DNA from: Craspedostauros australis
Taxonomy: Eukaryota; Bacillariophyta; Bacillariophyceae; Mastogloiales; Achnanthaceae
Length of the DNA stretch: 64,000 bases
Assembly (NCBI GenBank): GCA_026770025.1
Contig: JAMXDE010000032.1
Span: 248,001 to 312,000 of the forward strand
Direction of reading: 5' to 3'
Of this stretch, positions 1 through 64,000 are shown one piece after another. Below the pieces are notes generated by a model. The model made no database searches and had not been told where the DNA came from. It was given only the letters and a program-made list of their open reading frames with translations. The translations under genes and the position numbers were made by a program. Numbering within the stretch: the stretch's first letter is position 1; every line of letters begins with the position of its first letter.

Positions 1-2
1 CA

Positions 3-1625
3 AACACTGATCCATACTCGAACATCCACCGACACACAGACTCTCATCTGGCGCCATCCCCAACATGTGTGAACACGCCGACGCGGAATGAATGGTCCAG
101 ATTGTGGGCATCAAACACCGATACATCCCAGTCAGCTCCATCAGACGCCAAGAAGGACGCCAAGACAGACGCACTGGCACCATCGGCACCATCCAACGCA
201 AACATCAACGTGCGGCATCTCATGAATGTCATCTACTCGCACTTCGACCAAACACGAGACGACGACGCACACTCCCTTGTCAGTGAGCGTCCGCAGAACG
301 AAAGTGCATCGCACAATCCATCCATCCAGAAGGAATGGGTCAAGTCGCGAACGTACCTGTACCATGTTGCCGATCGGTTATCGGCACAGCAAGTGCAGGA
401 CGTTCTCGACTTTGTGTCCTCTGTCTGTCATCCACATGTGGCGCAGAAGGTCATTCAGACAGAACCGCGCATCCTGCGCAAGGATGTCGCTGTCGTGCTG
501 AAGCCGACCTACGACTTTCTTGCCAACCTGTGGGGACAGGATATGCTGCAGCAGGCCATCGACCGCAACCCCAAGCTGCTGCTTGCCCACGTCGTCAAGC
601 GTGATAGCACCAGGGTCGCTGAAGAACTGCAGAATTATTGGGAGGAGGCGCCTGATGGGATGTTCCATCCCGCAAACAGCACACAGATGGAAGGCAACGT
701 TGCCACAGCAGCAAGGACCCATGCCAAGATCGATGCTTCTGTGACCTACCTGCGATCTGTGCTCGACGAAGACGTCCTTCGTCAGCAACGCAAACCCACG
801 AACGAAGCCATCAATGCCATCCTGGAAACGGTGTCGGAAAGGTCCTGGATGGCCACGCAAGGCGACCTGCAACAGCGCGTGGAGTACCTGATGGACACGC
901 TGCAGCTGAATCGCGCGGAGACCACGAAGCTGTTCCTGCGACGTGGTTCCCACCTATTCAACCTCTCCATCGAAGACAACCTGCAACCTAAGTTGGATCT
1001 GCTCTTCACCATGCTGACGGCCCAGCAGCTCAAAAAATCCGTTGTGCGACATCCGAAATTCCTGGAGCTGTCGTTGCGCAACCTCCAAACGAAAATCGCA
1101 TTTTTTGATGCCATTGAGAACGACGCCCTTGGTCAGGATCGGTCCGCCTCGTTGGCAGCGCTTGTCTTGCGCAAGGCCATCACGGTCTATTCCACGAGCC
1201 TGACAGACAACATCCAACCAACTGTGGAGTTCCTGTGCAGCACATGGGGTCAGCCCGCCACGATCTCCATGCTGCGCACGTCACCAGTCATCCTGACATT
1301 GAGTTTGGACCGCAACCTGCATCCCAAGGTGGAATTCCTGCACCGCATGGGATATCTGACGAACAGTACCGTCAGCGGACGCGATCTGGCAGCCTCGTTG
1401 CACAACCGTATGCTGCCACGATGGCATTACGCTCAATCGGAGGGCAACATCCAGCCCAAATTGAGCACTTTGACCTCCTTCACGGATGCGATGTTCTGCG
1501 CCCGGTATGGATTCGATCTGAAACACTACGAGAACTACAAGAAGCAAGAGCTGCATCGCCTCAAATTCGAATTCCAATTCAACGCGTGGGTCAAGACGGG
1601 TCGGCCAATTGACGATGATCACTAG
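3..1625 (+). CDS. mTERF-family organellar nucleic-acid-binding protein (5' partial)
   Basis: The frame is open from the window edge to a TAG at 1623-1625, with no in-frame ATG before codon 53 of the stretch that begins at 69, so the true start probably lies upstream or in an earlier exon. The protein carries repeated helical units of mTERF type, each with an N-[IL]-Q-P-[KT] or N-L-H-P-K opening followed by a hydrophobic helix (for example NIQPTVEFLCSTWG, NLHPKVEFLHRMGYL, NLQPKLDLLFTM, NIQPKLSTL). mTERF proteins bind organellar DNA or RNA and act in transcription termination, initiation or RNA maturation in mitochondria and plastids. The length visible (about 540 codons) fits the longer algal members. 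No transit peptide can be judged because the N-terminus is missing. The family call is from repeat pattern only. Confidence 0.7.
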   Translation, partial: NTDPYSNIHRHTDSHLAPSPTCVNTPTRNEWSRLWASNTDTSQSAPSDAKKDAKTDALAPSAPSNANINVRHLMNVIYSHFDQTRDDDAHSLVSERPQNESASHNPSIQKEWVKSRTYLYHVADRLSAQQVQDVLDFVSSVCHPHVAQKVIQTEPRILRKDVAVVLKPTYDFLANLWGQDMLQQAIDRNPKLLLAHVVKRDSTRVAEELQNYWEEAPDGMFHPANSTQMEGNVATAARTHAKIDASVTYLRSVLDEDVLRQQRKPTNEAINAILETVSERSWMATQGDLQQRVEYLMDTLQLNRAETTKLFLRRGSHLFNLSIEDNLQPKLDLLFTMLTAQQLKKSVVRHPKFLELSLRNLQTKIAFFDAIENDALGQDRSASLAALVLRKAITVYSTSLTDNIQPTVEFLCSTWGQPATISMLRTSPVILTLSLDRNLHPKVEFLHRMGYLTNSTVSGRDLAASLHNRMLPRWHYAQSEGNIQPKLSTLTSFTDAMFCARYGFDLKHYENYKKQELHRLKFEFQFNAWVKTGRPIDDDH

Positions 1626-2320
1626 CTCAACGCATGGATTGACAGGTGAATGAATTGGTAGATGTCGACTGAGCATGACCTGCCTCTCTCGAAAGAACAG
1701 ATGACAGAACGAAAGAATGGAGCGAATGACTCAAATGGAATTGACATGCCCGCTTCATGGTTGCTGTTCGAGCTCCTCATCAAGTGTTGTGGGTACTCCA
1801 CGATACGAGTATGACTAGGTTTCTCCATCGCAAGGCGGTCCCCAAGGGGGACAACGACAAGCAGCATGCAATGAACTGCGACGCAGTGGATGCGGAATGC
1901 CAGGCTATTCGGCTCCACTTGCTCTGGCACTTTGCAATCTCATCGCCGCGATTGTGCGAGTATTGGCCGCTTGATCACGGCTGCGCAAGCCCCACGACGC
2001 GACCCACTTCGCACCGTCCAAACTCTGAGGTGGGGTGTGGTACCATGCATACCAGAATACTCAGGAACAGTGCGCTGCTCGTATTACATAATCGTGGACG
2101 GCACTGGATGCAGGTGCTGTAGTATCCTTTGGGAGCTGCGCGATTCTGATGGAGTAACTCGTACGTCAGAGCAAGACAGAGTGGGTTAGAGCAGTGTCTG
2201 CTAATGTACCTACTCGTGCGAGCTACCATGTGCTGTCATAGACTCTGTCGCTCGTACGATCTTTGCACAAGTATACTCTGCAATAGAAGGTAGCATGGCG
2301 TAGTACAATAACTCCTGCTC
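1626..2320. other. intergenic spacer, mTERF / recN convergent
   Basis: This spacer lies between two convergent genes. I see no convincing coding frame or RNA gene. It presumably holds both 3' UTRs. A near-copy of the palindrome CTCGTACGAG lies at 2251-2259. Confidence 0.5.
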
Positions 2321-5300
2321 TTATAGTGATTTGTCGTCCATCTGCTTGCTCCTTCGTGTCGTGGCGCCGTGCCGGATCAGCGCGTCCGCAAATGCCAAGG
2401 CCTCCTCGGATGCCAGGTCTCCGGATGCCATCCTGGCAACTTCCTCGAGCCTGCTGGAACCGGCCACCCTGGTTGCTTCAGTGGTGGTGGTGCTCGTCGC
2501 ACCTGTTCCGCCATCTGCAGAATGCCGTTTCTGCACCACGATGTGAACATCGGCGACTGCCGCCACCGAAGGGCTGTGCGTGATACTCACCACCTGACAG
2601 GCCCGGGACTGATCGGAAAGCATGTCCGCCAGCGACACGGCTGCACGACCGCCAACGTGAGCATCAATCTCGTCGTAGATCACGGCGACCGGTGGTATTG
2701 ACGGCGTGACGGCACCGTTTTTGCTGTCGTCACCCTCCGCTTCTGCTCGGCCCGTTGCCTTCTGCGCACGGCCTGTGGATGATCGGCACAAAGAACCCAC
2801 CGAGCCTGGGATTTCGCATTCGATCGCCAACAGTATCCTGGCCTTTTCACCGGAACTCGCAACCTGATCGATCTTCCCTCCGCGTCCATCCATTTCCGCG
2901 CTGCTTGGGTTGCTCGGATCAGCAGTATCAAGACTTGCAGCAATGGCGACATTGCCATCGATAGCGCTGCCATTGCTACGATCAGAGCTCCTTGCAACCG
3001 CGCCATCTCGCTGATGGAGAATGATAAAGTCTATGCCATCCGTTCCCAAGATACCTGAAGAGCTGATGCAGGATTGGGCGTGTGGATCGATGCGCGCCTC
3101 GAACACCGACCCATCCATGCCCAGCATCGGCAATCGTTGCGTGATGGAGCGCGACAAACGAGTTGCGATCTGCGTTCGACAATCGGACAGCACCTTACTC
3201 GCCTCTTCCAACTCCTTCTTTGCCTTCTCCTCTGCTTGGATTGCCTTGGGCAGCAGCGTGCGTGCGTGGACGTTGCCATCCAGCTCTTGTCGCAAGGTGG
3301 CATGGCACGCCGGAAGCAGGTACGATGAAATACCGTGCTTGCGTGCCAGCTGGTTCCATTCCGCAATCATGCCATGCACTTCATCTGACGTCGACGGGCA
3401 CGCGCTGCGCTCATCCCTCAGCAGCGACATCAAACCTTTGGTGTCATCATCCAAATGTCTGGCGCACGCAGCTAGCGCATCCTCCACCTGATTCAGAAGA
3501 TGATGCGATTGCTCTGCGGACGCGATCAGTTTGTTTTCCGCCGATTCGGTAGTTGCAGAATTGGTATAATCATCCGCGCCAGCGGCATCCACAAGGAAAT
3601 CTCTGGTTTTCTCCAACTGCGTCAACGCCGACGTTGGCGACGACAGCGATGCGAGCGTTTCGTACGCCTGTTCTGCGGCGGAGATCTGATCGTCGATGAT
3701 CTTGAGACCGTCGGAAACGTCCAGTATCGACTGGTACATGGTGGACGAAAATGGTGCATCGGAGGAATCGTCCTGATCGCCATCCAACACGCTATCCATC
3801 CATGACGTTTCGGTCAGCACATGAAGACTCGACGTCAGCAACGATGATTGGCTGCCGTCGCTGGAACCTGATGTCAAGGAGGCACAGAAGGCTGTTATCT
3901 TCGTCTCAAAGTCATCCATCTCGTCGACCCAATGGCGCAGCAGTTCGATGTCTTGATCGTCGTCGACGCCGTCGGTAGATCCAGAACCTTGCGACGTTGA
4001 CATCATGGAGACAGGCAGAGTTCTGCGTGCGAGTTCCCGTTCCAAGGCCTTGCGCTGTTTGTGCGCTTTGTTGTACACCGACCGCAGCCTGCTGGTGCGG
4101 ACGAGGACTTTGGAGGGCACCGCGGTGTCGATCATGGCCATGCGTGCCTTGGGCCGCGACAGGGCATTGGAGGCAGCAGGAGCATCGACGACGGCCAGCA
4201 AGCGCGTGCTGATGGCCTTGAGGAGTTTCAATGTGACGCTTTGCCCATTGATTTCGCAGATAGATTTGATGCGTGGCTTCGTCGCGGATGCCAATCCCGC
4301 TTTGCCATCTCTTCGTCGCACAGCTGTTATCTGCTGCACCAGCTTTCGTTTCAATGCTATGGTCGCCCTTGCTGGATCATCGCCGAGCAATGCTGTATCA
4401 TCGATGCCTGCTCTTTGCAAATGCATCCGAGCAATGTCGAGGTGTGGACGGAAGAGCTCCATTTCTAAATTGGTATTGCATATTCGAAGGAGTTTGATCC
4501 ATGACCAAGACAACAGGATGTGCGGTCAGTGGCAAATGCATTTGATGAGTGTGCAATACATATGATACAATGAAATCCATGGGAGAAGTTGAGTGAACAA
4601 GACAAGTGGAAGCATCACTCACATGAGATGCAAGGCAACGAGATGGTGTATTGGACATCTGGGTGGCACACACTTACCAATTTCAACAGATGCTTCCTCG
4701 CTGTTGCCATCTTCAGGTGTTGCTATGCTATCCGGAATGTTGCCATTCAACAAGGACGACGCCACCTTCCCACCAGTGATCAAGTCAGCCGCCTTTGACA
4801 CCAAGAGCGACTTTCCAGATCCGGTTTCTCCCGTGACCGCCACCATCGTCATCATGTTGTTAGGGGTTGTGTCTGTCGCCTCTTCCATTCCATGCCCGTC
4901 CATCCGCACCTCAATGTGAGAGCCGTCCTTGGCTTTGGCACCGCCGAGGTTGTTACAGCGAATGGTAGTGATGCGGCTGACGTGTTGCGGCAACGAAGCC
5001 GTCGCCTCCGCTGTGAGTATTCTGGTGTCCGAGACATCGTCAATGCTGCTGTTGTTATCGTTTTGGGCGTTACCACCAATGTTCGTGGCGCCATCATCCG
5101 ACACAACAGGAGGCGCTGAGGGATTGATGGCCGAGCTGCCGCTGTTGTGATGCAATCTGGTTGTTGCAGAACGAAATGGCAAAAGAGGATGGTACTTCCA
5201 CGCATCAACGACTCTGATCTGTTCAGATGTTGTCCTTGCTCTTGTTCTCGTTGTTGCTGGCGACGGGATGGTAAATCCCGTTCCGCAACCAATCTGCGAA

Positions 5301-5365
5301 TGTGTTGCCATCCACAGTGTGCCCAGAATCGGCAAAGAGGTGTTCAGCCTGAACCTCATCTTCAT
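2321..5365 (-). CDS. recN: RecN-like SMC-family DNA repair ATPase, two exons
   Basis: Two exons can be joined: 5365-4678, a 213 bp intron 4677-4465 (donor G|GTAAGT, acceptor TTTAG|AAATGG), and 4464-2321, giving 943 aa. Exon 1 ends with the Walker A segment VAVTGETGSGKSLLVSKA (about residue 173), matching the bacterial RecN signature TGETGAGKS. Near the C-terminus is the Walker B/D-loop stretch VAVIYDEIDAHVGGRAA (about residue 818), followed by a QVVSITHSPSVAAVAD segment like RecN's QVL.VTH.PQ.AA. The middle is helical and charged, as expected for the short coiled coil. RecN acts in double-strand break repair in bacteria. Here an N-terminal extension of about 130 residues rich in Ser/Thr/Arg could be an organellar presequence. 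Bacterial RecN is about 550 aa, so this form is enlarged by disordered inserts. The family call is strong; organelle location is inference. Confidence 0.8.
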
Positions 5366-6332
5366 GCGGAGTACTCTGCTCTATTCCAAAGTGATGAAAG
5401 TGCTGTGATTTCAGTTCCTTTCACTGCCGCTCTTGCCTCTGGTCGTTCACTCTGGCCGTTCACTCTGGCTGTCCACTCTGATCGATCACAAAGGACGAAG
5501 AGGTGCATCGACTACGGGAGGTGATGCCGCCGTCTCTTGCTTTGCGTCTCCACGAGTACACAATAGTGGTGATCACAAATCAACGGAAGGACACTGTCTC
5601 TCTCTTGCCAAAGATCGCCGCCGCAGCTTCCGTAGATTGTATTTGCCTGTCTCCTGTCCACGAGTATCTTGTTGTGTGAGGCGGACGATGCAATGAACCC
5701 GGTTCGCATCGAATCCATGCTTTGTTGTGAGTTCCGATTGGATTTTTGCGCACCTCAGATCGATCAGGTCGGTCGATGCCCGAAATCTTCATGTTTGCAA
5801 ATTTGCCAGTTGGCGACGCCATCTGCTGACATCTTGCATGTGTCACAGCTTGTGGCGATTCTGCAACGTCTTGCCTTCGACAAATCTGGAGTCTATCCAA
5901 GTCCACACAGCTAGAGAAATGGATGATAGGAACATGAACATGAACATGAACATGCTGCATGACTTTCAATTCTCCCTGCACTCCAACGACGTAGAGTACC
6001 ACAGATCCAATCAGAACAACCATGGCATTGTCAAATGACGGCTTACATGAACGAATGTATGAGCATTCAATTGCCCTAAACATGCATACGACTATAATAT
6101 ATCGTAACACGCCAATTGTTGCATGCCACCATTGTGTTGTTGCTGATACCGTTGCTTTTGCGATGGCTATTGCGGCTGTCCCTCCAATCACGCTGTTCCT
6201 CTGGTATCTGTTGTTCGCACTGCCGCGCCATGCACTTCCATCCATCCATGCCACCATCCATGTCTCCAACCTTTGTACGCATGCAATCAGCCATCTATTG
6301 TGCGAGTTAGCGTCCCGCTATCAACACGGAAA
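5366..6332. other. intergenic spacer
   Basis: No supported gene. It lies upstream of recN and downstream of the NmrA-type gene, both on the minus strand. It contains a short hexamer run (AACATG x4) at 5931-5954. A 229-codon minus frame crosses it but lacks family resemblance. Confidence 0.45.
5931..5954. repeat. AACATG hexanucleotide microsatellite (4 units)
   Basis: Four perfect tandem AACATG units can be read directly in the spacer 3' of the NmrA-type gene. Confidence 0.9.
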
Positions 6333-7235
6333 TCACTTGAACGCGACCGCATTCTGCTCCACCCACTGCTCCATCGTGATCGCCTTTTCACCTGTCACGG
6401 CTTCGACGTCTCCCAAGTTGGTCGTGCAGGTTGCCGCGGATTCAGCATCAATGAGATGGAAGAGCTCCATGATGCCATCGACCTGCCATTCCTGCAGGCC
6501 GGAATCCATGTATCCCTTCTTGGCGGCCTCGTAGGGCACCGTGACGACCTTGATCTCCTTGCCCAGCGCCTTCGTCATGGCGGCCGCCAGATCGTTCACG
6601 CTGTAGGGCGGCGAGACGATGTCGTACGCCTTGCCGTCGTGCTTGTCCGGGTTGGCGAGGATATCAGCCGACGCCTTGGCGATGTCCGTGATGGTGGCCG
6701 GAGTGTGGGGCTTGGTGGGATCTCGCGGATCGTACATGACGCCCTCGCCCTTGATGCTGCCCATGGCGGCGAAGAGGTTGTCGATGAAGAGCGGCAGCCG
6801 GACGATGGCGTGCGGGACGCCGAGGTCCTTCACCTTGGCCTCGAGGGGGATGAATTGCTTGCCGAAGATGCTGTCCTTCTCGCCGACGGTGAGGACGGAG
6901 AGCAGGAGGACGAACTTGACGCCGGCGGCCTTGGCAGCGTCGAGACCGTTCATGCCGACCTCCTCGCGGTTCTGGACACCCGGGATGACGAGGTAAGCGG
7001 CATCGAAACCCTCGAGAGCCTGCGTCAGCGACTCCTTGTCATTGAGATCGGTCTTGACGACGCCTGCGATGCCCTCTGAAACGGCCTTGGCGTCGAACTT
7101 GTCGGGATTGCGCGTGCCTGCGAAGATCTGGACCTTGGATCCATGACGCGCCACCAAGGATTGCAGCGTGGCCTTGCCGATGTATCCCGTGGATCCGACC
7201 ACGATCACCTTGGGGAGAGCTTCAGTTTCTGACAT
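6333..7235 (-). CDS. NmrA-like NAD(P)-binding Rossmann protein (atypical SDR)
   Basis: A single-exon 300 aa protein. The start was chosen at MSETEALPKVIVVGSTGYIG because the Rossmann strand follows directly; the open frame upstream (to 7505) reads as low-complexity leader. The dinucleotide-binding motif G-S-T-G-Y-I-G lies at about residues 14-20, followed by an FAGTRNPDKFDAKA segment typical of NmrA-type regulators and quinone reductases of the QorB kind. An LLLSVLTVGEKDS segment and a later VRLPLFIDNLF motif correspond to the active-site region of this class, which usually lacks the classical SDR YxxxK. Substrate is unknown; likely roles are redox sensing or quinone/isoflavone-type reduction. 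It is transcribed head-to-head with the acidic membrane protein gene at 8275. Confidence 0.8.
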   Translation of the reverse strand: MSETEALPKVIVVGSTGYIGKATLQSLVARHGSKVQIFAGTRNPDKFDAKAVSEGIAGVVKTDLNDKESLTQALEGFDAAYLVIPGVQNREEVGMNGLDAAKAAGVKFVLLLSVLTVGEKDSIFGKQFIPLEAKVKDLGVPHAIVRLPLFIDNLFAAMGSIKGEGVMYDPRDPTKPHTPATITDIAKASADILANPDKHDGKAYDIVSPPYSVNDLAAAMTKALGKEIKVVTVPYEAAKKGYMDSGLQEWQVDGIMELFHLIDAESAATCTTNLGDVEAVTGEKAITMEQWVEQNAVAFK

Positions 7236-8274
7236 GATGACGAGCTCGAGTATTAATAATATTACGCTTGCTTTTGGTCGTTGTAGTTGTAGTTGTATTT
7301 GTGTGATGTGCGGCCTATTGTTGTGTTGTGCAATGCAAGCACTGATGCCTGTTTGAGGTTGTGACCGTTGTTGTTGTTTGGATTCTGTCTTTGATGTCTC
7401 CTCTTTCACTCTTCTTGTGTGAAGGCGGTGAGTTGCGATGACCCCAGCTCCGGAGGCAGTTGGTGTTTTTGGTTTTCGCACATGAAGAAGAGGCAGTTGT
7501 GACACATCTTTCTTCTCTGTTCCATGGTGTTCTCATCACGAAGCCTTGATGTCAACTTCTATGCGGTCGAATGAGTCATATGATGTGTCAGTCCAATTGG
7601 TCCACAATCTGGCACTCACGCTTCTCCGTTTGACCAAGAAGAACATGATTTCAGATGACGACGTGACAGAATGCCAACAAGACAGTTGACGTGCATCATC
7701 CAACCAGAAAGGCGCTGAGGAGTACTCGCATCTTTGGCCGCGTGACACGTCGTGTCTGGTTCGTTGAGTGTGCGTGTCGTCTGCATCCAACGCGACGTGA
7801 AATGGAGACAGAATCTTCTTTCCCCGAACGCGTTGGCGTTGCGCCACTTTGCTTCCGTTCCGTTCTGACACGGACACTGGGGCTGTCTGTCTCGTGTGGG
7901 GACATGCATCTTGCAGTCACAAGCAGAGACAACAACGCAGCGGAGGAAGAGAGACAAAGCGAAGGTCATCATTCATACCTGCACTCTGGCTCCAGCATTG
8001 ATGCTTCTCATAGGTACACGGACGAGCTACGACTATCAATAGAGTAATAGATTACAATACGACCGACTAATGCTCTGCTACGACTATTCACTCCAACTGC
8101 GATCAGCACCATCTCAAGTGCTCTCATAAATCTGTGAAGCGAGTGGACATTCATTCATCGATTCCTTCTTGCCTTCCTTCGGTTCCTCCTCCAGAGACGA
8201 CCTCTTCGCCCTCCACTCTTCCAAGCAACGCCACTCCCGGCATTTCATACACTCTGGCACACTCTCACTCGACA
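7236..8274. promoter_or_regulatory. shared upstream region of two divergent genes
   Basis: About 1 kb separates the NmrA-type gene (minus) and the 8275 gene (plus), so it should hold both promoters and 5' UTRs. I see no TATA-like or other motif I would defend. Several frames are open by chance because the DNA is GC-rich. The assignment rests on gene orientation alone. Confidence 0.4.
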
Positions 8275-9696
8275 ATGAGATCGTCGCAACCTTCCCAGGG
8301 CGGCGATGCGCTGTCAATGGTGGCATCGACGCTGGCCGTCGCGGCAGTGTCATCGGTGGGCATGTGGCTCTACAGCAACAAGGACTTGGTGGACTTGCCC
8401 AAGCTCATTGCTGATGCCAGCAACACCATCTTTGCCATCGAGGTCGACAACAGCAAGAGCAGCAACAATACTGATGCCAAGGAGACGCCACAATCTGAGC
8501 AATCCCATGTCAACTCAGCATCATCGCTTGCGACTTCGGCACGTGGGATTGAAGAACCAAATGACGACAAGGCAACCACCAATGACGTCAACGATGACAA
8601 TGATGAAGCCATGGTCGCAGCGTCGACGCAGGGCGCAGCTGCGCCGCCCCAATCTCCAGACATGGTTGCCGCATCACAGCCAACACTCGAATCTCCTTCT
8701 CAACCCAACGACAGCGCAAATGAATTCAGCAGCAGAAACGTTGACGCTCACCAGCCCGACAATATTGTTACCACTACTACTGATGATGCTGTTGAAGGAA
8801 GCAACAAGGAGAATGCTCCGACTTCGGCCTCCGCAGAATCGAACACGGAAGACGACATCGCAGCTGCAGCTGCTGATGCTGCTGATGGCAAGGTGATGAC
8901 CAACGCTGGTGATCCCAGCGATGACGTGCCAGCCATTTCGCAGCCATCCAAGCAGGAGGCTGAGATGGGCTGGGACTACGTGCACATTCCCAACAAAATG
9001 GAAGACAGCGACCTTGCACAAGATCAACGAGCTGACGCTGCTGCCAAAATGGATTCCACCGTCGACATGGCAAAGACGGAATCGTCGGGCGGCATCACCA
9101 TCACAGATGGAGCCATGGTGTCCAACGACAATAACAACAACGACGCCAACGATCCCCACGCCGACCCACAGCAACAGCAGCCAGTTGCAGAGACGATCGA
9201 TCTTTCCAAATCCATGGTGCAAGTCCTTTCGCCGCCCATCCCGGAAACACAGCAGATCCAACCAGCAGCACTAGCATCAAGCCCACCGCTCCTCACTCCC
9301 AAATCCAGATCCAAATCCATGGACAGCATGGATGGCGATGCCAGCTTCACCTCCACGCAATCCTCCTCCCGACGCAACATCTTCTGCGGCACGACGCAAA
9401 AGAAATACCAGCTGCCCGCCAAGCCATCCACGCCACCACCCGCGCAGTCGTCGCCAAGTACAGCCGCCAACGCCATCCCATCCACGGTCGATAGCGCCAC
9501 GGCGCCTCCAAGCGTCCAATCCACCATCGATTCCAACACCAGCGTCACAACGTCGGAAGATGACGATGGTTCCGTCTCGTCCCAGCAGAGCGCGCAGCTC
9601 CGCCGTACCATCTTCGGGGTCGGCGTGGCCAAGCGGTATGCCGCCTCCTTTCGATCCAAGGATCCGCAGGCTTCTATTACGGAAGAGCAGGATTGA
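8275..9696 (+). CDS. unknown acidic, disordered protein with N-terminal membrane anchor
   Basis: The protein is 473 aa from the ATG at 8275 (MRSSQPSQGG); the frame is open upstream but only from a GTG. I do not recognise a family. Residues about 12-34 form one hydrophobic segment (LSMVASTLAVAAVSSVGMWLY), suggesting a signal anchor. The next 300 residues are low complexity, rich in Asn, Asp, Ser, Ala and Gln, and probably disordered. Near the C-terminus two related basic motifs occur: SSRRNIFCGTTQKKYQ and LRRTIFGVGVAKRYA, i.e. RR-x-IF-x(5-6)-[KR]-[KR]-Y, about 80 residues apart. These look like short linear motifs presented on a flexible tether. The architecture (anchor, acidic linker, repeated basic motifs) suggests a membrane-tethered adaptor, but that is inference. 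Confidence 0.6.
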   Translation: MRSSQPSQGGDALSMVASTLAVAAVSSVGMWLYSNKDLVDLPKLIADASNTIFAIEVDNSKSSNNTDAKETPQSEQSHVNSASSLATSARGIEEPNDDKATTNDVNDDNDEAMVAASTQGAAAPPQSPDMVAASQPTLESPSQPNDSANEFSSRNVDAHQPDNIVTTTTDDAVEGSNKENAPTSASAESNTEDDIAAAAADAADGKVMTNAGDPSDDVPAISQPSKQEAEMGWDYVHIPNKMEDSDLAQDQRADAAAKMDSTVDMAKTESSGGITITDGAMVSNDNNNNDANDPHADPQQQQPVAETIDLSKSMVQVLSPPIPETQQIQPAALASSPPLLTPKSRSKSMDSMDGDASFTSTQSSSRRNIFCGTTQKKYQLPAKPSTPPPAQSSPSTAANAIPSTVDSATAPPSVQSTIDSNTSVTTSEDDDGSVSSQQSAQLRRTIFGVGVAKRYAASFRSKDPQASITEEQD

Positions 9697-10245
9697 ATGT
9701 AGCAGCAGCAGCGCTACTGTCGGTCATGTCGGCATCAGCACCAGCAGTCCGAATGAAACGAGGAGTAGGATTTAGTATCCACAAAATTCACGACGTGCAC
9801 AGCAATACGAATTTAGTCTGCTCTCCGAACATCAACCAAAGAATGGAGGAAGTGGAGGAAGTAGATCCATCTGTCTGCCTTGCGGTATTTCGCAATCTCT
9901 TGTGAATTCCAATGGTTTATAATAAATGTATACGCTTTCACTTGTATTGTCGATGCACTCACATTATTGATGTGGTAAAATAATCCAACAGGAGCACCAA
10001 GTAGAGCTCCTAACCAGTCTGCTACTTGTGTACCATACTCCCTCCAGTACATGGCATCCAAATTTTGCTCCTTGAATACTCGTGCTTCTTGCTCACTCCA
10101 TCCGCCGGCATCTTGCTTTGCAGTCTCTGCACACTTCCAACTATTTGCAGAGTACTCTTCCTCCTACGCATAATACATATCACTGTTTCACGAAGGCACC
10201 ATAGTTGTAGAGTACATGTCCGTACTCCGCATCGAAACATCCCGT
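9697..10245. other. convergent intergenic spacer
   Basis: AT-richer spacer between the 3' ends of the acidic protein gene and the BAR-domain gene. No coding or RNA feature is supported. Confidence 0.5.
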
Positions 10246-12197
10246 TCAGGCCTCCTGCGGCGTGTAATCCTCCACCACGTCATCCATGGCCTCGCAAGCA
10301 TCGAACAGACGCTGCTGCTGCACATGCTGCTCGATACTGGTGCGGTTGTTCATCAGCTCGATCGCCTTCAGCATCATGGGCAGCAGATCCACCATGCCGT
10401 TGCGCACGATCTCATCCAACCAAGCACAAAGATGCGTCGCCGCCGTCTCGTGCTCCGTGAATGCCGCCTTGAGCTTGGCCTCGTTGCGTTCCAACTTCTG
10501 GGCGTCCGTGGGGTTGATTTTCTTGCCCTCCGATTGCAGCCGGTTATGGGTGGCGCGCAAGGTCGGCAGCTTGCTTTCGTAGTGCACCCGAACTCGCTGC
10601 AGCTCCGTCACCTTCTCGATCTGCGGATCTACGTTGCCCCGCACGTAATCTTCCCACTGGATTGCGAACTTCAGCACCTCCTTCTGAAAGTCGTTTGCAT
10701 TCAATCGCGTCTGGCGCTGCACCGAGTAATTGACGGCGCGCAGGGAATCGCTATCCTCTGTCTGTCCAACGAACTTGTGGATGGGGGTGCCGTGGGACAT
10801 TACGGCGAGGTGGTTGATGAACTGATGTTGCGTGATGCATTGTGAATAGTTAGTGGTGAGTGACGGTGGCAGAGATGGTGATTGTGATCAATGCAATCGT
10901 GGACAATGCAGTCGTGGAAGCGAGAAAATGGCGGGATGTGGATGTGAGTGTGATGCGCACAGATGCACGCAGATGCACATGGACGCACAATAATGCAATC
11001 AGATAATATTTCGACGCAGGGATCCATCAACACAGGCTATCCTAGATGCCAACCAAGGTGTCGACGGATGGTATCTCAGCTGAGCTTCACTCATCCTTGC
11101 TCAGTTCCAAGCACCTTGGAACACCATTGAAATACGATGGAAGCATCAGCCCACTTGCATTGATCGCCGGAATGAACACCTTCATGACCTACCTCCTCCT
11201 TGGTACGATCCATGGCTGCAGTCACGGCGTGGTACTTCTGCATGCTCTTCACAAGACGTCGAACCTTGAAGCTGAGCTGGTCATACTCGGCAAGAAGCGC
11301 CACGAGCTCGGGGCTTCGCATGCCCTCCGATGTGGACAATGCTTCGGCGATGGCATCATGCAGACGCCGAGTGAGCCGTGTGGGTGCAACACGCAGTCCC
11401 ATACGCTTGTCGTTGCCCGCCTCCTCTTGTCTCGTGTTGGAGAGCAAGTCTGCCCCAACATCGGCCGGCGATTCAGCATCAGCACTGCGGCTGTTTGGAC
11501 CGGGTCCTGAGGCTGGCGATTCATCTCCATAATCCACAATGCCATCATCGTACTGCGCCATCTTTGCGTTTGTATCCTCAATTTCGTGCTGAATGTCCTG
11601 CCCTTCCTCATCAAATGGACGATCGCCATCGTTACCGTTGATGTTGTCGTCACTGTTACCTGCGCCGTTGTCTTTGTGTTGATTGCCATCTTCTTTCTTC
11701 TCTTCTACAGCTACATCATCGACCTCGCTTTCCCACGAGCTGCTCTGGCCGGCGTGCACTCCAGGTTCTTCTCTGGCCTTGTTGTAATCCGCGGCATAGT
11801 CGTGCTTCGTGTAGCGATGATCATCGCCGTCATCATAATCACCATCATAGTCTTCTTCATCGTCCGTCTCCCGCCGTCCACGGTACTCACGATCATGATG
11901 CTGATCATACTCATCGTCATCATCCTCATCATCGTCGTCATCCTCATCCTCATCATCATCGTACTCCTCCCCACCCGTATCGTAGGATGAGACATACGCC
12001 GTTCCTTCGACGTCATCTTCCGCGCTTGTGGTGGGAGCTTCCAGCGTGTGCGCGTCTGAGTAGCTGTAGCCATCCTCATCTGTCTGCGTCTGCGTCTGCG
12101 TCTCCGCCTGCGCAGGTGCTGGTGCATCCACAGTCGATGTCACGATGCGCACCTGGCTGATGCCATCATGTCGCACTCCCACGTCGGTCGGCTTCAT
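10246..12197 (-). CDS. BAR-domain-like membrane-curvature protein with long acidic N-terminus, two exons
   Basis: Exon 1 is 12197-11193 and exon 2 is 10821-10246, separated by a 371 bp intron with donor GAGGAG|GTAGGT and acceptor ACATCAG|TTC, both phase 0. The join reads AMDRTKEE-FINHLAVMSHG and gives 526 aa. The C-terminal 230 residues are three long amphipathic helices (LLAEYDQLSFKVRRLVKSMQ; KEVLKFAIQWEDYV...KVTELQRVRVHYESKL; NEAKLKAAFTEHETAATHL), the layout of a BAR dimer that binds curved membranes in endocytosis and trafficking. The first 290 residues are disordered and extremely acidic, with long Asp/Glu runs near residues 70-110. The start at MKPTDVGVRH is chosen because upstream frame content is not protein-like. 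The BAR call is from helix pattern and charge; no catalytic residue can confirm it. Confidence 0.6.
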
Positions 12198-12940
12198 GTT
12201 GCTGTCTGGTCGACTGCTTGCACTGATTGTTGCTATGCGTTTCTGCTCTTGTGGGTTGGTGCCTGGACAACAAAATGAACCGGCAGATCGTATGTTTGCT
12301 CGTCGTGTGGGTATCGCAACTCGCAACTCACAAGTGAGCGGAGTTGGTTCCACTTCTTGTCGAAAGACGGATGCTGCCTTGTTTTGTTCTGGTCTGCTCG
12401 TACGAGTACGCGTATTCGTGTAGAAACACAACGAAACGCCACAACCAATGCTGCCACCAACAAACAAGAACGATGTCACGAATTTTGAAACGACAAACCA
12501 AAGTTTCCTCCGACACGGGATTCGGCGAATCGTTTTGGCCAACTGCCTGCGTTCGCCGAAACTACGAAAAGAAGTACTTGCGCCTAATAGTGATAACAAC
12601 TGTGTGTTCTTTCCTGATTTCCGTGACTGAAACAGAAATTGATTCGTGAGTAGTTCGAGAGCGAAAGATACTCAATTGTTCGCAACAGGAGCACATCAAC
12701 ACGACACGGATACGGCCCCAGCGCAGCCAACAGAACCAGAACAAGACCAAGAGAGACAACAAGCATGGCAAGCGGATCCACACGACACCACCTTGACACG
12801 CCAACACTCGACTCCAGCGCACGAGAAGATCAGTCTCGTCGTATGATCCTATCCTCTATGCCCGCAATCAAGCAAGCAAGCAATCAAGCAAGCCAGCAAC
12901 GACCTAAACCTTTGGGAAGGTACCATCGAACGGGACGACA
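12198..12940. promoter_or_regulatory. divergent upstream region (BAR gene / aminotransferase gene)
   Basis: 743 bp between two divergently transcribed genes. It contains a perfect 10-bp palindrome CTCGTACGAG at 12397-12406 and a CAAG/AAGC-rich run near 12867-12896. It presumably holds both promoters, but no specific site can be proven. Confidence 0.4.
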
Positions 12941-14443
12941 ATGAATCCGACTGAACCTCGACACAAACGCCATCGCAAGAATTCGAGTATGGTTGTGTTC
13001 GTACACGCACTCCTGCTCATTCTCTTGCTGCCGTCGTTGCCGAAGGATGGATCCGCCTTGCGCGCGGCTCATCATCATCCCCCATCCGATGGTGATGCAT
13101 CATCTGACCAGATCATCGTGGAGCATGTCGAATTCGGCAGCGCGGCAATCAAGAACATGTTCATGCTGGGCTACACCAACTTCAACCATGGATCGTTCGG
13201 TGCGTGTCCAAAGCCGGTGCTGCAGCACCAAGACGATCTGCGCGACCAGCAAGAGCAAAAGCCAGATCCGTGGATGCGCCGGGATTACCGTATCCTGGTC
13301 AATTCCACTAGACGGGATCTCTCTCACTATCTTGGTCTGTCGAAGCAGCATTTCAGCGTTCATACCAACAACAACGACGATGACAATGGCAATGGCAATG
13401 GCATGCATGATGAATCTGAAAATCTGGTGCTTGTCGAGAGCGCCAGCACCGCAGTCAATTCGGTCCTGCGATCGTATGATTGGAGGGAGGGAGATGTCAT
13501 CGCGTACTTCAGCGTTGCGTATGCCATGGTGAAGAACACTGCCACCTGGTTGCAGGATGTGTACGGAGTGGATATTGTTGAGATTCCGGTGCAATTTCCC
13601 ATCGCGGATTCGGTTGGCGATGATGCATTCCTTGCACCCCTGGAGGACATGCTGCAACAGCTGTCGAAGGTTGGAAGGATTCCCGACCTCAAGATGATCG
13701 TCTTGGACCATGTTTCATCGGCCCCCGCAGTGTTGGAACCGATCCAGGCATGCTCACAGATGGTCAAGTCGTTCAATGAAAAAACCATGGTGGTCGTGGA
13801 CGGTGCGCATGCGATGGGGATGATCCCGTCCCTCCGCATCCACGACATGGCCCCGATCGATGTCTACCTCTCCAACGGTCACAAGTGGCTGTACAGCCCC
13901 AAGGGTTCCGCCGTCTTGTGGTTCAACGCATCGATCGTCACACCGCTGTTCCCAGAACCAACCGTGATCTCCAGCGCGAACCCGGTCCCACACACACCGT
14001 TGAGTGAACGGTACTCCTATGTGAGCGTCCGAGATTACACGGCCTTCATCTCCATGTCCGCGGCGTTGTCATTCCGCTCCCGGCTGGGTGGCGACGATGC
14101 CATCCACGCGTATTGCAGAAAGTTGGCCTTGGACGCCAAGGCGTTTCTGATGGATCTTTGGCACGTAGCGGTGCTGGTTCCTGATGACATGGAAACCTTC
14201 ATGTTCAACATCCCATTGCCATCGCCTTTTGCCGATGACTTTGCCATGGCAAGCACGATGGCAGAGGACCTCCTCGCGGATCACAACATCTACTTCCGCC
14301 CGTTGCTGGAGGTTGGCAGTGGCACTGTGTACACTCGGCTGTCCTCCCAGATCTACCTCAACATGGCAGACTTCAGGCAGCTCGGACTTCTAGTCAACGA
14401 GTATGCAGAGCGTCTGATCCTCGGTCGCCAAGCCGCTGCCTGA
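12941..14443 (+). CDS. class V PLP-dependent aminotransferase / desulfurase-like enzyme with secretory N-terminus
   Basis: A single-exon 500 aa protein starting at ATG 12941. Residues about 17-36 (MVVFVHALLLILLLPSLPK) form a signal peptide or anchor after a basic stretch, so the enzyme likely enters the secretory system. The PLP fold is clear: YTNFNHGSFGACPKPV near residue 80, the cofactor-contacting VVVDGAHAMGM near residue 284, and the Schiff-base lysine in SNGHKWLYSPKGSAVLW near residue 312. This is the aminotransferase class V group that includes isopenicillin-N epimerase-like and hercynylcysteine sulfoxide lyase-like enzymes. A low-complexity DDDNGNGNG insert sits near residue 148. The substrate cannot be told from sequence. 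A secretory-pathway location is unusual for this family and worth noting. Confidence 0.82.
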   Translation: MNPTEPRHKRHRKNSSMVVFVHALLLILLLPSLPKDGSALRAAHHHPPSDGDASSDQIIVEHVEFGSAAIKNMFMLGYTNFNHGSFGACPKPVLQHQDDLRDQQEQKPDPWMRRDYRILVNSTRRDLSHYLGLSKQHFSVHTNNNDDDNGNGNGMHDESENLVLVESASTAVNSVLRSYDWREGDVIAYFSVAYAMVKNTATWLQDVYGVDIVEIPVQFPIADSVGDDAFLAPLEDMLQQLSKVGRIPDLKMIVLDHVSSAPAVLEPIQACSQMVKSFNEKTMVVVDGAHAMGMIPSLRIHDMAPIDVYLSNGHKWLYSPKGSAVLWFNASIVTPLFPEPTVISSANPVPHTPLSERYSYVSVRDYTAFISMSAALSFRSRLGGDDAIHAYCRKLALDAKAFLMDLWHVAVLVPDDMETFMFNIPLPSPFADDFAMASTMAEDLLADHNIYFRPLLEVGSGTVYTRLSSQIYLNMADFRQLGLLVNEYAERLILGRQAAA

Positions 14444-16380
14444 CACATGCAGGTGGGATCAGGCGTGCAAGCTGTGCGAGCCGTCGCATGGAGGCGATCC
14501 TTGGACGAGCGTCATTGAAATCAAATGCGTAATACATACTCCACATATCGAAGCATGTCGAAGAACTACTCGCAGTACCGTCAAATCTAGTGCCGCATGT
14601 TAGATCCACACGCACGATTGCGATCAGGTTCGTGCCACAACTGGTGGTTGTGGTGACGGTGACAGAGGCAGCGGCAATTCGAAGCGTTGGCTCGCCCTTT
14701 GCCGAACCATGCCATGCCATGACATGCCACGCCGAGTCCTCAGAAGAGTTGAGGGGGGCTCGCTTGCCCTTGTGCTCCGAGGTACGCGCCGCCACTCGGA
14801 CGCTCGTTGATGGCACCCAGACCAAGGAAAGGGGGTGCATACGATGGTGGATAGTGTGCTCACGACAAGAGAAGCAAAGATGCAGGCACTGACCCAAGCG
14901 GATGGAACCGCCGGGAGCCAAGGTGGTGGCTGCGGCGGCTTGATCGTGCCAACCAACTCCCTTCGCGAGCCACGAACTCGCCGTGCTTTTGATTTGCGAT
15001 CCGCGACACCACCCACTGAGTCGAAGCATCATTTTGTGAGCCGAGAACCGCATCGGCATGCTCTCGCGGGGGTGGGATCACACTTCACTAACAGGTGAAA
15101 TTGGAAACCGTCATGTCGCAGCCGTCAGGCGCCTTATTCAAGTGTCATTGGTCAGCATTCTCATGGAACCGCAAAAGGCAGTTGCCAAGGCGAGCTAAGC
15201 GATCCGACATTCGATCGTGTCAAAATTGCAACGAGGAAAAACTACCACGCGAGGAATCGCCCTTCTCACGCAAACATGATGGACGCACAGACGCTTTGAA
15301 TCGGTTAGCTGGCCAACACAGAACACCTAAATGAACGGGCGAAAAAGGTCAACCGGTGAAAGGGATAAATAGGGAGAGTTGGTCTTACCAAACATAGGCC
15401 GACTACTCCAAGGAACACACCAGAAGGCTACAGCGACCACGCTACCCACGCATGGATAACACCGCGTGGATGACGGAATACGAATCCCCTACGTTACGGG
15501 GGAGCGATCGCCACGCGCCTGCGACATGATCTTGAGCCCTGTGCCTCTGCGCGATTGGAGACTGTCATCTGCAGACGACCGCGAGAGAGACAGATCCCAC
15601 CTTTCTACTCTCTCGTGTCGGTACCATCATCGCGGAGCAATTGCGTGCGATGTGGTGCCACAATGATACCATACTTGTTCTCTCGTTGCGAAAGTCATGA
15701 TCATGATACGGGTACAACTGTGTACCATACAGCACGACTAGCTCGTACTGTGCGGGTTACGTAAGTGGGTGGGCCGCTGAACGGATTGTGGTAGAGCTTG
15801 GCAAGAACATGCACGTATCGCTTGCACATGTATGTTCCAACCACTCTATTGTGTGGGGGCTGATGGCATGATTCGAGTGCAGAGCGCGTCTTTCACATCA
15901 ATTCGCGCCGCTTTCTCATCTTCACCAAACGATCTTTGCGGCTCATGTTCTGTTCCGCGCTCTGCTCTACTCTGCTCCGTCAGCTCTCTCTCTCTCCTTT
16001 GTGCGCGATTGTGGTCATAAATTGAAAGCAGTCGCAAAGACCAAAGACCACGAGAAAAATCAAATCCCCAGCTGACTGAGTACGAGTCCTGACCAAGATA
16101 CTATCCGACAGCGCGACGCCACAGCATCAATCGCCACAAGCAAGGCAACACAAGATAAAGCGGACACCTGGCTGAGCACCAACACAAGCACGTGCCCAAT
16201 AACTTCCATCGAACAGGAGCACACTCTCGAGCACAGTTATCCCCAACACACTCTTGCAGTATATTCCAACCAAAGAGCAAGAAGCCACGCGCATCAGTGC
16301 ATCAGCGCGCGAGAACATCCATCTATCTGAGCTCCGTCACATAGCCACAAACATTTCCACAAGCGCAAGCACGAAGCACA
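14444..16380. other. long intergenic region without a supported gene
   Basis: Nearly 2 kb between two plus-strand genes. Frames up to 220 codons exist on the minus strand near 14.4-15.1 kb but show no family resemblance and are compositionally biased. No tRNA-like fold was recognised by eye. The last 250 bp before 16381 are A/C-rich and could be the 5' UTR of the DUF6824 gene. Confidence 0.4.
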
Positions 16381-17258
16381 ATGGTCGACCGACTTCTCCT
16401 CAGCAGGAAAGACACGTGGATGCAAACCTCGGATTGCATCGACAACCGCATCAAAAGTCAGATGCCGATCGAAAAGATGACATCTCTACCCAAATCATTC
16501 CAGCCAGACAGGTGGTCCGTGGTCTGCGGGAGAGGCAAGGATTGCTTTGACAATGGTAAGTTTAGTCGGACGCGAGACACATGTCCCTTTGCCGTGCGTA
16601 CTGGGCGCACGGTCGCAATCTGCACTCCCTACGGATACAACCTCTCTATCTCTCTCTCTCAAACATTCAGATGCTTGCACGATATTGAACTTCATTCTTC
16701 CACCTACGGGTCCAACGCCATGCCGTATCTCACCTTGCTTTCCCACCACTATTCCCTTACAAACGCAATTGCATGTGCATACGATCCCATACCATGCATG
16801 AAAATGTGATGACGACAGTGGGCAACCGTAGACTAAAAGTCCTTGCTCAAATCTACCTCAAAGAATTCATCTCGGCCAAGACGAAGATGGATAAGTCGTT
16901 GCTGATCATGCGGATCGTCGATTCCATCAGAGAGCACAGCACGGCAGGGGGGTTTGTCAAGAAGCATCGCAAAACGGGCCGTTGGTACGAAGTGGGGGAT
17001 GAAATCGCAAGAGAAAAGGTCAGCAGCGAGCTCCGCATCGCTCTGCAGTCATGGAAAGAGCAGCAATCACTGGGACCTTCTGCATCTCAACCTTCCACGA
17101 AACGAAGGAAAAGCGAGCCGATCAAGAACCTCAAGTGCATATTTGACAAATCGCAGCTCCCGTGCACGGGTCCGCAGCACCGGCATTCCGCATGCGAGAT
17201 CTCGACGTCCAGCTTTCACAGCCTGCCGTTCTTGCTCTCTGACTTTGGGGAGGTATAG
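16381..17258 (+). CDS. DUF6824-domain protein, two exons
   Basis: Exon 1 is 16381-16555 and exon 2 is 16819-17258. The 263 bp intron has donor AATG|GTAAGT and acceptor GACAG|TGGGC. The splice restores the conserved core: DRWSVVCGRGKDCFDN-VGNRRL, then IYLKEFISAKTKMDKSLLIM, IVDSIREH, GGFVKKHRKTGRWYEVGDE, and IAREKVSSELRIAL. Total 204 aa. This is the DUF6824 pattern (V-L-C-G-R-G-K ... N-x-x-G-N-x-x-[FL]), a large family in diatom genomes of unknown, possibly nuclear, function. The C-terminal tail has a basic KRRKSEPIKNLK stretch that could be a nuclear localisation signal. Domain recognition is good; function is unknown. Confidence 0.82.
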
Positions 17259-18154
17259 ATGAAAATCCAACAGATAGCACCGTGCGAGCCCACCTTCGGC
17301 TTGGCCATGGCCGTGTGATCGAATCAAGCCCAGGGAGTACCACATCTGTGGTCTCATGTTCATGTCCATGCAGACCTCCTGCTCGTCTGCTTGGATTCCA
17401 TACTTCCAAACGAGCGCGGCCCATTTTTAACGCCATCTCCACGACTGGCAAGAGCAAAGAAAGGAAAGATGCAGCGAGCGCATCATGTCTATCCAAACAT
17501 TGTACAGCAGTACAATTGCAGTGCTCTCCCTCTCTCTCCATGTATATATCTAGTCAATCCATCCTACTCCATACAAAGACTTCGTAGACACATCCATACT
17601 TGTGGCAGCAACCAAGAATGGTATGGTATGCAGGCGGTTGGCAATTTGCAACGACTGCTTCCGTCTTCCCCCAACTTTGAAAGGGAGGTATGTTTTCGGT
17701 AAGATTGATGTCAATGCAGATAGAGGAGCTGTGCGCAAACCGTCGTTAAGGCATCATACCGGATGATGAATGGTATTATACCATGCCAGTACGAGGCGCG
17801 CCTTTGCGCAGGACTGGAACAAGAAACCGCTCAACCTTGGAGGTGCTTCGTTCAACACGCAATTGTTCTGTGAACTTGGAGGGTTCGTTGTCTGTCTGGA
17901 GTAAATTCCTTATTTGCCGCTGCTCCCGAAGAGGCGAAACAAGTGAGTCCAGTCACGACTTCCTGAGATTGGCTTCAGAGTTGGGTCATCTTTTTGGTCA
18001 CAAAAACAAACAAACATCGAGCGAAGAAACAAGGGAAGGACAAAACACGTCAACGCCCACGCTCGTTCCATTGCTCCATTTCTTCTCAAGGAGGCCAAGA
18101 GACATCCATCCACCTATCATTTGATCAACTCGCTGACCCATTGGTCGATTGACG
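17259..18154. other. intergenic region
   Basis: About 900 bp between two plus-strand genes. Nothing coding or structural is supported. It should include the 3' UTR of the DUF6824 gene and the promoter of the next gene. Confidence 0.4.
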
Positions 18155-18631
18155 ATGAGCACCCCAGCATGGAAGCTGCGTCTCCAGATGCAGGGCAAAG
18201 ACGTTGCCAAATGCGAAGCAAATCCCACTGAAAACAGCAGCACGCAGCATACGGGCCAGCCAGCTTGCGACCATCAAGCCAACAAGAAGGATAATGCAGC
18301 AACAACAGCAACGCCAACACAACCGACCACGGCGACGAAAGCGCCTTCACAGAACGACGCGGACACCGCCGCTGCTCAATTCAACAATAGTGAGGGGTAC
18401 TCTGGTCCCAAGGAACAGGAGAAGCCGCAGTTTGCGTACCGGGCTCCGGAAGAGAACATCAAGAAGAGCTTCGAACCCAAGAAGTGGGAGAACAACGCTT
18501 TCCAAGGTGTCTCACCGATGGACTTCTTCGTGAGGCAGAACAACGCGAAGAAGAAGGTGCGCGAGTCTGAGAGGCAGGAAGCTGCAAGGGTGTACAAACA
18601 CAACACGTACGACAAGAGCATGTTCGAATGA
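18155..18631 (+). CDS. small protein of unknown function
   Basis: 158 aa from the ATG at 18155 (MSTPAWKLRLQMQGKDVAKC). I recognise no family. The N-terminal two thirds are Ala/Thr/Gln/Asn-rich and likely disordered. The C-terminal third is denser in conserved-looking residues (KPQFAYRAPEENIKKSFEPK, ENNAFQGVSPMDFFVRQNNA) and ends in a basic, helical KKKVRESERQEAARVYKHN segment. No signal peptide or membrane segment is seen. The C-terminal segment with aromatic and charged residues reads as a real coding region, but this is judged on composition alone. Confidence 0.55.
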   Translation: MSTPAWKLRLQMQGKDVAKCEANPTENSSTQHTGQPACDHQANKKDNAATTATPTQPTTATKAPSQNDADTAAAQFNNSEGYSGPKEQEKPQFAYRAPEENIKKSFEPKKWENNAFQGVSPMDFFVRQNNAKKKVRESERQEAARVYKHNTYDKSMFE

Positions 18632-19158
18632 TGGAATCCGTGGCCATGGTTCATGTTCGTGTCGTTTCGCGGGCGACATCTGTTGGACTTGAGAACGCAG
18701 AAACGCACGGATAGATGAAGCATGGAATACATCTGCAGATGATGGTATCGTTGAACGCTATCTTCAATTCTTGCATTTGGCACCATGTCGAAGTCAAGCA
18801 CCATGCGGGCAGAGTCCCGCAAATGCTGCCACGAGCATAATTGAACCGTTCCGAGGAGCGGCGCCGACAAGACCCTTGTCCTGGGTCTCGATTTCACAAG
18901 ATGCTTGGGAGAACCACCGCTGCTGGTATCTTCCGTGAGAAATCATCCCTGCTGTGGAACGGCAGCTCGAGAAACGTACTGGCTGACACGCAAAAGGGAG
19001 AGAGGAGCATCGCTCTGTGATATTACATCCAGCGACTTCGTGCTCGGCAGCCAACATCGAAATTGCTGTGCCGCAGTGAGCACACCAACATCAAATCGCT
19101 GTCAAGAATGAGCGAGTGCTGGACTGGACTGCGTGGTCGCTCTTGATGACTGCTGTAT
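18632..19158. other. convergent spacer; left edge of the FMO duplication from 19004
   Basis: Unique spacer up to about 19003. From 19004 (GAGCATCGCTCTG) the sequence matches the region starting at 23764, so the last 155 bp belong to the duplicated block downstream of the FMO stop codon. Confidence 0.6.
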
Positions 19159-21927
19159 TCAATCATGCAGCAACCACGGCTTGGACAGCTTTCGGGCTGG
19201 GGCATGCGTGTGGATCGACTTGAACTTTTCAGCGTCCTCGTAGTCGCGGAACGTTCTCCAGTCCTTCGGATCGGCGGATTCGTTCGCACCGTCAAAGGTC
19301 TTGTAGCGATGAGCCGAACCCAGTTGTAACAGGGCGACGATCTCCATGGCGCGTTCGTTGAGTTCCTGCAGCGACCCGAAGCTGACGGGATACTTGCTGA
19401 TCTTCATCGCGTCAGCAAGCACCTTGGTGAATACCATGTCGTCAAGGTGGGCACATTCTTCGATGGACTTGTCCAACTCCTCTTCGTCAATTTCTTTCCA
19501 CGCTTGGTCCATGGCATCACAGTAGTTCTTGTCCATGAATTCGCGGTTGTGCTTCGATTGGAGCATTTCCAGCGCCATCTTGTGATTGAACTGTTCCAGC
19601 TCCTCATTTGTTTCTGTCAGAACAACCCGTCCCGTGACCAGCGAGGCGAAGAACCAACCCAGAACGTCGGCATCGAACATCGGATTGTACGTAATTTGGT
19701 CCATGAACATCATTTTGCGGTTGGTGATCTGCGTGTAGAGCAGGTCAGGTAAAACGCGAAGTGAGTGGATACCGTTGAGATGAAGCAGACTCACACAACA
19801 TGTATAAGCACAAACACAAGCAGAGGTGGAGCAGAGTTGCGTTGTATTGCAGACGGGGGATGACTGTAAGAATGTGTCGATACATCAATGTGGTGGAGGT
19901 TCAACATCCGATCACGGCAGCGGTGATGTTGGGTCGCACCTGCGTGGTCACATCATGGGTTAAGAAAATCATGAGCGTCGCAGGGTGCTGAGGACTGACA
20001 GATTGACTTACCTTGACACCATGATAAAAGTCGGGGAGGTAATCGTAAAAGTAGACGCACTCCTCAGCCTTGGCGTCAATGCCGAATTTCCTGAGAGGAT
20101 CCATCTCCATCTTCCAATCGTCTGGAACAACGAGCTTAGTGAACTTCGACTTGCCATCACCACGATGAAGCCCAGGGCGGAGTGACGGGTGCAGCATGCT
20201 CACACCAGCACCATACCCAGTGCAGAAGATGATCGTGTCAACATTCTGAATGGGAGGGAGCTCCTCGGCCTCCTCGTCGAGAAGGTACTCACCCGGCCAT
20301 TCCCAGCGCACGCGTTCGAGGAAGATGGTGTTCTCATTGGTGTTCTTGAGCTGCGCTCCGACGTGGATCGTCACCCGATTGCCTGGCCAGCACGTGTTGT
20401 CTAGGATGTCCGGCTCCGAGGACCGCGATAGGATGTGCACATGGTTGGCGCCAAGCTTGACAAGCTGGTTTCCCAGATCCTCGGCTGAGTAAGCAGCTCC
20501 GACCAGGACAACGTTCTTGCCCTTCAGGTCTTGCTCGAGGCAGGCCGAGTCAGCAGAATGGAAGATGGTCCCAGTGAAGCCACCCTCCTTGATCCTCTGC
20601 AGCGGTTGCTTGGGGATGTTCTGCTTGCCATTGTTTCCGCCGGCCCAAACGCAGTAGTCAAAGAGCTGGGTCTTCTTGTCCGACAGCTCCATGTTCTCCG
20701 TCGTGACCTCGAACTTGTCGAGATCCTCCTTCCATTCGACACTGAGCACCTTGGTGTTGAATTGGACGAAGCGCTCGAAGAAGTCGGGGCATTTCCTGGT
20801 GACTCGCGCCGTGATGTAGTCCAGCACGGTCTGGCGCTTCAGGTACACTGTGATCTGCTCGTTGGCATCCTTGCTTTCGCTTTCGTTCCCGCCGCCGTTG
20901 AGGTGCTCGTCGAAGGTGTAGTCGTACATCTCCATGGCGAGCGACGGTCCGTTGGTCCAGAGATTGTCGTACATGGCGACCTTCGTGTCAGCAGGCGCAG
21001 TGTCGGCATTGTCCGCAGTCGTCTTGTTGTTGCTGGCCTTCCGCCACACGCCGCCGTGGCTGGACGCTGCCTCGAAGCATTGCACGTCGTACTCGCAGTC
21101 AAGGAAGGGCTCCGCGGATCCTTGGTCCGACTTTTGCTCACCTTCCTTCGATGCGCGCTGTTCCTGGATGATCTTGTTGATGTTGTGGCAGAAGAACATG
21201 CCTCCAGGCCCACAGCCGATCACGCAGACGCTGCGCTTGGGCAAGGTGGCGCTGTCCTTTCCTGTCATCGATGCCATCTTGGTTGCTTTGCTTTGCTTTG
21301 TTTTGCTTACTTGCTTTGCGCTCTTGGATGTGATTGTAATTGTGACCTTGGTTGTGACTTTGGTTGTGGCGGAGGCCTGTCCCATTCTCGTCCGTCGTTG
21401 CTGGCGGAGAGAGGTGGATACGGATACAGCCTCGACGTTGAGTATTCTACGATCTAACAGTAATACTCACGCGTCTGGAGTGCCTGTATCAGCGGAGTGG
21501 CCTGGCCTTCGATGTTTCGTGGATGGGTTGTGATTTCGCGCGCCAATGCTGTTGTGCGAGCAATGCGGTTTTCGTGCTTCGCATTATCGTCTTCTTTGCT
21601 TTTCCCCGTTCGCGCTCTGCACGATTCCTCGCCCAAGATTGGGTGGTTGGCGTTGAATTGCATGTGTTCCCCCCTGTTAAATGCGAAATGTCCACAAACG
21701 TCTAACGTATCTGCCGTTTCTGCAGAGAACGCTTTGCTCGCTCGGCACCAAGTTTCAACATCGGATGCACTAACCGAGTTTCTCAATACAAGTAACTCGG
21801 ACACCCTTGAAGAGACACTATCGCGAAACGAACAACCAATGAGATCGTGGGTGTGACGAAAACGGACAGATATCCGAGGGAGCCACAGATGTTCTTCATT
21901 TTCCAGTGTTTTTTGTGACACGAGTTG
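19004..21927. repeat. segmental duplication, copy A (carries FMO gene A)
   Basis: This block matches 23764-26486 and then 40506-40767 (after the nested transposons) in the same orientation. Similarity covers the 3' flank, both exons, the intron and the 5' flank of the FMO gene. The two blocks start about 4.76 kb apart. The copy A sequence AGTTTCAACATCGGATGCAC at about 21751 recurs at about 40589, showing that the duplication continues beyond the insertion in copy B. Confidence 0.88.
19159..21277 (-). CDS. flavin-containing monooxygenase, copy A (two exons)
   Basis: Exon 1 is 21277-20012 and exon 2 is 19728-19159, with a 283 bp intron (donor GTCAAG|GTAAGT, acceptor CACGCAG|ATCACC, phase 0), giving 611 aa. 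The join reads FYHGVK-ITNRKMMFMDQI, which fits the C-terminal FMO segment. Motifs: FAD GxGxxG in VCVIGCGPGGMFFCHNI (about residue 17), the FMO fingerprint FTGTIFHSADS (about 230), the NADPH site VVLVGAAYSAED (about 259) and the IIFCTGYGAG motif (about 351). FMOs oxygenate N- or S-containing soft nucleophiles with NADPH and O2. An in-frame ATG at 21385 would add 36 Lys/Thr-rich residues, but the sister gene has ATA there, so the shorter start is preferred. A possible 5' UTR intron begins GTGAGTATT near 21472. Substrate is unknown. Confidence 0.9.
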
Positions 21928-22652
21928 GCAAACCGGAACATATGCAAAACCGTTGAATTGGCGTTATGATGTGAACACGCGCACCAATCATGAACGACAC
22001 AACAGCGAAGCAGCCGCACAGACTCGTACGACAACAATAAGACTCATAATCTACATCTTTACCCCTTTTCATCTTAATTGGGTTTCACGTGTGTAATAGC
22101 TTGTTGGCACAGAGGACTCCAACATCACCGTTGTTGTGGTTGTTGAGTGGATTGTTGTTGGTCGATTTTGTCAGGAATCGGGTGTTCTGAAACACCGCAT
22201 TGTCGCATCTCTCATATGTGTGGAATCGATCATCTTGAAACGCTATATTACCGCACCCCTCTCTTTGGATCTTTGTGACACCAAAATTGTGAGCTTCATG
22301 ATTGAGGCGAAGAACACTGCGTGACAAGTGCAAACTGGATTGTGAGGTTTGTGACCTCAATGCAGGAATGGGAGTCACACGTGTATGTTGCAGGAGGTGG
22401 TGATGTTGGATTCATGATCAACATCACGATAAACGCCCCTATGTCACAATGAACAAGAAAAGAGGATTCAAGATATACAGCATGACTAAGTACAAGATGG
22501 CCTGTGAACGAATCCCTGACAATGAACCAGTGAATAGGCGGAGAGGATCGGAGACTGTCCCAAGATGAGAAGCTGCAGGAGCAATTGCCCAAGCTGTTTT
22601 TGTGAAACATGGAGATGGCAATCCGATCGAATGAAACAATTCGGTAACGGCT
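21928..22652. other. spacer between FMO copies, with a short LTR-like fragment
   Basis: No gene is seen. At about 22169 the sequence TGTCAGGAATCGGG repeats the first 14 bases of the Copia-2 LTR (48798, 55405) before diverging, so part of this spacer may be LTR debris. Confidence 0.4.
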
Positions 22653-23434
22653 TGTTCGGAATCAAGGGTGTACGACTTTGTCGAGATATGCATGATTACC
22701 GCACTCCCAAATATTATTCGTCACACGTTTGAATATTATTCGTCCCACCTTTGGAGACTATTCGTCACACATTTGAATACCACTCATTACGACCATGATT
22801 GAAGACGAACGTGAATGATCTCAGTCCTACCATGAAGAAAGGGTAGCCTGTCCTCTGGCCATATAAGAACCACACCAAATGCAGATCAGGAGGTCCCGAT
22901 ACCAAGCCAACCATGCAGACAGCAACGTCAGTCAGAACACCAGCAGGGCAATGGGCAAGTGATGCACCCCCTCAGGGAAGCAGCACGCGCCCCTCCTACG
23001 GACAAGAAACGCCACAGGTTTGGAACATCAGACAGGATCAGAACAACCACAGGTTTGGAACATCACCTAGGATGACACCAATTGTAAGATAAGGTGTCAT
23101 GGAATCAAGGATCAAAATATGTGACAGACAAGCATACAGGACTGCAGATTCCTACCATGCGAACCTAGACGGCTACGAATGTGCAGATACAAATGATAAC
23201 ACACCGAGACGAGGACGCAAAGGAAAGCATATGGAGATGCACAAGCAAGACATGACAAATGCAGAGGGAAGCACCCGAGGAACACAACAATACCCCGCGA
23301 TGCTACCGCAGCAAATGCCTACAATGAAAAATGAAATTGGAAGAGAAAGTGAGATTGAGCTCACAGTTCTAAAACGGTACAGTTCTAACAGCAGATTAGA
23401 TCACAGTACTAACTATAACCCAGGATTTCTAACA
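22653..23434 (+). repeat. decayed solo LTR related to the Copia-2 LTR
   Basis: The start (TGTTCGGAATCAAGGGTGTACGACTTTG) and end (GCTCACAGTTCTAAAACGGTACAG ... ATAACCCAGGATTTCTAACA) match both termini of the 778 bp LTR at 48798-49575, in the same orientation, and the total length (782 bp) is the same. The centre is strongly diverged. No internal coding region or matching target duplication is visible, so this is an old solo LTR formed by recombination. Confidence 0.65.
22711..22776. repeat. 22-bp tandem repeat, three units
   Basis: Three imperfect 22 bp units of the form ATATTATTCGTCACACGTTTGA lie inside the decayed solo LTR. The intact LTRs of Copia-2 do not show them. Confidence 0.75.
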
Positions 23435-23763
23435 GATGGTAGCAAGCAGAATCGTAACCACCAACAACACCAACACCGTCGTACACGATCGCAAGAGTAT
23501 CCGCAAGCGGAGCTTGCCAACAAGGTTGTATGGTAACATACACACCCATTCAGTTTCATGGTGGACTCCGAGTATCCTCGTCAAGTTATGAAGAGGCCCA
23601 ATATTATGCTATTTCTGGTTTGGACAATTTGGTTACTTTCATTCGATCGACATGCATACGTTGGCCGGCAGACTATTCCAACCATCGGTACTTGATGGTT
23701 GCTCTTGGCGCGCGTCAACTTGCAGCTAAATGGATGACGCGGATCGGCCAACTCCCTGCATGC
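23435..23763. other. unique spacer left of FMO duplication copy B
   Basis: About 330 bp between the solo LTR and the start of duplicated block B. No feature is supported. Confidence 0.4.
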
Positions 23764-23912
23764 GAGCATCGCTCTGCGATATTACATCCAGCGACTTCGT
23801 GCTCGGCAGCCAACATCGAAATTGCTGTGCCGTTGTGAGCACACCAACATCAAATCACTGTCAAGAATGAGCGAGCGCTGGACTGCGTGGTCGCTCTTCA
23901 TGACTGCTGTGT

Positions 23913-26031
23913 TCACTCCTGCAGCAGCCACGGCTTGGACAGCTTCCGGGCCGGGGCATGCGTGTGGATCGACTTGAACTTGTCAGCGTCCTCGTAGTCG
24001 CGGAACGTTCTCCAGTCCTTCGGATCGGCGGATTCGTTCGCACCGTCAAAGGTCTCGTAACGATGAGCCGAATCCAGTTGCAACATGTTGACGACTTGCA
24101 GGGCGCGTTCGTTGAGTTCCTGCCGTGACCCGAAGCTGATGGGATACTTGCTGATCTTCATCACGCCAGCAACCGCCTTGGTGGATTCCGCGTAATCAGA
24201 GTGAGCACATTCTTCGATGGACTTCTCCAACTCCTCTTCGTCAATTTCTTCCCACGCTTGGTCTATGGCATCACAGTAGTTCTTATCCATGGATTCGCGG
24301 TTGTACTTCGATTGGAGCATTTCCACCGCCATCTTGTGATTGATCTGTTCCAGCTCCTCATTTGTTTCTGTCAGAACAACCCGTCCCGTGACCAGCGAGG
24401 CGAAGAACCAACCCAGAACGTCGGCATCGAACATCGGATTGTACGTAATTTGGTCCATGAACATCATTTTGCGGTTGGTGATCTGCGTGTAGAGCAGGTC
24501 AGGTAAAACGCGAAGTGAGTGGATACCGTTGAGATGAAGCAGATTCACACAACATGTATAAGCACAAACACAAGCAGAGGTGGAGCAGAGTTGCGTTGTA
24601 TTGCAGACGGGGGATGACTGTAAGAATGTGTCGATACATCAATGTGGTGGAGGTTCAACATCCGATCACGGCAGCGGTGATGTTGGTTCGCACCTGCGTG
24701 GTCACATCATGGGTTAAGAAAATCATGAGCGTCGCAGGGCGCTGAGGACTGGCAGATTGACTTACCTTGACGCCATAAAAAAAGTCGAGGAGGTGCTCGG
24801 TTGAGTAGACGCACTCCTCAGCCTTGACATCAATGCCGAATTTCCTGAGAGGATCCATCTCCATCTTCCAATCGTCTGGAACAACGAGTTTAGTGAACTT
24901 CGACTTGCCATCACCACGATGAAGCTCAGGGCGGAGCGACGGGTGCAGCATGCTCACACCAGCACCATACCCAGTGCAGAAGATGATCGTGTCAACATTC
25001 TGAATGGGAGGGAGCTCCTCGGCCTCCTCGTCGAGAAGGTACTCGCCTGGCCATTCCCAGTACACGCGCTCGAGGAAGATGGTGTTCTCATTGGTGGTCT
25101 TGAGCTGCGCTTCGACGTGGATCGTCACCCGATTGCCTGGCCAACACGTGTTGTCTAGGATGTCCGGCTCCGAGGACCGCGATAGGATGTACACATGGTT
25201 GGCGCCAAGCTTGACAAGCTGGTTTCCCAGATCCTCGGCTGAGTAAGCAGCTCCGACCAGGACAACGTTCTTGCCCTTCAGGTCTTGCTCGAGGCAGGCC
25301 GAGTCAGCAGAATGGAAGATGGTCCCAGTGAAGCCACCCTCCTTGATCCTCTGCAGCGGTTGCTTGGGGATGTTCTGCTTGCCATTGTTTCCGCCGGCCC
25401 AAACGCAGTAGTCAAAGAGCTGGGTCTTCTTGTCCGACAGCTCCATGTTCTCCGTCGTGACCTCGAACTTGTCGAGATCCTCCTTCCATTCGACACTGAG
25501 CACCTTGGTGTTGAATTGGACGAAGTGCTCGAAGAAGTCGGGGCATTTCCTGGTGACTCGCGCCGTGATGTAGTCCAGCACGGTCTGGCGCTTCAGGTAC
25601 ACCGTGATCTGCTCGTTGGCATCCTTGCTTTCGCTTTCGTTCCCGCCGCCGTTGAGGTGCTCGTCGAAGGTGTAGTCGTACATCTCCATGGCGAACGACG
25701 GTCCGTTGGTCCAGAGATTGTCGTACATGGCGACCTTCGTGTCATCAGGCACATTGTCGGCATTGTCCTCAGTCGTCTTGTTGTTGCTGGCCTTCCGCCA
25801 CACGCCGCCGTGGCTGGACGCTGCCTCGAAGCATTGCACGTCGTACTCGCAGTCAAGAAAGGGCTCCGCGGATCCTTGGTCCGACTTTTGCTCACCTTCC
25901 TTCGATGCGCGCTGTTCCTGGATGATCTTGTTGATGTTGTGGCAGAAGAACATGCCTCCGGGCCCGCAGCCGATCACGCAGACGCTGCGCTTGGGCAAGG
26001 TGGTGCCGTCCTCTCCTGTCATCGATGTCAT
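23913..26031 (-). CDS. flavin-containing monooxygenase, copy B (two exons)
   Basis: Exon 1 is 26031-24766 and exon 2 is 24482-23913. The intron is 283 bp with the same donor and acceptor as copy A, and the protein is again 611 aa. All FMO motifs are conserved: CVIGCGPGGMFF, FTGTIFHSADS, VVLVGAAYSAED, IIFCTGYGAG. Differences from copy A are scattered, with one dense cluster just before the intron (YSTEHLLDFFYG here, FYDYLPDFYHG in A) and others in exon 2 (AESTKAVAGVM against VFTKVLADAM). The start is MTSMTGEDG; the more upstream ATG present in copy A is ATA here. The Harbinger-like insertion starts 455 bp upstream of this start codon, so the original distal promoter now lies 14 kb away. The gene may be expressed from a shortened or transposon-derived promoter, or be silent. 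Confidence 0.9.
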
Positions 26032-26483
26032 CTTGGTTGCTTTGCTTGGCTTTGTTTTGCTTACTTGCTTTGCGCTCTTGGCTGTGATTGTAATTGTGGC
26101 TTTGGTTGTGGCGAAGGGCTGTGCTATTCTCGTCCGAACTTGCTGGCGGAGAGAGGTGGATACGGATACAGCCTCGACGTTGAGTATTCTACGATCTAAC
26201 AGTAATACTCACGCGTCTGGAGTGCCTGTATCAGCGGAGTGGCCTGGCCTTCGATGTTTTGTGGATGGGTTGTGATTTCGCGCGCCAATGCTGTTGTGCG
26301 AGCAATGCGGTTTTCGTGTTTGGCATTGTTGTTTTCTTCACTTTCCCTCCTCCGCGCTCTCCACGATTCATCGCCCATGATTGGGTGGTTGGCGTTGAAT
26401 TGCATGTGTTCCCCCTTGTTAAATGCGAAATGTCCACAAACGTCTAACGTATCTGCCGTTTCTGCAGAGAACGCTTTGCTCGC

Positions 26484-26486
26484 CCG
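26484..26486. repeat. target-site duplication CCG, left (Harbinger-like copy 1)
   Basis: CCG directly precedes the terminal GGAGC and is repeated directly after GCTCC at 40506-40508. Confidence 0.75.
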
Positions 26487-26531
26487 GGAGCAACGGTAAA
26501 AAATAAAAATTACCATAGGTCGGAAAATAAG
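26487..26531 (+). repeat. terminal inverted repeat, left end of copy 1
   Basis: GGAGCAACGGTAAAAAATAA and the following bases align with the reverse complement of the right end (GGAGCCATGGTAATATAGAT), sharing GGAGC, GGTAA, AAATT and AGGTC blocks over about 45 bp, so the repeat is imperfect. Confidence 0.75.
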
Positions 26532-26739
26532 CTGAAATGAAACACGTACGCTACGGTGGCTTGGACTGAATAGCATGACCGGGGCAACCAGTGTTGGAGT
26601 GCGGAGAGCGAAGCAACTCACAAACCCGAGAAGCACCACTCCTGTGTTGTTGGCAACTGTGCTGGTTTTGCTGATTAAGTGTGCATTTGTTCGTGTTGTG
26701 GTTGATTGACTTGTGTGGGACTATTGATGTGTGGAGTAA

Positions 26740-28379
26740 TTAAGGTGCCATTGGGGTTGTTGCCTTTGGGCGTCTGAGTGAGCGTTTGGTGTTTCTCTTC
26801 GGGGTCGCAGAGGTGGCAGAGTTCTGTTGTTTGGGGCACAACACAGTTGCAGTGTTCATGACAAAAGACACTGGATCAGTATCGTCGCCTTCGGTCTTCA
26901 CGTTGTATCCAAAGTTTGTGTTGATCTCAGTGCACTCGAGCGGATCTTCGTCATGCGCAACATCTTTGTATTGCTCGAAGCGGTCAACGAAGTTCGGTAC
27001 CACCTTGGACGGGAACAGTTTGCGCACCTTGACAAACATGAAGGCATCAGACACAGGGAAGTCCGTGCTTGCTGCTCATTCAATTTGTCATAGTACAGCT
27101 GCACTCCAGCCTGCTCCTTGGAGAACATCTTGGCCACTTCATGCTTGCTGTCCTGTGTGTTCTCATCTGTCTGTGGCAAGTAAGTTGCTGCATCGAAAAA
27201 TCGCACATCGACCTTGAGGGAGAGCTCCAAGAATTGCCGTGCACTCTCCTCCACAATTTGGAATGCCACATTCTCCCAGTGCATGAGGTACGGGCAGTGG
27301 TAGTGGATTGAAAAGCCACGACGCTGATCAGCTTGATTCGCAGTTTTGGTTGGTTCGTCCACACTGATGGGGATAAGATGCAGGCCCCCCAAGACGAGGG
27401 CCTTGAATTCCTGGCCCAACGGGTTGACGGTCATCTTCTTCATACTTTTTGTCAATTCGCCGACTTTGCCAAAATCGATCTTCCTTGGTCCCAATTCGTG
27501 TTCGTTGGTGTTCGCTGGTGGGCTGGTGGTGGTGGTGGTGGTTGTGTCGCGATGGTCCTCCTCGAAACGCGCGCGCTTGTTGGATGGATTGGTTTGCGGT
27601 GGCGCTGTCACCAAAGGGGTGTCAACGAGCGTCTCAGAAAAACGAACAACAGGAGAATGAACGGATCTGGCTGCTGCGATCTGTGTGCTGGCTTGAGGAT
27701 CTGGTTCAAAGGATGCCTCAGAGATGGGACTTCCAAGAGTTGTGAGATGCCCTGGAGTGAGGTCTGCGTTGTTGTTATTGTTATTGTTGCTGTTGTTGTT
27801 GTTGGTAGTGGTGCTGGTGGTGCCACTATCGAGATCGATGCTCTCCAAGCTGATATCACTTTCGTGATCGTTGTCAACGAAGCTCTCGTCGTCGTCGTCG
27901 TCGTCGCTCTCTCCAAATGCGTCGCCTGGTTGAATGGCCAAGCCACTGCGCTCTGTTCCTGTGATGTCCCTGTTCCTGTCTGGTGTAGCAGGGAGGCCAG
28001 CTCGGCGTTTGAAGTCAGTTGGCAGGCCTGAACAAGAATGGAAGCAGTAGTAGCAGCAGCAGCAGCATGTGAGTTTGATCAGGCATGCTTGTGACACAGC
28101 AATCCAACTCGTGTACTTACGCTGATTCTTCCCTTCCCTGTTGAGCTTGAGACGATTGATGCAGCTTCTGAAGTTGCCACGCAGGTTGTTGCGGTTGTAG
28201 TTCTTGCCTGGTGGTGCCTGGATCCAGTCAGGATGGTTGGTGATGAACTGTTTGAAGTTGGGGGCGATTTCGTTGCGGAAGAGACCACCAATGATGTACG
28301 CTGCGTCGTCGCTGGTACCTTTCCACTCAGTGTATGGTTTCTGTGACGGATTATCAGCTGCTGGTGTTGTGGGAGCCAT
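26740..28379 (-). pseudogene. Harbinger-like companion protein gene, copy 1, frameshifted
   Basis: The start is ATG at 28377-28379 (MAPTTPAADNPSQKPY). The first exon is 28379-28121 and the intron is 28120-28028 (93 bp, donor CAGC|GTAAGT, acceptor TTCAG|GCCTG). Relative to the intact homologue in copy 2, one base is missing near 27074-27080 (GACAAATTGAATGAGCAGC here, GACAAATTGTTTGAAGCAGC there). The shifted frame runs to a stop at 26898, while the original C-terminal frame continues to TAA at 26740. The product would lose its last 110 or so residues. The N-terminal domain and Asn/Thr/Asp-rich linker are otherwise conserved. Confidence 0.8.
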
Positions 28380-28740
28380 GATCTCGAAATGTGAGGCTTG
28401 CAACTTGCCTACACCTTTGCTCTGCTCACACGCAGTGGCAACACAAGACAACCCTCAGATGGCAGTGCTGTCCGAATCAGCCACGCTCCACATCAGCTGC
28501 TGTCATTGCTGCTCATTCGTTTCAAACCGCAGTCCTGTCAACTAATTCAAAACAGCGATCAACAGCAACTGTCACTTCCAGATACAAACTGCAGGATGCC
28601 TACTTTGGATGCCAGGCAGACTACGAGTGAGCAACACGATCAACAATTCAGTTGGTACATCTACACACACTATTCAAGGCCAAGATTGGCATTCATCGAT
28701 GCATCCATCGGCAGTTTTCCCCGCGCGCCGACGGAGGGGT

Positions 28741-29113
28741 GGGCTGTGGGAAGCAAAATGTGAGTTTGGGAAAATGTGGACACGCATGCCAAATGAGAAG
28801 TGTCGCATGGGAAAAAATAACGTTCCATGGGAAATTTGTCTTCATGCATGGTATATTTCTGTGTTCCCATGGGAGCGCAGCGTTCCGTTTTCCCATGTGT
28901 TTGAGACGTACGTAGCTGGCAGTACAGTTTATACGATCGATTGTCTTGGACTCCGTGGGAAACAATGCATCAAAATTCCCACGCGACAGCCTCGATTTCC
29001 CATGCGACAGCCTCGATTTCCCATGGAATCGATTCGTTTTCCCATGGAGCAAGCCCGTTCTCCCATGGAGCAAGCCCGTTCTCCCATGGGGCTGGCTCGT
29101 TTTCCCATGTGGA
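28741..29113. repeat. CATGGGAAAACG-like motif array, copy 1
   Basis: About 15 occurrences of [CT][AG]TGGGA[AG]AA[CT]CG-like motifs in both orientations, several as the palindrome CCCATGGG, over about 370 bp between the two divergent transposon genes. Local spacings repeat (for example GAGCAAGCCCGTTCTCCCAT twice). The same array is present at 60645-61032 in copy 2. Confidence 0.85.
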
Positions 29114-29876
29114 TGACACGATTCCTTCGCATGCCTCCTCTCAGTTGTCCATGTGAGACAAATCCATCAAATCACAAATAACAACAAATCCACGCCACAT
29201 TTTGATGTGGCCCACCCGAAAACCCACCGCTCGCAACACCCGATGCTGCGCGGAGCACAATCCAGCTGAACCATCAGTACAGCACCATGCAGGACATCCC
29301 ACACACTGCGAGACCTGGCACACAAGCGTGCTTGCAACAACAGCACTTGTACAAATGCTCTTCTGCATGTATGTATAGTTGTATTCTGTTTCAATTTGAA
29401 TACTATAATAGTTGCAACTGTCTGTGGGAGGCTGCGAATTCGTGTGGACAGGCATGGCAAGAGGAGAGTGCTTGTTCAGCTGTTCGTTGTTGTGTTGCTG
29501 CTGCATGTGGCAACATGGTGGTTATCCCTGAATGTATGCTGTGATCTAGCCCAGTGATGTTGGCTCGCCAATACAGTATCGCAAATCAGAGTAGAATACA
29601 GCGAGTACTCGTATTCACATGTGATGATCGTGAGCTACTCGGCCAATCAACTGATCCGAGCCGACAGAGCGAAAGAGATGACAACGTGGCAGCCATCGTT
29701 TGCAACTGTATCATGTCAGCAGCAGCTAGATCCACGATACGTACAAGCACAGTGGGTCACCAGGCAAGCTTGCAACAACATCAATCCAAGCACACTCTAA
29801 CAGCAGTGTCGGTGTTGACCGTGCTCATTGCATCATTACCACAACAGTTGGATAGCATCAACATCACAGTACCATC

Positions 29877-29881
29877 CACAG
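29877..29881. repeat. target-site duplication CACAG, left (Copia-1)
   Basis: CACAG precedes the left LTR and recurs after the right LTR at 39025-39029. The empty site in Harbinger copy 2 (59867-59871, minus strand) has a single CACAG, which proves the duplication. Confidence 0.95.
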
Positions 29882-30586
29882 AGTTAGGATTCGTGTACTT
29901 TCGTAGACGAACCGGAGTAGGCCTTGTGGACTGCCGGCTTCAGATGAGGCCGATTAACGCAGTTCACTGGGCTTGAATGTTGTATGACTGTCAAGGCTTG
30001 TAACGATGAATAGAGTAGTAGAGTTTGTACTAATCCGAAGTTGTTATTATGAGTTAGTAGCTGTAGGCAGGATGGAGAAACGATGGTCATGTATTGGCAC
30101 GGCTCTGCACTGACCCTCATGGTTCAGTGCTGAGAAGAGGCTGTACTTTCCTCCGTGTCCTTCTCCTCTGAGTCGCTGGCGATGTCATGCAGTAGGTCTC
30201 GTGGCTTCAGCAGATGTTGAAGGGATGGGAGCTGTGCAGCCGGAGCCAGCAGATTGCACTTGCATAAGGATTCCATTACTGAGGTTGAAGCAGCTTAGAT
30301 TGCACACGATGTGGCTGGCATGGCCAACAAACGTCGTGGCAGCAAAAGGGAATCCAAGTGAAGTCCATCTGACAGGATCTGGGGAGCATATAGTTCCCAC
30401 ATACGTTGGTTGGCTTAGACGGACCGTAGCATGGGAATCGGGAGCGATTCGTGACTGAAAAGAGGGGAGGGGAAGGAAGGTCTGTCCATTGTCGGGTTTG
30501 GACAATTACGCGCCAAAAGTAATTTCAAGCAACGACACGGGATACCCTAAAAAGGAAAGTAGTCGGTTCTTAGTTGAACTTCAACT
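29882..30586 (-). repeat. 3' LTR of Copia-1 (705 bp)
   Basis: Reads base for base like 38320-39024. Termini are AGTT...AACT instead of the usual TG...CA. Confidence 0.95.
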
Positions 30587-30595
30587 CTCCCTCTC
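30587..30595 (-). other. polypurine tract of Copia-1
   Basis: The minus strand reads GAGAGGGAG directly before the 3' LTR, the expected plus-strand primer site for reverse transcription. Confidence 0.75.
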
Positions 30596-30656
30596 AGTGT
30601 TGTGTCGTGACAAGACGTAGATTTCGAAGAAAACTCCATCCTTGGTGTTGCTGGTT

Positions 30657-33600
30657 TTACCAGCCCATAATCTGCTTGCGCAGATACTCGAAGAGAACGA
30701 CCGCCAGCCCCTTTGTGAAGATGTCGACGGGTTGTTCGGTTGTGGCGATGTGTGTGATGCAAATGAACCCTGCCTTGACCCAGTACCAGAAGAAGTGCCA
30801 CTTGGTCAGGAAGTGTTTAGTGCGTGCCGTAGGTTGATGGTTGGTGGCGAGCGCAATACATCCCTGGTTGTCCTCAAACACCGTACATTGGAGCTGCGTG
30901 TGCAGCGGCATGCTTGTGCCGGCGTTGTCGATGACTTGGCGGATGAGCTGTTGGATGGGGATGAGTGCGCGCATAGCCAGGGACAGGGCCGCGTATTCCG
31001 CTTCCATGGTGGAGAGAGCGATCTCCGTCTGGAGTTTTGACTTCCAGATCAGCGGGCACCCACCCAATGTGATGAGGTATCCGGTGCGGGAAGTGACGGA
31101 AGTTGCGCTCGTGTCGTCTTCGCGCTTGTAGAGTCCGGCGAAGTCGGCGTCCACGAAACACTTGAGGTCGAGCTTGCCCGTAGGATTGACGATCGTACCC
31201 ATGCTCTCGGTGCTCTTGAGGTAGCGCATGATTCGTTTGATCGCTTTTCCGTGGGAGCGGCGCGGGTCGTGCCCGAAGCGAGCGACTTGAGAGACGGCGA
31301 AGGCGAGGTCAGGGCGCGTGTTCGTTGTCAAATAGAGCAACATGCCGACGACGGAGCGATAGTTCCACTTCTCGTCGAAGAGTGGTCCGCCTGTGTCCCT
31401 TCCGAGCGGAATCTGTGTCGTTGGTACAGGGCATGGGCTGCAGTTAGTCATTCTTGTGGAAGCGAGAACCTTCTGAATAAGTCCTGGCTGGCGGAGATGA
31501 ATGCAGTCCGACTTGGGGTCCCTGAGTAGCTCAATTCCCAGGAACTCCGTGAAGCTGCCTTCCCGAGTGAGCTCGAACCCACGTTCGCGCATCGACACGA
31601 TGAATGCGTCCGCCACCTTCTGTGTTTTGGACGCGATGCCAGCGTCGTCAACGTAGAGCACGATCATGATCTCCGGCTTGATGAACAGACATTGTTCCTG
31701 ATCGCATGCCTTGAATCCTTCGCCGAGAAGTGCCTTGATGAGGTGATCATACCAGAGGCGGGGAGCAATAGTCAAACCGTACAAGCTTTTGTTGAGCTTG
31801 AGGCACGTGTTGGCGCCCTTGCTGGATTTGAATCCGCGAGGGAGGCAGAGGTAGACAGGCTTGTGGATCTTGGCCTGGACGAAGGCGTTGGTGAAGTCGA
31901 TAGAGGTCGTGGGCCAACCCATCACGATGGCGGTGCTCAGGAAGATACGGACAGACGACCATGCCACGACGGGAGCGTAGGTGGAGGCGTCTTCTTTCAT
32001 AAGATCGCCTCGACAGCACCAGCGGCCCTTGTATTTCTTGATGGTTCCATCTGGGAGGCGCTTGCGACGAAAGACCCACGTTCCAGGGTAGACTGGGTCG
32101 AAGACACGGGTTCTGTCCACTTCTTCCCAGGTGCCTTTTTCGGTGAGTTCCTTGATCTCCTTGCTTGCAGCCTGCATCCACTCTTCTTTGTTGTTGTCCT
32201 TGAGGGCTTCATCGAAGGAGAGAGTGTCTGGATCGTTGGTTGATGCTTTGTAGGCTGTTGAGCGTTCCGTGATGTCGAAGTCGCCGCCTGTGACGAAGTA
32301 GCTCATCATGTGGTCGTCCACGTAGATAGGGTAGTTGGTCGTGTCAGAACTGGGTTCGACAAGTGATGCAGCGTAGGCGTGTTGTTCGATGTTGACCCAG
32401 TCAGTTGACGGGATAATGTTGTTGGTGTCCAGGATCGTTGTTGGGTCGACACGCAGGAGAGAATGTGGTGATGTTTTGTTGTTCGAATTTCGTGTGTTGG
32501 GCTCTGTTAACAAAGGTTTCGCGTTGAAAGGCCACAATTCCAGAGCAAATTCGTTCACATCGCGTTCATTCGGCAACGGCCATGGTCCAGGACGCAGAGT
32601 GGTGATCTGGCGTCGGAACAGTTCGTACATCAGGCGAGCACGAGGGTGATGACCAATCTCGGTCCACACAGACTGTGCTCGCTTCCACAGGGTGCTAGCG
32701 GTTGTGTTGCTCTTTGGTGGGAGCACACCCGCACGTAGCGAAGTCTCGATATCGTCTTTGTGCCATCCGCCCCTCTTTGCGTGTCGCAGGAAGTCCAGGG
32801 CGTCGAAGTCAGGGCTTGTAGCACCGGTGCGGATGAATTCGCTAAGCTTGTTGATGAGCTTCTCTACTGCGTAGTTTGTCAGTAGGGTCCTGTTGCTCTC
32901 GCTGCAGATGAGTTGATTAAGACCCTCGTCGAAGTACGCCGTCATGTCGTTGTAGAGGTCCTCGTAGACCTCATCGAAGTCGACGAGGCCTTCGTCGTTC
33001 ATGGTGTGGGGGTCGGGGACCCACCAATCAGCCATGTTGATGTAGGCTTCCGTTTTGCGGTTGTCGTGCTTCGGCTCAAGTGGTGGGAGCGAACAGTTTG
33101 GGGCGTGCGGATTCAAAGTCTTGAAACGTAGCCTCAATCGACGTAGTAGGTAGTGGGCGTCCACCTTGAATTGGTGAAGATCGATGGAGAGAGAGTCGGT
33201 GCCTTTTCGTTGGAGAGGTTCAATTGTTTTGAGACAGTCGAGAATGGCGTGTGAGAATTTCATCAGAGAGGGTGAGTCAGGGTGCAATTGGAGCACTGTC
33301 TCATCATGTTCGTCCTCATGCATGCTGGCTACCGCTGGGCAGAGGTAGTACTCTTCGGCGTCCTCGTCATCCAGCCACGCGGCTTTGCCTCCCAAGCGTT
33401 GGTAAGTGAAACGCAGGGGTTGCTTGCGCGCTCGCGTGCTCCGCGGCCTCTGTGTTGGGACTGCTTCGTCTATAACGGGGACTGGAGAGGATGTTCGCGT
33501 GTAGACTTGGGATGCCGGTTCCTGCTTCAAGGTGATCGGCGGTACCGGTGTGGGTTCCGGTCGTGGAACCCGTGGAGTTAATTGCTCTGCTGGTGCGACT

Positions 33601-36600
33601 TCTAGCGAACTCTTTGCGGCTCCCTCAGTTGGCTGTACTCGTGGCACCTCTCCCTCTGAGGCTTGCATCCGAGAGGCCAAGGAATCGCTGAGGGGGTCAA
33701 CCATTGGCGGAGTTACCGGGAGCTCTTCGCCTGGGGGTACCGGAGCCGTTCCTGCTTCTCGCCTTTCGGGTGGTGGTTGGTATACAACTGGCGGAGAAGT
33801 TCCTGGAACCGGAGCATCATTGCGTCGCAGGCGTTCCTGATCGACGGCGTCCGACGCGAAGGTGTCCTCTTGTTCCATGGCTTCCACATCATCTTCGTCA
33901 AATGGGTACTGAAACGTCGTGTCTCCAAACATCCGCGTCCATTCATCAGACTGATAGTCGGGCAAGTGTTTGGGGTCCGTTGATATGGTGGCGAACCAGT
34001 CGTCGAACACAGCATGAAACTGCGGTGTGATAGATCCAGTCCGCAACGACAGTACTAGAGGGACCGTGGACGCGTGCTTTGTTGAGAGGCCCATGTTCAC
34101 GTATCGTTCGCCTCTTGGTTCCCAGCGCGGGATCTTGCGTCCATCAGCCAGCGCTTTGTTCAGTACATAAACGGGGCTGCCCCACACATGCAAGTTGTGT
34201 AGTTGCTTGAGCGGAAGTCGGATACGAGCAAGTATATCGTAGGGGGTTAGCCCTGTTGCTGGGTTAGGGACACGGTTGTAGATGTAAGCCGCGTGCACCA
34301 CGGCCATCGGCCACAGTTGCGCATCGAAGATGTCTGGCCAGTGGATGCTTTGGTGCATCATCATGGTCCGAGCCATTGACACAATAGTTCGGATGCTTCT
34401 TTCAGCTATCCCGTTGTGGTGATGCGCCCCAACACCGGCGAACCGGTGGACCTGATGGAAGGCCTCGAGGTGTCTCGTGTATTCTGGCGATGTGAATGTA
34501 GTGGCGTTGTCCGAGAGGTAGGATCTGACGGGTACGCCTACATCGCGGCACATAAGCTCAAACTTCTCTTTTGCTTCTAGAGTAGCATGAGTCGTGAGGG
34601 CGGCCACCGGTTCCACGTGGATGTAACCTGAAGCATGGTCTACGAAGATGGCTCCTCCCTTGTGCATGTCGGTTGGGTCGCCTTTTCCTCGTCCTGAGAA
34701 GAGGCGTCCTGGTGTGCGTCCGATGAAGTGGTCAACGGATACTTGTTGGCCAGGGAACAGGTGATCGGTGCGTAGGGCTCCTTGTCTGTCACGGACAACA
34801 TGCTGAGTTATACCTGGTGATGGGCGTCGGTGCAGTTTTCCGAACTGACACGCAGCGCAGAGGGGGAGGCTCATCACTTTGGCAGCTGCCGTGTGCATCT
34901 TCTTTGATGCTTCGGACCCTGTGAGCACACCCGATCGCAATAGGAACTTCACTCGACCGAAGGATAAGTGTCCGAGGCGATAATGCCATCGAAGGAGTTC
35001 TTTTTGCGGTTCGGATATATTCACGTTGTGTTCCGAGACAGTTGAGACGATTGAGGAGAGTGCCGATGGAAGGTCGTGGATGTTGTCCGAGCCATATCCA
35101 GTTGAGGTGGGGAGCTTCGTCGTCTTCTTGTAGATCGCGATGATTGCGTTTCGGTTGTCGCTTCCCTTAATTCCGCTGAGTTTGCAGGAGGTCTTGTCAA
35201 AGGTGATGGTCTCACCAGGGTATTCTTCCAAGAGGCTTGACGTGCTGATGAGCTTGACGCGTGATTGAGGCACATGGAAGGCGGGTAGTCGTAGCGTACG
35301 CGGGCTGCCCGTCACATCCAGAACGTGCCACTCCACAGTCCCGAGCGCTTTCACTTGGATCTTTTTCAGGAATCCATTGAGAAAAGTCGGTTTTGGAGGA
35401 GCGTTTGGGGTATCGCAAAAATCGTTGATGTCGTTGGTGACAGAGATGGATGCCCCGCTGTCCCACACAAGCTCAAAAGGTTCACTGGGGGACAGATAAC
35501 CTTCGGCCTTTTGGGGGGAGGCGAAAGCGTGACGATTAGTGAAAAAGGAGGCAAGGCCATGGAGAGTCAGGAGATTTTCGAATGAAGTGGAGCACGCTGT
35601 AGTTTCGCGTTCACCAGTCGTGAGGTCGAATTTGGGGTAGAGACGCCAAAATTCATGTGAGAGGGGTTGACCTCCAAATGTGGGATGGTGGTGCCGGTCG
35701 GTCACGCAAGGCGATCCTTGAGGTGGTGAATAGTGTCTTTTGCCATAAGTGGGTGGCTTGGTTGACAGTTTCGGACCACCTCGGTTGGGACGCCTTGGTT
35801 TCGATTTGTGAGTTTTGGTTCGGGTTCGGCGAACCCAACGACGCTTGTTTTGTTTTGGCGTCCGGTCGGACGTTTTGGTCCGCTCGATCATCACATCATG
35901 AAGACTGCGCGTTACAGCTTCATTGAAGCGGGTTGGACGAACTCGGTGTCGCTGGGTTTCTTCCTTGATCCTCGCCTTTGAGTAGGTCAGATCGTTGGAG
36001 CGGAGAGTGTGTGGCCTTCGCGGGACGTTGGTGTGTAGTAGTACCAGCGTGATGGCTGTGATCATCCAAACGTTTGCCGCTGCGATATACCATCCATGTT
36101 CAACTCCCAGTGCGATGACTTGAAGCGTTGCGAAGAACAGGATTACGCCAATGGTTCCATTGAGATAGTTGAAGGAGGTGAAGAGGTTCCAGACTAGAGA
36201 CCACCAGGTGTCTTCGTCCTGACTGGCTGCGGCGGTGAAGCACGTCCAAGCTGCCATGTCGATTTCGAGGTTATCAGTTTTGGGGTTCGCCTTGCCGGTT
36301 GCCTTAGGTTTGAAGTTGTCCTGGTGACTCTCTGTGTTGTGCGAGAGGCGCCATCGGCGACACTTGGCACACCACATGAAGGTCTTGTCGTTGACGAGCT
36401 TGCGCTGTGGCTCCCCGGGCTTGGGTGGCGTGGAAGACCACCCACGATTGGAGTTACGATTGCCGTCGTGTTCTCTGCCCTTTTTGGCTGGCACCTTCGT
36501 TCCGTTCTTCTTGGTGAACCCTCTGTGTTGTTCGAGGACGTTAGCGCTGTGCTTGTTCGTGGCGTTGTTCGCGTACGAAGTTCTAGGAACACCGGTATCC

Positions 36601-37895
36601 CTGACGCGTCGAGTGGCATGCCAGCGGTCCCCGCGTACCTCGTTGTCGTACGAGGACTGTGCCTTGTTGCAAATCGCCATCCACGTGAGGTCCTTGGCGG
36701 CCAGCTTTGGCAAGGCGTGCTCGTACGTGAATACAGGGAGACGCATGAGGATCTTCTCAAGGTCATCCTTCATCACATAGAGAGGACGTCGGTACTGTTC
36801 ACCGGAGAGGCTCTTCCCTCCCGCTTGGAGGAAGGCGTCAAGGATGTTGCGGAGGAGACGGAGGTCGAAGCGACCGGCGTCGTCGAGGCGTTTGCAGAGC
36901 GAACGGAGATGGACGGCCATGGATCCCACGTTGTCACCAGCAAACTGGTGGCTTCGAACGGAGCGAATGCGATCCGTGATCATGTCTTGCTCATCCAGCG
37001 AGTTGGCCGTGATGCTGTTCATGAACTCGATGAAGAGCGTGATGAAGTTGTTGTGGTACGTCGGCTCGATACGGTTCATCAGCTGGTCTTCGAGGGTTGG
37101 ATCAAGGCTGTCACGGAAGAAGGCTGCGGCCGTCCAGTTGTTCTGGACGTCGTAGTGGTCCCATCTTGGACTGTACTCATCGAAGTGCCTTGTGGCGTCC
37201 TCAAGAGTGAAGGAAGCCGGAGCATCGAGAACACAGGTCATCTTGGATGTGGCCGTGTCGTTGGAGATGTAGGCCATGGTGATGAGTCCGGTCTTGGACA
37301 GGTGATTGCGCACAAGGCGAACGAACTGCTGAATGCTGTTCCCTTTCTTGAACTTGTCAGTTAACCCAGTTTCGCGCTTGGATTGGTTGGTGGAGTCCGC
37401 CCCGTTGTGAAGGATTCTCTGCTGTTGGGAGTTCGTCCACATGGTCTGGGATTCGTCTTCGAGGCCCGTCCAGGTTGAGTTCGGTGCTCCTCCTGTCCAG
37501 GGGACCCAGTTGCGGCCTTGCAGGCGGAGGCCTCCCATGATGGGGGCCGTGGGCTTGCCGGAGAGGTCGGGGTCTCCATCTTCGCTTTCACTGCCGGGAT
37601 CGTTCTTCCTTTTGGTCGCTGGCGTCTCAATGTCACCAAAGAGACTCCCGCTTAGGAAGGAGGGGTTGAGGTCATCACGGGTTGTCGTCCCGGCTCCGCC
37701 TGGGTTGAGACCGGCGCGGAGAGGGGTGGCGCTGGTTCCCGACGCTGTTTGCGTGGTTGCCGCTGCCACCCTTGCAGCTTCTGCAGCTGTTTCGGCTGCG
37801 ATTGCGGCCTGTGTGAGGCGCGTATTCTCAGTGGTGAGCGCTTGGAGCTGCGCTTGCAGCTCTTCCAGCGTGAGGGGGTTAGCCTCATCCGCCAT
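30657..37895 (-). CDS. Copia-1 gag-pol polyprotein (2,412 aa)
   Basis: The start is ATG at 37893-37895 (MADEANPLTLEELQAQLQAL), a predicted coiled coil. The gag region follows, with a CX2C...HX4H-like finger (MWCAKCRRWRLSHNTESH, about residue 508) in place of a CCHC knuckle. Residues about 577-621 hold two hydrophobic segments (GVILFFATLQVIALG; ANVWMITAITLVLL), unusual for Copia. Then come protease VWDSGASISVTND, the GAG-pre-integrase WHYRLGHLSFGRVK, integrase (VSVDHFIG, LSDNATTFTSPEY, HHNGIAERSIRT for D, D, E), reverse transcriptase with VLYVDDAG, and RNase H with STMEAEYAAL. All are in one frame without a shift. Most Copia polyproteins are 1,300-1,500 aa, so this one is much longer, mainly in gag and the integrase-RT linker. 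Confidence 0.96.
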   Translation of the reverse strand: MADEANPLTLEELQAQLQALTTENTRLTQAAIAAETAAEAARVAAATTQTASGTSATPLRAGLNPGGAGTTTRDDLNPSFLSGSLFGDIETPATKRKNDPGSESEDGDPDLSGKPTAPIMGGLRLQGRNWVPWTGGAPNSTWTGLEDESQTMWTNSQQQRILHNGADSTNQSKRETGLTDKFKKGNSIQQFVRLVRNHLSKTGLITMAYISNDTATSKMTCVLDAPASFTLEDATRHFDEYSPRWDHYDVQNNWTAAAFFRDSLDPTLEDQLMNRIEPTYHNNFITLFIEFMNSITANSLDEQDMITDRIRSVRSHQFAGDNVGSMAVHLRSLCKRLDDAGRFDLRLLRNILDAFLQAGGKSLSGEQYRRPLYVMKDDLEKILMRLPVFTYEHALPKLAAKDLTWMAICNKAQSSYDNEVRGDRWHATRRVRDTGVPRTSYANNATNKHSANVLEQHRGFTKKNGTKVPAKKGREHDGNRNSNRGWSSTPPKPGEPQRKLVNDKTFMWCAKCRRWRLSHNTESHQDNFKPKATGKANPKTDNLEIDMAAWTCFTAAASQDEDTWWSLVWNLFTSFNYLNGTIGVILFFATLQVIALGVEHGWYIAAANVWMITAITLVLLHTNVPRRPHTLRSNDLTYSKARIKEETQRHRVRPTRFNEAVTRSLHDVMIERTKTSDRTPKQNKRRWVRRTRTKTHKSKPRRPNRGGPKLSTKPPTYGKRHYSPPQGSPCVTDRHHHPTFGGQPLSHEFWRLYPKFDLTTGERETTACSTSFENLLTLHGLASFFTNRHAFASPQKAEGYLSPSEPFELVWDSGASISVTNDINDFCDTPNAPPKPTFLNGFLKKIQVKALGTVEWHVLDVTGSPRTLRLPAFHVPQSRVKLISTSSLLEEYPGETITFDKTSCKLSGIKGSDNRNAIIAIYKKTTKLPTSTGYGSDNIHDLPSALSSIVSTVSEHNVNISEPQKELLRWHYRLGHLSFGRVKFLLRSGVLTGSEASKKMHTAAAKVMSLPLCAACQFGKLHRRPSPGITQHVVRDRQGALRTDHLFPGQQVSVDHFIGRTPGRLFSGRGKGDPTDMHKGGAIFVDHASGYIHVEPVAALTTHATLEAKEKFELMCRDVGVPVRSYLSDNATTFTSPEYTRHLEAFHQVHRFAGVGAHHHNGIAERSIRTIVSMARTMMMHQSIHWPDIFDAQLWPMAVVHAAYIYNRVPNPATGLTPYDILARIRLPLKQLHNLHVWGSPVYVLNKALADGRKIPRWEPRGERYVNMGLSTKHASTVPLVLSLRTGSITPQFHAVFDDWFATISTDPKHLPDYQSDEWTRMFGDTTFQYPFDEDDVEAMEQEDTFASDAVDQERLRRNDAPVPGTSPPVVYQPPPERREAGTAPVPPGEELPVTPPMVDPLSDSLASRMQASEGEVPRVQPTEGAAKSSLEVAPAEQLTPRVPRPEPTPVPPITLKQEPASQVYTRTSSPVPVIDEAVPTQRPRSTRARKQPLRFTYQRLGGKAAWLDDEDAEEYYLCPAVASMHEDEHDETVLQLHPDSPSLMKFSHAILDCLKTIEPLQRKGTDSLSIDLHQFKVDAHYLLRRLRLRFKTLNPHAPNCSLPPLEPKHDNRKTEAYINMADWWVPDPHTMNDEGLVDFDEVYEDLYNDMTAYFDEGLNQLICSESNRTLLTNYAVEKLINKLSEFIRTGATSPDFDALDFLRHAKRGGWHKDDIETSLRAGVLPPKSNTTASTLWKRAQSVWTEIGHHPRARLMYELFRRQITTLRPGPWPLPNERDVNEFALELWPFNAKPLLTEPNTRNSNNKTSPHSLLRVDPTTILDTNNIIPSTDWVNIEQHAYAASLVEPSSDTTNYPIYVDDHMMSYFVTGGDFDITERSTAYKASTNDPDTLSFDEALKDNNKEEWMQAASKEIKELTEKGTWEEVDRTRVFDPVYPGTWVFRRKRLPDGTIKKYKGRWCCRGDLMKEDASTYAPVVAWSSVRIFLSTAIVMGWPTTSIDFTNAFVQAKIHKPVYLCLPRGFKSSKGANTCLKLNKSLYGLTIAPRLWYDHLIKALLGEGFKACDQEQCLFIKPEIMIVLYVDDAGIASKTQKVADAFIVSMRERGFELTREGSFTEFLGIELLRDPKSDCIHLRQPGLIQKVLASTRMTNCSPCPVPTTQIPLGRDTGGPLFDEKWNYRSVVGMLLYLTTNTRPDLAFAVSQVARFGHDPRRSHGKAIKRIMRYLKSTESMGTIVNPTGKLDLKCFVDADFAGLYKREDDTSATSVTSRTGYLITLGGCPLIWKSKLQTEIALSTMEAEYAALSLAMRALIPIQQLIRQVIDNAGTSMPLHTQLQCTVFEDNQGCIALATNHQPTARTKHFLTKWHFFWYWVKAGFICITHIATTEQPVDIFTKGLAVVLFEYLRKQIMGW

Positions 37896-38300
37896 GGTGG
37901 ATGGCGTGGGCTTCAGAGAGGTCTTCGGACTTCACGGATCGATCTTTCTTGCGTCCTGCTGATTTCGCTTGGTCTCACTTCTTGGAAGGTGTGCACTGAG
38001 ACTCGGCGAAAGCTCTTGAGGAGGCAAGCGCTTGGTGTTCAAGCGGTTGGGTTGCTTGCTTGGCAGAGGCTGCTGTCAGGTGACACTGTCGGTCACTGGC
38101 AGGTGGGACTTTTGTCTTGGGTTGCTCGGTTTTCGAGCGATGGCGTCTGACGATGATTCAGATGCATTCGGATGAAGACCCTGAGGTCTTGCTTGAGTTG
38201 GGTTGCTCGGTTTGCGAGCTGCGCCTTTTGGCTTGGTCTCTGAGAGACCGTGCGAGCGGTTGGCAGAGGAAGTTGATCAATAGAGTTGGGTGAATGTAAT

Positions 38301-38320
38301 GAAACCACTCGCAGCTACCA
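38301..38320 (-). other. primer binding site of Copia-1, initiator-tRNA-Met-like
   Basis: The plus strand reads GAAACCACTCGCAGCTACCA, which looks like a tRNA 3' end: a T-loop GAAAC, an acceptor strand and ACCA. The minus strand therefore offers TGGTAGCTGCG right after the 5' LTR, its T being the last LTR base. Initiator tRNA-Met, with a 3' end of the GCUACCA kind, primes many Copia elements. Confidence 0.7.
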
Positions 38321-39024
38321 GTTAGGATTCGTGTACTTTCGTAGACGAACCGGAGTAGGCCTTGTGGACTGCCGGCTTCAGATGAGGCCGATTAACGCAG
38401 TTCACTGGGCTTGAATGTTGTATGACTGTCAAGGCTTGTAACGATGAATAGAGTAGTAGAGTTTGTACTAATCCGAAGTTGTTATTATGAGTTAGTAGCT
38501 GTAGGCAGGATGGAGAAACGATGGTCATGTATTGGCACGGCTCTGCACTGACCCTCATGGTTCAGTGCTGAGAAGAGGCTGTACTTTCCTCCGTGTCCTT
38601 CTCCTCTGAGTCGCTGGCGATGTCATGCAGTAGGTCTCGTGGCTTCAGCAGATGTTGAAGGGATGGGAGCTGTGCAGCCGGAGCCAGCAGATTGCACTTG
38701 CATAAGGATTCCATTACTGAGGTTGAAGCAGCTTAGATTGCACACGATGTGGCTGGCATGGCCAACAAACGTCGTGGCAGCAAAAGGGAATCCAAGTGAA
38801 GTCCATCTGACAGGATCTGGGGAGCATATAGTTCCCACATACGTTGGTTGGCTTAGACGGACCGTAGCATGGGAATCGGGAGCGATTCGTGACTGAAAAG
38901 AGGGGAGGGGAAGGAAGGTCTGTCCATTGTCGGGTTTGGACAATTACGCGCCAAAAGTAATTTCAAGCAACGACACGGGATACCCTAAAAAGGAAAGTAG
39001 TCGGTTCTTAGTTGAACTTCAACT
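38320..39024 (-). repeat. 5' LTR of Copia-1 (705 bp)
   Basis: Same sequence as 29882-30586. Its outer edge is followed by the CACAG repeat at 39025-39029. Confidence 0.95.
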
Positions 39025-39029
39025 CACAG
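39025..39029. repeat. target-site duplication CACAG, right (Copia-1)
   Basis: Second copy of the 5-bp repeat. The transposon sequence resumes with TGACATCAACTCCATCAG, exactly as in the empty site of copy 2. Confidence 0.95.
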
Positions 39030-39173
39030 TGACATCAACTCCATCAGTAGCATCAGCACCAACAACAACAACAACAACAACAGGAAAAGGACAAGGCAAC
39101 AGCAGTGCAGTTGCAGCAACGAGCCGCAGACCAACTGATCGAACGAAAAGCAACATCACTTGCAACAAGCATC

Positions 39174-40316
39174 ATGGTGAGTTTTGTGATGGGTGTTTGT
39201 TTGTGTGGCGACATGATGTCCTGTGCGGAGCTTGATGTGTCGAGGCAAAGCGCAGCGACCCGAAACACAACCTCACACAAACCCTTTGTTGCCTGCCTCA
39301 CAACGCCGCACTCTGCTGCTTTTGACTGTGACACGGCACACATGCGGAACAATCAATCAAAGCGCTACGACTTGAAAGACATAACCAGAATCGGATTGGA
39401 CATTGTGGGGCATAATGCGTCGTATGACCCAGCGAAACCAGCAACACAAACAAAATTTATCTCTCTGTATGGGCTTTCTCCGCGCATGTGCCTAGTTATG
39501 TGGAGCTATGCTCGTGGTGTCCCGAAATGTCATCCCAAGCATTTGTATTGGACCTTGTACTTCTTGCAACACTACGATTGTGTTCTTGCGCTGTCATCGA
39601 AAATGTCTGCGGATCCCAAAACGCTTAAGAAGTGGATTTGGCTTCTGATGGATGAAATTCAGAAGGGATACAAAGGCATGGTAAGTGAAGAACACCCTTC
39701 CGATTGATACATCTCATGATAACACTTACATAACGACGACTCACATCACCTTTTTGAATACTTATGCTGTTGCTAGTTTGTACAACAGATTAAATGGAGG
39801 AATCGCTTGAAGAATGACAAACAGCGAACATGCAAAGTCACGGTGGATGGGACTGACTTTCGCATCCTCGAACCTCAGCCCTTTTCGAAGAAGTGGTACA
39901 GTCACAAATACAAGGGCACTGGTCTGCGGTACGAAATGGCGATTTGCATTCAAACTGGTGACATCGTTTGGTGCCATGGTCCATTCCCTTGTGGTGAATG
40001 GCCTGACCAAAAGATCTTCAACCGTTCGCTCGCGGGGAAACTTGCTCCTGGTGAAATGGTGGAAGCGGACGGAGGGTACGGCGGCCCTCTCGTACGCAAA
40101 CCAAAGGACTACGTTACTCACGCAGACAGGGACGGCAAGAAGCAAGCAAGAGCAAGACACGAAACCATCAATCGTCTCTTCAAGAAATGGAAGATCTTGT
40201 ATGAACCATTTCGCCACAACATGAAACTTCACAAGACAGTGTTCAAGGTGGTTGCCATGATCACACAGCTGTCCATTGATGAAGGCTTCTTCCAGCCTTT
40301 CCAAGTCAGTTACTAG
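39174..40316 (+). CDS. Harbinger-like DDE transposase, copy 1 (5' region interrupted by Copia-1)
   Basis: Probable exons are ...39176, 39363-39680 and 39789-40316. Introns: 39177-39362 (ATG|GTGAGT to TCAAAG|CGC) and 39681-39788 (ATG|GTAAGT to ACAACAG|ATT), both phase 0. The fast-changing segment between the copies at 39177-39362 supports the first intron. If translation starts at the ATG at 39174 the protein has 282 aa; an open frame upstream (QLQQRAADQLIERKATSL) has no ATG. Catalytic DDE candidates: D in TVDGTDFRIL, D in MVEADGGYGGP, E in ARARHETINRLFKKW. The exons are intact, but Copia-1 ends only about 150 bp upstream, so the native promoter is cut off. Confidence 0.75.
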
Positions 40317-40460
40317 AGAGACAGACTAAGCCAGTAGAACAGAGCAGAGTAATTGGTTGTACACGTATGAACAATGCATCGCGCAGGAGACCCATTTTGC
40401 CTGTCGTTGTTCTCATTTTTTGTTTGTGTGGTTGCCAATTCGAATGAATCCTGTTGGGTC

Positions 40461-40505
40461 TTTGTTTTTAGACCTGAGGGAAATTATCTATATTACCATG
40501 GCTCC
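40461..40505 (-). repeat. terminal inverted repeat, right end of copy 1
   Basis: Reverse complement begins GGAGCCATGGTAATATAGAT and pairs imperfectly with the left end. It is followed by the CCG target repeat (40506-40508). Confidence 0.75.
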
Positions 40506-40767
40506 CCGACACCATGTTTGCTTGGGCGCTGTCGTCATCACACGATGTCAACACATTGATTCAAACCTGAAGAACCTTTACACAACGAAGTTTCAACATC
40601 GGATGCACTAACCGAGTTTCTCACTCCAATAAACAAGGACACCCTTGAAGAGACACTTGTTGCGAAACGAACAACCAATGTGATTGTGGGTGTGACGAAA
40701 ACGGACAGAAAACCGAGGGAGCCACAGTTGTTCTTCATTTTCCAGTGTTTTTCGTGACACGGGTTGG
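40506..40767. repeat. segmental duplication, copy B, right part
   Basis: From about 40589 this matches copy A at 21751-21927. The first 80 bp or so (40509-40588) have no counterpart in copy A, so there is a small indel at the transposon target. Confidence 0.8.
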
Positions 40768-41421
40768 CACAAAGGATTTCAACATGGCCTGTTTCGTACA
40801 GCGTAGGGGACATGGATACTCGCATGGCACCATGCACTCGTGCATGCGACCTGTTCTCTCGCACCAGCGCGAGCCACTTGACCGGGGTTGAGACGACACC
40901 ATCTCAGCACCCATCAACGGTGAGCCATTTGGAGCACACAAGACGAAGGCATACTCTCTACGAATAGGGAAGGTGAGAATGTGTCGGCCTTGATGTGCCC
41001 GCATCGACAATGGAGCAGTCAGGATACCAGCAGCAACACTGCCATCGACGCCAACGTCAGAATCGACAGCAAAGGCGTTCAGGGTCGTCATTGGAGAAGC
41101 TTGGCAAGCAGGATTCAGATCCGGGCAATTTGCTGCGGTCAAGCATGTCGCCATCACTGAGGTCCACGGCAAAGGCAGCGAAAGTACGAACCTCGCAAAA
41201 TGGACGGTCAGGTGGCAAATCATCCCACTGGCGGTCAGTGTGGACGGCCCTGTTCATCATTTTGTCAATGTATTACATAGTACAATGCATCGCGTTCATC
41301 GAAGATCATCGAAGTAATAATGAAGGACGCACTCGCGATGGTTGGTAATCCCTCAAACCAGATGGCCGCCTCTCCGTACGATGCTTGGGTGGGGACTGTC
41401 GGAAACGGAGACGACGAGAAT
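40768..41421. other. region upstream of the GT61-like gene
   Basis: A plus frame from ATG 41010 or 41025 to the stop at 41348 encodes a basic Gln/Arg-rich stretch followed by a hydrophobic segment (WTALFIILSMYYIVQCIAFI). It could be a type II membrane-anchor exon of the following glycosyltransferase or chance. No clean splice joins it to the downstream frame. Confidence 0.35.
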
Positions 41422-42744
41422 GATGAAGCTCTTGGCGTCGGTGACGCTGTTGTTGATGCTAGCGTTGGTGGCGGAGGCAGCGGCGGTGTGCGGGGGAGAG
41501 CTTGATAACAAGTGCCCCGAACGCAACGGAAGAAAAGAAATCAGCGTCCAGCCAACACACGAGAATGATAGGTGGGAACAACCAGACTGGTTCCGCAACG
41601 ACTTATGGACAAATCATATTCTCACGTCGAGCACGTTTGCTTCCAAGATGAGTATTGGTTTCATGACACCACAATGCACGATCTGGAACATCCACTGCAT
41701 CGACTGCCGGTCATACAGACTCTGCACCAGCCTAACTGGACCATCGCGTCCAGACCGGGATTTCACAAGTGCGCTAGCTTCCCACACATTGGTCAATTCG
41801 CGGTCGAGCCATCCATCCGGCTCCCATCGCTTTCCAATATCACCGAGCGAGAAGCGATGCAAAATTGCGCGTGCTCTCCCGTTCCACATCACATGTTTTT
41901 GCACGGTTTCTTCGCCACCACGCTGGGTGAATTCATGGTTCGAGTATTTTACCCCATGCTTGTGCTGTCATCAAGGATGGAGGATGTCTTCGTTCCCGAT
42001 GAACAAGCGAAGGCCAGCTCCTCGTCGTCGACAGCACTGTCGTCAGTTTCTGCTTCAATCTCTTCCGCCTCCACCCCTTCTCTGGTTGGAGAAAGGCTCC
42101 AGACATCCCTGGAGCATCTCCGATGGCAAGCCCAGTCCTACCTCGTTGTGAATTTTGCGCAAAACAAAAGCATACACGTAAGAGGCTTGCTCGACAGCCA
42201 TCGAACAATGGCCGAATCGATCTCAGCGAATCCAGTTGCGCCGTTGCAATCGCTGTTCGACAACGCCAAATGCAAATGCGTCCAGCGAATGGTCTTCTGC
42301 GGATTCTCAGCCCAAGAGGAAGGTGTGGAGGGACTTCAATCCGTTTGGAGGGAAGGCACCGACCTTGTGCTGGAGTCCACTCCCAATACAGAACTCGGCT
42401 ACATGGCCACCCGCGACTTCTTGCTGCAGCAGTTGATCAAGAATGATCCATTGATCGAAGATGCCATTCGGGAGCAACGTTTGGAGTTGCTCGAAGAGTC
42501 TGAAATCGAGCTGGAGGCTTCGCAGGATGCGGACGAGTCCAAGATAATTGGTCTGACACAACGCAGTAGCCGCCGCGACTTGATCAATATCAAGGACAGC
42601 ATCGCGCTGTGCAACACTCTACGAGCACTTTGGAGCCGAAGGGTGGGTCGATGCCAAAGTCAAGCCGGGCATCCGACTCTGCGAGGAAGAGAAGGAGCAG
42701 GAGCAGCATGGGCAAACGTGACAGGTGGACTGTCCAGTGATTGA
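41422..42744 (+). pseudogene. GT61-like glycosyltransferase remnant, frame-disrupted
   Basis: The frame from about 41572 to 42744 carries GT61 (DUF563)-type features: SYSHVEHVCFQDEYWF, CKCVQRMVFCGF and the motif IIGLTQRSSRRDLINI followed by DSIALCNTL, like the family's R-x-x-S-R-R-x-[IL]-x-N block. Upstream, a different frame starting at 41422 gives a good signal peptide (MMKLLASVTLLLMLALVAEA) but runs out of phase near 41570-41615. At the 3' end the likely continuation (YEHFGAEGWVDAKVKPGIRL) is again in another frame, and the family's C-terminal GPHGA segment is missing. Either splicing is unusual or the gene is a truncated, frameshifted relic. GT61 enzymes add xylose or GlcNAc in the Golgi/ER; substrate here is unknown. 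Confidence 0.5.
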
Positions 42745-42965
42745 CGCGGAGGGCTTGCGTCACAATATCAATTCTTCATATCGTACTTTGCGAGTAAGTA
42801 CTCGTATAGTACATGGAATCGACGCAACATAGAAACCCGGAGAGTCCTCCATCTCATTTTCACACTCACAGATTTTGGCAATGTGCGAGTAGACGTACCT
42901 TGTACAAAGTATTGACTATTCACAATGATACCATCGACCTGAGGTCCATGGCTGCTGCGGATGGT

Positions 42966-44177
42966 TCAGTTGGGATTGAGGAACGATGGTTTGAGACGGA
43001 TGAAGGAGTACTCCAGGCATGATCCTCTGCACCATGGATTGGGTTCCTTCGAGAACATGATGAGATTATTCTTAGCAAAAGAATCAAAGAAGTTGACCAG
43101 CACCTTGCTATGTCTTTCCGCGTGCGTTTCTGCTTTCGCCCTCAGGACCTCGCTGTCCTCGGAATCTTCATCCTCCTCTTCTTCATCGTGGAATCCTGGC
43201 GGGGCATGGATCTCGATCAGAATCTGCCTTATCTTGTCGTACTTGGTGAAGTCTTCGTTGGAGACGTACTCGCAACCCTCGCAGTCGATCTTGAAGAGAT
43301 CGATGACTCGGTCCTGGTGTCCCAACCGTTTGATGATCTCGAACAGATCGACGAACATGTCAGCCTTGCCGGCTGGGAGGTTGGAGTCTTGGGTCTTGGA
43401 TCCCTTGAATCCCCACTGATGGAAGTGGATGTTCTTGTCAGCATTCTCCTCGCGCTCGTAGTTGTCTGAAAAATCGAACACGTGGATTTCGCACGCCTCC
43501 CTGCCAAGCTCTTCTTGAATGGCATCCTCGAACAGGTAGTTCCCGTTGCTTCCGATGGAGTAGACGAGGCAGCCGTACTTCGATGCATCGTACTCAGCTG
43601 TGGCTACAGCAGCAGCAGCAGTAGACGATGGTGATTCGCCGCCGCCGTCAGCGCTGATGGATCTGCGCTTGCCACTTGCTACATCCGCCTTCCAACGATC
43701 CTGACCGATGTCCTTGAGACGATCCAGGTTGCAAGTCCATTTGGGACCATCTCCCAACCCGCCGATGCGTTTGCTGTACGGGCATGCAAAGTAGGGGTCG
43801 TAGTTGACGAAGAACCAGAAGGGCAGTCCTTCGAGGAGCCAGCTCTCTGGTTCCTCCGGGTACTGGTGGAAGCCAAATCTCCGAGCCCAGGACTGTGCTT
43901 GTTTCCATTTGTCATTGGAGATGCCATCCAGCACGCCGTAGGACTCATCGTACGCCAACTTGTAGTACTGTTCGAGGTCGTCCTTCGGCTTTCTATCCTT
44001 ATTGCTTGCGGCGGATGTGCCACATGCTACGAAATTCAACGGCGTGGAAGACGACGACAGCTGCGGGGTGATATGGATGTGGGCCAAGAGCTGGACGCCG
44101 AATAGCACGGATCCAATCGCCAGAATAACCCTCACGGAGGAATCGCGTCTCGTCGATGCCCGCTGCTTCAGCTTCAT
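42966..44177 (-). CDS. membrane-anchored FkbM/METTL24-like methyltransferase
   Basis: A single-exon 403 aa protein from ATG at 44175-44177. A hydrophobic segment after a basic N-terminus (VRVILAIGSVLFGVQLLAHI, about residues 16-35) indicates a type II anchor, with the enzyme in the Golgi or ER lumen. The METTL24-like core reads DIGQDRWKADV, CLVYSIGSNGNYLFEDAI (SAM-binding strand and loop), EIHVFDFSDNY, and the FkbM-type LFKIDCEGCEYV. A Glu/Asp-rich insert (EEEEDEDSEDSE) precedes the last 70 residues. It is convergent with the GT61-like remnant 221 bp away. Both families act on glycans or secreted substrates, which may be coincidence. Confidence 0.82.
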   Translation of the reverse strand: MKLKQRASTRRDSSVRVILAIGSVLFGVQLLAHIHITPQLSSSSTPLNFVACGTSAASNKDRKPKDDLEQYYKLAYDESYGVLDGISNDKWKQAQSWARRFGFHQYPEEPESWLLEGLPFWFFVNYDPYFACPYSKRIGGLGDGPKWTCNLDRLKDIGQDRWKADVASGKRRSISADGGGESPSSTAAAAVATAEYDASKYGCLVYSIGSNGNYLFEDAIQEELGREACEIHVFDFSDNYEREENADKNIHFHQWGFKGSKTQDSNLPAGKADMFVDLFEIIKRLGHQDRVIDLFKIDCEGCEYVSNEDFTKYDKIRQILIEIHAPPGFHDEEEEDEDSEDSEVLRAKAETHAERHSKVLVNFFDSFAKNNLIMFSKEPNPWCRGSCLEYSFIRLKPSFLNPN

Positions 44178-45416
44178 CCCTGTGCCTTCGTGGATGTATT
44201 AGTACAGGTATCACGCGTACTACATGGATTACTGACGGCAATGGCGACAATGGCGACAATGGCGACAATGGCGACAGTGACGGCAAGGACAGCGGCAGTT
44301 GGTGATCTTCCGACGCTTCTCCCTCAGCTCGATTCGACCCAACCAGGTTTGCTGTGGGCGTTCCCTCCAGCTGGTGCTTGTGGGTGAACCGAGAGACCAT
44401 GTTTTGCCTTGTGGTGCGATGAGAGATGTGTCGTGTTGTGTCGGGTTGTGTCGTGTTGGGGATCAGCTTCGGCCCATTTTTGGCGACTTTTTCTCCTCCC
44501 CACTTCCACTTTCACTGTGATGTTTTCGGTTTTTTTCCACCACAAATTTCTTCAATTGGCTCATTTGAGTCGCTCGAGTCACGCTCAGCGATCAAACGAA
44601 TCGAGCACGGAACCGTGATCATGTTCTTCGTCTTTCGCCTTCGCGGACAGAGCACTCTCTGATTGGCTGGAAGAGGTGTTGAGTTATGACAAAAACTGGC
44701 GTGTGTGTTCGCCATCGTCCATCAGCAAACCCGAACGCCCCTTCTCTGTGTGTCGAGGAACACGACACTTCGATTCCCTGTGCGTGGAACAGAAGGGGAG
44801 TCGCCACGACCACCAAAGAGGGCACAGGTCGAGGACGCCAAGAGAGTGTTGACGGGAGAGTGACAATAACACCAACAGCAGCCGAAGCAGAAGCACAGCA
44901 ACGAACAGCAACGTGGACAGACACGGCAGCCGCCAAACAGACAACGAACGCGCCGACAGCAAATCTGCCATCAACCCCTCCTCCCGCCGCGGTGCTTCCT
45001 CCTCGCCCGAATTCCTCCCGAGGCCGAAGTTTGACACCCTTTCGCGCAAGAGACCCACGTTTTTGGGCGTGTGGGATTCGGAGACTGCCCTTGCTCTCGT
45101 TCCTCCTCCTTCTTCTATTCATCAGACTTCGCGTCGCCAGGGGTCGTCAATCTGGATCATCTCTCCCTTCTCTGCCTCTTCATCAGGCAGGGCACAAACA
45201 AAACAAACAAAACAAACAAAACAAGCACACACACTCTATTGATACAACGCACGTTCTTCCCACCCCTCCAGATCAAACCGCCTCCAGACGTATCCACCCA
45301 TAATCCTCCGCTCGCTCGCCCACTTTCCCATCCTGCTCATCTGCTCATCTGATCATCCAGTCATCCAAATCATCTCCCTGAGATCGAAACCTGCGCACCA
45401 TCTTGCATATCGTAAC
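44178..45416. promoter_or_regulatory. divergent upstream region (methyltransferase / fibrillin-like gene)
   Basis: 1.2 kb between divergent genes, with a 9-bp tandem repeat at 44241-44276 and an ACAAACAAA-type run near 45193-45223. Long open frames here (for example 44686-45303) are low complexity and not supported. Promoter role is inferred from orientation. Confidence 0.4.
44241..44276. repeat. 9-bp tandem repeat ATGGCGACA x4
   Basis: Four perfect units, 65 bp upstream of the methyltransferase start codon, so possibly within its 5' UTR. Confidence 0.9.
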
Positions 45417-47119
45417 ATGAAAGGCAAGCGGGATTACTCCGTAATGACACAGAGTCTGGTGCATCCGAGCAACATCGAGACACTGGATGCGACGTTCCCG
45501 AAGGAAGAGATGTTCGCCACGAAAGCCCACAGGAAGGATGGCCCATCCATGACACCATCCACGAACAAGGAAGAGCGGCGACAGGCAAGGACTGCAGCCG
45601 TGTTCTACAGCGAGTGCTTCCTCCGTGGCATCGAGCCGATGGTTGCCGACACAGCGGCAGAAGACGCGAAGCAGGCATACGATAGGTGGTGGGTCAAGGC
45701 GCTGCAGCCATCCGAACCGGATGCCGCAGGTGTCAACAAAGGCAGCGAGGCGGAGAACGGAACACAGGGATTGGGCAGCCGCAAGCGAAGGCGCACCGAT
45801 GCCGCCGACCCCTCCGGCGTCATGGCTGGCAGCGGCATCACCATGAAAGCGGCAAAAGGTGGGGCTGGTGACAATGACCATCGCTGGGATGGGACTGCAC
45901 ATCACCAGCTGTGCGTTACTCAAACAGAGCACCAAGACGCGCTTTGGGATCAATACGGCGGCGCACAATGTCCCATCGGGCATCAACCCCACTCGATAGA
46001 CAGACAGCACATGATCTACGACATCAAGCAAACCCTGGTCAATCGGCTGAAGAGCACCGGCGGATCCACAGAAGATCTGGAATTCCGGTCCTGCATGGAC
46101 CGCTTGCTCGCGCTTCAGGATACGACAGCGATCGTGAGCAGCAACGCCACCCATGGCAACTGGTTGACGCTGTCCAAACCGACGTACGAAGATTGCAAGG
46201 GAACGAACGAGAAGGGCGAGGCGATGTACACATTGGGGCGGATTGCATTCGACATGTTCCGTCCCAACCATCTCATGTGCTCGCTGAAGGCCGTCTTCAA
46301 TCGCATCGAAAACATCGATCCTCGCAACCCCGGACGCCCGCTCAACGTTCCCAGGAGCCTGCACAAGGAAATCAAGGGCGGCAATGTCCAAATGTTGTGC
46401 TATGAGTAAGTGCTGTTGCTCTGTTTCATTCCACTGACCGTGTGGGATTTGTCCGTTGTGGTTCGCCAGCAAGCACAGCCACATCCTTGAATAAGCGAGT
46501 CGACGGCCCCAACTTCACATCTCACGCAACTTCGATCTATCTTTCCTTCCTTCATTCGTTCGTCCCCATCTTCCCTCCCACTCGTATGCGCTCGTACAAT
46601 GTGCAACTCATGAACACCACACGTTGTTGGCGCAGCATCATGGTCGCGTTCACCATCAAGGCGGATCAAACGAAGCGTGGAGTTCATCGAGATGACGCAG
46701 CAGAAGGCGAGTACATCGTTCCGAGGTCCATCGATGGCATCCTCACCAACCAAGGCTACGCGATCCCCGATCCATCCCACAGCAACCGGCTATCCATCTG
46801 GTTCTCGGGCGGATCTTTGGAGGTCATGGACGAGGAGAACGACCTTGAAGAGTGGAGGAACATCTTCGACACTGGCAACGCGCCGAATCGCAACTTCAAG
46901 GAGTACGCCAACGTGCTGGCGGCACGGTTCCTGCTGGGGGCTCATCTGCCAGAGTGCATGGAGAGCGATGGCAGCCTGAGCTTCGCTCTCAAGCGCCCCA
47001 TCGGCGGTCACGGCTCGGCGTACTGCGACGTCACGTACTTGGATGACGACTTCCGAATCATGAAGGGACACCGCGGGTCGATCTTTGTGTCGACCAGGAT
47101 ACCGGATGCCATTCATTGA
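45417..47119 (+). CDS. fibrillin (PAP)-like protein, two exons
   Basis: Exon 1 is 45417-46405 and exon 2 is 46636-47119. The 230 bp intron has donor TATGA|GTAAGT and acceptor GGCGCAG|CATCATG. The join reads QMLCY-DIMVAFTIKADQ and gives 490 aa. The C-terminal part matches the plastid lipid-associated protein/fibrillin pattern: RLSIWFSGGSLEV in the middle and the closing DVTYLDDDFRIMKGHRGSIF with VSTR (family: YLDxDLRIxRGxxGxxFVLTR). Fibrillins associate with plastoglobules and thylakoids and bind lipids. The first half is basic and low complexity (SRKRRRTDAADP), with no clear signal peptide, so plastid import is not shown. Family confidence comes mainly from the final 30 residues. Confidence 0.65.
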
Positions 47120-48732
47120 TGATCCCTTTAGAGTGCTCGCCGAGCTGCGGCGTGGCTATGACTGTCATATTGGTGCGACGCGTCCATACATACCTACGAA
47201 TAGCCGTGCATCTTGCATGTACTGGTACAGTGTGCACATCACCTGCACCATTCTCTCAGTGTATAATACTACCCTCTACAAGAAGAACATGTTGGTGCCA
47301 TACCACGCTGATGCGGCATAGAAGGAGAACAAGACCCAGGTCAAGACGATCAGCAACCGCATCGGTCAACACTAGATCAACGGGCAAGCAAACAGCATGC
47401 CGCAGCGCAACAAAGTAGGCTCCTTGTCTCGGAGTGTCAATTGGAGTGCGCATTCGCAGTTGCACCGTGCGAGTACGTAGAAACATACGAATAATAATAG
47501 TGGTAGACTGGCATCAGCACAGTACTTGTCAGCACTCCACGCACCCTCTTTGTCTAGCTCGCACACCATTGCTGTGTCACATCACAAGGGTGCGCGCTTC
47601 TGGAGCCGCCCGGACTGAGGTTATTGCATGTGCACAGGCACACTCACGCAACTGAACTGATACACTTTTTTGCCCAACAGGCACGGTTGCACTCGTACGA
47701 GTACAACTATGGCACTGATTGTGCATCCGCTTTTCTTGTTGGACACTGACGATACGGGCACGCTCGTACGGATACTAGAGGCCTATCGCATTTCACATTC
47801 ACACCCCTGTGTTCATGTCACATGTGGCACTCACGTTCGGATTTCACATTGGTACTCGTGACTAGTTCGTGACCAACACGGAAAGACGACCAACATGACT
47901 GGATCGGCTTCTCTTCTGTAGAATAGAGCTCTAGTTTAGACTGCTCTGATATGAATGCTCCTTGCATGTTATCGCATCACTTGTTGAGACCAAAGGTTGA
48001 TAGGATCATTAATGGGTGTGATCTGAGTTGCACGCAACGCACATCCCTCTTTCTTCTCTTAGGAGCTTCGTGTTCTGAGAGTTTCGCTGCCATCTCTTCT
48101 GTCTCAACTTTGCCACAAACAGAGGTCCGGTAACATATGCGCAAGCACTTTGTCCCTGCTGATTCATAGCTTGTTCAAGGCTCTGTTGCCAATATCGATG
48201 ACAGAGACCTCTTGATCACCGTATCATGGAGATAGATCAGCAGTTTGTTGTCCAATAGAAGCTCTTCACGCAGTCTACACAGAACTATTGCGATTGCATG
48301 TTGGGTTGGTTGGAGACCAACAACGACTTCCGATACGGCAGTCAGGATCTCCAAAAGATGCAAAATGCGCGTCGGTAGAAGTCTCTGGTCGTATCTGACT
48401 ACACTAGTCCTCAGAGCATCAGGAACACGCCGCGGATGTTGTATCGGGTGAAATAGGATATGAGCAAAGATTCCTCAGCTGGATCATGAAGGGGTCCTTT
48501 GATACTTGCGCGCAGATATCATATGTGAAGCTTACAGGCATATTCGATATCGTAATCGCTCTCTATCGCTCCCTGCACCCCTCATTCGGAATGCTAGTTT
48601 AATCATCACTAGCATCTCAAAAAACTATCATCAGCACGACAAGGACGACTCAACATTGCTGCCAATGAAGAGAAATGATTGGCCATTGGTTTCGTTCCAA
48701 CACGTGGAAGGTTGGCTTGCCGGGACTGCAAT
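47120..48732. other. intergenic region
   Basis: About 1.6 kb without a supported gene. It holds a perfect palindrome CTCGTACGAG at 47692-47701 and a near-copy at 47763-47772. Only short chance frames are present. Confidence 0.4.
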
Positions 48733-48780
48733 GTGAAACTCAATTGTGTTTTTGGCTCCTAAAACGCAATCGAGTTTCAC
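48733..48780. repeat. inverted repeat / hairpin beside the Copia-2 insertion
   Basis: Arms GTGAAACTCAATTGTGTTTT (48733-48752) and AAAACGCAATCGAGTTTCAC (48761-48780) pair over 20 bp with two mismatches (one would be a G-U pair in RNA) around an 8-nt loop. It ends 17 bp before the Copia-2 LTR. Confidence 0.8.
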
Positions 48781-48791
48781 TTTCCGAGGGG

Positions 48792-48797
48792 GAAGTT
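48792..48797. repeat. target-site duplication GAAGTT, left (Copia-2)
   Basis: GAAGTT precedes the 5' LTR and recurs at 56183-56188, so the target duplication is 6 bp. Confidence 0.85.
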
Positions 48798-49575
48798 TGT
48801 CAGGAATCGGGGGTACGACTTTGCAAAGATACCCTATTCTACCGCAGCTCCCATGAGGACTGACTGGAACAGGAATGGTATTAAGTGCAAAGATACCCAT
48901 GATTGCCGCAACCCCCAATAGCACCTCCCAGACAAACCGCAACCTAGCAATCGACCAGTTGCACTCGGACAGCCCAATGGCCTTACCTGTCTTATGTGAC
49001 ATCCAAGCACCCTCATCCAGTGGCCTACTCGGCCATGTCCCAATAACGGTCGGGAACCGAGAGATCTATGACGATGGCAACACACCAGCCCTGAGTGAAT
49101 CGAATGAGCGCGACAACCAATATATCTGAACAAGTCGACGCGTCCCTGAGAACCTAATGTGAGAAAGCGAAACAGAGGCGATCCCTATTCACCCAAGACC
49201 ACGATCCAGATGACAATAAGTTCCAAGCATCCAAAGGCAACCATCGAGATGACCGGAGGGAGGAACTGAAATGAAGTGGGACCAGTGAAGTGACAGGAGA
49301 CCGAAGGAGAGGTACCTACAGGTCTACGAGTATGAACTTGACGAATGTAGGTACTCTCCAACTCTCAGCTAAACATGCGATGAACCACGATGAAAGCAAG
49401 ATGAAGATGCAGACGAAAGAAGCCAAGCTAAAGGGTGAGACCTCGAGTGGCTACTGCAGATCATGCTTGTTGTGAAACTGGAATCGAAAGGAGATGAGCA
49501 TGTTGTGCTCACAGTTCTAAAACGGTACAGACTGATAACAGATTAGTCTACTACTATAACCCCGGATTTCCAACA
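48798..49575 (+). repeat. 5' LTR of Copia-2 (778 bp)
   Basis: Starts TGTCAGGAATCGGGGG and ends GGATTTCCAACA. Canonical TG...CA termini. Confidence 0.95.
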
Positions 49576-49587
49576 CGTTTCGAAACG
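49576..49587. other. 12-bp palindrome CGTTTCGAAACG directly after the 5' LTR
   Basis: It stands where a tRNA primer binding site would be expected, yet no TGG is present. It may reflect priming by an internal tRNA fragment, as known for Drosophila copia, or another mechanism. Confidence 0.5.
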
Positions 49588-49656
49588 TTACGATTGAAAT
49601 CCAACGTTTCCATCACCCACCAACACAGCAACAAACACCACCACCACCAAGTCACC

Positions 49657-52600
49657 ATGAGTTCCTATCTTCGCAAGAGCGACCGCGTTGTCATCTTCGA
49701 CGGCAAGCGATCCAGCTGGACGGGTTGGAGCATCAAGTTCCTAGCTCGCGCCGCAAGCAAGGGTCTCGAGGACTTGTATCTCATGGATCTAGACAAGGTG
49801 GAGGTGAAGCCAGCTCCCTTCGGCCCCAGCGCCCTCATCTCCGATGTGAAGATCGAAGAGGGTGAGTCTATCGCGAAGAAGATAGCCTCGATGACTGCTG
49901 AGGAGAAGGAGGTATACAAGAATGGGCTGGCTAAGTGCGCGTTTGAAGAACTGACCATGGCGATCAACCATGAAACTACGGAAGGCGATGTCGCCTTCAT
50001 GGCTGTGGTGGGAACCAAGGGTGGACCCACTGAGAGTGGAGACCCACGCAAGGCGTGGAAGGCCCTTGAACGCATCTACGAGCAGCGTACTGCGCCTGTC
50101 AAGGCAAAGTTGTTGGCTCAACTCAACGGGATGCGGTTGAAGAAAGGTGAGCACCCAGACACGTTCCTGACCGAGATGGAAGTGCTGCGTAATCGCCTCG
50201 GTAGTACTGGCATCAAGATGGATATGCAACAGTACCACATGCTCGTACTCAACGCCCTCGGAAGGGAATACGAGACGGACGTCAAGCTCTTGGAGCTCAA
50301 GTTCGACGGTATGGAGGACACCATGACCCTTGAAGACATCCGCGAGGCTGTCAGTGCCACCTACGACGGCCGACACCTCAAGCTCGGCGGCAACAGGCGT
50401 GAGAGCAACAGTAACAGGGAAGAGACTGCATTCGCTGCAGTAGGAGGCTTCAAAGGTCACTGCCGCAACTGTGGCGCCTACGGCCACAAGAAGGCAGACT
50501 GCCGCTCCGCCCCCAAGAAAGGCAACGGCAAGAACAAGAAGAGTGGCCAAGGAGACAACAACAGCAAACCCAAGTTCAATGGGGAGTGTAAGTACTGCGG
50601 TAAGAAGGGACACAAGATCCTACAGTGCTTCAAGCTGAAGGCAGCCATGAAAGAGGCGGACTCGGCTAATGTGGCAACTGATGGAATGGAGGGAAATAAC
50701 GACGTAGCTCTTGTAATGACAGACGAGCCAATTTGTGTGCCCACCTTGGGAAACACGAACGAATTGGAAAATGTGACCAATTTGTCTGTGAACACAGGCG
50801 AGGCGAAAACACGCGACAACAACAGCAACTACCAAGCTGACTCCAAGGTAATGGAGGACGTCGCCTTTGCAGCCATCATCGAACAGACTGACACATCTCC
50901 CATTCTTTCTTTGAGACCACACAACGTCAACAACAAGATGAGCAACTCCAACCAAGGACAGGAGTCCTACTACGACGCAAGCCTCACCAACGAAGGGGCC
51001 ACCGACACCGAGGACGTGGATGACGACATGGGCGATGCCAACCGTGAAGAAGCGGCACGTCGCCCTATCTTCAACTTCGCCCCAGAGCTCTCTCGTGTGG
51101 ACCGCATGATCGGGAACTCGACAGGGCTTACCACCAACACGGCCTGGTGCCCTCTGTGCCTCAAGCGAGGACCACTCTACGCATGGTGCGTAGAATGTCC
51201 CCAAGTTCCTTTCTTCATCCAGCTCCACAATGAGCCGAGTGGCCATGTGCCAACCAACGATGAAGAGCGCGCAGAACGACGCACCAGACTCGAAAGAGCT
51301 GGCTCACTCCGCAACGCTGTGCGAGCATCGTTGAGCAACGTGCTCCGAGCCAATGAGGTGCGAAACGAACTCGCCCTATTGTGCTACGACGCTGTAGCCA
51401 CGCACACTCAGGACCGCGAGCTACAGATTGAGCCGCGCACGGTGTACTTCAAGCTACACGAGATCGGGATGATCACCACATTGTGTGTGTGTCGCAACCC
51501 GTGCAACATCAACAACAGCTTGGAATCTCGTCACTTCCAACCCTTCCCCAGCGATCTGATTTCAAGCATGACTCACCATGCCGCGAACTCCATCAGTTGG
51601 ACCCATCACCAAAGTGACAGTGGAGTCAGACTCCCAAAGCCAGAGCACTGGGTGCTTCCAATCTACTCCGAACGCGAAGAGCAACACGAAGTGGCAATGG
51701 TGGTCGGGAACACCGACAACGTCAGCGCAAGGCGCTCCTCCGTCGCACCGGACAACTACGAGACCAATACTTGGTTGGGCGATTCGGGCGCATCGTGCCA
51801 TCTCACCAACAGCGACGAAGGTATGACCAACATTCGCGTCTCCGATCAGAATGTGAAGATCGGGAGCGGACGCTTCCTCAAGGTGACCAAGGTAGGCGAC
51901 AAGCGCATGACGGTCATGCAAAGGAACGGAAGAAGATACAACGTGGTGCTCAAGTCGGTGAAGTACGTGCCCAAGTTGTGGGTTAATCTACTGAGCATCA
52001 ACAAGGCTCTCGAGAACGGATTCAACATCAGCAACCTCGGCGTCATCATGACCCTGAAGAAAGGCAAAGCCCGCATCACCTTCGACCGCATCATGGCAAC
52101 GCAGAGCGGTTTCGTGTGCGGAGTGAACATGGTGAGCAACGCCAAGGCCGACGACCAAGCTCATGTTGGCGTGTCGACCGACGCACCAGTCGACATCAAC
52201 ACAATTCATAAAAAGTTAGGTCACGTTGACGCGTACACCATCTCTCGAACAGCAGGGAGGTACGGCTGGAACGTGACAGGAAAACTGAACGTGTGTGTTG
52301 ACTGCGCGATTGGGAAATCGCGACAGAGACCAATGTCGAAAGCGACTCAACAACGAGCGAAAGGAGTCGGGGATCGATTGTTCATGGACACATCAAGTGT
52401 TCAGACACACAGCCTGGGAAAGGGCAAATACTGGCTTCTTGTGATCGACGATTACAGTGACTACTGCTGGAGTTATTTCATCACAGAGAAAAGCGACGTG
52501 GGGTCGAAGATGCTTTTGTTGTTCCAATGGCTCGAAGCGAATCAGCGAGTAACGGTTCAAAATGTCAGATGCGACAACGCAGGAGAGAATCGTTCTGCAG

Positions 52601-55308
52601 AGAAACTCTTACTTAACAAGGGATTCGCCCCAACCTTCGAGTACACTGCGGCATCGACGCCGCAACAGAATGGTCGCGTCGAAAGGAAATTCGCGACACT
52701 CTACGGCAAAGTACGCGCCATGCTGAACCAGACCCATCTACCAAAATCAACGCGAGGCAAACTGTGGGCAGAGGCTGCTCACACGGCGACGCAGCTGGAG
52801 AACATCATTGGCACGAAGTCAAGGGAACCAGCATGTATACTGTTAAACGGAAAAATCCCGAAGTATGCAAATGACCTGCGTGTGTTCGGCGAAATGGGGA
52901 TGGTACACATCGGTGGACAGGCTATCAAGGCCAAACTAGACGACCGCTCCAAACCTGCCATGTTCGTGGGATACGGAGAGTCGCACGCGAAAGGAGTGTA
53001 CCGCATGATGAACCTTGCCACCTCGAGAATCCTTATGACTCGGGACGTGACATGGTTGAATAAGTCGTATGGAGAGTTCAAGGGTATCAAGGATGCCAAC
53101 AGATCCAGAGTGATGAACACAGACGACGATTCCTCATCAAGAGACTCGTCTCCAGAGAGAGGCGTAACTTGGCTTCGTCAATCGGATAGCATGAATGATA
53201 TAGAGTCCGATGACGATGAACAGCGCAGCAGAATCAGAGAACAAGGAGATTCAGAAGGTGCTGCGCTAGAGCAGGACGACCTGCTACCCGTCCAGGAGGA
53301 TCAGGAACCAGACGAAGACATCGGCGATGAATCCGGAAGGGACGAGGATGGAAGGAGTGAGGAAAGAACGGTAGAGAAAGGACCGCCCTCGACTCCAGTC
53401 GCAACACCTGTTGCGTACGTACCAAGAATGGTCAGAGATCTCGCAGGGTATAACAATTCGCCCGTTCCTAAGGAGGACAGAGACTACGGATCCAGTGAGA
53501 CCTCGGAATCTGACGAGGAGAAGCAAGAGACTGCCCAAGAGACGGAAGCCGAAACAGCGGCGACAGAGGGGCCGAGCTTCCATACAGACGGATCGATGTT
53601 CAATAGAGACGTCGCAGGGATGATGATAGACACCACTCACGGAAAGATGAGATTGGATGACTTCATCGCTGCAAGCCAAGTGACGAATGATCGAGTCAGA
53701 CCCGAGCAAGCAAGCGTAGCTATGATGCTAGACCCTACCACCTTCGAAGAATGCTGGGACCATGCAGATCCCGAGAAGAGGAGGAAGTGGAGAGAGGCCA
53801 TCAATAAGGAGTTCAACGATATGACCAGAAGAGGAGTATGGGAGAAGATCAAGAGGAACCGAATGCCGAGAGATCGACGATGCGTGAAGACCAAATGGGT
53901 ATTCAAGGAGAAGAGGAACGGAGTCTTCCGGGCCAGACTCGTCGCCTGCGGCTACTCACAGATAGCAGGAGTGGACTTCTCAGCACACCACGCACCAGTG
54001 ATTCATGATGCAACCTACCGCATCATGCTCACTATGAAGATGCTGCTGCACATGGATAGTATGATCATCGACTTCGAGACAGCATTCTTGCATGGAGAAC
54101 TCGACGAAGAGATCTACATGCAATGCCCAAAGGGGATGAGGCATGAGGCCGACGAATGCTTGCTGCTCAAGAAGACCATCTACGGATTAGTGCAGAGCGC
54201 CAGACAATGGAACAAAAAGCTGGTCGACATTCTACTCAAGCTGGGATTTCGACAGAGCAAAGTGGATCCATGCCTTCTGATTCGGAATCAGGAAGGGAGA
54301 CTACTGCTGATAGGCACCTACGTCGACGACTGCCTATGCATCGGAGAAAAGGAGGAATTGAAGCAACTGACCATCGACATCAAAGCTGAGCAATTCGGAA
54401 TCAAGGTGGAGAACGACCTGGAAGACTACCTCAGCTGCAAGATCATCTTCAACAACGATCAGTCGAACTGTTGGGTGAACCAACCACACATCATCAAAAA
54501 CATCATGGATACATTTAAGGATGACGTGCTGACTCTACAACGATACGGAACTCCGGGAACACCAGGACAGGGTATCCAAAGAAACAGCGACCTACCCAAA
54601 GTGGACAGTAACCGACACAGCAGATACCGAAGCGGAGTAGGTATGCTACTATACTTGGTGAAGCACTCGCGACCAGACATTGCGAATGCGGTGCGCGAAC
54701 TTACCAAGGTGCTGGACGGACCATCAGCTGCAGCATACAAGGAGATGCTGCGAGTAATGAAGTTCGTATCGGACACGAGGAACTACGGACTACGAATGCA
54801 ACCAACCCCGCTGGAGAACGACGCATGGAAAATCGAGATCTACGCAGACAGCGAATTTGCGGGAGACAAGGATAATCGGATCAGTGTCGGAGGACATCTC
54901 GTCCTACTGCAAGGGGTGCCCATCGTATGGAGATCGAAGGCACAACGAAGTGTAACTCTCAGCTCGACAGAGGCGGAATACGTCGCCCTGTCAGAAGCAG
55001 GAAAAGAGATTCGCTTCCTCACGCAGTTAATGGAGGACATCGGGTTGACGATGACCAAACCAGTGGATGTATACGTGGACAATGTGGGGGCTATCTTCAT
55101 TGCCTCCAACCCGTCGACATCAGCGCGAACGAGACACATCGATATACGACATCATTTCACTCGGGAGCTGATAGACAACGGAGAGGCACGAATTCAATTT
55201 GTGCGCTCAGAGGACAACATCGCAGACGGCTTCACCAAGAACACAAAGAAGGAGATCTACGATAGACACAAAGGGAACATCATTCAATTGAGATCGACTA
55301 TGGATTAA
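49657..55308 (+). CDS. Copia-2 gag-pol polyprotein (1,883 aa)
   Basis: Start at ATG 49657 (MSSYLRKSDRVVIFDGKRSS); the frame is open a little further upstream but only from a TTG. Gag carries two CCHC knuckles (CRNCGAYGHKKADC and CKYCGKKGHKILQC, about residues 268-342). A Cys-rich segment WCPLCLKRGPLYAWCVECP (about residue 497) precedes the protease WLGDSGASCHLTN. Then HKKLGHVDAYTIS, a C-x2-C pre-integrase finger, integrase (LFMDTSSV, VRCDNAGEN, PQQNGRVERKF for D, D, E), reverse transcriptase (IDFETAFLHGELDEEIYM, GTYVDDCLCI) and RNase H (IEIYADSEFAG, SSTEAEYVALSEA). All domains are present and in one frame, so the element looks autonomous. Confidence 0.96.
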   Translation: MSSYLRKSDRVVIFDGKRSSWTGWSIKFLARAASKGLEDLYLMDLDKVEVKPAPFGPSALISDVKIEEGESIAKKIASMTAEEKEVYKNGLAKCAFEELTMAINHETTEGDVAFMAVVGTKGGPTESGDPRKAWKALERIYEQRTAPVKAKLLAQLNGMRLKKGEHPDTFLTEMEVLRNRLGSTGIKMDMQQYHMLVLNALGREYETDVKLLELKFDGMEDTMTLEDIREAVSATYDGRHLKLGGNRRESNSNREETAFAAVGGFKGHCRNCGAYGHKKADCRSAPKKGNGKNKKSGQGDNNSKPKFNGECKYCGKKGHKILQCFKLKAAMKEADSANVATDGMEGNNDVALVMTDEPICVPTLGNTNELENVTNLSVNTGEAKTRDNNSNYQADSKVMEDVAFAAIIEQTDTSPILSLRPHNVNNKMSNSNQGQESYYDASLTNEGATDTEDVDDDMGDANREEAARRPIFNFAPELSRVDRMIGNSTGLTTNTAWCPLCLKRGPLYAWCVECPQVPFFIQLHNEPSGHVPTNDEERAERRTRLERAGSLRNAVRASLSNVLRANEVRNELALLCYDAVATHTQDRELQIEPRTVYFKLHEIGMITTLCVCRNPCNINNSLESRHFQPFPSDLISSMTHHAANSISWTHHQSDSGVRLPKPEHWVLPIYSEREEQHEVAMVVGNTDNVSARRSSVAPDNYETNTWLGDSGASCHLTNSDEGMTNIRVSDQNVKIGSGRFLKVTKVGDKRMTVMQRNGRRYNVVLKSVKYVPKLWVNLLSINKALENGFNISNLGVIMTLKKGKARITFDRIMATQSGFVCGVNMVSNAKADDQAHVGVSTDAPVDINTIHKKLGHVDAYTISRTAGRYGWNVTGKLNVCVDCAIGKSRQRPMSKATQQRAKGVGDRLFMDTSSVQTHSLGKGKYWLLVIDDYSDYCWSYFITEKSDVGSKMLLLFQWLEANQRVTVQNVRCDNAGENRSAEKLLLNKGFAPTFEYTAASTPQQNGRVERKFATLYGKVRAMLNQTHLPKSTRGKLWAEAAHTATQLENIIGTKSREPACILLNGKIPKYANDLRVFGEMGMVHIGGQAIKAKLDDRSKPAMFVGYGESHAKGVYRMMNLATSRILMTRDVTWLNKSYGEFKGIKDANRSRVMNTDDDSSSRDSSPERGVTWLRQSDSMNDIESDDDEQRSRIREQGDSEGAALEQDDLLPVQEDQEPDEDIGDESGRDEDGRSEERTVEKGPPSTPVATPVAYVPRMVRDLAGYNNSPVPKEDRDYGSSETSESDEEKQETAQETEAETAATEGPSFHTDGSMFNRDVAGMMIDTTHGKMRLDDFIAASQVTNDRVRPEQASVAMMLDPTTFEECWDHADPEKRRKWREAINKEFNDMTRRGVWEKIKRNRMPRDRRCVKTKWVFKEKRNGVFRARLVACGYSQIAGVDFSAHHAPVIHDATYRIMLTMKMLLHMDSMIIDFETAFLHGELDEEIYMQCPKGMRHEADECLLLKKTIYGLVQSARQWNKKLVDILLKLGFRQSKVDPCLLIRNQEGRLLLIGTYVDDCLCIGEKEELKQLTIDIKAEQFGIKVENDLEDYLSCKIIFNNDQSNCWVNQPHIIKNIMDTFKDDVLTLQRYGTPGTPGQGIQRNSDLPKVDSNRHSRYRSGVGMLLYLVKHSRPDIANAVRELTKVLDGPSAAAYKEMLRVMKFVSDTRNYGLRMQPTPLENDAWKIEIYADSEFAGDKDNRISVGGHLVLLQGVPIVWRSKAQRSVTLSSTEAEYVALSEAGKEIRFLTQLMEDIGLTMTKPVDVYVDNVGAIFIASNPSTSARTRHIDIRHHFTRELIDNGEARIQFVRSEDNIADGFTKNTKKEIYDRHKGNIIQLRSTMD

Positions 55309-55394
55309 TGGGACAAAAGAGATGAGTGCAAGAGCGAGACAAGGGAGTGAGACGAAAGACGATTTGTGTGTGTGAGTGAGTATGGTGGTGCGAC

Positions 55395-55404
55395 AATGGA
55401 AGGG
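55395..55404 (+). other. polypurine tract of Copia-2
   Basis: AATGGAAGGG directly abuts the 3' LTR at 55405. Confidence 0.65.
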
Positions 55405-56182
55405 TGTCAGGAATCGGGGGTACGACTTTGCAAAGATACCCTATTCTACCGCAGCTCCCATGAGGACTGACTGGAACAGGAATGGTATTAAGTGCAAAGA
55501 TACCCATGATTGCCGCAACCCCCAATAGCACCTCCCAGACAAACCGCAACCTAGCAATCGACCAGTTGCACTCGGACAGCCCAATGGCCTTACCTGTCTT
55601 ATGTGACATCCAAGCACCCTCATCCAGTGGCCTACTCGGCCATGTCCCAATAACGGTCGGGAACCGAGAGATCTATGACGATGGCAACACACCAGCCCTG
55701 AGTGAATCGAATGAGCGCGACAACCAATATATCTGAACAAGTCGACGCGTCCCTGAGAACCTAATGTGAGAAAGCGAAACAGAGGCGATCCCTATTCACC
55801 CAAGACCACGATCCAGATGACAATAAGTTCCAAGCATCCAAAGGCAACCATCGAGATGACCGGAGGGAGGAACTGAAATGAAGTGGGACCAGTGAAGTGA
55901 CAGGAGACCGAAGGAGAGGTACCTACAGGTCTACGAGTATGAACTTGACGAATGTAGGTACTCTCCAACTCTCAGCTAAACATGCGATGAACCACGATGA
56001 AAGCAAGATGAAGATGCAGACGAAAGAAGCCAAGCTAAAGGGTGAGACCTCGAGTGGCTACTGCAGATCATGCTTGTTGTGAAACTGGAATCGAAAGGAG
56101 ATGAGCATGTTGTGCTCACAGTTCTAAAACGGTACAGACTGATAACAGATTAGTCTACTACTATAACCCCGGATTTCCAACA
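55405..56182 (+). repeat. 3' LTR of Copia-2 (778 bp)
   Basis: Same length and, as read, same sequence as 48798-49575. Followed by the second GAAGTT repeat at 56183-56188. Confidence 0.95.
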
Positions 56183-56188
56183 GAAGTT
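56183..56188. repeat. target-site duplication GAAGTT, right (Copia-2)
   Basis: Second copy of the repeat seen at 48792-48797. Confidence 0.85.
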
Positions 56189-56455
56189 CGCATGTTGCCC
56201 CTCTAAAAATGTCATTATCAGGTTATTTTGTACCGTGGGACTCCCAATGTGAAATGCGATAGGCCTCTACTATCATACAATTCTCTCCACAATCGCAGAC
56301 CAATGCAAGGCACAAGCACATGTTTACGGAGCTCTCTACGAGTATCCAACTTGCTGCATTGTATTATACGACCTACGTCAGAGTAGAGTATCGCCGTGAG
56401 TACTCTACTCTACCAATACGCTTTGTACAGACTGGTCCACAAGCGCAGTCTGTGC

Positions 56456-57903
56456 TTACTCGTAGATCCACTTGGACTCGCAGCTGTCCCACTCGCAGAG
56501 ACCCTCTGGGAACCAGTGCGCGATCTCCTTGTTGGCGGAGTCGACGGAGTCGCTTCCGTGGCAGATGTTGCGTCCGACCTCGATGCAGAAGTCTCCGCGG
56601 ATGGTTCCCATGGCGGAATCCGATGGCATGGTGGCACCGAGCATCTTGCGGCCCTCAGCGCAGGCGTTCTTGCCCTCCCAGACCATGGCGACGACAGGTC
56701 CGGAGGTCATGTAAGAGATGAGACCTGGGAAGAACTTCTTGGTCTTGAGGTCCTCGTAGTGTGTCTCCATGTGCTCCTTGGTTGGGGTGGTGAGCTTCAT
56801 GGCGACGAGCTTGTATCCCTTCTGCTCGAATCTTTTGATGATTTCTCCGACGATTCCACGCTGGACGCCGTCTGGCTTGATCTGTGAGTTGGTTCATGTA
56901 GTACGTGCGAGTAGTATGAACATTGGGGTGAATGCAGATGTTGTGCATTTTTGCATGGGTGGGGCACAATGACAATGGAGGAAGAAAACGGAGGAGAGGT
57001 TGGTACGAGTAAAGTGCGCTCGTCGTGCCCGAGTGATATGCAATTGCATGGCCTCAGCATGCCGATGCAGCGCCTGGATGCATCTCCAAGAGAGAAAGAG
57101 ACTTGTGTACAGTATCTGTACGTTGCGCGTCTCAAACCTCGGGCAGGTTGTGTCGATGCATACGAACGGTTGGTATGGTGGGGGCCATTCGGTGTCTCGC
57201 GACAACAGCTCCATCCGCAAGGTCAAGAAAAGAGTTGGACATGGACCTCTCCCGACCACCGACTTTGATGGGAATGGACGCTTCCGAGAAGTGGGACAAC
57301 ATTCTGACTCCCCGTTGTGGCCGACTGTTTGATGGAGACGCTCGATGCTGACTTGTGGCGGAACATCGGTCTTCCGTGGCAGTTGCCTGTGCTTGGCCAC
57401 CTGTCCGTGCGCCGCAACAGTTGCTTGCTCTGCTCTTTCTCCATCTCTGTCTCTCGCTGTGTCCTCCAGATGCGCTCATCAAAAATCATATTCTATAATA
57501 TAATATAATATAATAGACAACCAGCCACCCGATCACTCGCCGAACAACTCACCATGATGTCTGCCAATGCAAAAGATCATGGTTGGAACAGCAGATCGCC
57601 GAATTGTGGCAGGTGGCGGAACGAAGTACCAATACGAGAGAGAGACAGAGAACGAGGAAGACAACGAAGAATGAAGACGGTGTGAGTAAACATGCAGTAC
57701 TCCAGTCAATTGCCAATTGTGCGATACCAAAGTATTATGGTGTTATATTATACTGCTCTATCATGGTACACATCACAGGCTCCAAACAACGCGATGCCGA
57801 ATTCACGACGATCTTCGTCGAGTCGTCGCTCACAGCCTCATCTGGATGAGATGTGCCCGGAGACAGAGGAAGAGCTCCAATCTCACTCACATGTGCGCTC
57901 CAT
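56456..57903 (-). CDS. NDK: nucleoside diphosphate kinase, three exons including an 8-nt micro-exon
   Basis: Exon 3 (56881-56456) encodes [15 protein letters not shown] through the C-terminus, with the phosphate-accepting histidine in [10 protein letters not shown] (about residue 115). The missing start is rebuilt from two tiny exons: exon 1, 57903-57891 (ATGGAGCGCACAT, donor GTGAGTGAG), and exon 2, 57560-57553 (ACATCATG, between CAG and GTGAGT). Joined, they give [16 protein letters not shown], an exact NDK N-terminus, and 148 aa in total, the normal family length. Introns are 330 and 671 bp. The enzyme transfers gamma-phosphates between NTPs and NDPs. No targeting peptide is present, so it is probably cytosolic. 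Phase, splice sites and family alignment all agree. Confidence 0.9.
57495..57514. repeat. ATAAT pentanucleotide microsatellite
   Basis: About four tandem ATAAT units within intron 2 of the NDK gene. Confidence 0.8.
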
Positions 57904-58399
57904 GATTGCAAGAAAAGGATTCGTTGACGGTCGTGAAGAGGATTTGGGAATGCCAAGTTTGTTTTTGTGTGCTGTTTGGTGTTGCTGTCGATTTGATTGC
58001 TTGATCGCTTGATTGGTTTGGGTGGTGTTGGGTGAGGACAGATCCAGCGTGCGTGTGCGTGTGCGTGTGCGTCGTGCTCTCGCTGTTGTTGGTGGATCCG
58101 TTTTCTCACAACCACAGAACACAGAACACGTTTGTCGTGGTGGTTTGTGCGATACGGAGGGTCATTGCTCCCTCCGTCATCATCGTCACCACCACCAACG
58201 ATGTCGTTTTGGCCGTTCGTGGTCGTTTTTGTCACACACAAGAGAAGCCAAAATTGAGGGCGGACAATCGCACACTGTTCTCATCGTGTGATGTCCAGAC
58301 TGCGTGCAACCAATCGTACCTACGATCTGTGAGTCGTGCATGTGAGATGTCGATGGTAAAAGAAGCACAACAACCGAAATTCGTTGTTTGGCGCCACCT
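57904..58399. other. NDK upstream region and left flank of Harbinger-like copy 2
   Basis: Contains a GTGCGT hexamer run at about 58049-58072 that would lie in the NDK promoter. The last 70 bp (from ATG at 58350) read MSMVKEAQQPKFVVWRHL and are cut by the transposon. Whether this is coding is uncertain. Confidence 0.4.
58397..58399. repeat. target-site duplication CCT, left (Harbinger-like copy 2)
   Basis: CCT precedes GGAGCC at 58400 and recurs after GCTCC at 63275-63277. Confidence 0.75.
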
Positions 58400-58588
58400 G
58401 GAGCCATGGTAATATAGATAATTTCCCTCAGGTCTAAAAACAAAGACCCAACGGGATTCATTCGAATTGGCAACCACACAAACAAAAAATGACAACAACG
58501 ACAGGCAAAATGGGTCTCCTGCGCGATGCATTGTTCATACGTGTACAACCAATTACTCTGCTCTGCTCTACTTGCTTAGTCTGTCTCT

Positions 58589-59731
58589 CTAGTAACTGAC
58601 TTGGAAAGGCTGGAAGAAGCCTTCATCAATGGACAGCTGTGTGATCATGGCAACCACCTTGAACACTGTCTTGTGAAGCTTCATGTTGTGGCGAAATGGT
58701 TCATACAAGATCTTCCATTTCTTGAAGAGACGATTGATGGTTTCGTGTCTTGCTCTTGCTTGCTTCTTGCCGTCCCTGTCTGCGTGAGTAACGTAGTCCT
58801 TTGGTTTGCGTACGAGAGGGCCGCCGTACCCTCCGTCCGCTTCCACCATTTCGCCAGGAGCAAGTTTCCCCGCGAGCGAACGGTTGAAGATCTTTTGGTC
58901 AGGCCATTCACCACAAGGGAATGGACCATGGCACCAAACGATGTCACCAGTTTGAATGCAAATCGCCACCTCGTACCGCAGACCAGCGCCCTTGTATTTG
59001 TGACTGTACCACTTCTTCGAAAAGGGCTGAGGTTCGAGGATGCGAAAGTCAGTCCCATCCACCGTGACTTTGCACGTTCGCTGTTTGTCATTCTTCAAGC
59101 GATTCCTCCATTTAATCTGTTGTACAAATTAGCGACAGCATAAGTATTCAAAAAGGTGATGTGAGTCGTCGTTATGTAAGTGTTATCATGAGATGTATCA
59201 ATCGGAAGGGTGTTCTTCACTTACCACGCCTTTGTATCCCTTCTGAATTTCATCCATCAGAAGCCAAATCCACTTCTTAAGCGTTTTGGGATCCGCAGAC
59301 ATTTTCGATGACAGCGCAAGAACACAATCGTAGTGTCGCAAGAAATACAAGGTCCAATACAAATGCTTGGGATGACATTTCGGAACACCACGAGCATAGC
59401 TCCACATAACTAGGCACATGCGCGGAGAAAGCCCGTACAGAGAGATAAATTTTGTTTGTGTTGCTGGTTTCACTGGGTCATACGACGCATTATGCCCCAC
59501 AATGTCCAATCCAATTCTGGTTATGTCTTTCAAGTCGTAGCGCTTTGATTCATTGTTCCGCAAGTGCGCCGTGTCACAGCCAAAAGCAGCAGAGTGTGGC
59601 GTTGTGTGGCAGACAACAAAGGGTTTGTGTGAGGTCGGGTTTCGGGTCGCTGCGCTTTGTCTCGGTCCGTCAAGCTCTGCGCACCACATCATGTCACCAC
59701 ACAAACAAACACCCATCACAAAACTCACCAT
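58589..59731 (-). CDS. Harbinger-like DDE transposase, copy 2
   Basis: Exons are 59731-59729 (or longer upstream), 59542-59225 and 59116-58589, with introns of 186 and 108 bp. From the ATG at 59731 the product is 282 aa beginning M-RYDLKDITRIGLDIVGHN. Catalytic candidates: D in TVDGTDFRIL, D in MVEADGGYGGP and E in ARARHETINRLFKKW, spaced as in IS5/Harbinger DDE enzymes. In copy 1 an alternative acceptor GCTAG lies 12 nt upstream of the last exon; in copy 2 it is GCTAA, so the shared CAACAG acceptor is preferred. The companion gene is divergent. In PIF/Harbinger elements the transposase needs a second, DNA-binding protein; that pairing is family knowledge. Confidence 0.78.
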
Positions 59732-59866
59732 GATGCTTGTTGTAAGCGATGTTGCTTTTCGTTCGATCAGTTGGTCTGCGGCTCGTTGCTGCAACTGCAC
59801 TGCTGTTGCCTCCTCTTTTTACTGTTGTTGTTGTTTATACTGATGCTACTGATGGAGTTGATGTCA

Positions 59867-59871
59867 CTGTG
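59867..59871 (-). other. empty target site of Copia-1 preserved in copy 2
   Basis: On the minus strand ACCATCCACAGTGACATCAA has a single CACAG. In copy 1 the same sequence is split, with CACAG on both sides of the Copia-1 LTRs. Confidence 0.95.
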
Positions 59872-60644
59872 GATGGTACTGTGATGTTGATGCTATCCAA
59901 CTGTTGTGGTAATGATGCAATGAGCACAGTCAACACCGACGCTGCTGTTGGAGTGTGCTTGGATTGATGTTGTTGCAAGCTTGCCTGGTGACCCACTGTG
60001 CTTGTACGTATCGTGGATCTGGCTGCTGCTGACGTGATACAGTTGCAAACGATGGCTGCCACGTTGTCATCTCTTTCGCTCTGTTGGCTCTGATCGGTTG
60101 ATTGGCCGAGTAGCTCACGATCATCACACGTGAATACGAGTACTCGCTGTATTCTACTCTGATCTGCGATACCGTATTGGCGAGCCAACATCGCTGGGCT
60201 AGAGCACAGCATACATTCAGGGATAACTACCATGTCGCCACATGCAGCAGCAACACAACAACGAACAGCTGCGACTGTACCGAACAAGCACTCTCCTCTT
60301 GCCATGCCTGTCCACACGAATTCGCAGCCTCCCACGGACAGTTGCAACTACTATTTTCAAATTGAAACAGAATACAACTATACATACATGCAGAAGAGCA
60401 TTTGTACAAGTGCTGTTGTTGCAAGCATGCTTGTGTGCCAGGTCTCGCAGTGTGTGGGATGTCCTGCATGATGCTGTACTGATGGTTCAGCTGGATTGTG
60501 CTTTGCGCAGCATCGGGTGTTGCGAGCGGTGGGTTTTCGGGTGGGCCACATCAAAATGTGGCGTGGATTTGTTGTTGTTTGTGATTTGATGGATTTGTCT
60601 CACATGGACAACTGAGAGGAGGCATGCGAAGGAATCGTGTCATC

Positions 60645-61032
60645 CACATGGGAAAACGAGCCAGCCGCGTGGGAAAACGAGCCAGCCGCATGGGAGAACG
60701 GGCTTGCTCCATGGGAAAACGAATCGATTCCATGGGAAATCGAGGCTGTCGCGTGGGAAATCGAGGCTGTCGCGTGGGAATTTTGATGCATTGTTTCCCA
60801 CGGAGTCCAAGACAATCGATCGTATAAACTGTACTGCCAGCTACGTACGTCTCAAACACATGGGAAAACGGAACGCTGCGCTCCCATGGGAACACAGAAA
60901 TATGCCATGCATGAAGACAAATTTCCCATGGAACGTTATTTGTTTCCCATGGAACGTTATTATTTCCCATGCGACACTTCTCATTTGGCATGCGTGTCCA
61001 CATTTTCCCAAACTCACATTTTGCTTCCCACA
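60645..61032. repeat. CATGGGAAAACG-like motif array, copy 2
   Basis: About 15 motif copies in both orientations over 390 bp, in the spacer between transposase and companion gene. The left half is mostly [CA][AG]TGGGAAA[AT]CG on the plus strand and the right half mostly TTTCCCATG. GAACGTTAT follows two of the motifs in tandem near 60930-60960; copy 1 has only one such unit. Confidence 0.85.
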
Positions 61033-61395
61033 GCCCACCCATCCGTCGGCGCGCGAGGAAAACTGCCGATGGACGCATCGATGAATGCCAATCTTGGCCT
61101 TGAATAGTGTGTGTAGATGTACCAACTGAATTGTTGATCGTGTTGCTCACTCGTAGTCTGCCTGGTATCCAAAGTAGGCATCCTGCAGTTTGTATCTGAA
61201 AGTGACAGTTGCTGTTGATCGCTGTTTTGAATTAGTTGACAGGACTGCGGTTTGAAACGAATGAGCAGCAATGACAGCAGCTGATGTGGAGCGCGGCTGA
61301 TTCGGACAGCACTGCCATCTGAGGATTGTCTTGTGTTGCCACTGTGTGAACAGAGCAAAGGTGTAGGCAAGTTGCAAGCCTCACATTTCGAGATC

Positions 61396-63021
61396 ATGGC
61401 TCCCACAACACCAGTAGCTGATAATCCATCACAGAAACCATACACCGAGTGGAAAGGTACCAGCGACGACGCAGCGTACATCATCGGTGGTCTCTTCCGC
61501 AACGAAATCGCCCCCAACTTCAAACAGTTCATCACCAACCATCCTGACTGGATCCAGGCACCACCAGGCAAGAACTACAACCGCAACAACCTGCGTGGCA
61601 ACTTCAGAAGCTGCATCAATCGTCTCAAGCTCCACAGGGAAGGGAAGAATCAGCGTAAGTACACGAGTTGGATTGCTGTGTCACGAGCATGCCTGATCAA
61701 ACTCACATGCTGCTGCTGCTGCTTTCATTCTCATTCAGGCCTGCCAACTGACTTCAAACGCCGAGCTGGTCTACCAGCTACACCAGACAGGAACAGGGAC
61801 ATCACAGCAACAGAGCGCAGTGGCTTGGCCATTCAACCAGGCGACGCATTTGGAGAGAGCGACGACGACGACGAGAGCTTCGTTGACGACGATCACGAAA
61901 GTGATATCAGCTTGGAGAGCATCGATCTCGATAGTGGCACCACCAGCACCACTACCAACAACAACAACAGCAACAATAACACTAACAACAACGCAGACCT
62001 CACTCCAGGGCATCTCACAACTCTTGGAAGTCCCATCTCTGAGGCATCCTTTGAACCAGATCCTCAAGCCAGCACACAGATCGCAGCAGCCAGATCCGTT
62101 CATTCTCCTGTTGTTCGTTTTTCTGAGACGCTCGTTGACACCCCTTTGGTGACAGCGCCACCGCAAACCAATCCATCCAACAAGCGCGCGCGTTTCGAGG
62201 AGGACCATCGCGACACAACCACCACCACCAACACCAGCCCACCAGCGAACACCAACGAACACGAATTGGGACCAAGGAAGATCGATTTTGGCGAAGTCGG
62301 CGAATTGACAAAAAATATGAAGAAGATGACCGTCAACCCATTGGGCCAGGAATTCAAGGCCCTCGTCTTGGGGGGCCTGCATCTTATCCCCATCAGTGTG
62401 GACGAACCAACCAAAACTGCGAATCAAGCTGATCAGCGTCGTGGCTTTTCAATCCACTACCACTGCCCGTACCTCATGCACTGGGAGAATGTGGCATTCC
62501 AAATTGTGGAGGAGAGTGCACGGCAATTCTTGGAGCTCTCCCTCAAGGTCGATGTGCGATTTTTCGATGCAGCAACTTACTTGCCACAGACAGATGAGAA
62601 CACACAGGACAGCAAGCATGAAGTGGCCAAGATGTTCTCCAAGGAGCAGGCTGGAGTGCAGCTGTACTATGACAAATTGTTTGAAGCAGCAAGCATGGAC
62701 TTCCCTGTGTCTGATGGCTTCATGTTTGTCAAGGTGCGCAAACTTTTCCCGTCCAAGGTGGTACCGAACTTCGTTGACCGCTTCGAGCAATACAAAGATG
62801 TTGCGCATGACGAAGATCCGCTCGAGTGCACTGAGATCAACACAAACTTTGGATACAATGTGAAGAACGAAGGCGACGACACTGATCCAGTGTCTTTTGT
62901 CATGAACACTGCAACTGTGTTGTGCCCCAAACAGCAGAACTCTGCCACGTCTGCGACTCCGAAGAGAAACACCAAACGCTCACTCAGACGCCCAAAGGCA
63001 ACAACCCCAATGGCACCTTAA
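61396..63021 (+). CDS. companion protein of the Harbinger-like element, intact (513 aa)
   Basis: Exon 1 is 61396-61654 and exon 2 is 61739-63021, around an 84 bp in-frame intron (CAGC|GTAAGT ... TCATTCAG|GCCTG). I recognise no named family. The N-terminal 85 residues form a compact, basic domain (WKGTSDDAAYIIGGLF, DWIQAPPGKNYNRNN, LRGNFRSCINRLKLHREG) that could bind DNA. A long Asp/Ser/Asn/Thr-rich linker follows. The C-terminal 230 residues look folded (VLGGLHLIPISVDEP, YHCPYLMHWENVAFQIV, FMFVKVRKLFPSKVVPNF). By position it is the equivalent of the Myb-like second protein of PIF/Harbinger elements, which recruits transposase to DNA ends, but no Myb/SANT tryptophan pattern is evident. Its sister in copy 1 is frameshifted. 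Confidence 0.75.
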   Translation: MAPTTPVADNPSQKPYTEWKGTSDDAAYIIGGLFRNEIAPNFKQFITNHPDWIQAPPGKNYNRNNLRGNFRSCINRLKLHREGKNQRKYTSWIAVSRACLIKLTCCCCCFHSHSGLPTDFKRRAGLPATPDRNRDITATERSGLAIQPGDAFGESDDDDESFVDDDHESDISLESIDLDSGTTSTTTNNNNSNNNTNNNADLTPGHLTTLGSPISEASFEPDPQASTQIAAARSVHSPVVRFSETLVDTPLVTAPPQTNPSNKRARFEEDHRDTTTTTNTSPPANTNEHELGPRKIDFGEVGELTKNMKKMTVNPLGQEFKALVLGGLHLIPISVDEPTKTANQADQRRGFSIHYHCPYLMHWENVAFQIVEESARQFLELSLKVDVRFFDAATYLPQTDENTQDSKHEVAKMFSKEQAGVQLYYDKLFEAASMDFPVSDGFMFVKVRKLFPSKVVPNFVDRFEQYKDVAHDEDPLECTEINTNFGYNVKNEGDDTDPVSFVMNTATVLCPKQQNSATSATPKRNTKRSLRRPKATTPMAP

Positions 63022-63229
63022 TTACTCCACACATCAATAGTCCCACACAAGTCAATCAACCACAACACGAACAAATGCGCACTTAATCAGCAAAACCAGC
63101 ACAGTTGCCAACAACACAGGAGTGGTGCTTCTCGGGTTTGTGAGTTGCTTCGCTCTCCGCGCTCCAACACTGGTTGCCCCGGTCATGCTATTCAGTCCAA
63201 GCCACCGTAGCGTACGTGTTTCATTTCAG

Positions 63230-63274
63230 CTTATTTTCTGACCTATGGTAATTTTCATTTTTTACCGTTGCTCC
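63230..63274 (-). repeat. terminal inverted repeat, right end of copy 2
   Basis: Reverse complement starts GGAGCAACGGTAAAAAATGA, matching the left end of copy 1. CCT (63275-63277) follows. Confidence 0.75.
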
Positions 63275-63277
63275 CCT

Positions 63278-63662
63278 TGTTGGGAAACATCAAGGACAAA
63301 TTCCGCGATGGCGGCTTCTGGGACAAATCTCGGTGGCTGCAGGTGCCATAGGTCGCGCTATACCCAGCACAGATGGCATCATGTTCATGTCGGGCGACGC
63401 ATCGCTCGAGGCCATGGGGTACGTCGTATCACATAAATATAATGTTATAGGTCGTACTCGTAGCTCGTAAGACCAAGGAGCGTACCAATGGAGGGGGTAC
63501 AGGAAGAAGAGAAGATGATGCCAATCGTCGGTTAGTTGCTCCAGCAACTCCACGAGGAGGGTGGGGAGAGAAATCTGCCGCCTTGCCTGCAGCAAAACGA
63601 CTTCGCTGTCGATGAGAAGCCGTCAGAGGCGATCACTCTTGTCCCTTCTCTTTCCCACAGAC
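63278..63662. other. right flank of copy 2, possible coding remnant
   Basis: Two overlapping frames read protein-like: one begins LLGNIKDKFRDGGFWDKSRW, the other contains IPSTDGIMFMSGDASLEAMG. They are not in the same phase and no clean intron joins them. This could be a damaged exon into which the transposon inserted. Confidence 0.3.
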
Positions 63663-64000
63663 ATGAAAATGGGAAGTCTCCAATCACAACTCCATCACAA
63701 AACAGTTCTCGACCGAAGCAGAAGAGACAGGACACGAGGATTCTGTGGCGCCTCACATCGAAAGGGGCGATTGGTTGCCACACCGGATGAAAGCACAACG
63801 AATGAGGTTCCGCTTTGTTCGGGAAACGAGAACGGTGGGATCGCTGCGTTGATTGCCTTGCCTGGACGCTTTCCTCTGATCTGCGAGTATTTGGCGCTCG
63901 GCACCAGCCCTCGTGCGCTGCTGCTGTGTTTGATGCGCGGCTTCTGCTTGTGGGCAAGAGCAGTCCCAGTCCATGCTTGTATGGTGCAGGTCCGGTACGA
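63663..64000 (+). CDS. open frame running off the right edge, unknown (partial)
   Basis: From ATG at 63663 (MKMGSLQSQLHHKTVL) the frame stays open to the end of the window, about 112 codons. A good acceptor-like sequence (CTCTTTCCCACAG) stands immediately before it, so it may be an internal exon. The middle (GGIAALIALPGRFPLICEYL) is hydrophobic. I recognise no family. Confidence 0.3.
   Translation, partial: MKMGSLQSQLHHKTVLDRSRRDRTRGFCGASHRKGRLVATPDESTTNEVPLCSGNENGGIAALIALPGRFPLICEYLALGTSPRALLLCLMRGFCLWARAVPVHACMVQVRY

Follow-up and report, generated by a model that had tools for sequence, protein, structure and literature searches.

An 8-nt micro-exon predicted near the start of a nucleoside diphosphate kinase gene in a diatom

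The window, a stretch of 64,000 nucleotides from the genome of Craspedostauros australis, carries on its minus strand a nucleoside diphosphate kinase (NDK) gene whose beginning is divided between a 13-nt coding first exon and an internal micro-exon of 8 nt. It is very likely that this is a diatom NDK of the cytosolic type with a constitutive 8-nt exon, that both introns are removed by the ordinary spliceosome and that intron 1 was a probable later gain; the 8-nt exon itself is real with high probability. The succession of a 13-nt exon, an 8-nt exon and a large exon in a diatom NDK gene had been proposed in an earlier note. The model is supported by the present data and is much strengthened by a paralog in which the same bases are uninterrupted. 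The micro-exon call is decided by the coding phase, the protein motif and the paralog, not by splice-site scores.

Gene model and identity as NDK

The two leading exons, described in the earlier note as having GTGAGT donors and correct phases, were confirmed to the base (Table 1). The count of 21 coding bases for the pair was correct, and the large exon begins at IKPDG, as had been claimed, next to CTCACAG. The micro-exon lies between TTGGCAG and GTGAGT, is thus AG/GT flanked and at 8 nt lies within the micro-exon limit of 15 nt or less; it links its neighbours in frame and supplies conserved residues. The joined coding sequence has 447 nt including the stop codon, is divisible by three and encodes 148 aa, from MERTYIMIKPDG to WIYE. 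Exon 3 lies within a stop-free frame of 145 codons.

Table 1. Coordinates of the NDK gene in the window and of its two paralogs in the same genome
Feature	Coordinates	Strand	Sequence and reading
Exon 1, coding part	57891..57903	-	ATGGAGCGCACAT; MERT and first base of the Tyr codon; phase-1 donor GTGAGT
Intron 1	57561..57890	-	330 nt; GTGAGT...TTGGCAG
8-nt internal micro-exon	57553..57560	-	ACATCATG; last two bases of the Tyr codon, Ile, Met
Intron 2	56882..57552	-	671 nt; GTGAGT...CTCACAG; phase 0 at IM^IKPDG
Exon 3	56456..56881	-	Begins ATCAAGCCA; IKPDG...WIYE and stop codon; 426 nt
C4 paralog (locus L007), exons	1764-1895, 2257-2277, 3104-3511		Frame, GT/AG, protein alignment
C7 paralog (locus L008), exons	2695-2953, 3148-3575		Frame, GT/AG, protein alignment

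The joined protein matched the NDK profile PF00334 with 188.2 bits (E = 7.4e-56, cut-off 27), residues 2-133 aligning to positions 1-132 of the 135 in the profile. When the two small exons were left out, the score fell to 176.9 bits (E = 2.3e-52) and the match started at profile position 7. Exon 3 gave the best PF00334 match among the three NDK loci of the genome (178 bits). The active-site region NxxHGSDS is present as NICHGSDS, which contains the active-site His and aligns to NIVHGSDS and NIIHGSDS of solved NDKs. These align along the whole length of the protein, the best being 5bxi.

Among contigs of genomes including prokaryotes, 40 of 59 NDK pattern matches were confirmed, all under titles of bacteria, archaea or prokaryote MAGs, and in viral contigs neither of two pattern matches was confirmed. 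The motif [EQDK][RKQ]T[FYLV] was read within the first 14 residues in 38 of 40 prokaryotic NDK loci, a count that is biased because the loci were found partly via the pattern MERTYIMI. The two misses were a locus with ERSF (L043) and one read from a match start at query residue 4 (L038).

Scans of the window for tRNAs and, at the gathering threshold, for Rfam families found nothing. A DDE_Tnp_4 transposase-like ORF (58589-59128, minus strand, E = 1.8e-9) closely precedes the NDK gene in the same orientation. Open frames of 2424 and 1936 aa with Copia-type RVT_2 occupy 30657-37931 (minus strand) and 49498-55308 (plus strand), respectively. A 2.7-kb duplication with 95% identity (19005-21751 and 23764-26493) carries in each copy an ORF of 241 aa and another of 521 or 517 aa; the 521-aa ORF, the only long one scanned, matches FMO-like/pyridine nucleotide oxidoreductase families.

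NDK paralogs and the origin of intron 1

A search of the genome (74.8 Mb, 90 contigs) revealed three NDK loci: the window gene and the paralogs C4 and C7, the exon ends of which were placed by eye. The C4 paralog carries GAGCGCACATACATCATG unbroken, identical at 18 of 18 nt to exon 1 of the window gene after its ATG joined to the micro-exon. Ten of the 13 nt of exon 1 (GAGCGCACAT) are identical in C4, where the ATG of exon 1 is absent, and the identical 8 nt of the micro-exon run straight on from them. An intron of C4 is located at the same place as intron 2 of the window gene (IM^IKPDG, phase 0). In the C7 paralog, ERTFLA is followed by an intron that lies 1 nt beyond this place, in phase 1. 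Intron 1 interrupts the Tyr codon (T^AC); it is present in the window gene only and absent from both paralogs. These structures indicate that C4 shares the intron that follows the micro-exon, C7 nearly so, and that only the preceding one is peculiar to the window gene. The introns of the paralogs measure 361, 826 and 194 nt. When the window gene and the two paralog loci were aligned directly as DNA, similarity was detected in exon 3 only, none in introns.

The C4 protein has a hydrophobic N-terminal leader with AHAFAPQ, which resembles a diatom plastid-targeting presequence, and the C7 protein has a basic leader containing RSFSAS, of mitochondrial appearance. The NDK from the window appears to be of the cytosolic type since it has no such leader. 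The silicon transporter family PF03842 marks diatoms, and together with the C4 presequence its richness in this genome supports the diatom label. The family gave at least 88 match rows outside the window (e.g., L013, L014 and L015), at least 32 of them scoring 760 bits or more (near full length), and 28 of these 32 were without stops. Locus L013 was 96.2% identical to L014 and 94.8% to L015, with the similarity stopping no more than about 100 bases from the matched region. Judged by the three loci compared, this looks like a very large and fairly recent expansion.

The ancestral gene may have had a first exon like that of C4, followed by the intron after IM in phase 0 that is shared with this paralog. 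A later gain of intron 1 inside the Tyr codon would then have detached the last 8 nt of the first exon as a separate sliver. The absence of intron 1 from two paralogs makes its gain in the window gene the most likely course, its loss from the paralogs being possible. In a tree of 45 rows the five eukaryotic NDK rows grouped together (99/94); the tree does not order the window gene, C4, C7 (flagged as a long branch) and 5bxi. A repeat search that skipped simple repeats found, at its sensitivity, no second copy of intron 1 in the genome, and for intron 2 none except one 35-base match on contig C8, so neither was retained as an introner-like repeat. The search thus gave no hint that intron 1 came from an introner-type source.

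A 21-nt internal exon of its own is also found in the C4 paralog (ATCAAGCCAGATGGTGTCCAG, coding for IKPDGVQ), in phase 0 on both sides and with the donor GTAAGG. We lean slightly towards a history in which the 8-nt exon was born by the later gain of intron 1 beside an older intron, the 21-nt exon of C4 hinting that such slivers are common in the lineage. If this is true, the birth of an ultra-short constitutive micro-exon is visible within a single diatom genome.

Chance, splice sites and competing gene models

The earlier note had found only one way to restore the ERT start, a claim that was tested by enumeration of structures in the region 58500-56881 (start at any ATG, first exon 3-120 nt long, internal exon absent or 1-60 nt long, no intron shorter than 40 nt). 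Six structures gave ERT-x-x-x before IKPDG. Only one of them, with YIM, was NDK-like, and the other five ended in YEA, SCD, LLH, SSS and CEA. A scan of phase-0 exon ends (at least 18 nt, GT or GC, up to 63 kb) revealed no other NDK-like six-residue end. Intron 2 holds the sole other ERT-like string (ERTLL at 57021), which was absent from the ends scanned.

The role of chance was evaluated with dinucleotide-preserving shuffles of the intronic region, exon 1 being held fixed. Of 5000 shuffles, 417 contained the strict NDK motif at an AG/GT pair of any kind and 4 contained it with a GTRAGT donor. Any NDK-like small exon flanked by YAG and GTRMGT was obtained once in 10000 shuffles, the exact MERTYIM with the same flanks in none of 10000 and the bare string AG-ACATCATG-GT in 3 of 10000. 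These counts make the protein motif weak by itself and strong when combined with the donor.

Intron models, some of them ambiguous, were derived for TCP-1 and kinesin genes of the genome. The ten introns measured 194-669 nt in the top-ranked models and 194-687 nt in the chosen ones, with GTRMGT donors in 6 of the 10 top-ranked introns. Beside them the lengths of the two NDK introns are not unusual; both exceed the mean of 142 bp that a passage of PMC5859163 gives for introns of Phaeodactylum tricornutum. The suggestion that exons of this size imply special splicing is unsupported, as the intron lengths are usual, both donors fit the local GTRMGT and plant analogues are common.

Splice sites were scored with three training sets. 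Set 1 combined nine of the ten modelled introns (TCP_C19 was dropped as ambiguous) with the three introns of the NDK paralogs. In this set the second-ranked model was taken for TCP_C12a and KIN_C31b since the donor looked canonical, and one of the added paralog introns follows an exon that, like the micro-exon, ends in ATCATG; such choices favoured consensus donors. Set 2 contained all ten top-ranked introns and set 3 seven of those. The two NDK donors ranked 1 and 2 of 60 GTs with each set, and with set 2 the donor at 57834 scored 6.4 versus 6.5 for the two used donors. The acceptors are unremarkable: by training set, the one at 57560 ranked 5, 21 and 20 of 53 and the one at 56881 ranked 13, 6 and 19. 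By summed site score the micro-exon ranked 5 or 2 of 168 candidates with sets 2 and 3, respectively, with four or one short candidates above it. With set 1 it was the sole candidate passing both thresholds, a uniqueness that was lost with sets 2 and 3.

The micro-exon ends in an ATG in the right frame, and a transcript from upstream of 57553 would thus give a nearly complete NDK. Transcription might start within intron 1, with ACATCATG as the end of an alternative first exon and translation from ACATC-ATG into MIKPDG... without ERTYI. We hold this to be very improbable because it leaves the strong donor of exon 1 (rank 1 or 2 of 60) unexplained, loses the ERT residues found in both paralogs and turns the 18-nt identity with C4 across the junction into a coincidence. 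The use of a different short exon is still less probable. The chief competitor, an 8-nt ATGAGGCT (57841-57834) that would produce MERTYEAIKPDG, places EA at the position of IM and LA in the paralogs, and its bases adjoin GAGCGCACAT in no paralog. It would also reduce intron 1 to 49 nt, as against at least 194 nt in the ten modelled and three paralog introns. This exon is nevertheless in frame, open and flanked by CAG and GTGAGC, and its summed site score is higher than that of ACATCATG with the ten top-ranked introns and slightly lower with seven (8.6 vs. 8.9).

Least probable of all is a decaying or non-spliced gene copy with a small-exon match due to chance, given the open frame of exon 3 and its PF00334 match, the best in the genome, on the one hand, and the frequency of about 1 in 10000 for a micro-exon with consensus sites on the other. 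The three-exon NDK gene with ACATCATG as an internal micro-exon is therefore preferred.

Predicted splicing and comparison with known micro-exons

Skipping of the 8 nt in this three-exon gene is predicted to yield a frameshifted product of 79 aa without the NICHGSDS region, and retention of intron 1 or intron 2 to stop translation after 6 or 26 aa, respectively. A regulated switch would have both inclusion and skipping meaningful, and here the skip product is frameshifted. Such a frame shift in a housekeeping gene suggests that inclusion is probably near-constitutive. Exon skipping and intron retention both occur in P. tricornutum according to a part of PMC5859163, so partial skipping of the micro-exon may be possible by analogy.

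The ordinary spliceosome would remove both introns, probably in two separate steps, since 8 nt offer scarcely enough room for the two splice-site complexes together. In plants, the introns beside micro-exons are mostly removed successively, the upstream one often later, as described in a section of PMC8831610. By analogy, intron 2 could be removed first, joining ACATCATG to exon 3, and intron 1 thereafter; this order is suggested because the joining creates a normal acceptor exon.

A limited literature search, judged by titles and the beginnings of abstracts, returned nothing on diatom or algal micro-exons, its titles dealing with mouse synapse proteins, plants and plant families, and fungal mitochondria; one combining NDK, diatom and intron returned no title on diatom NDK genes. 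The terms "diatom" and "nucleoside diphosphate" are absent from the main text of PMC8831610 and PMC12409088. Micro-exons in diatoms may be under-reported, as far as the titles in this limited search indicate. Animal Group I NDK genes (Nme) belong to the same protein family and, in the portion of PMC3078890 concerned, likewise have several introns, two sponge NDK genes having four and three short ones.

The 8-nt NDK exon is a fresh instance of an already known type of feature. Automatic annotation would probably shorten this housekeeping enzyme or begin it at the wrong place, and the present model corrects its start. For ultra-short exons beyond plants and animals, the gene is a clear test case in which the paralog serves as an internal control. 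The micro-exons of the animal neuronal SRRM4/nSR100 programme are likewise very short internal exons, but, as a passage of PMC8831610 states, they mostly have lengths divisible by 3, keep the frame and are regulated, whereas the NDK one has 8 nt and breaks the frame if skipped. The ultra-short micro-exons of plants, described in parts of PMC8831610 and of the MEPDB paper (PMC12409088), are, like the NDK case, internal coding exons no longer than 15 nt. Plants commonly have exons of 1-15 nt, with 2398 reported in 10 species in an excerpt of Yu et al. (2022, PMC8831610). The plant examples differ in lineage and gene, and the NDK micro-exon is predicted from the sequence. In the parts of these sources concerned, plant micro-exons are often missing from annotation and their omission can shift the frame, as it does here, and some plant gene copies hold the micro-exon bases inside a longer exon, just as the C4 paralog does.
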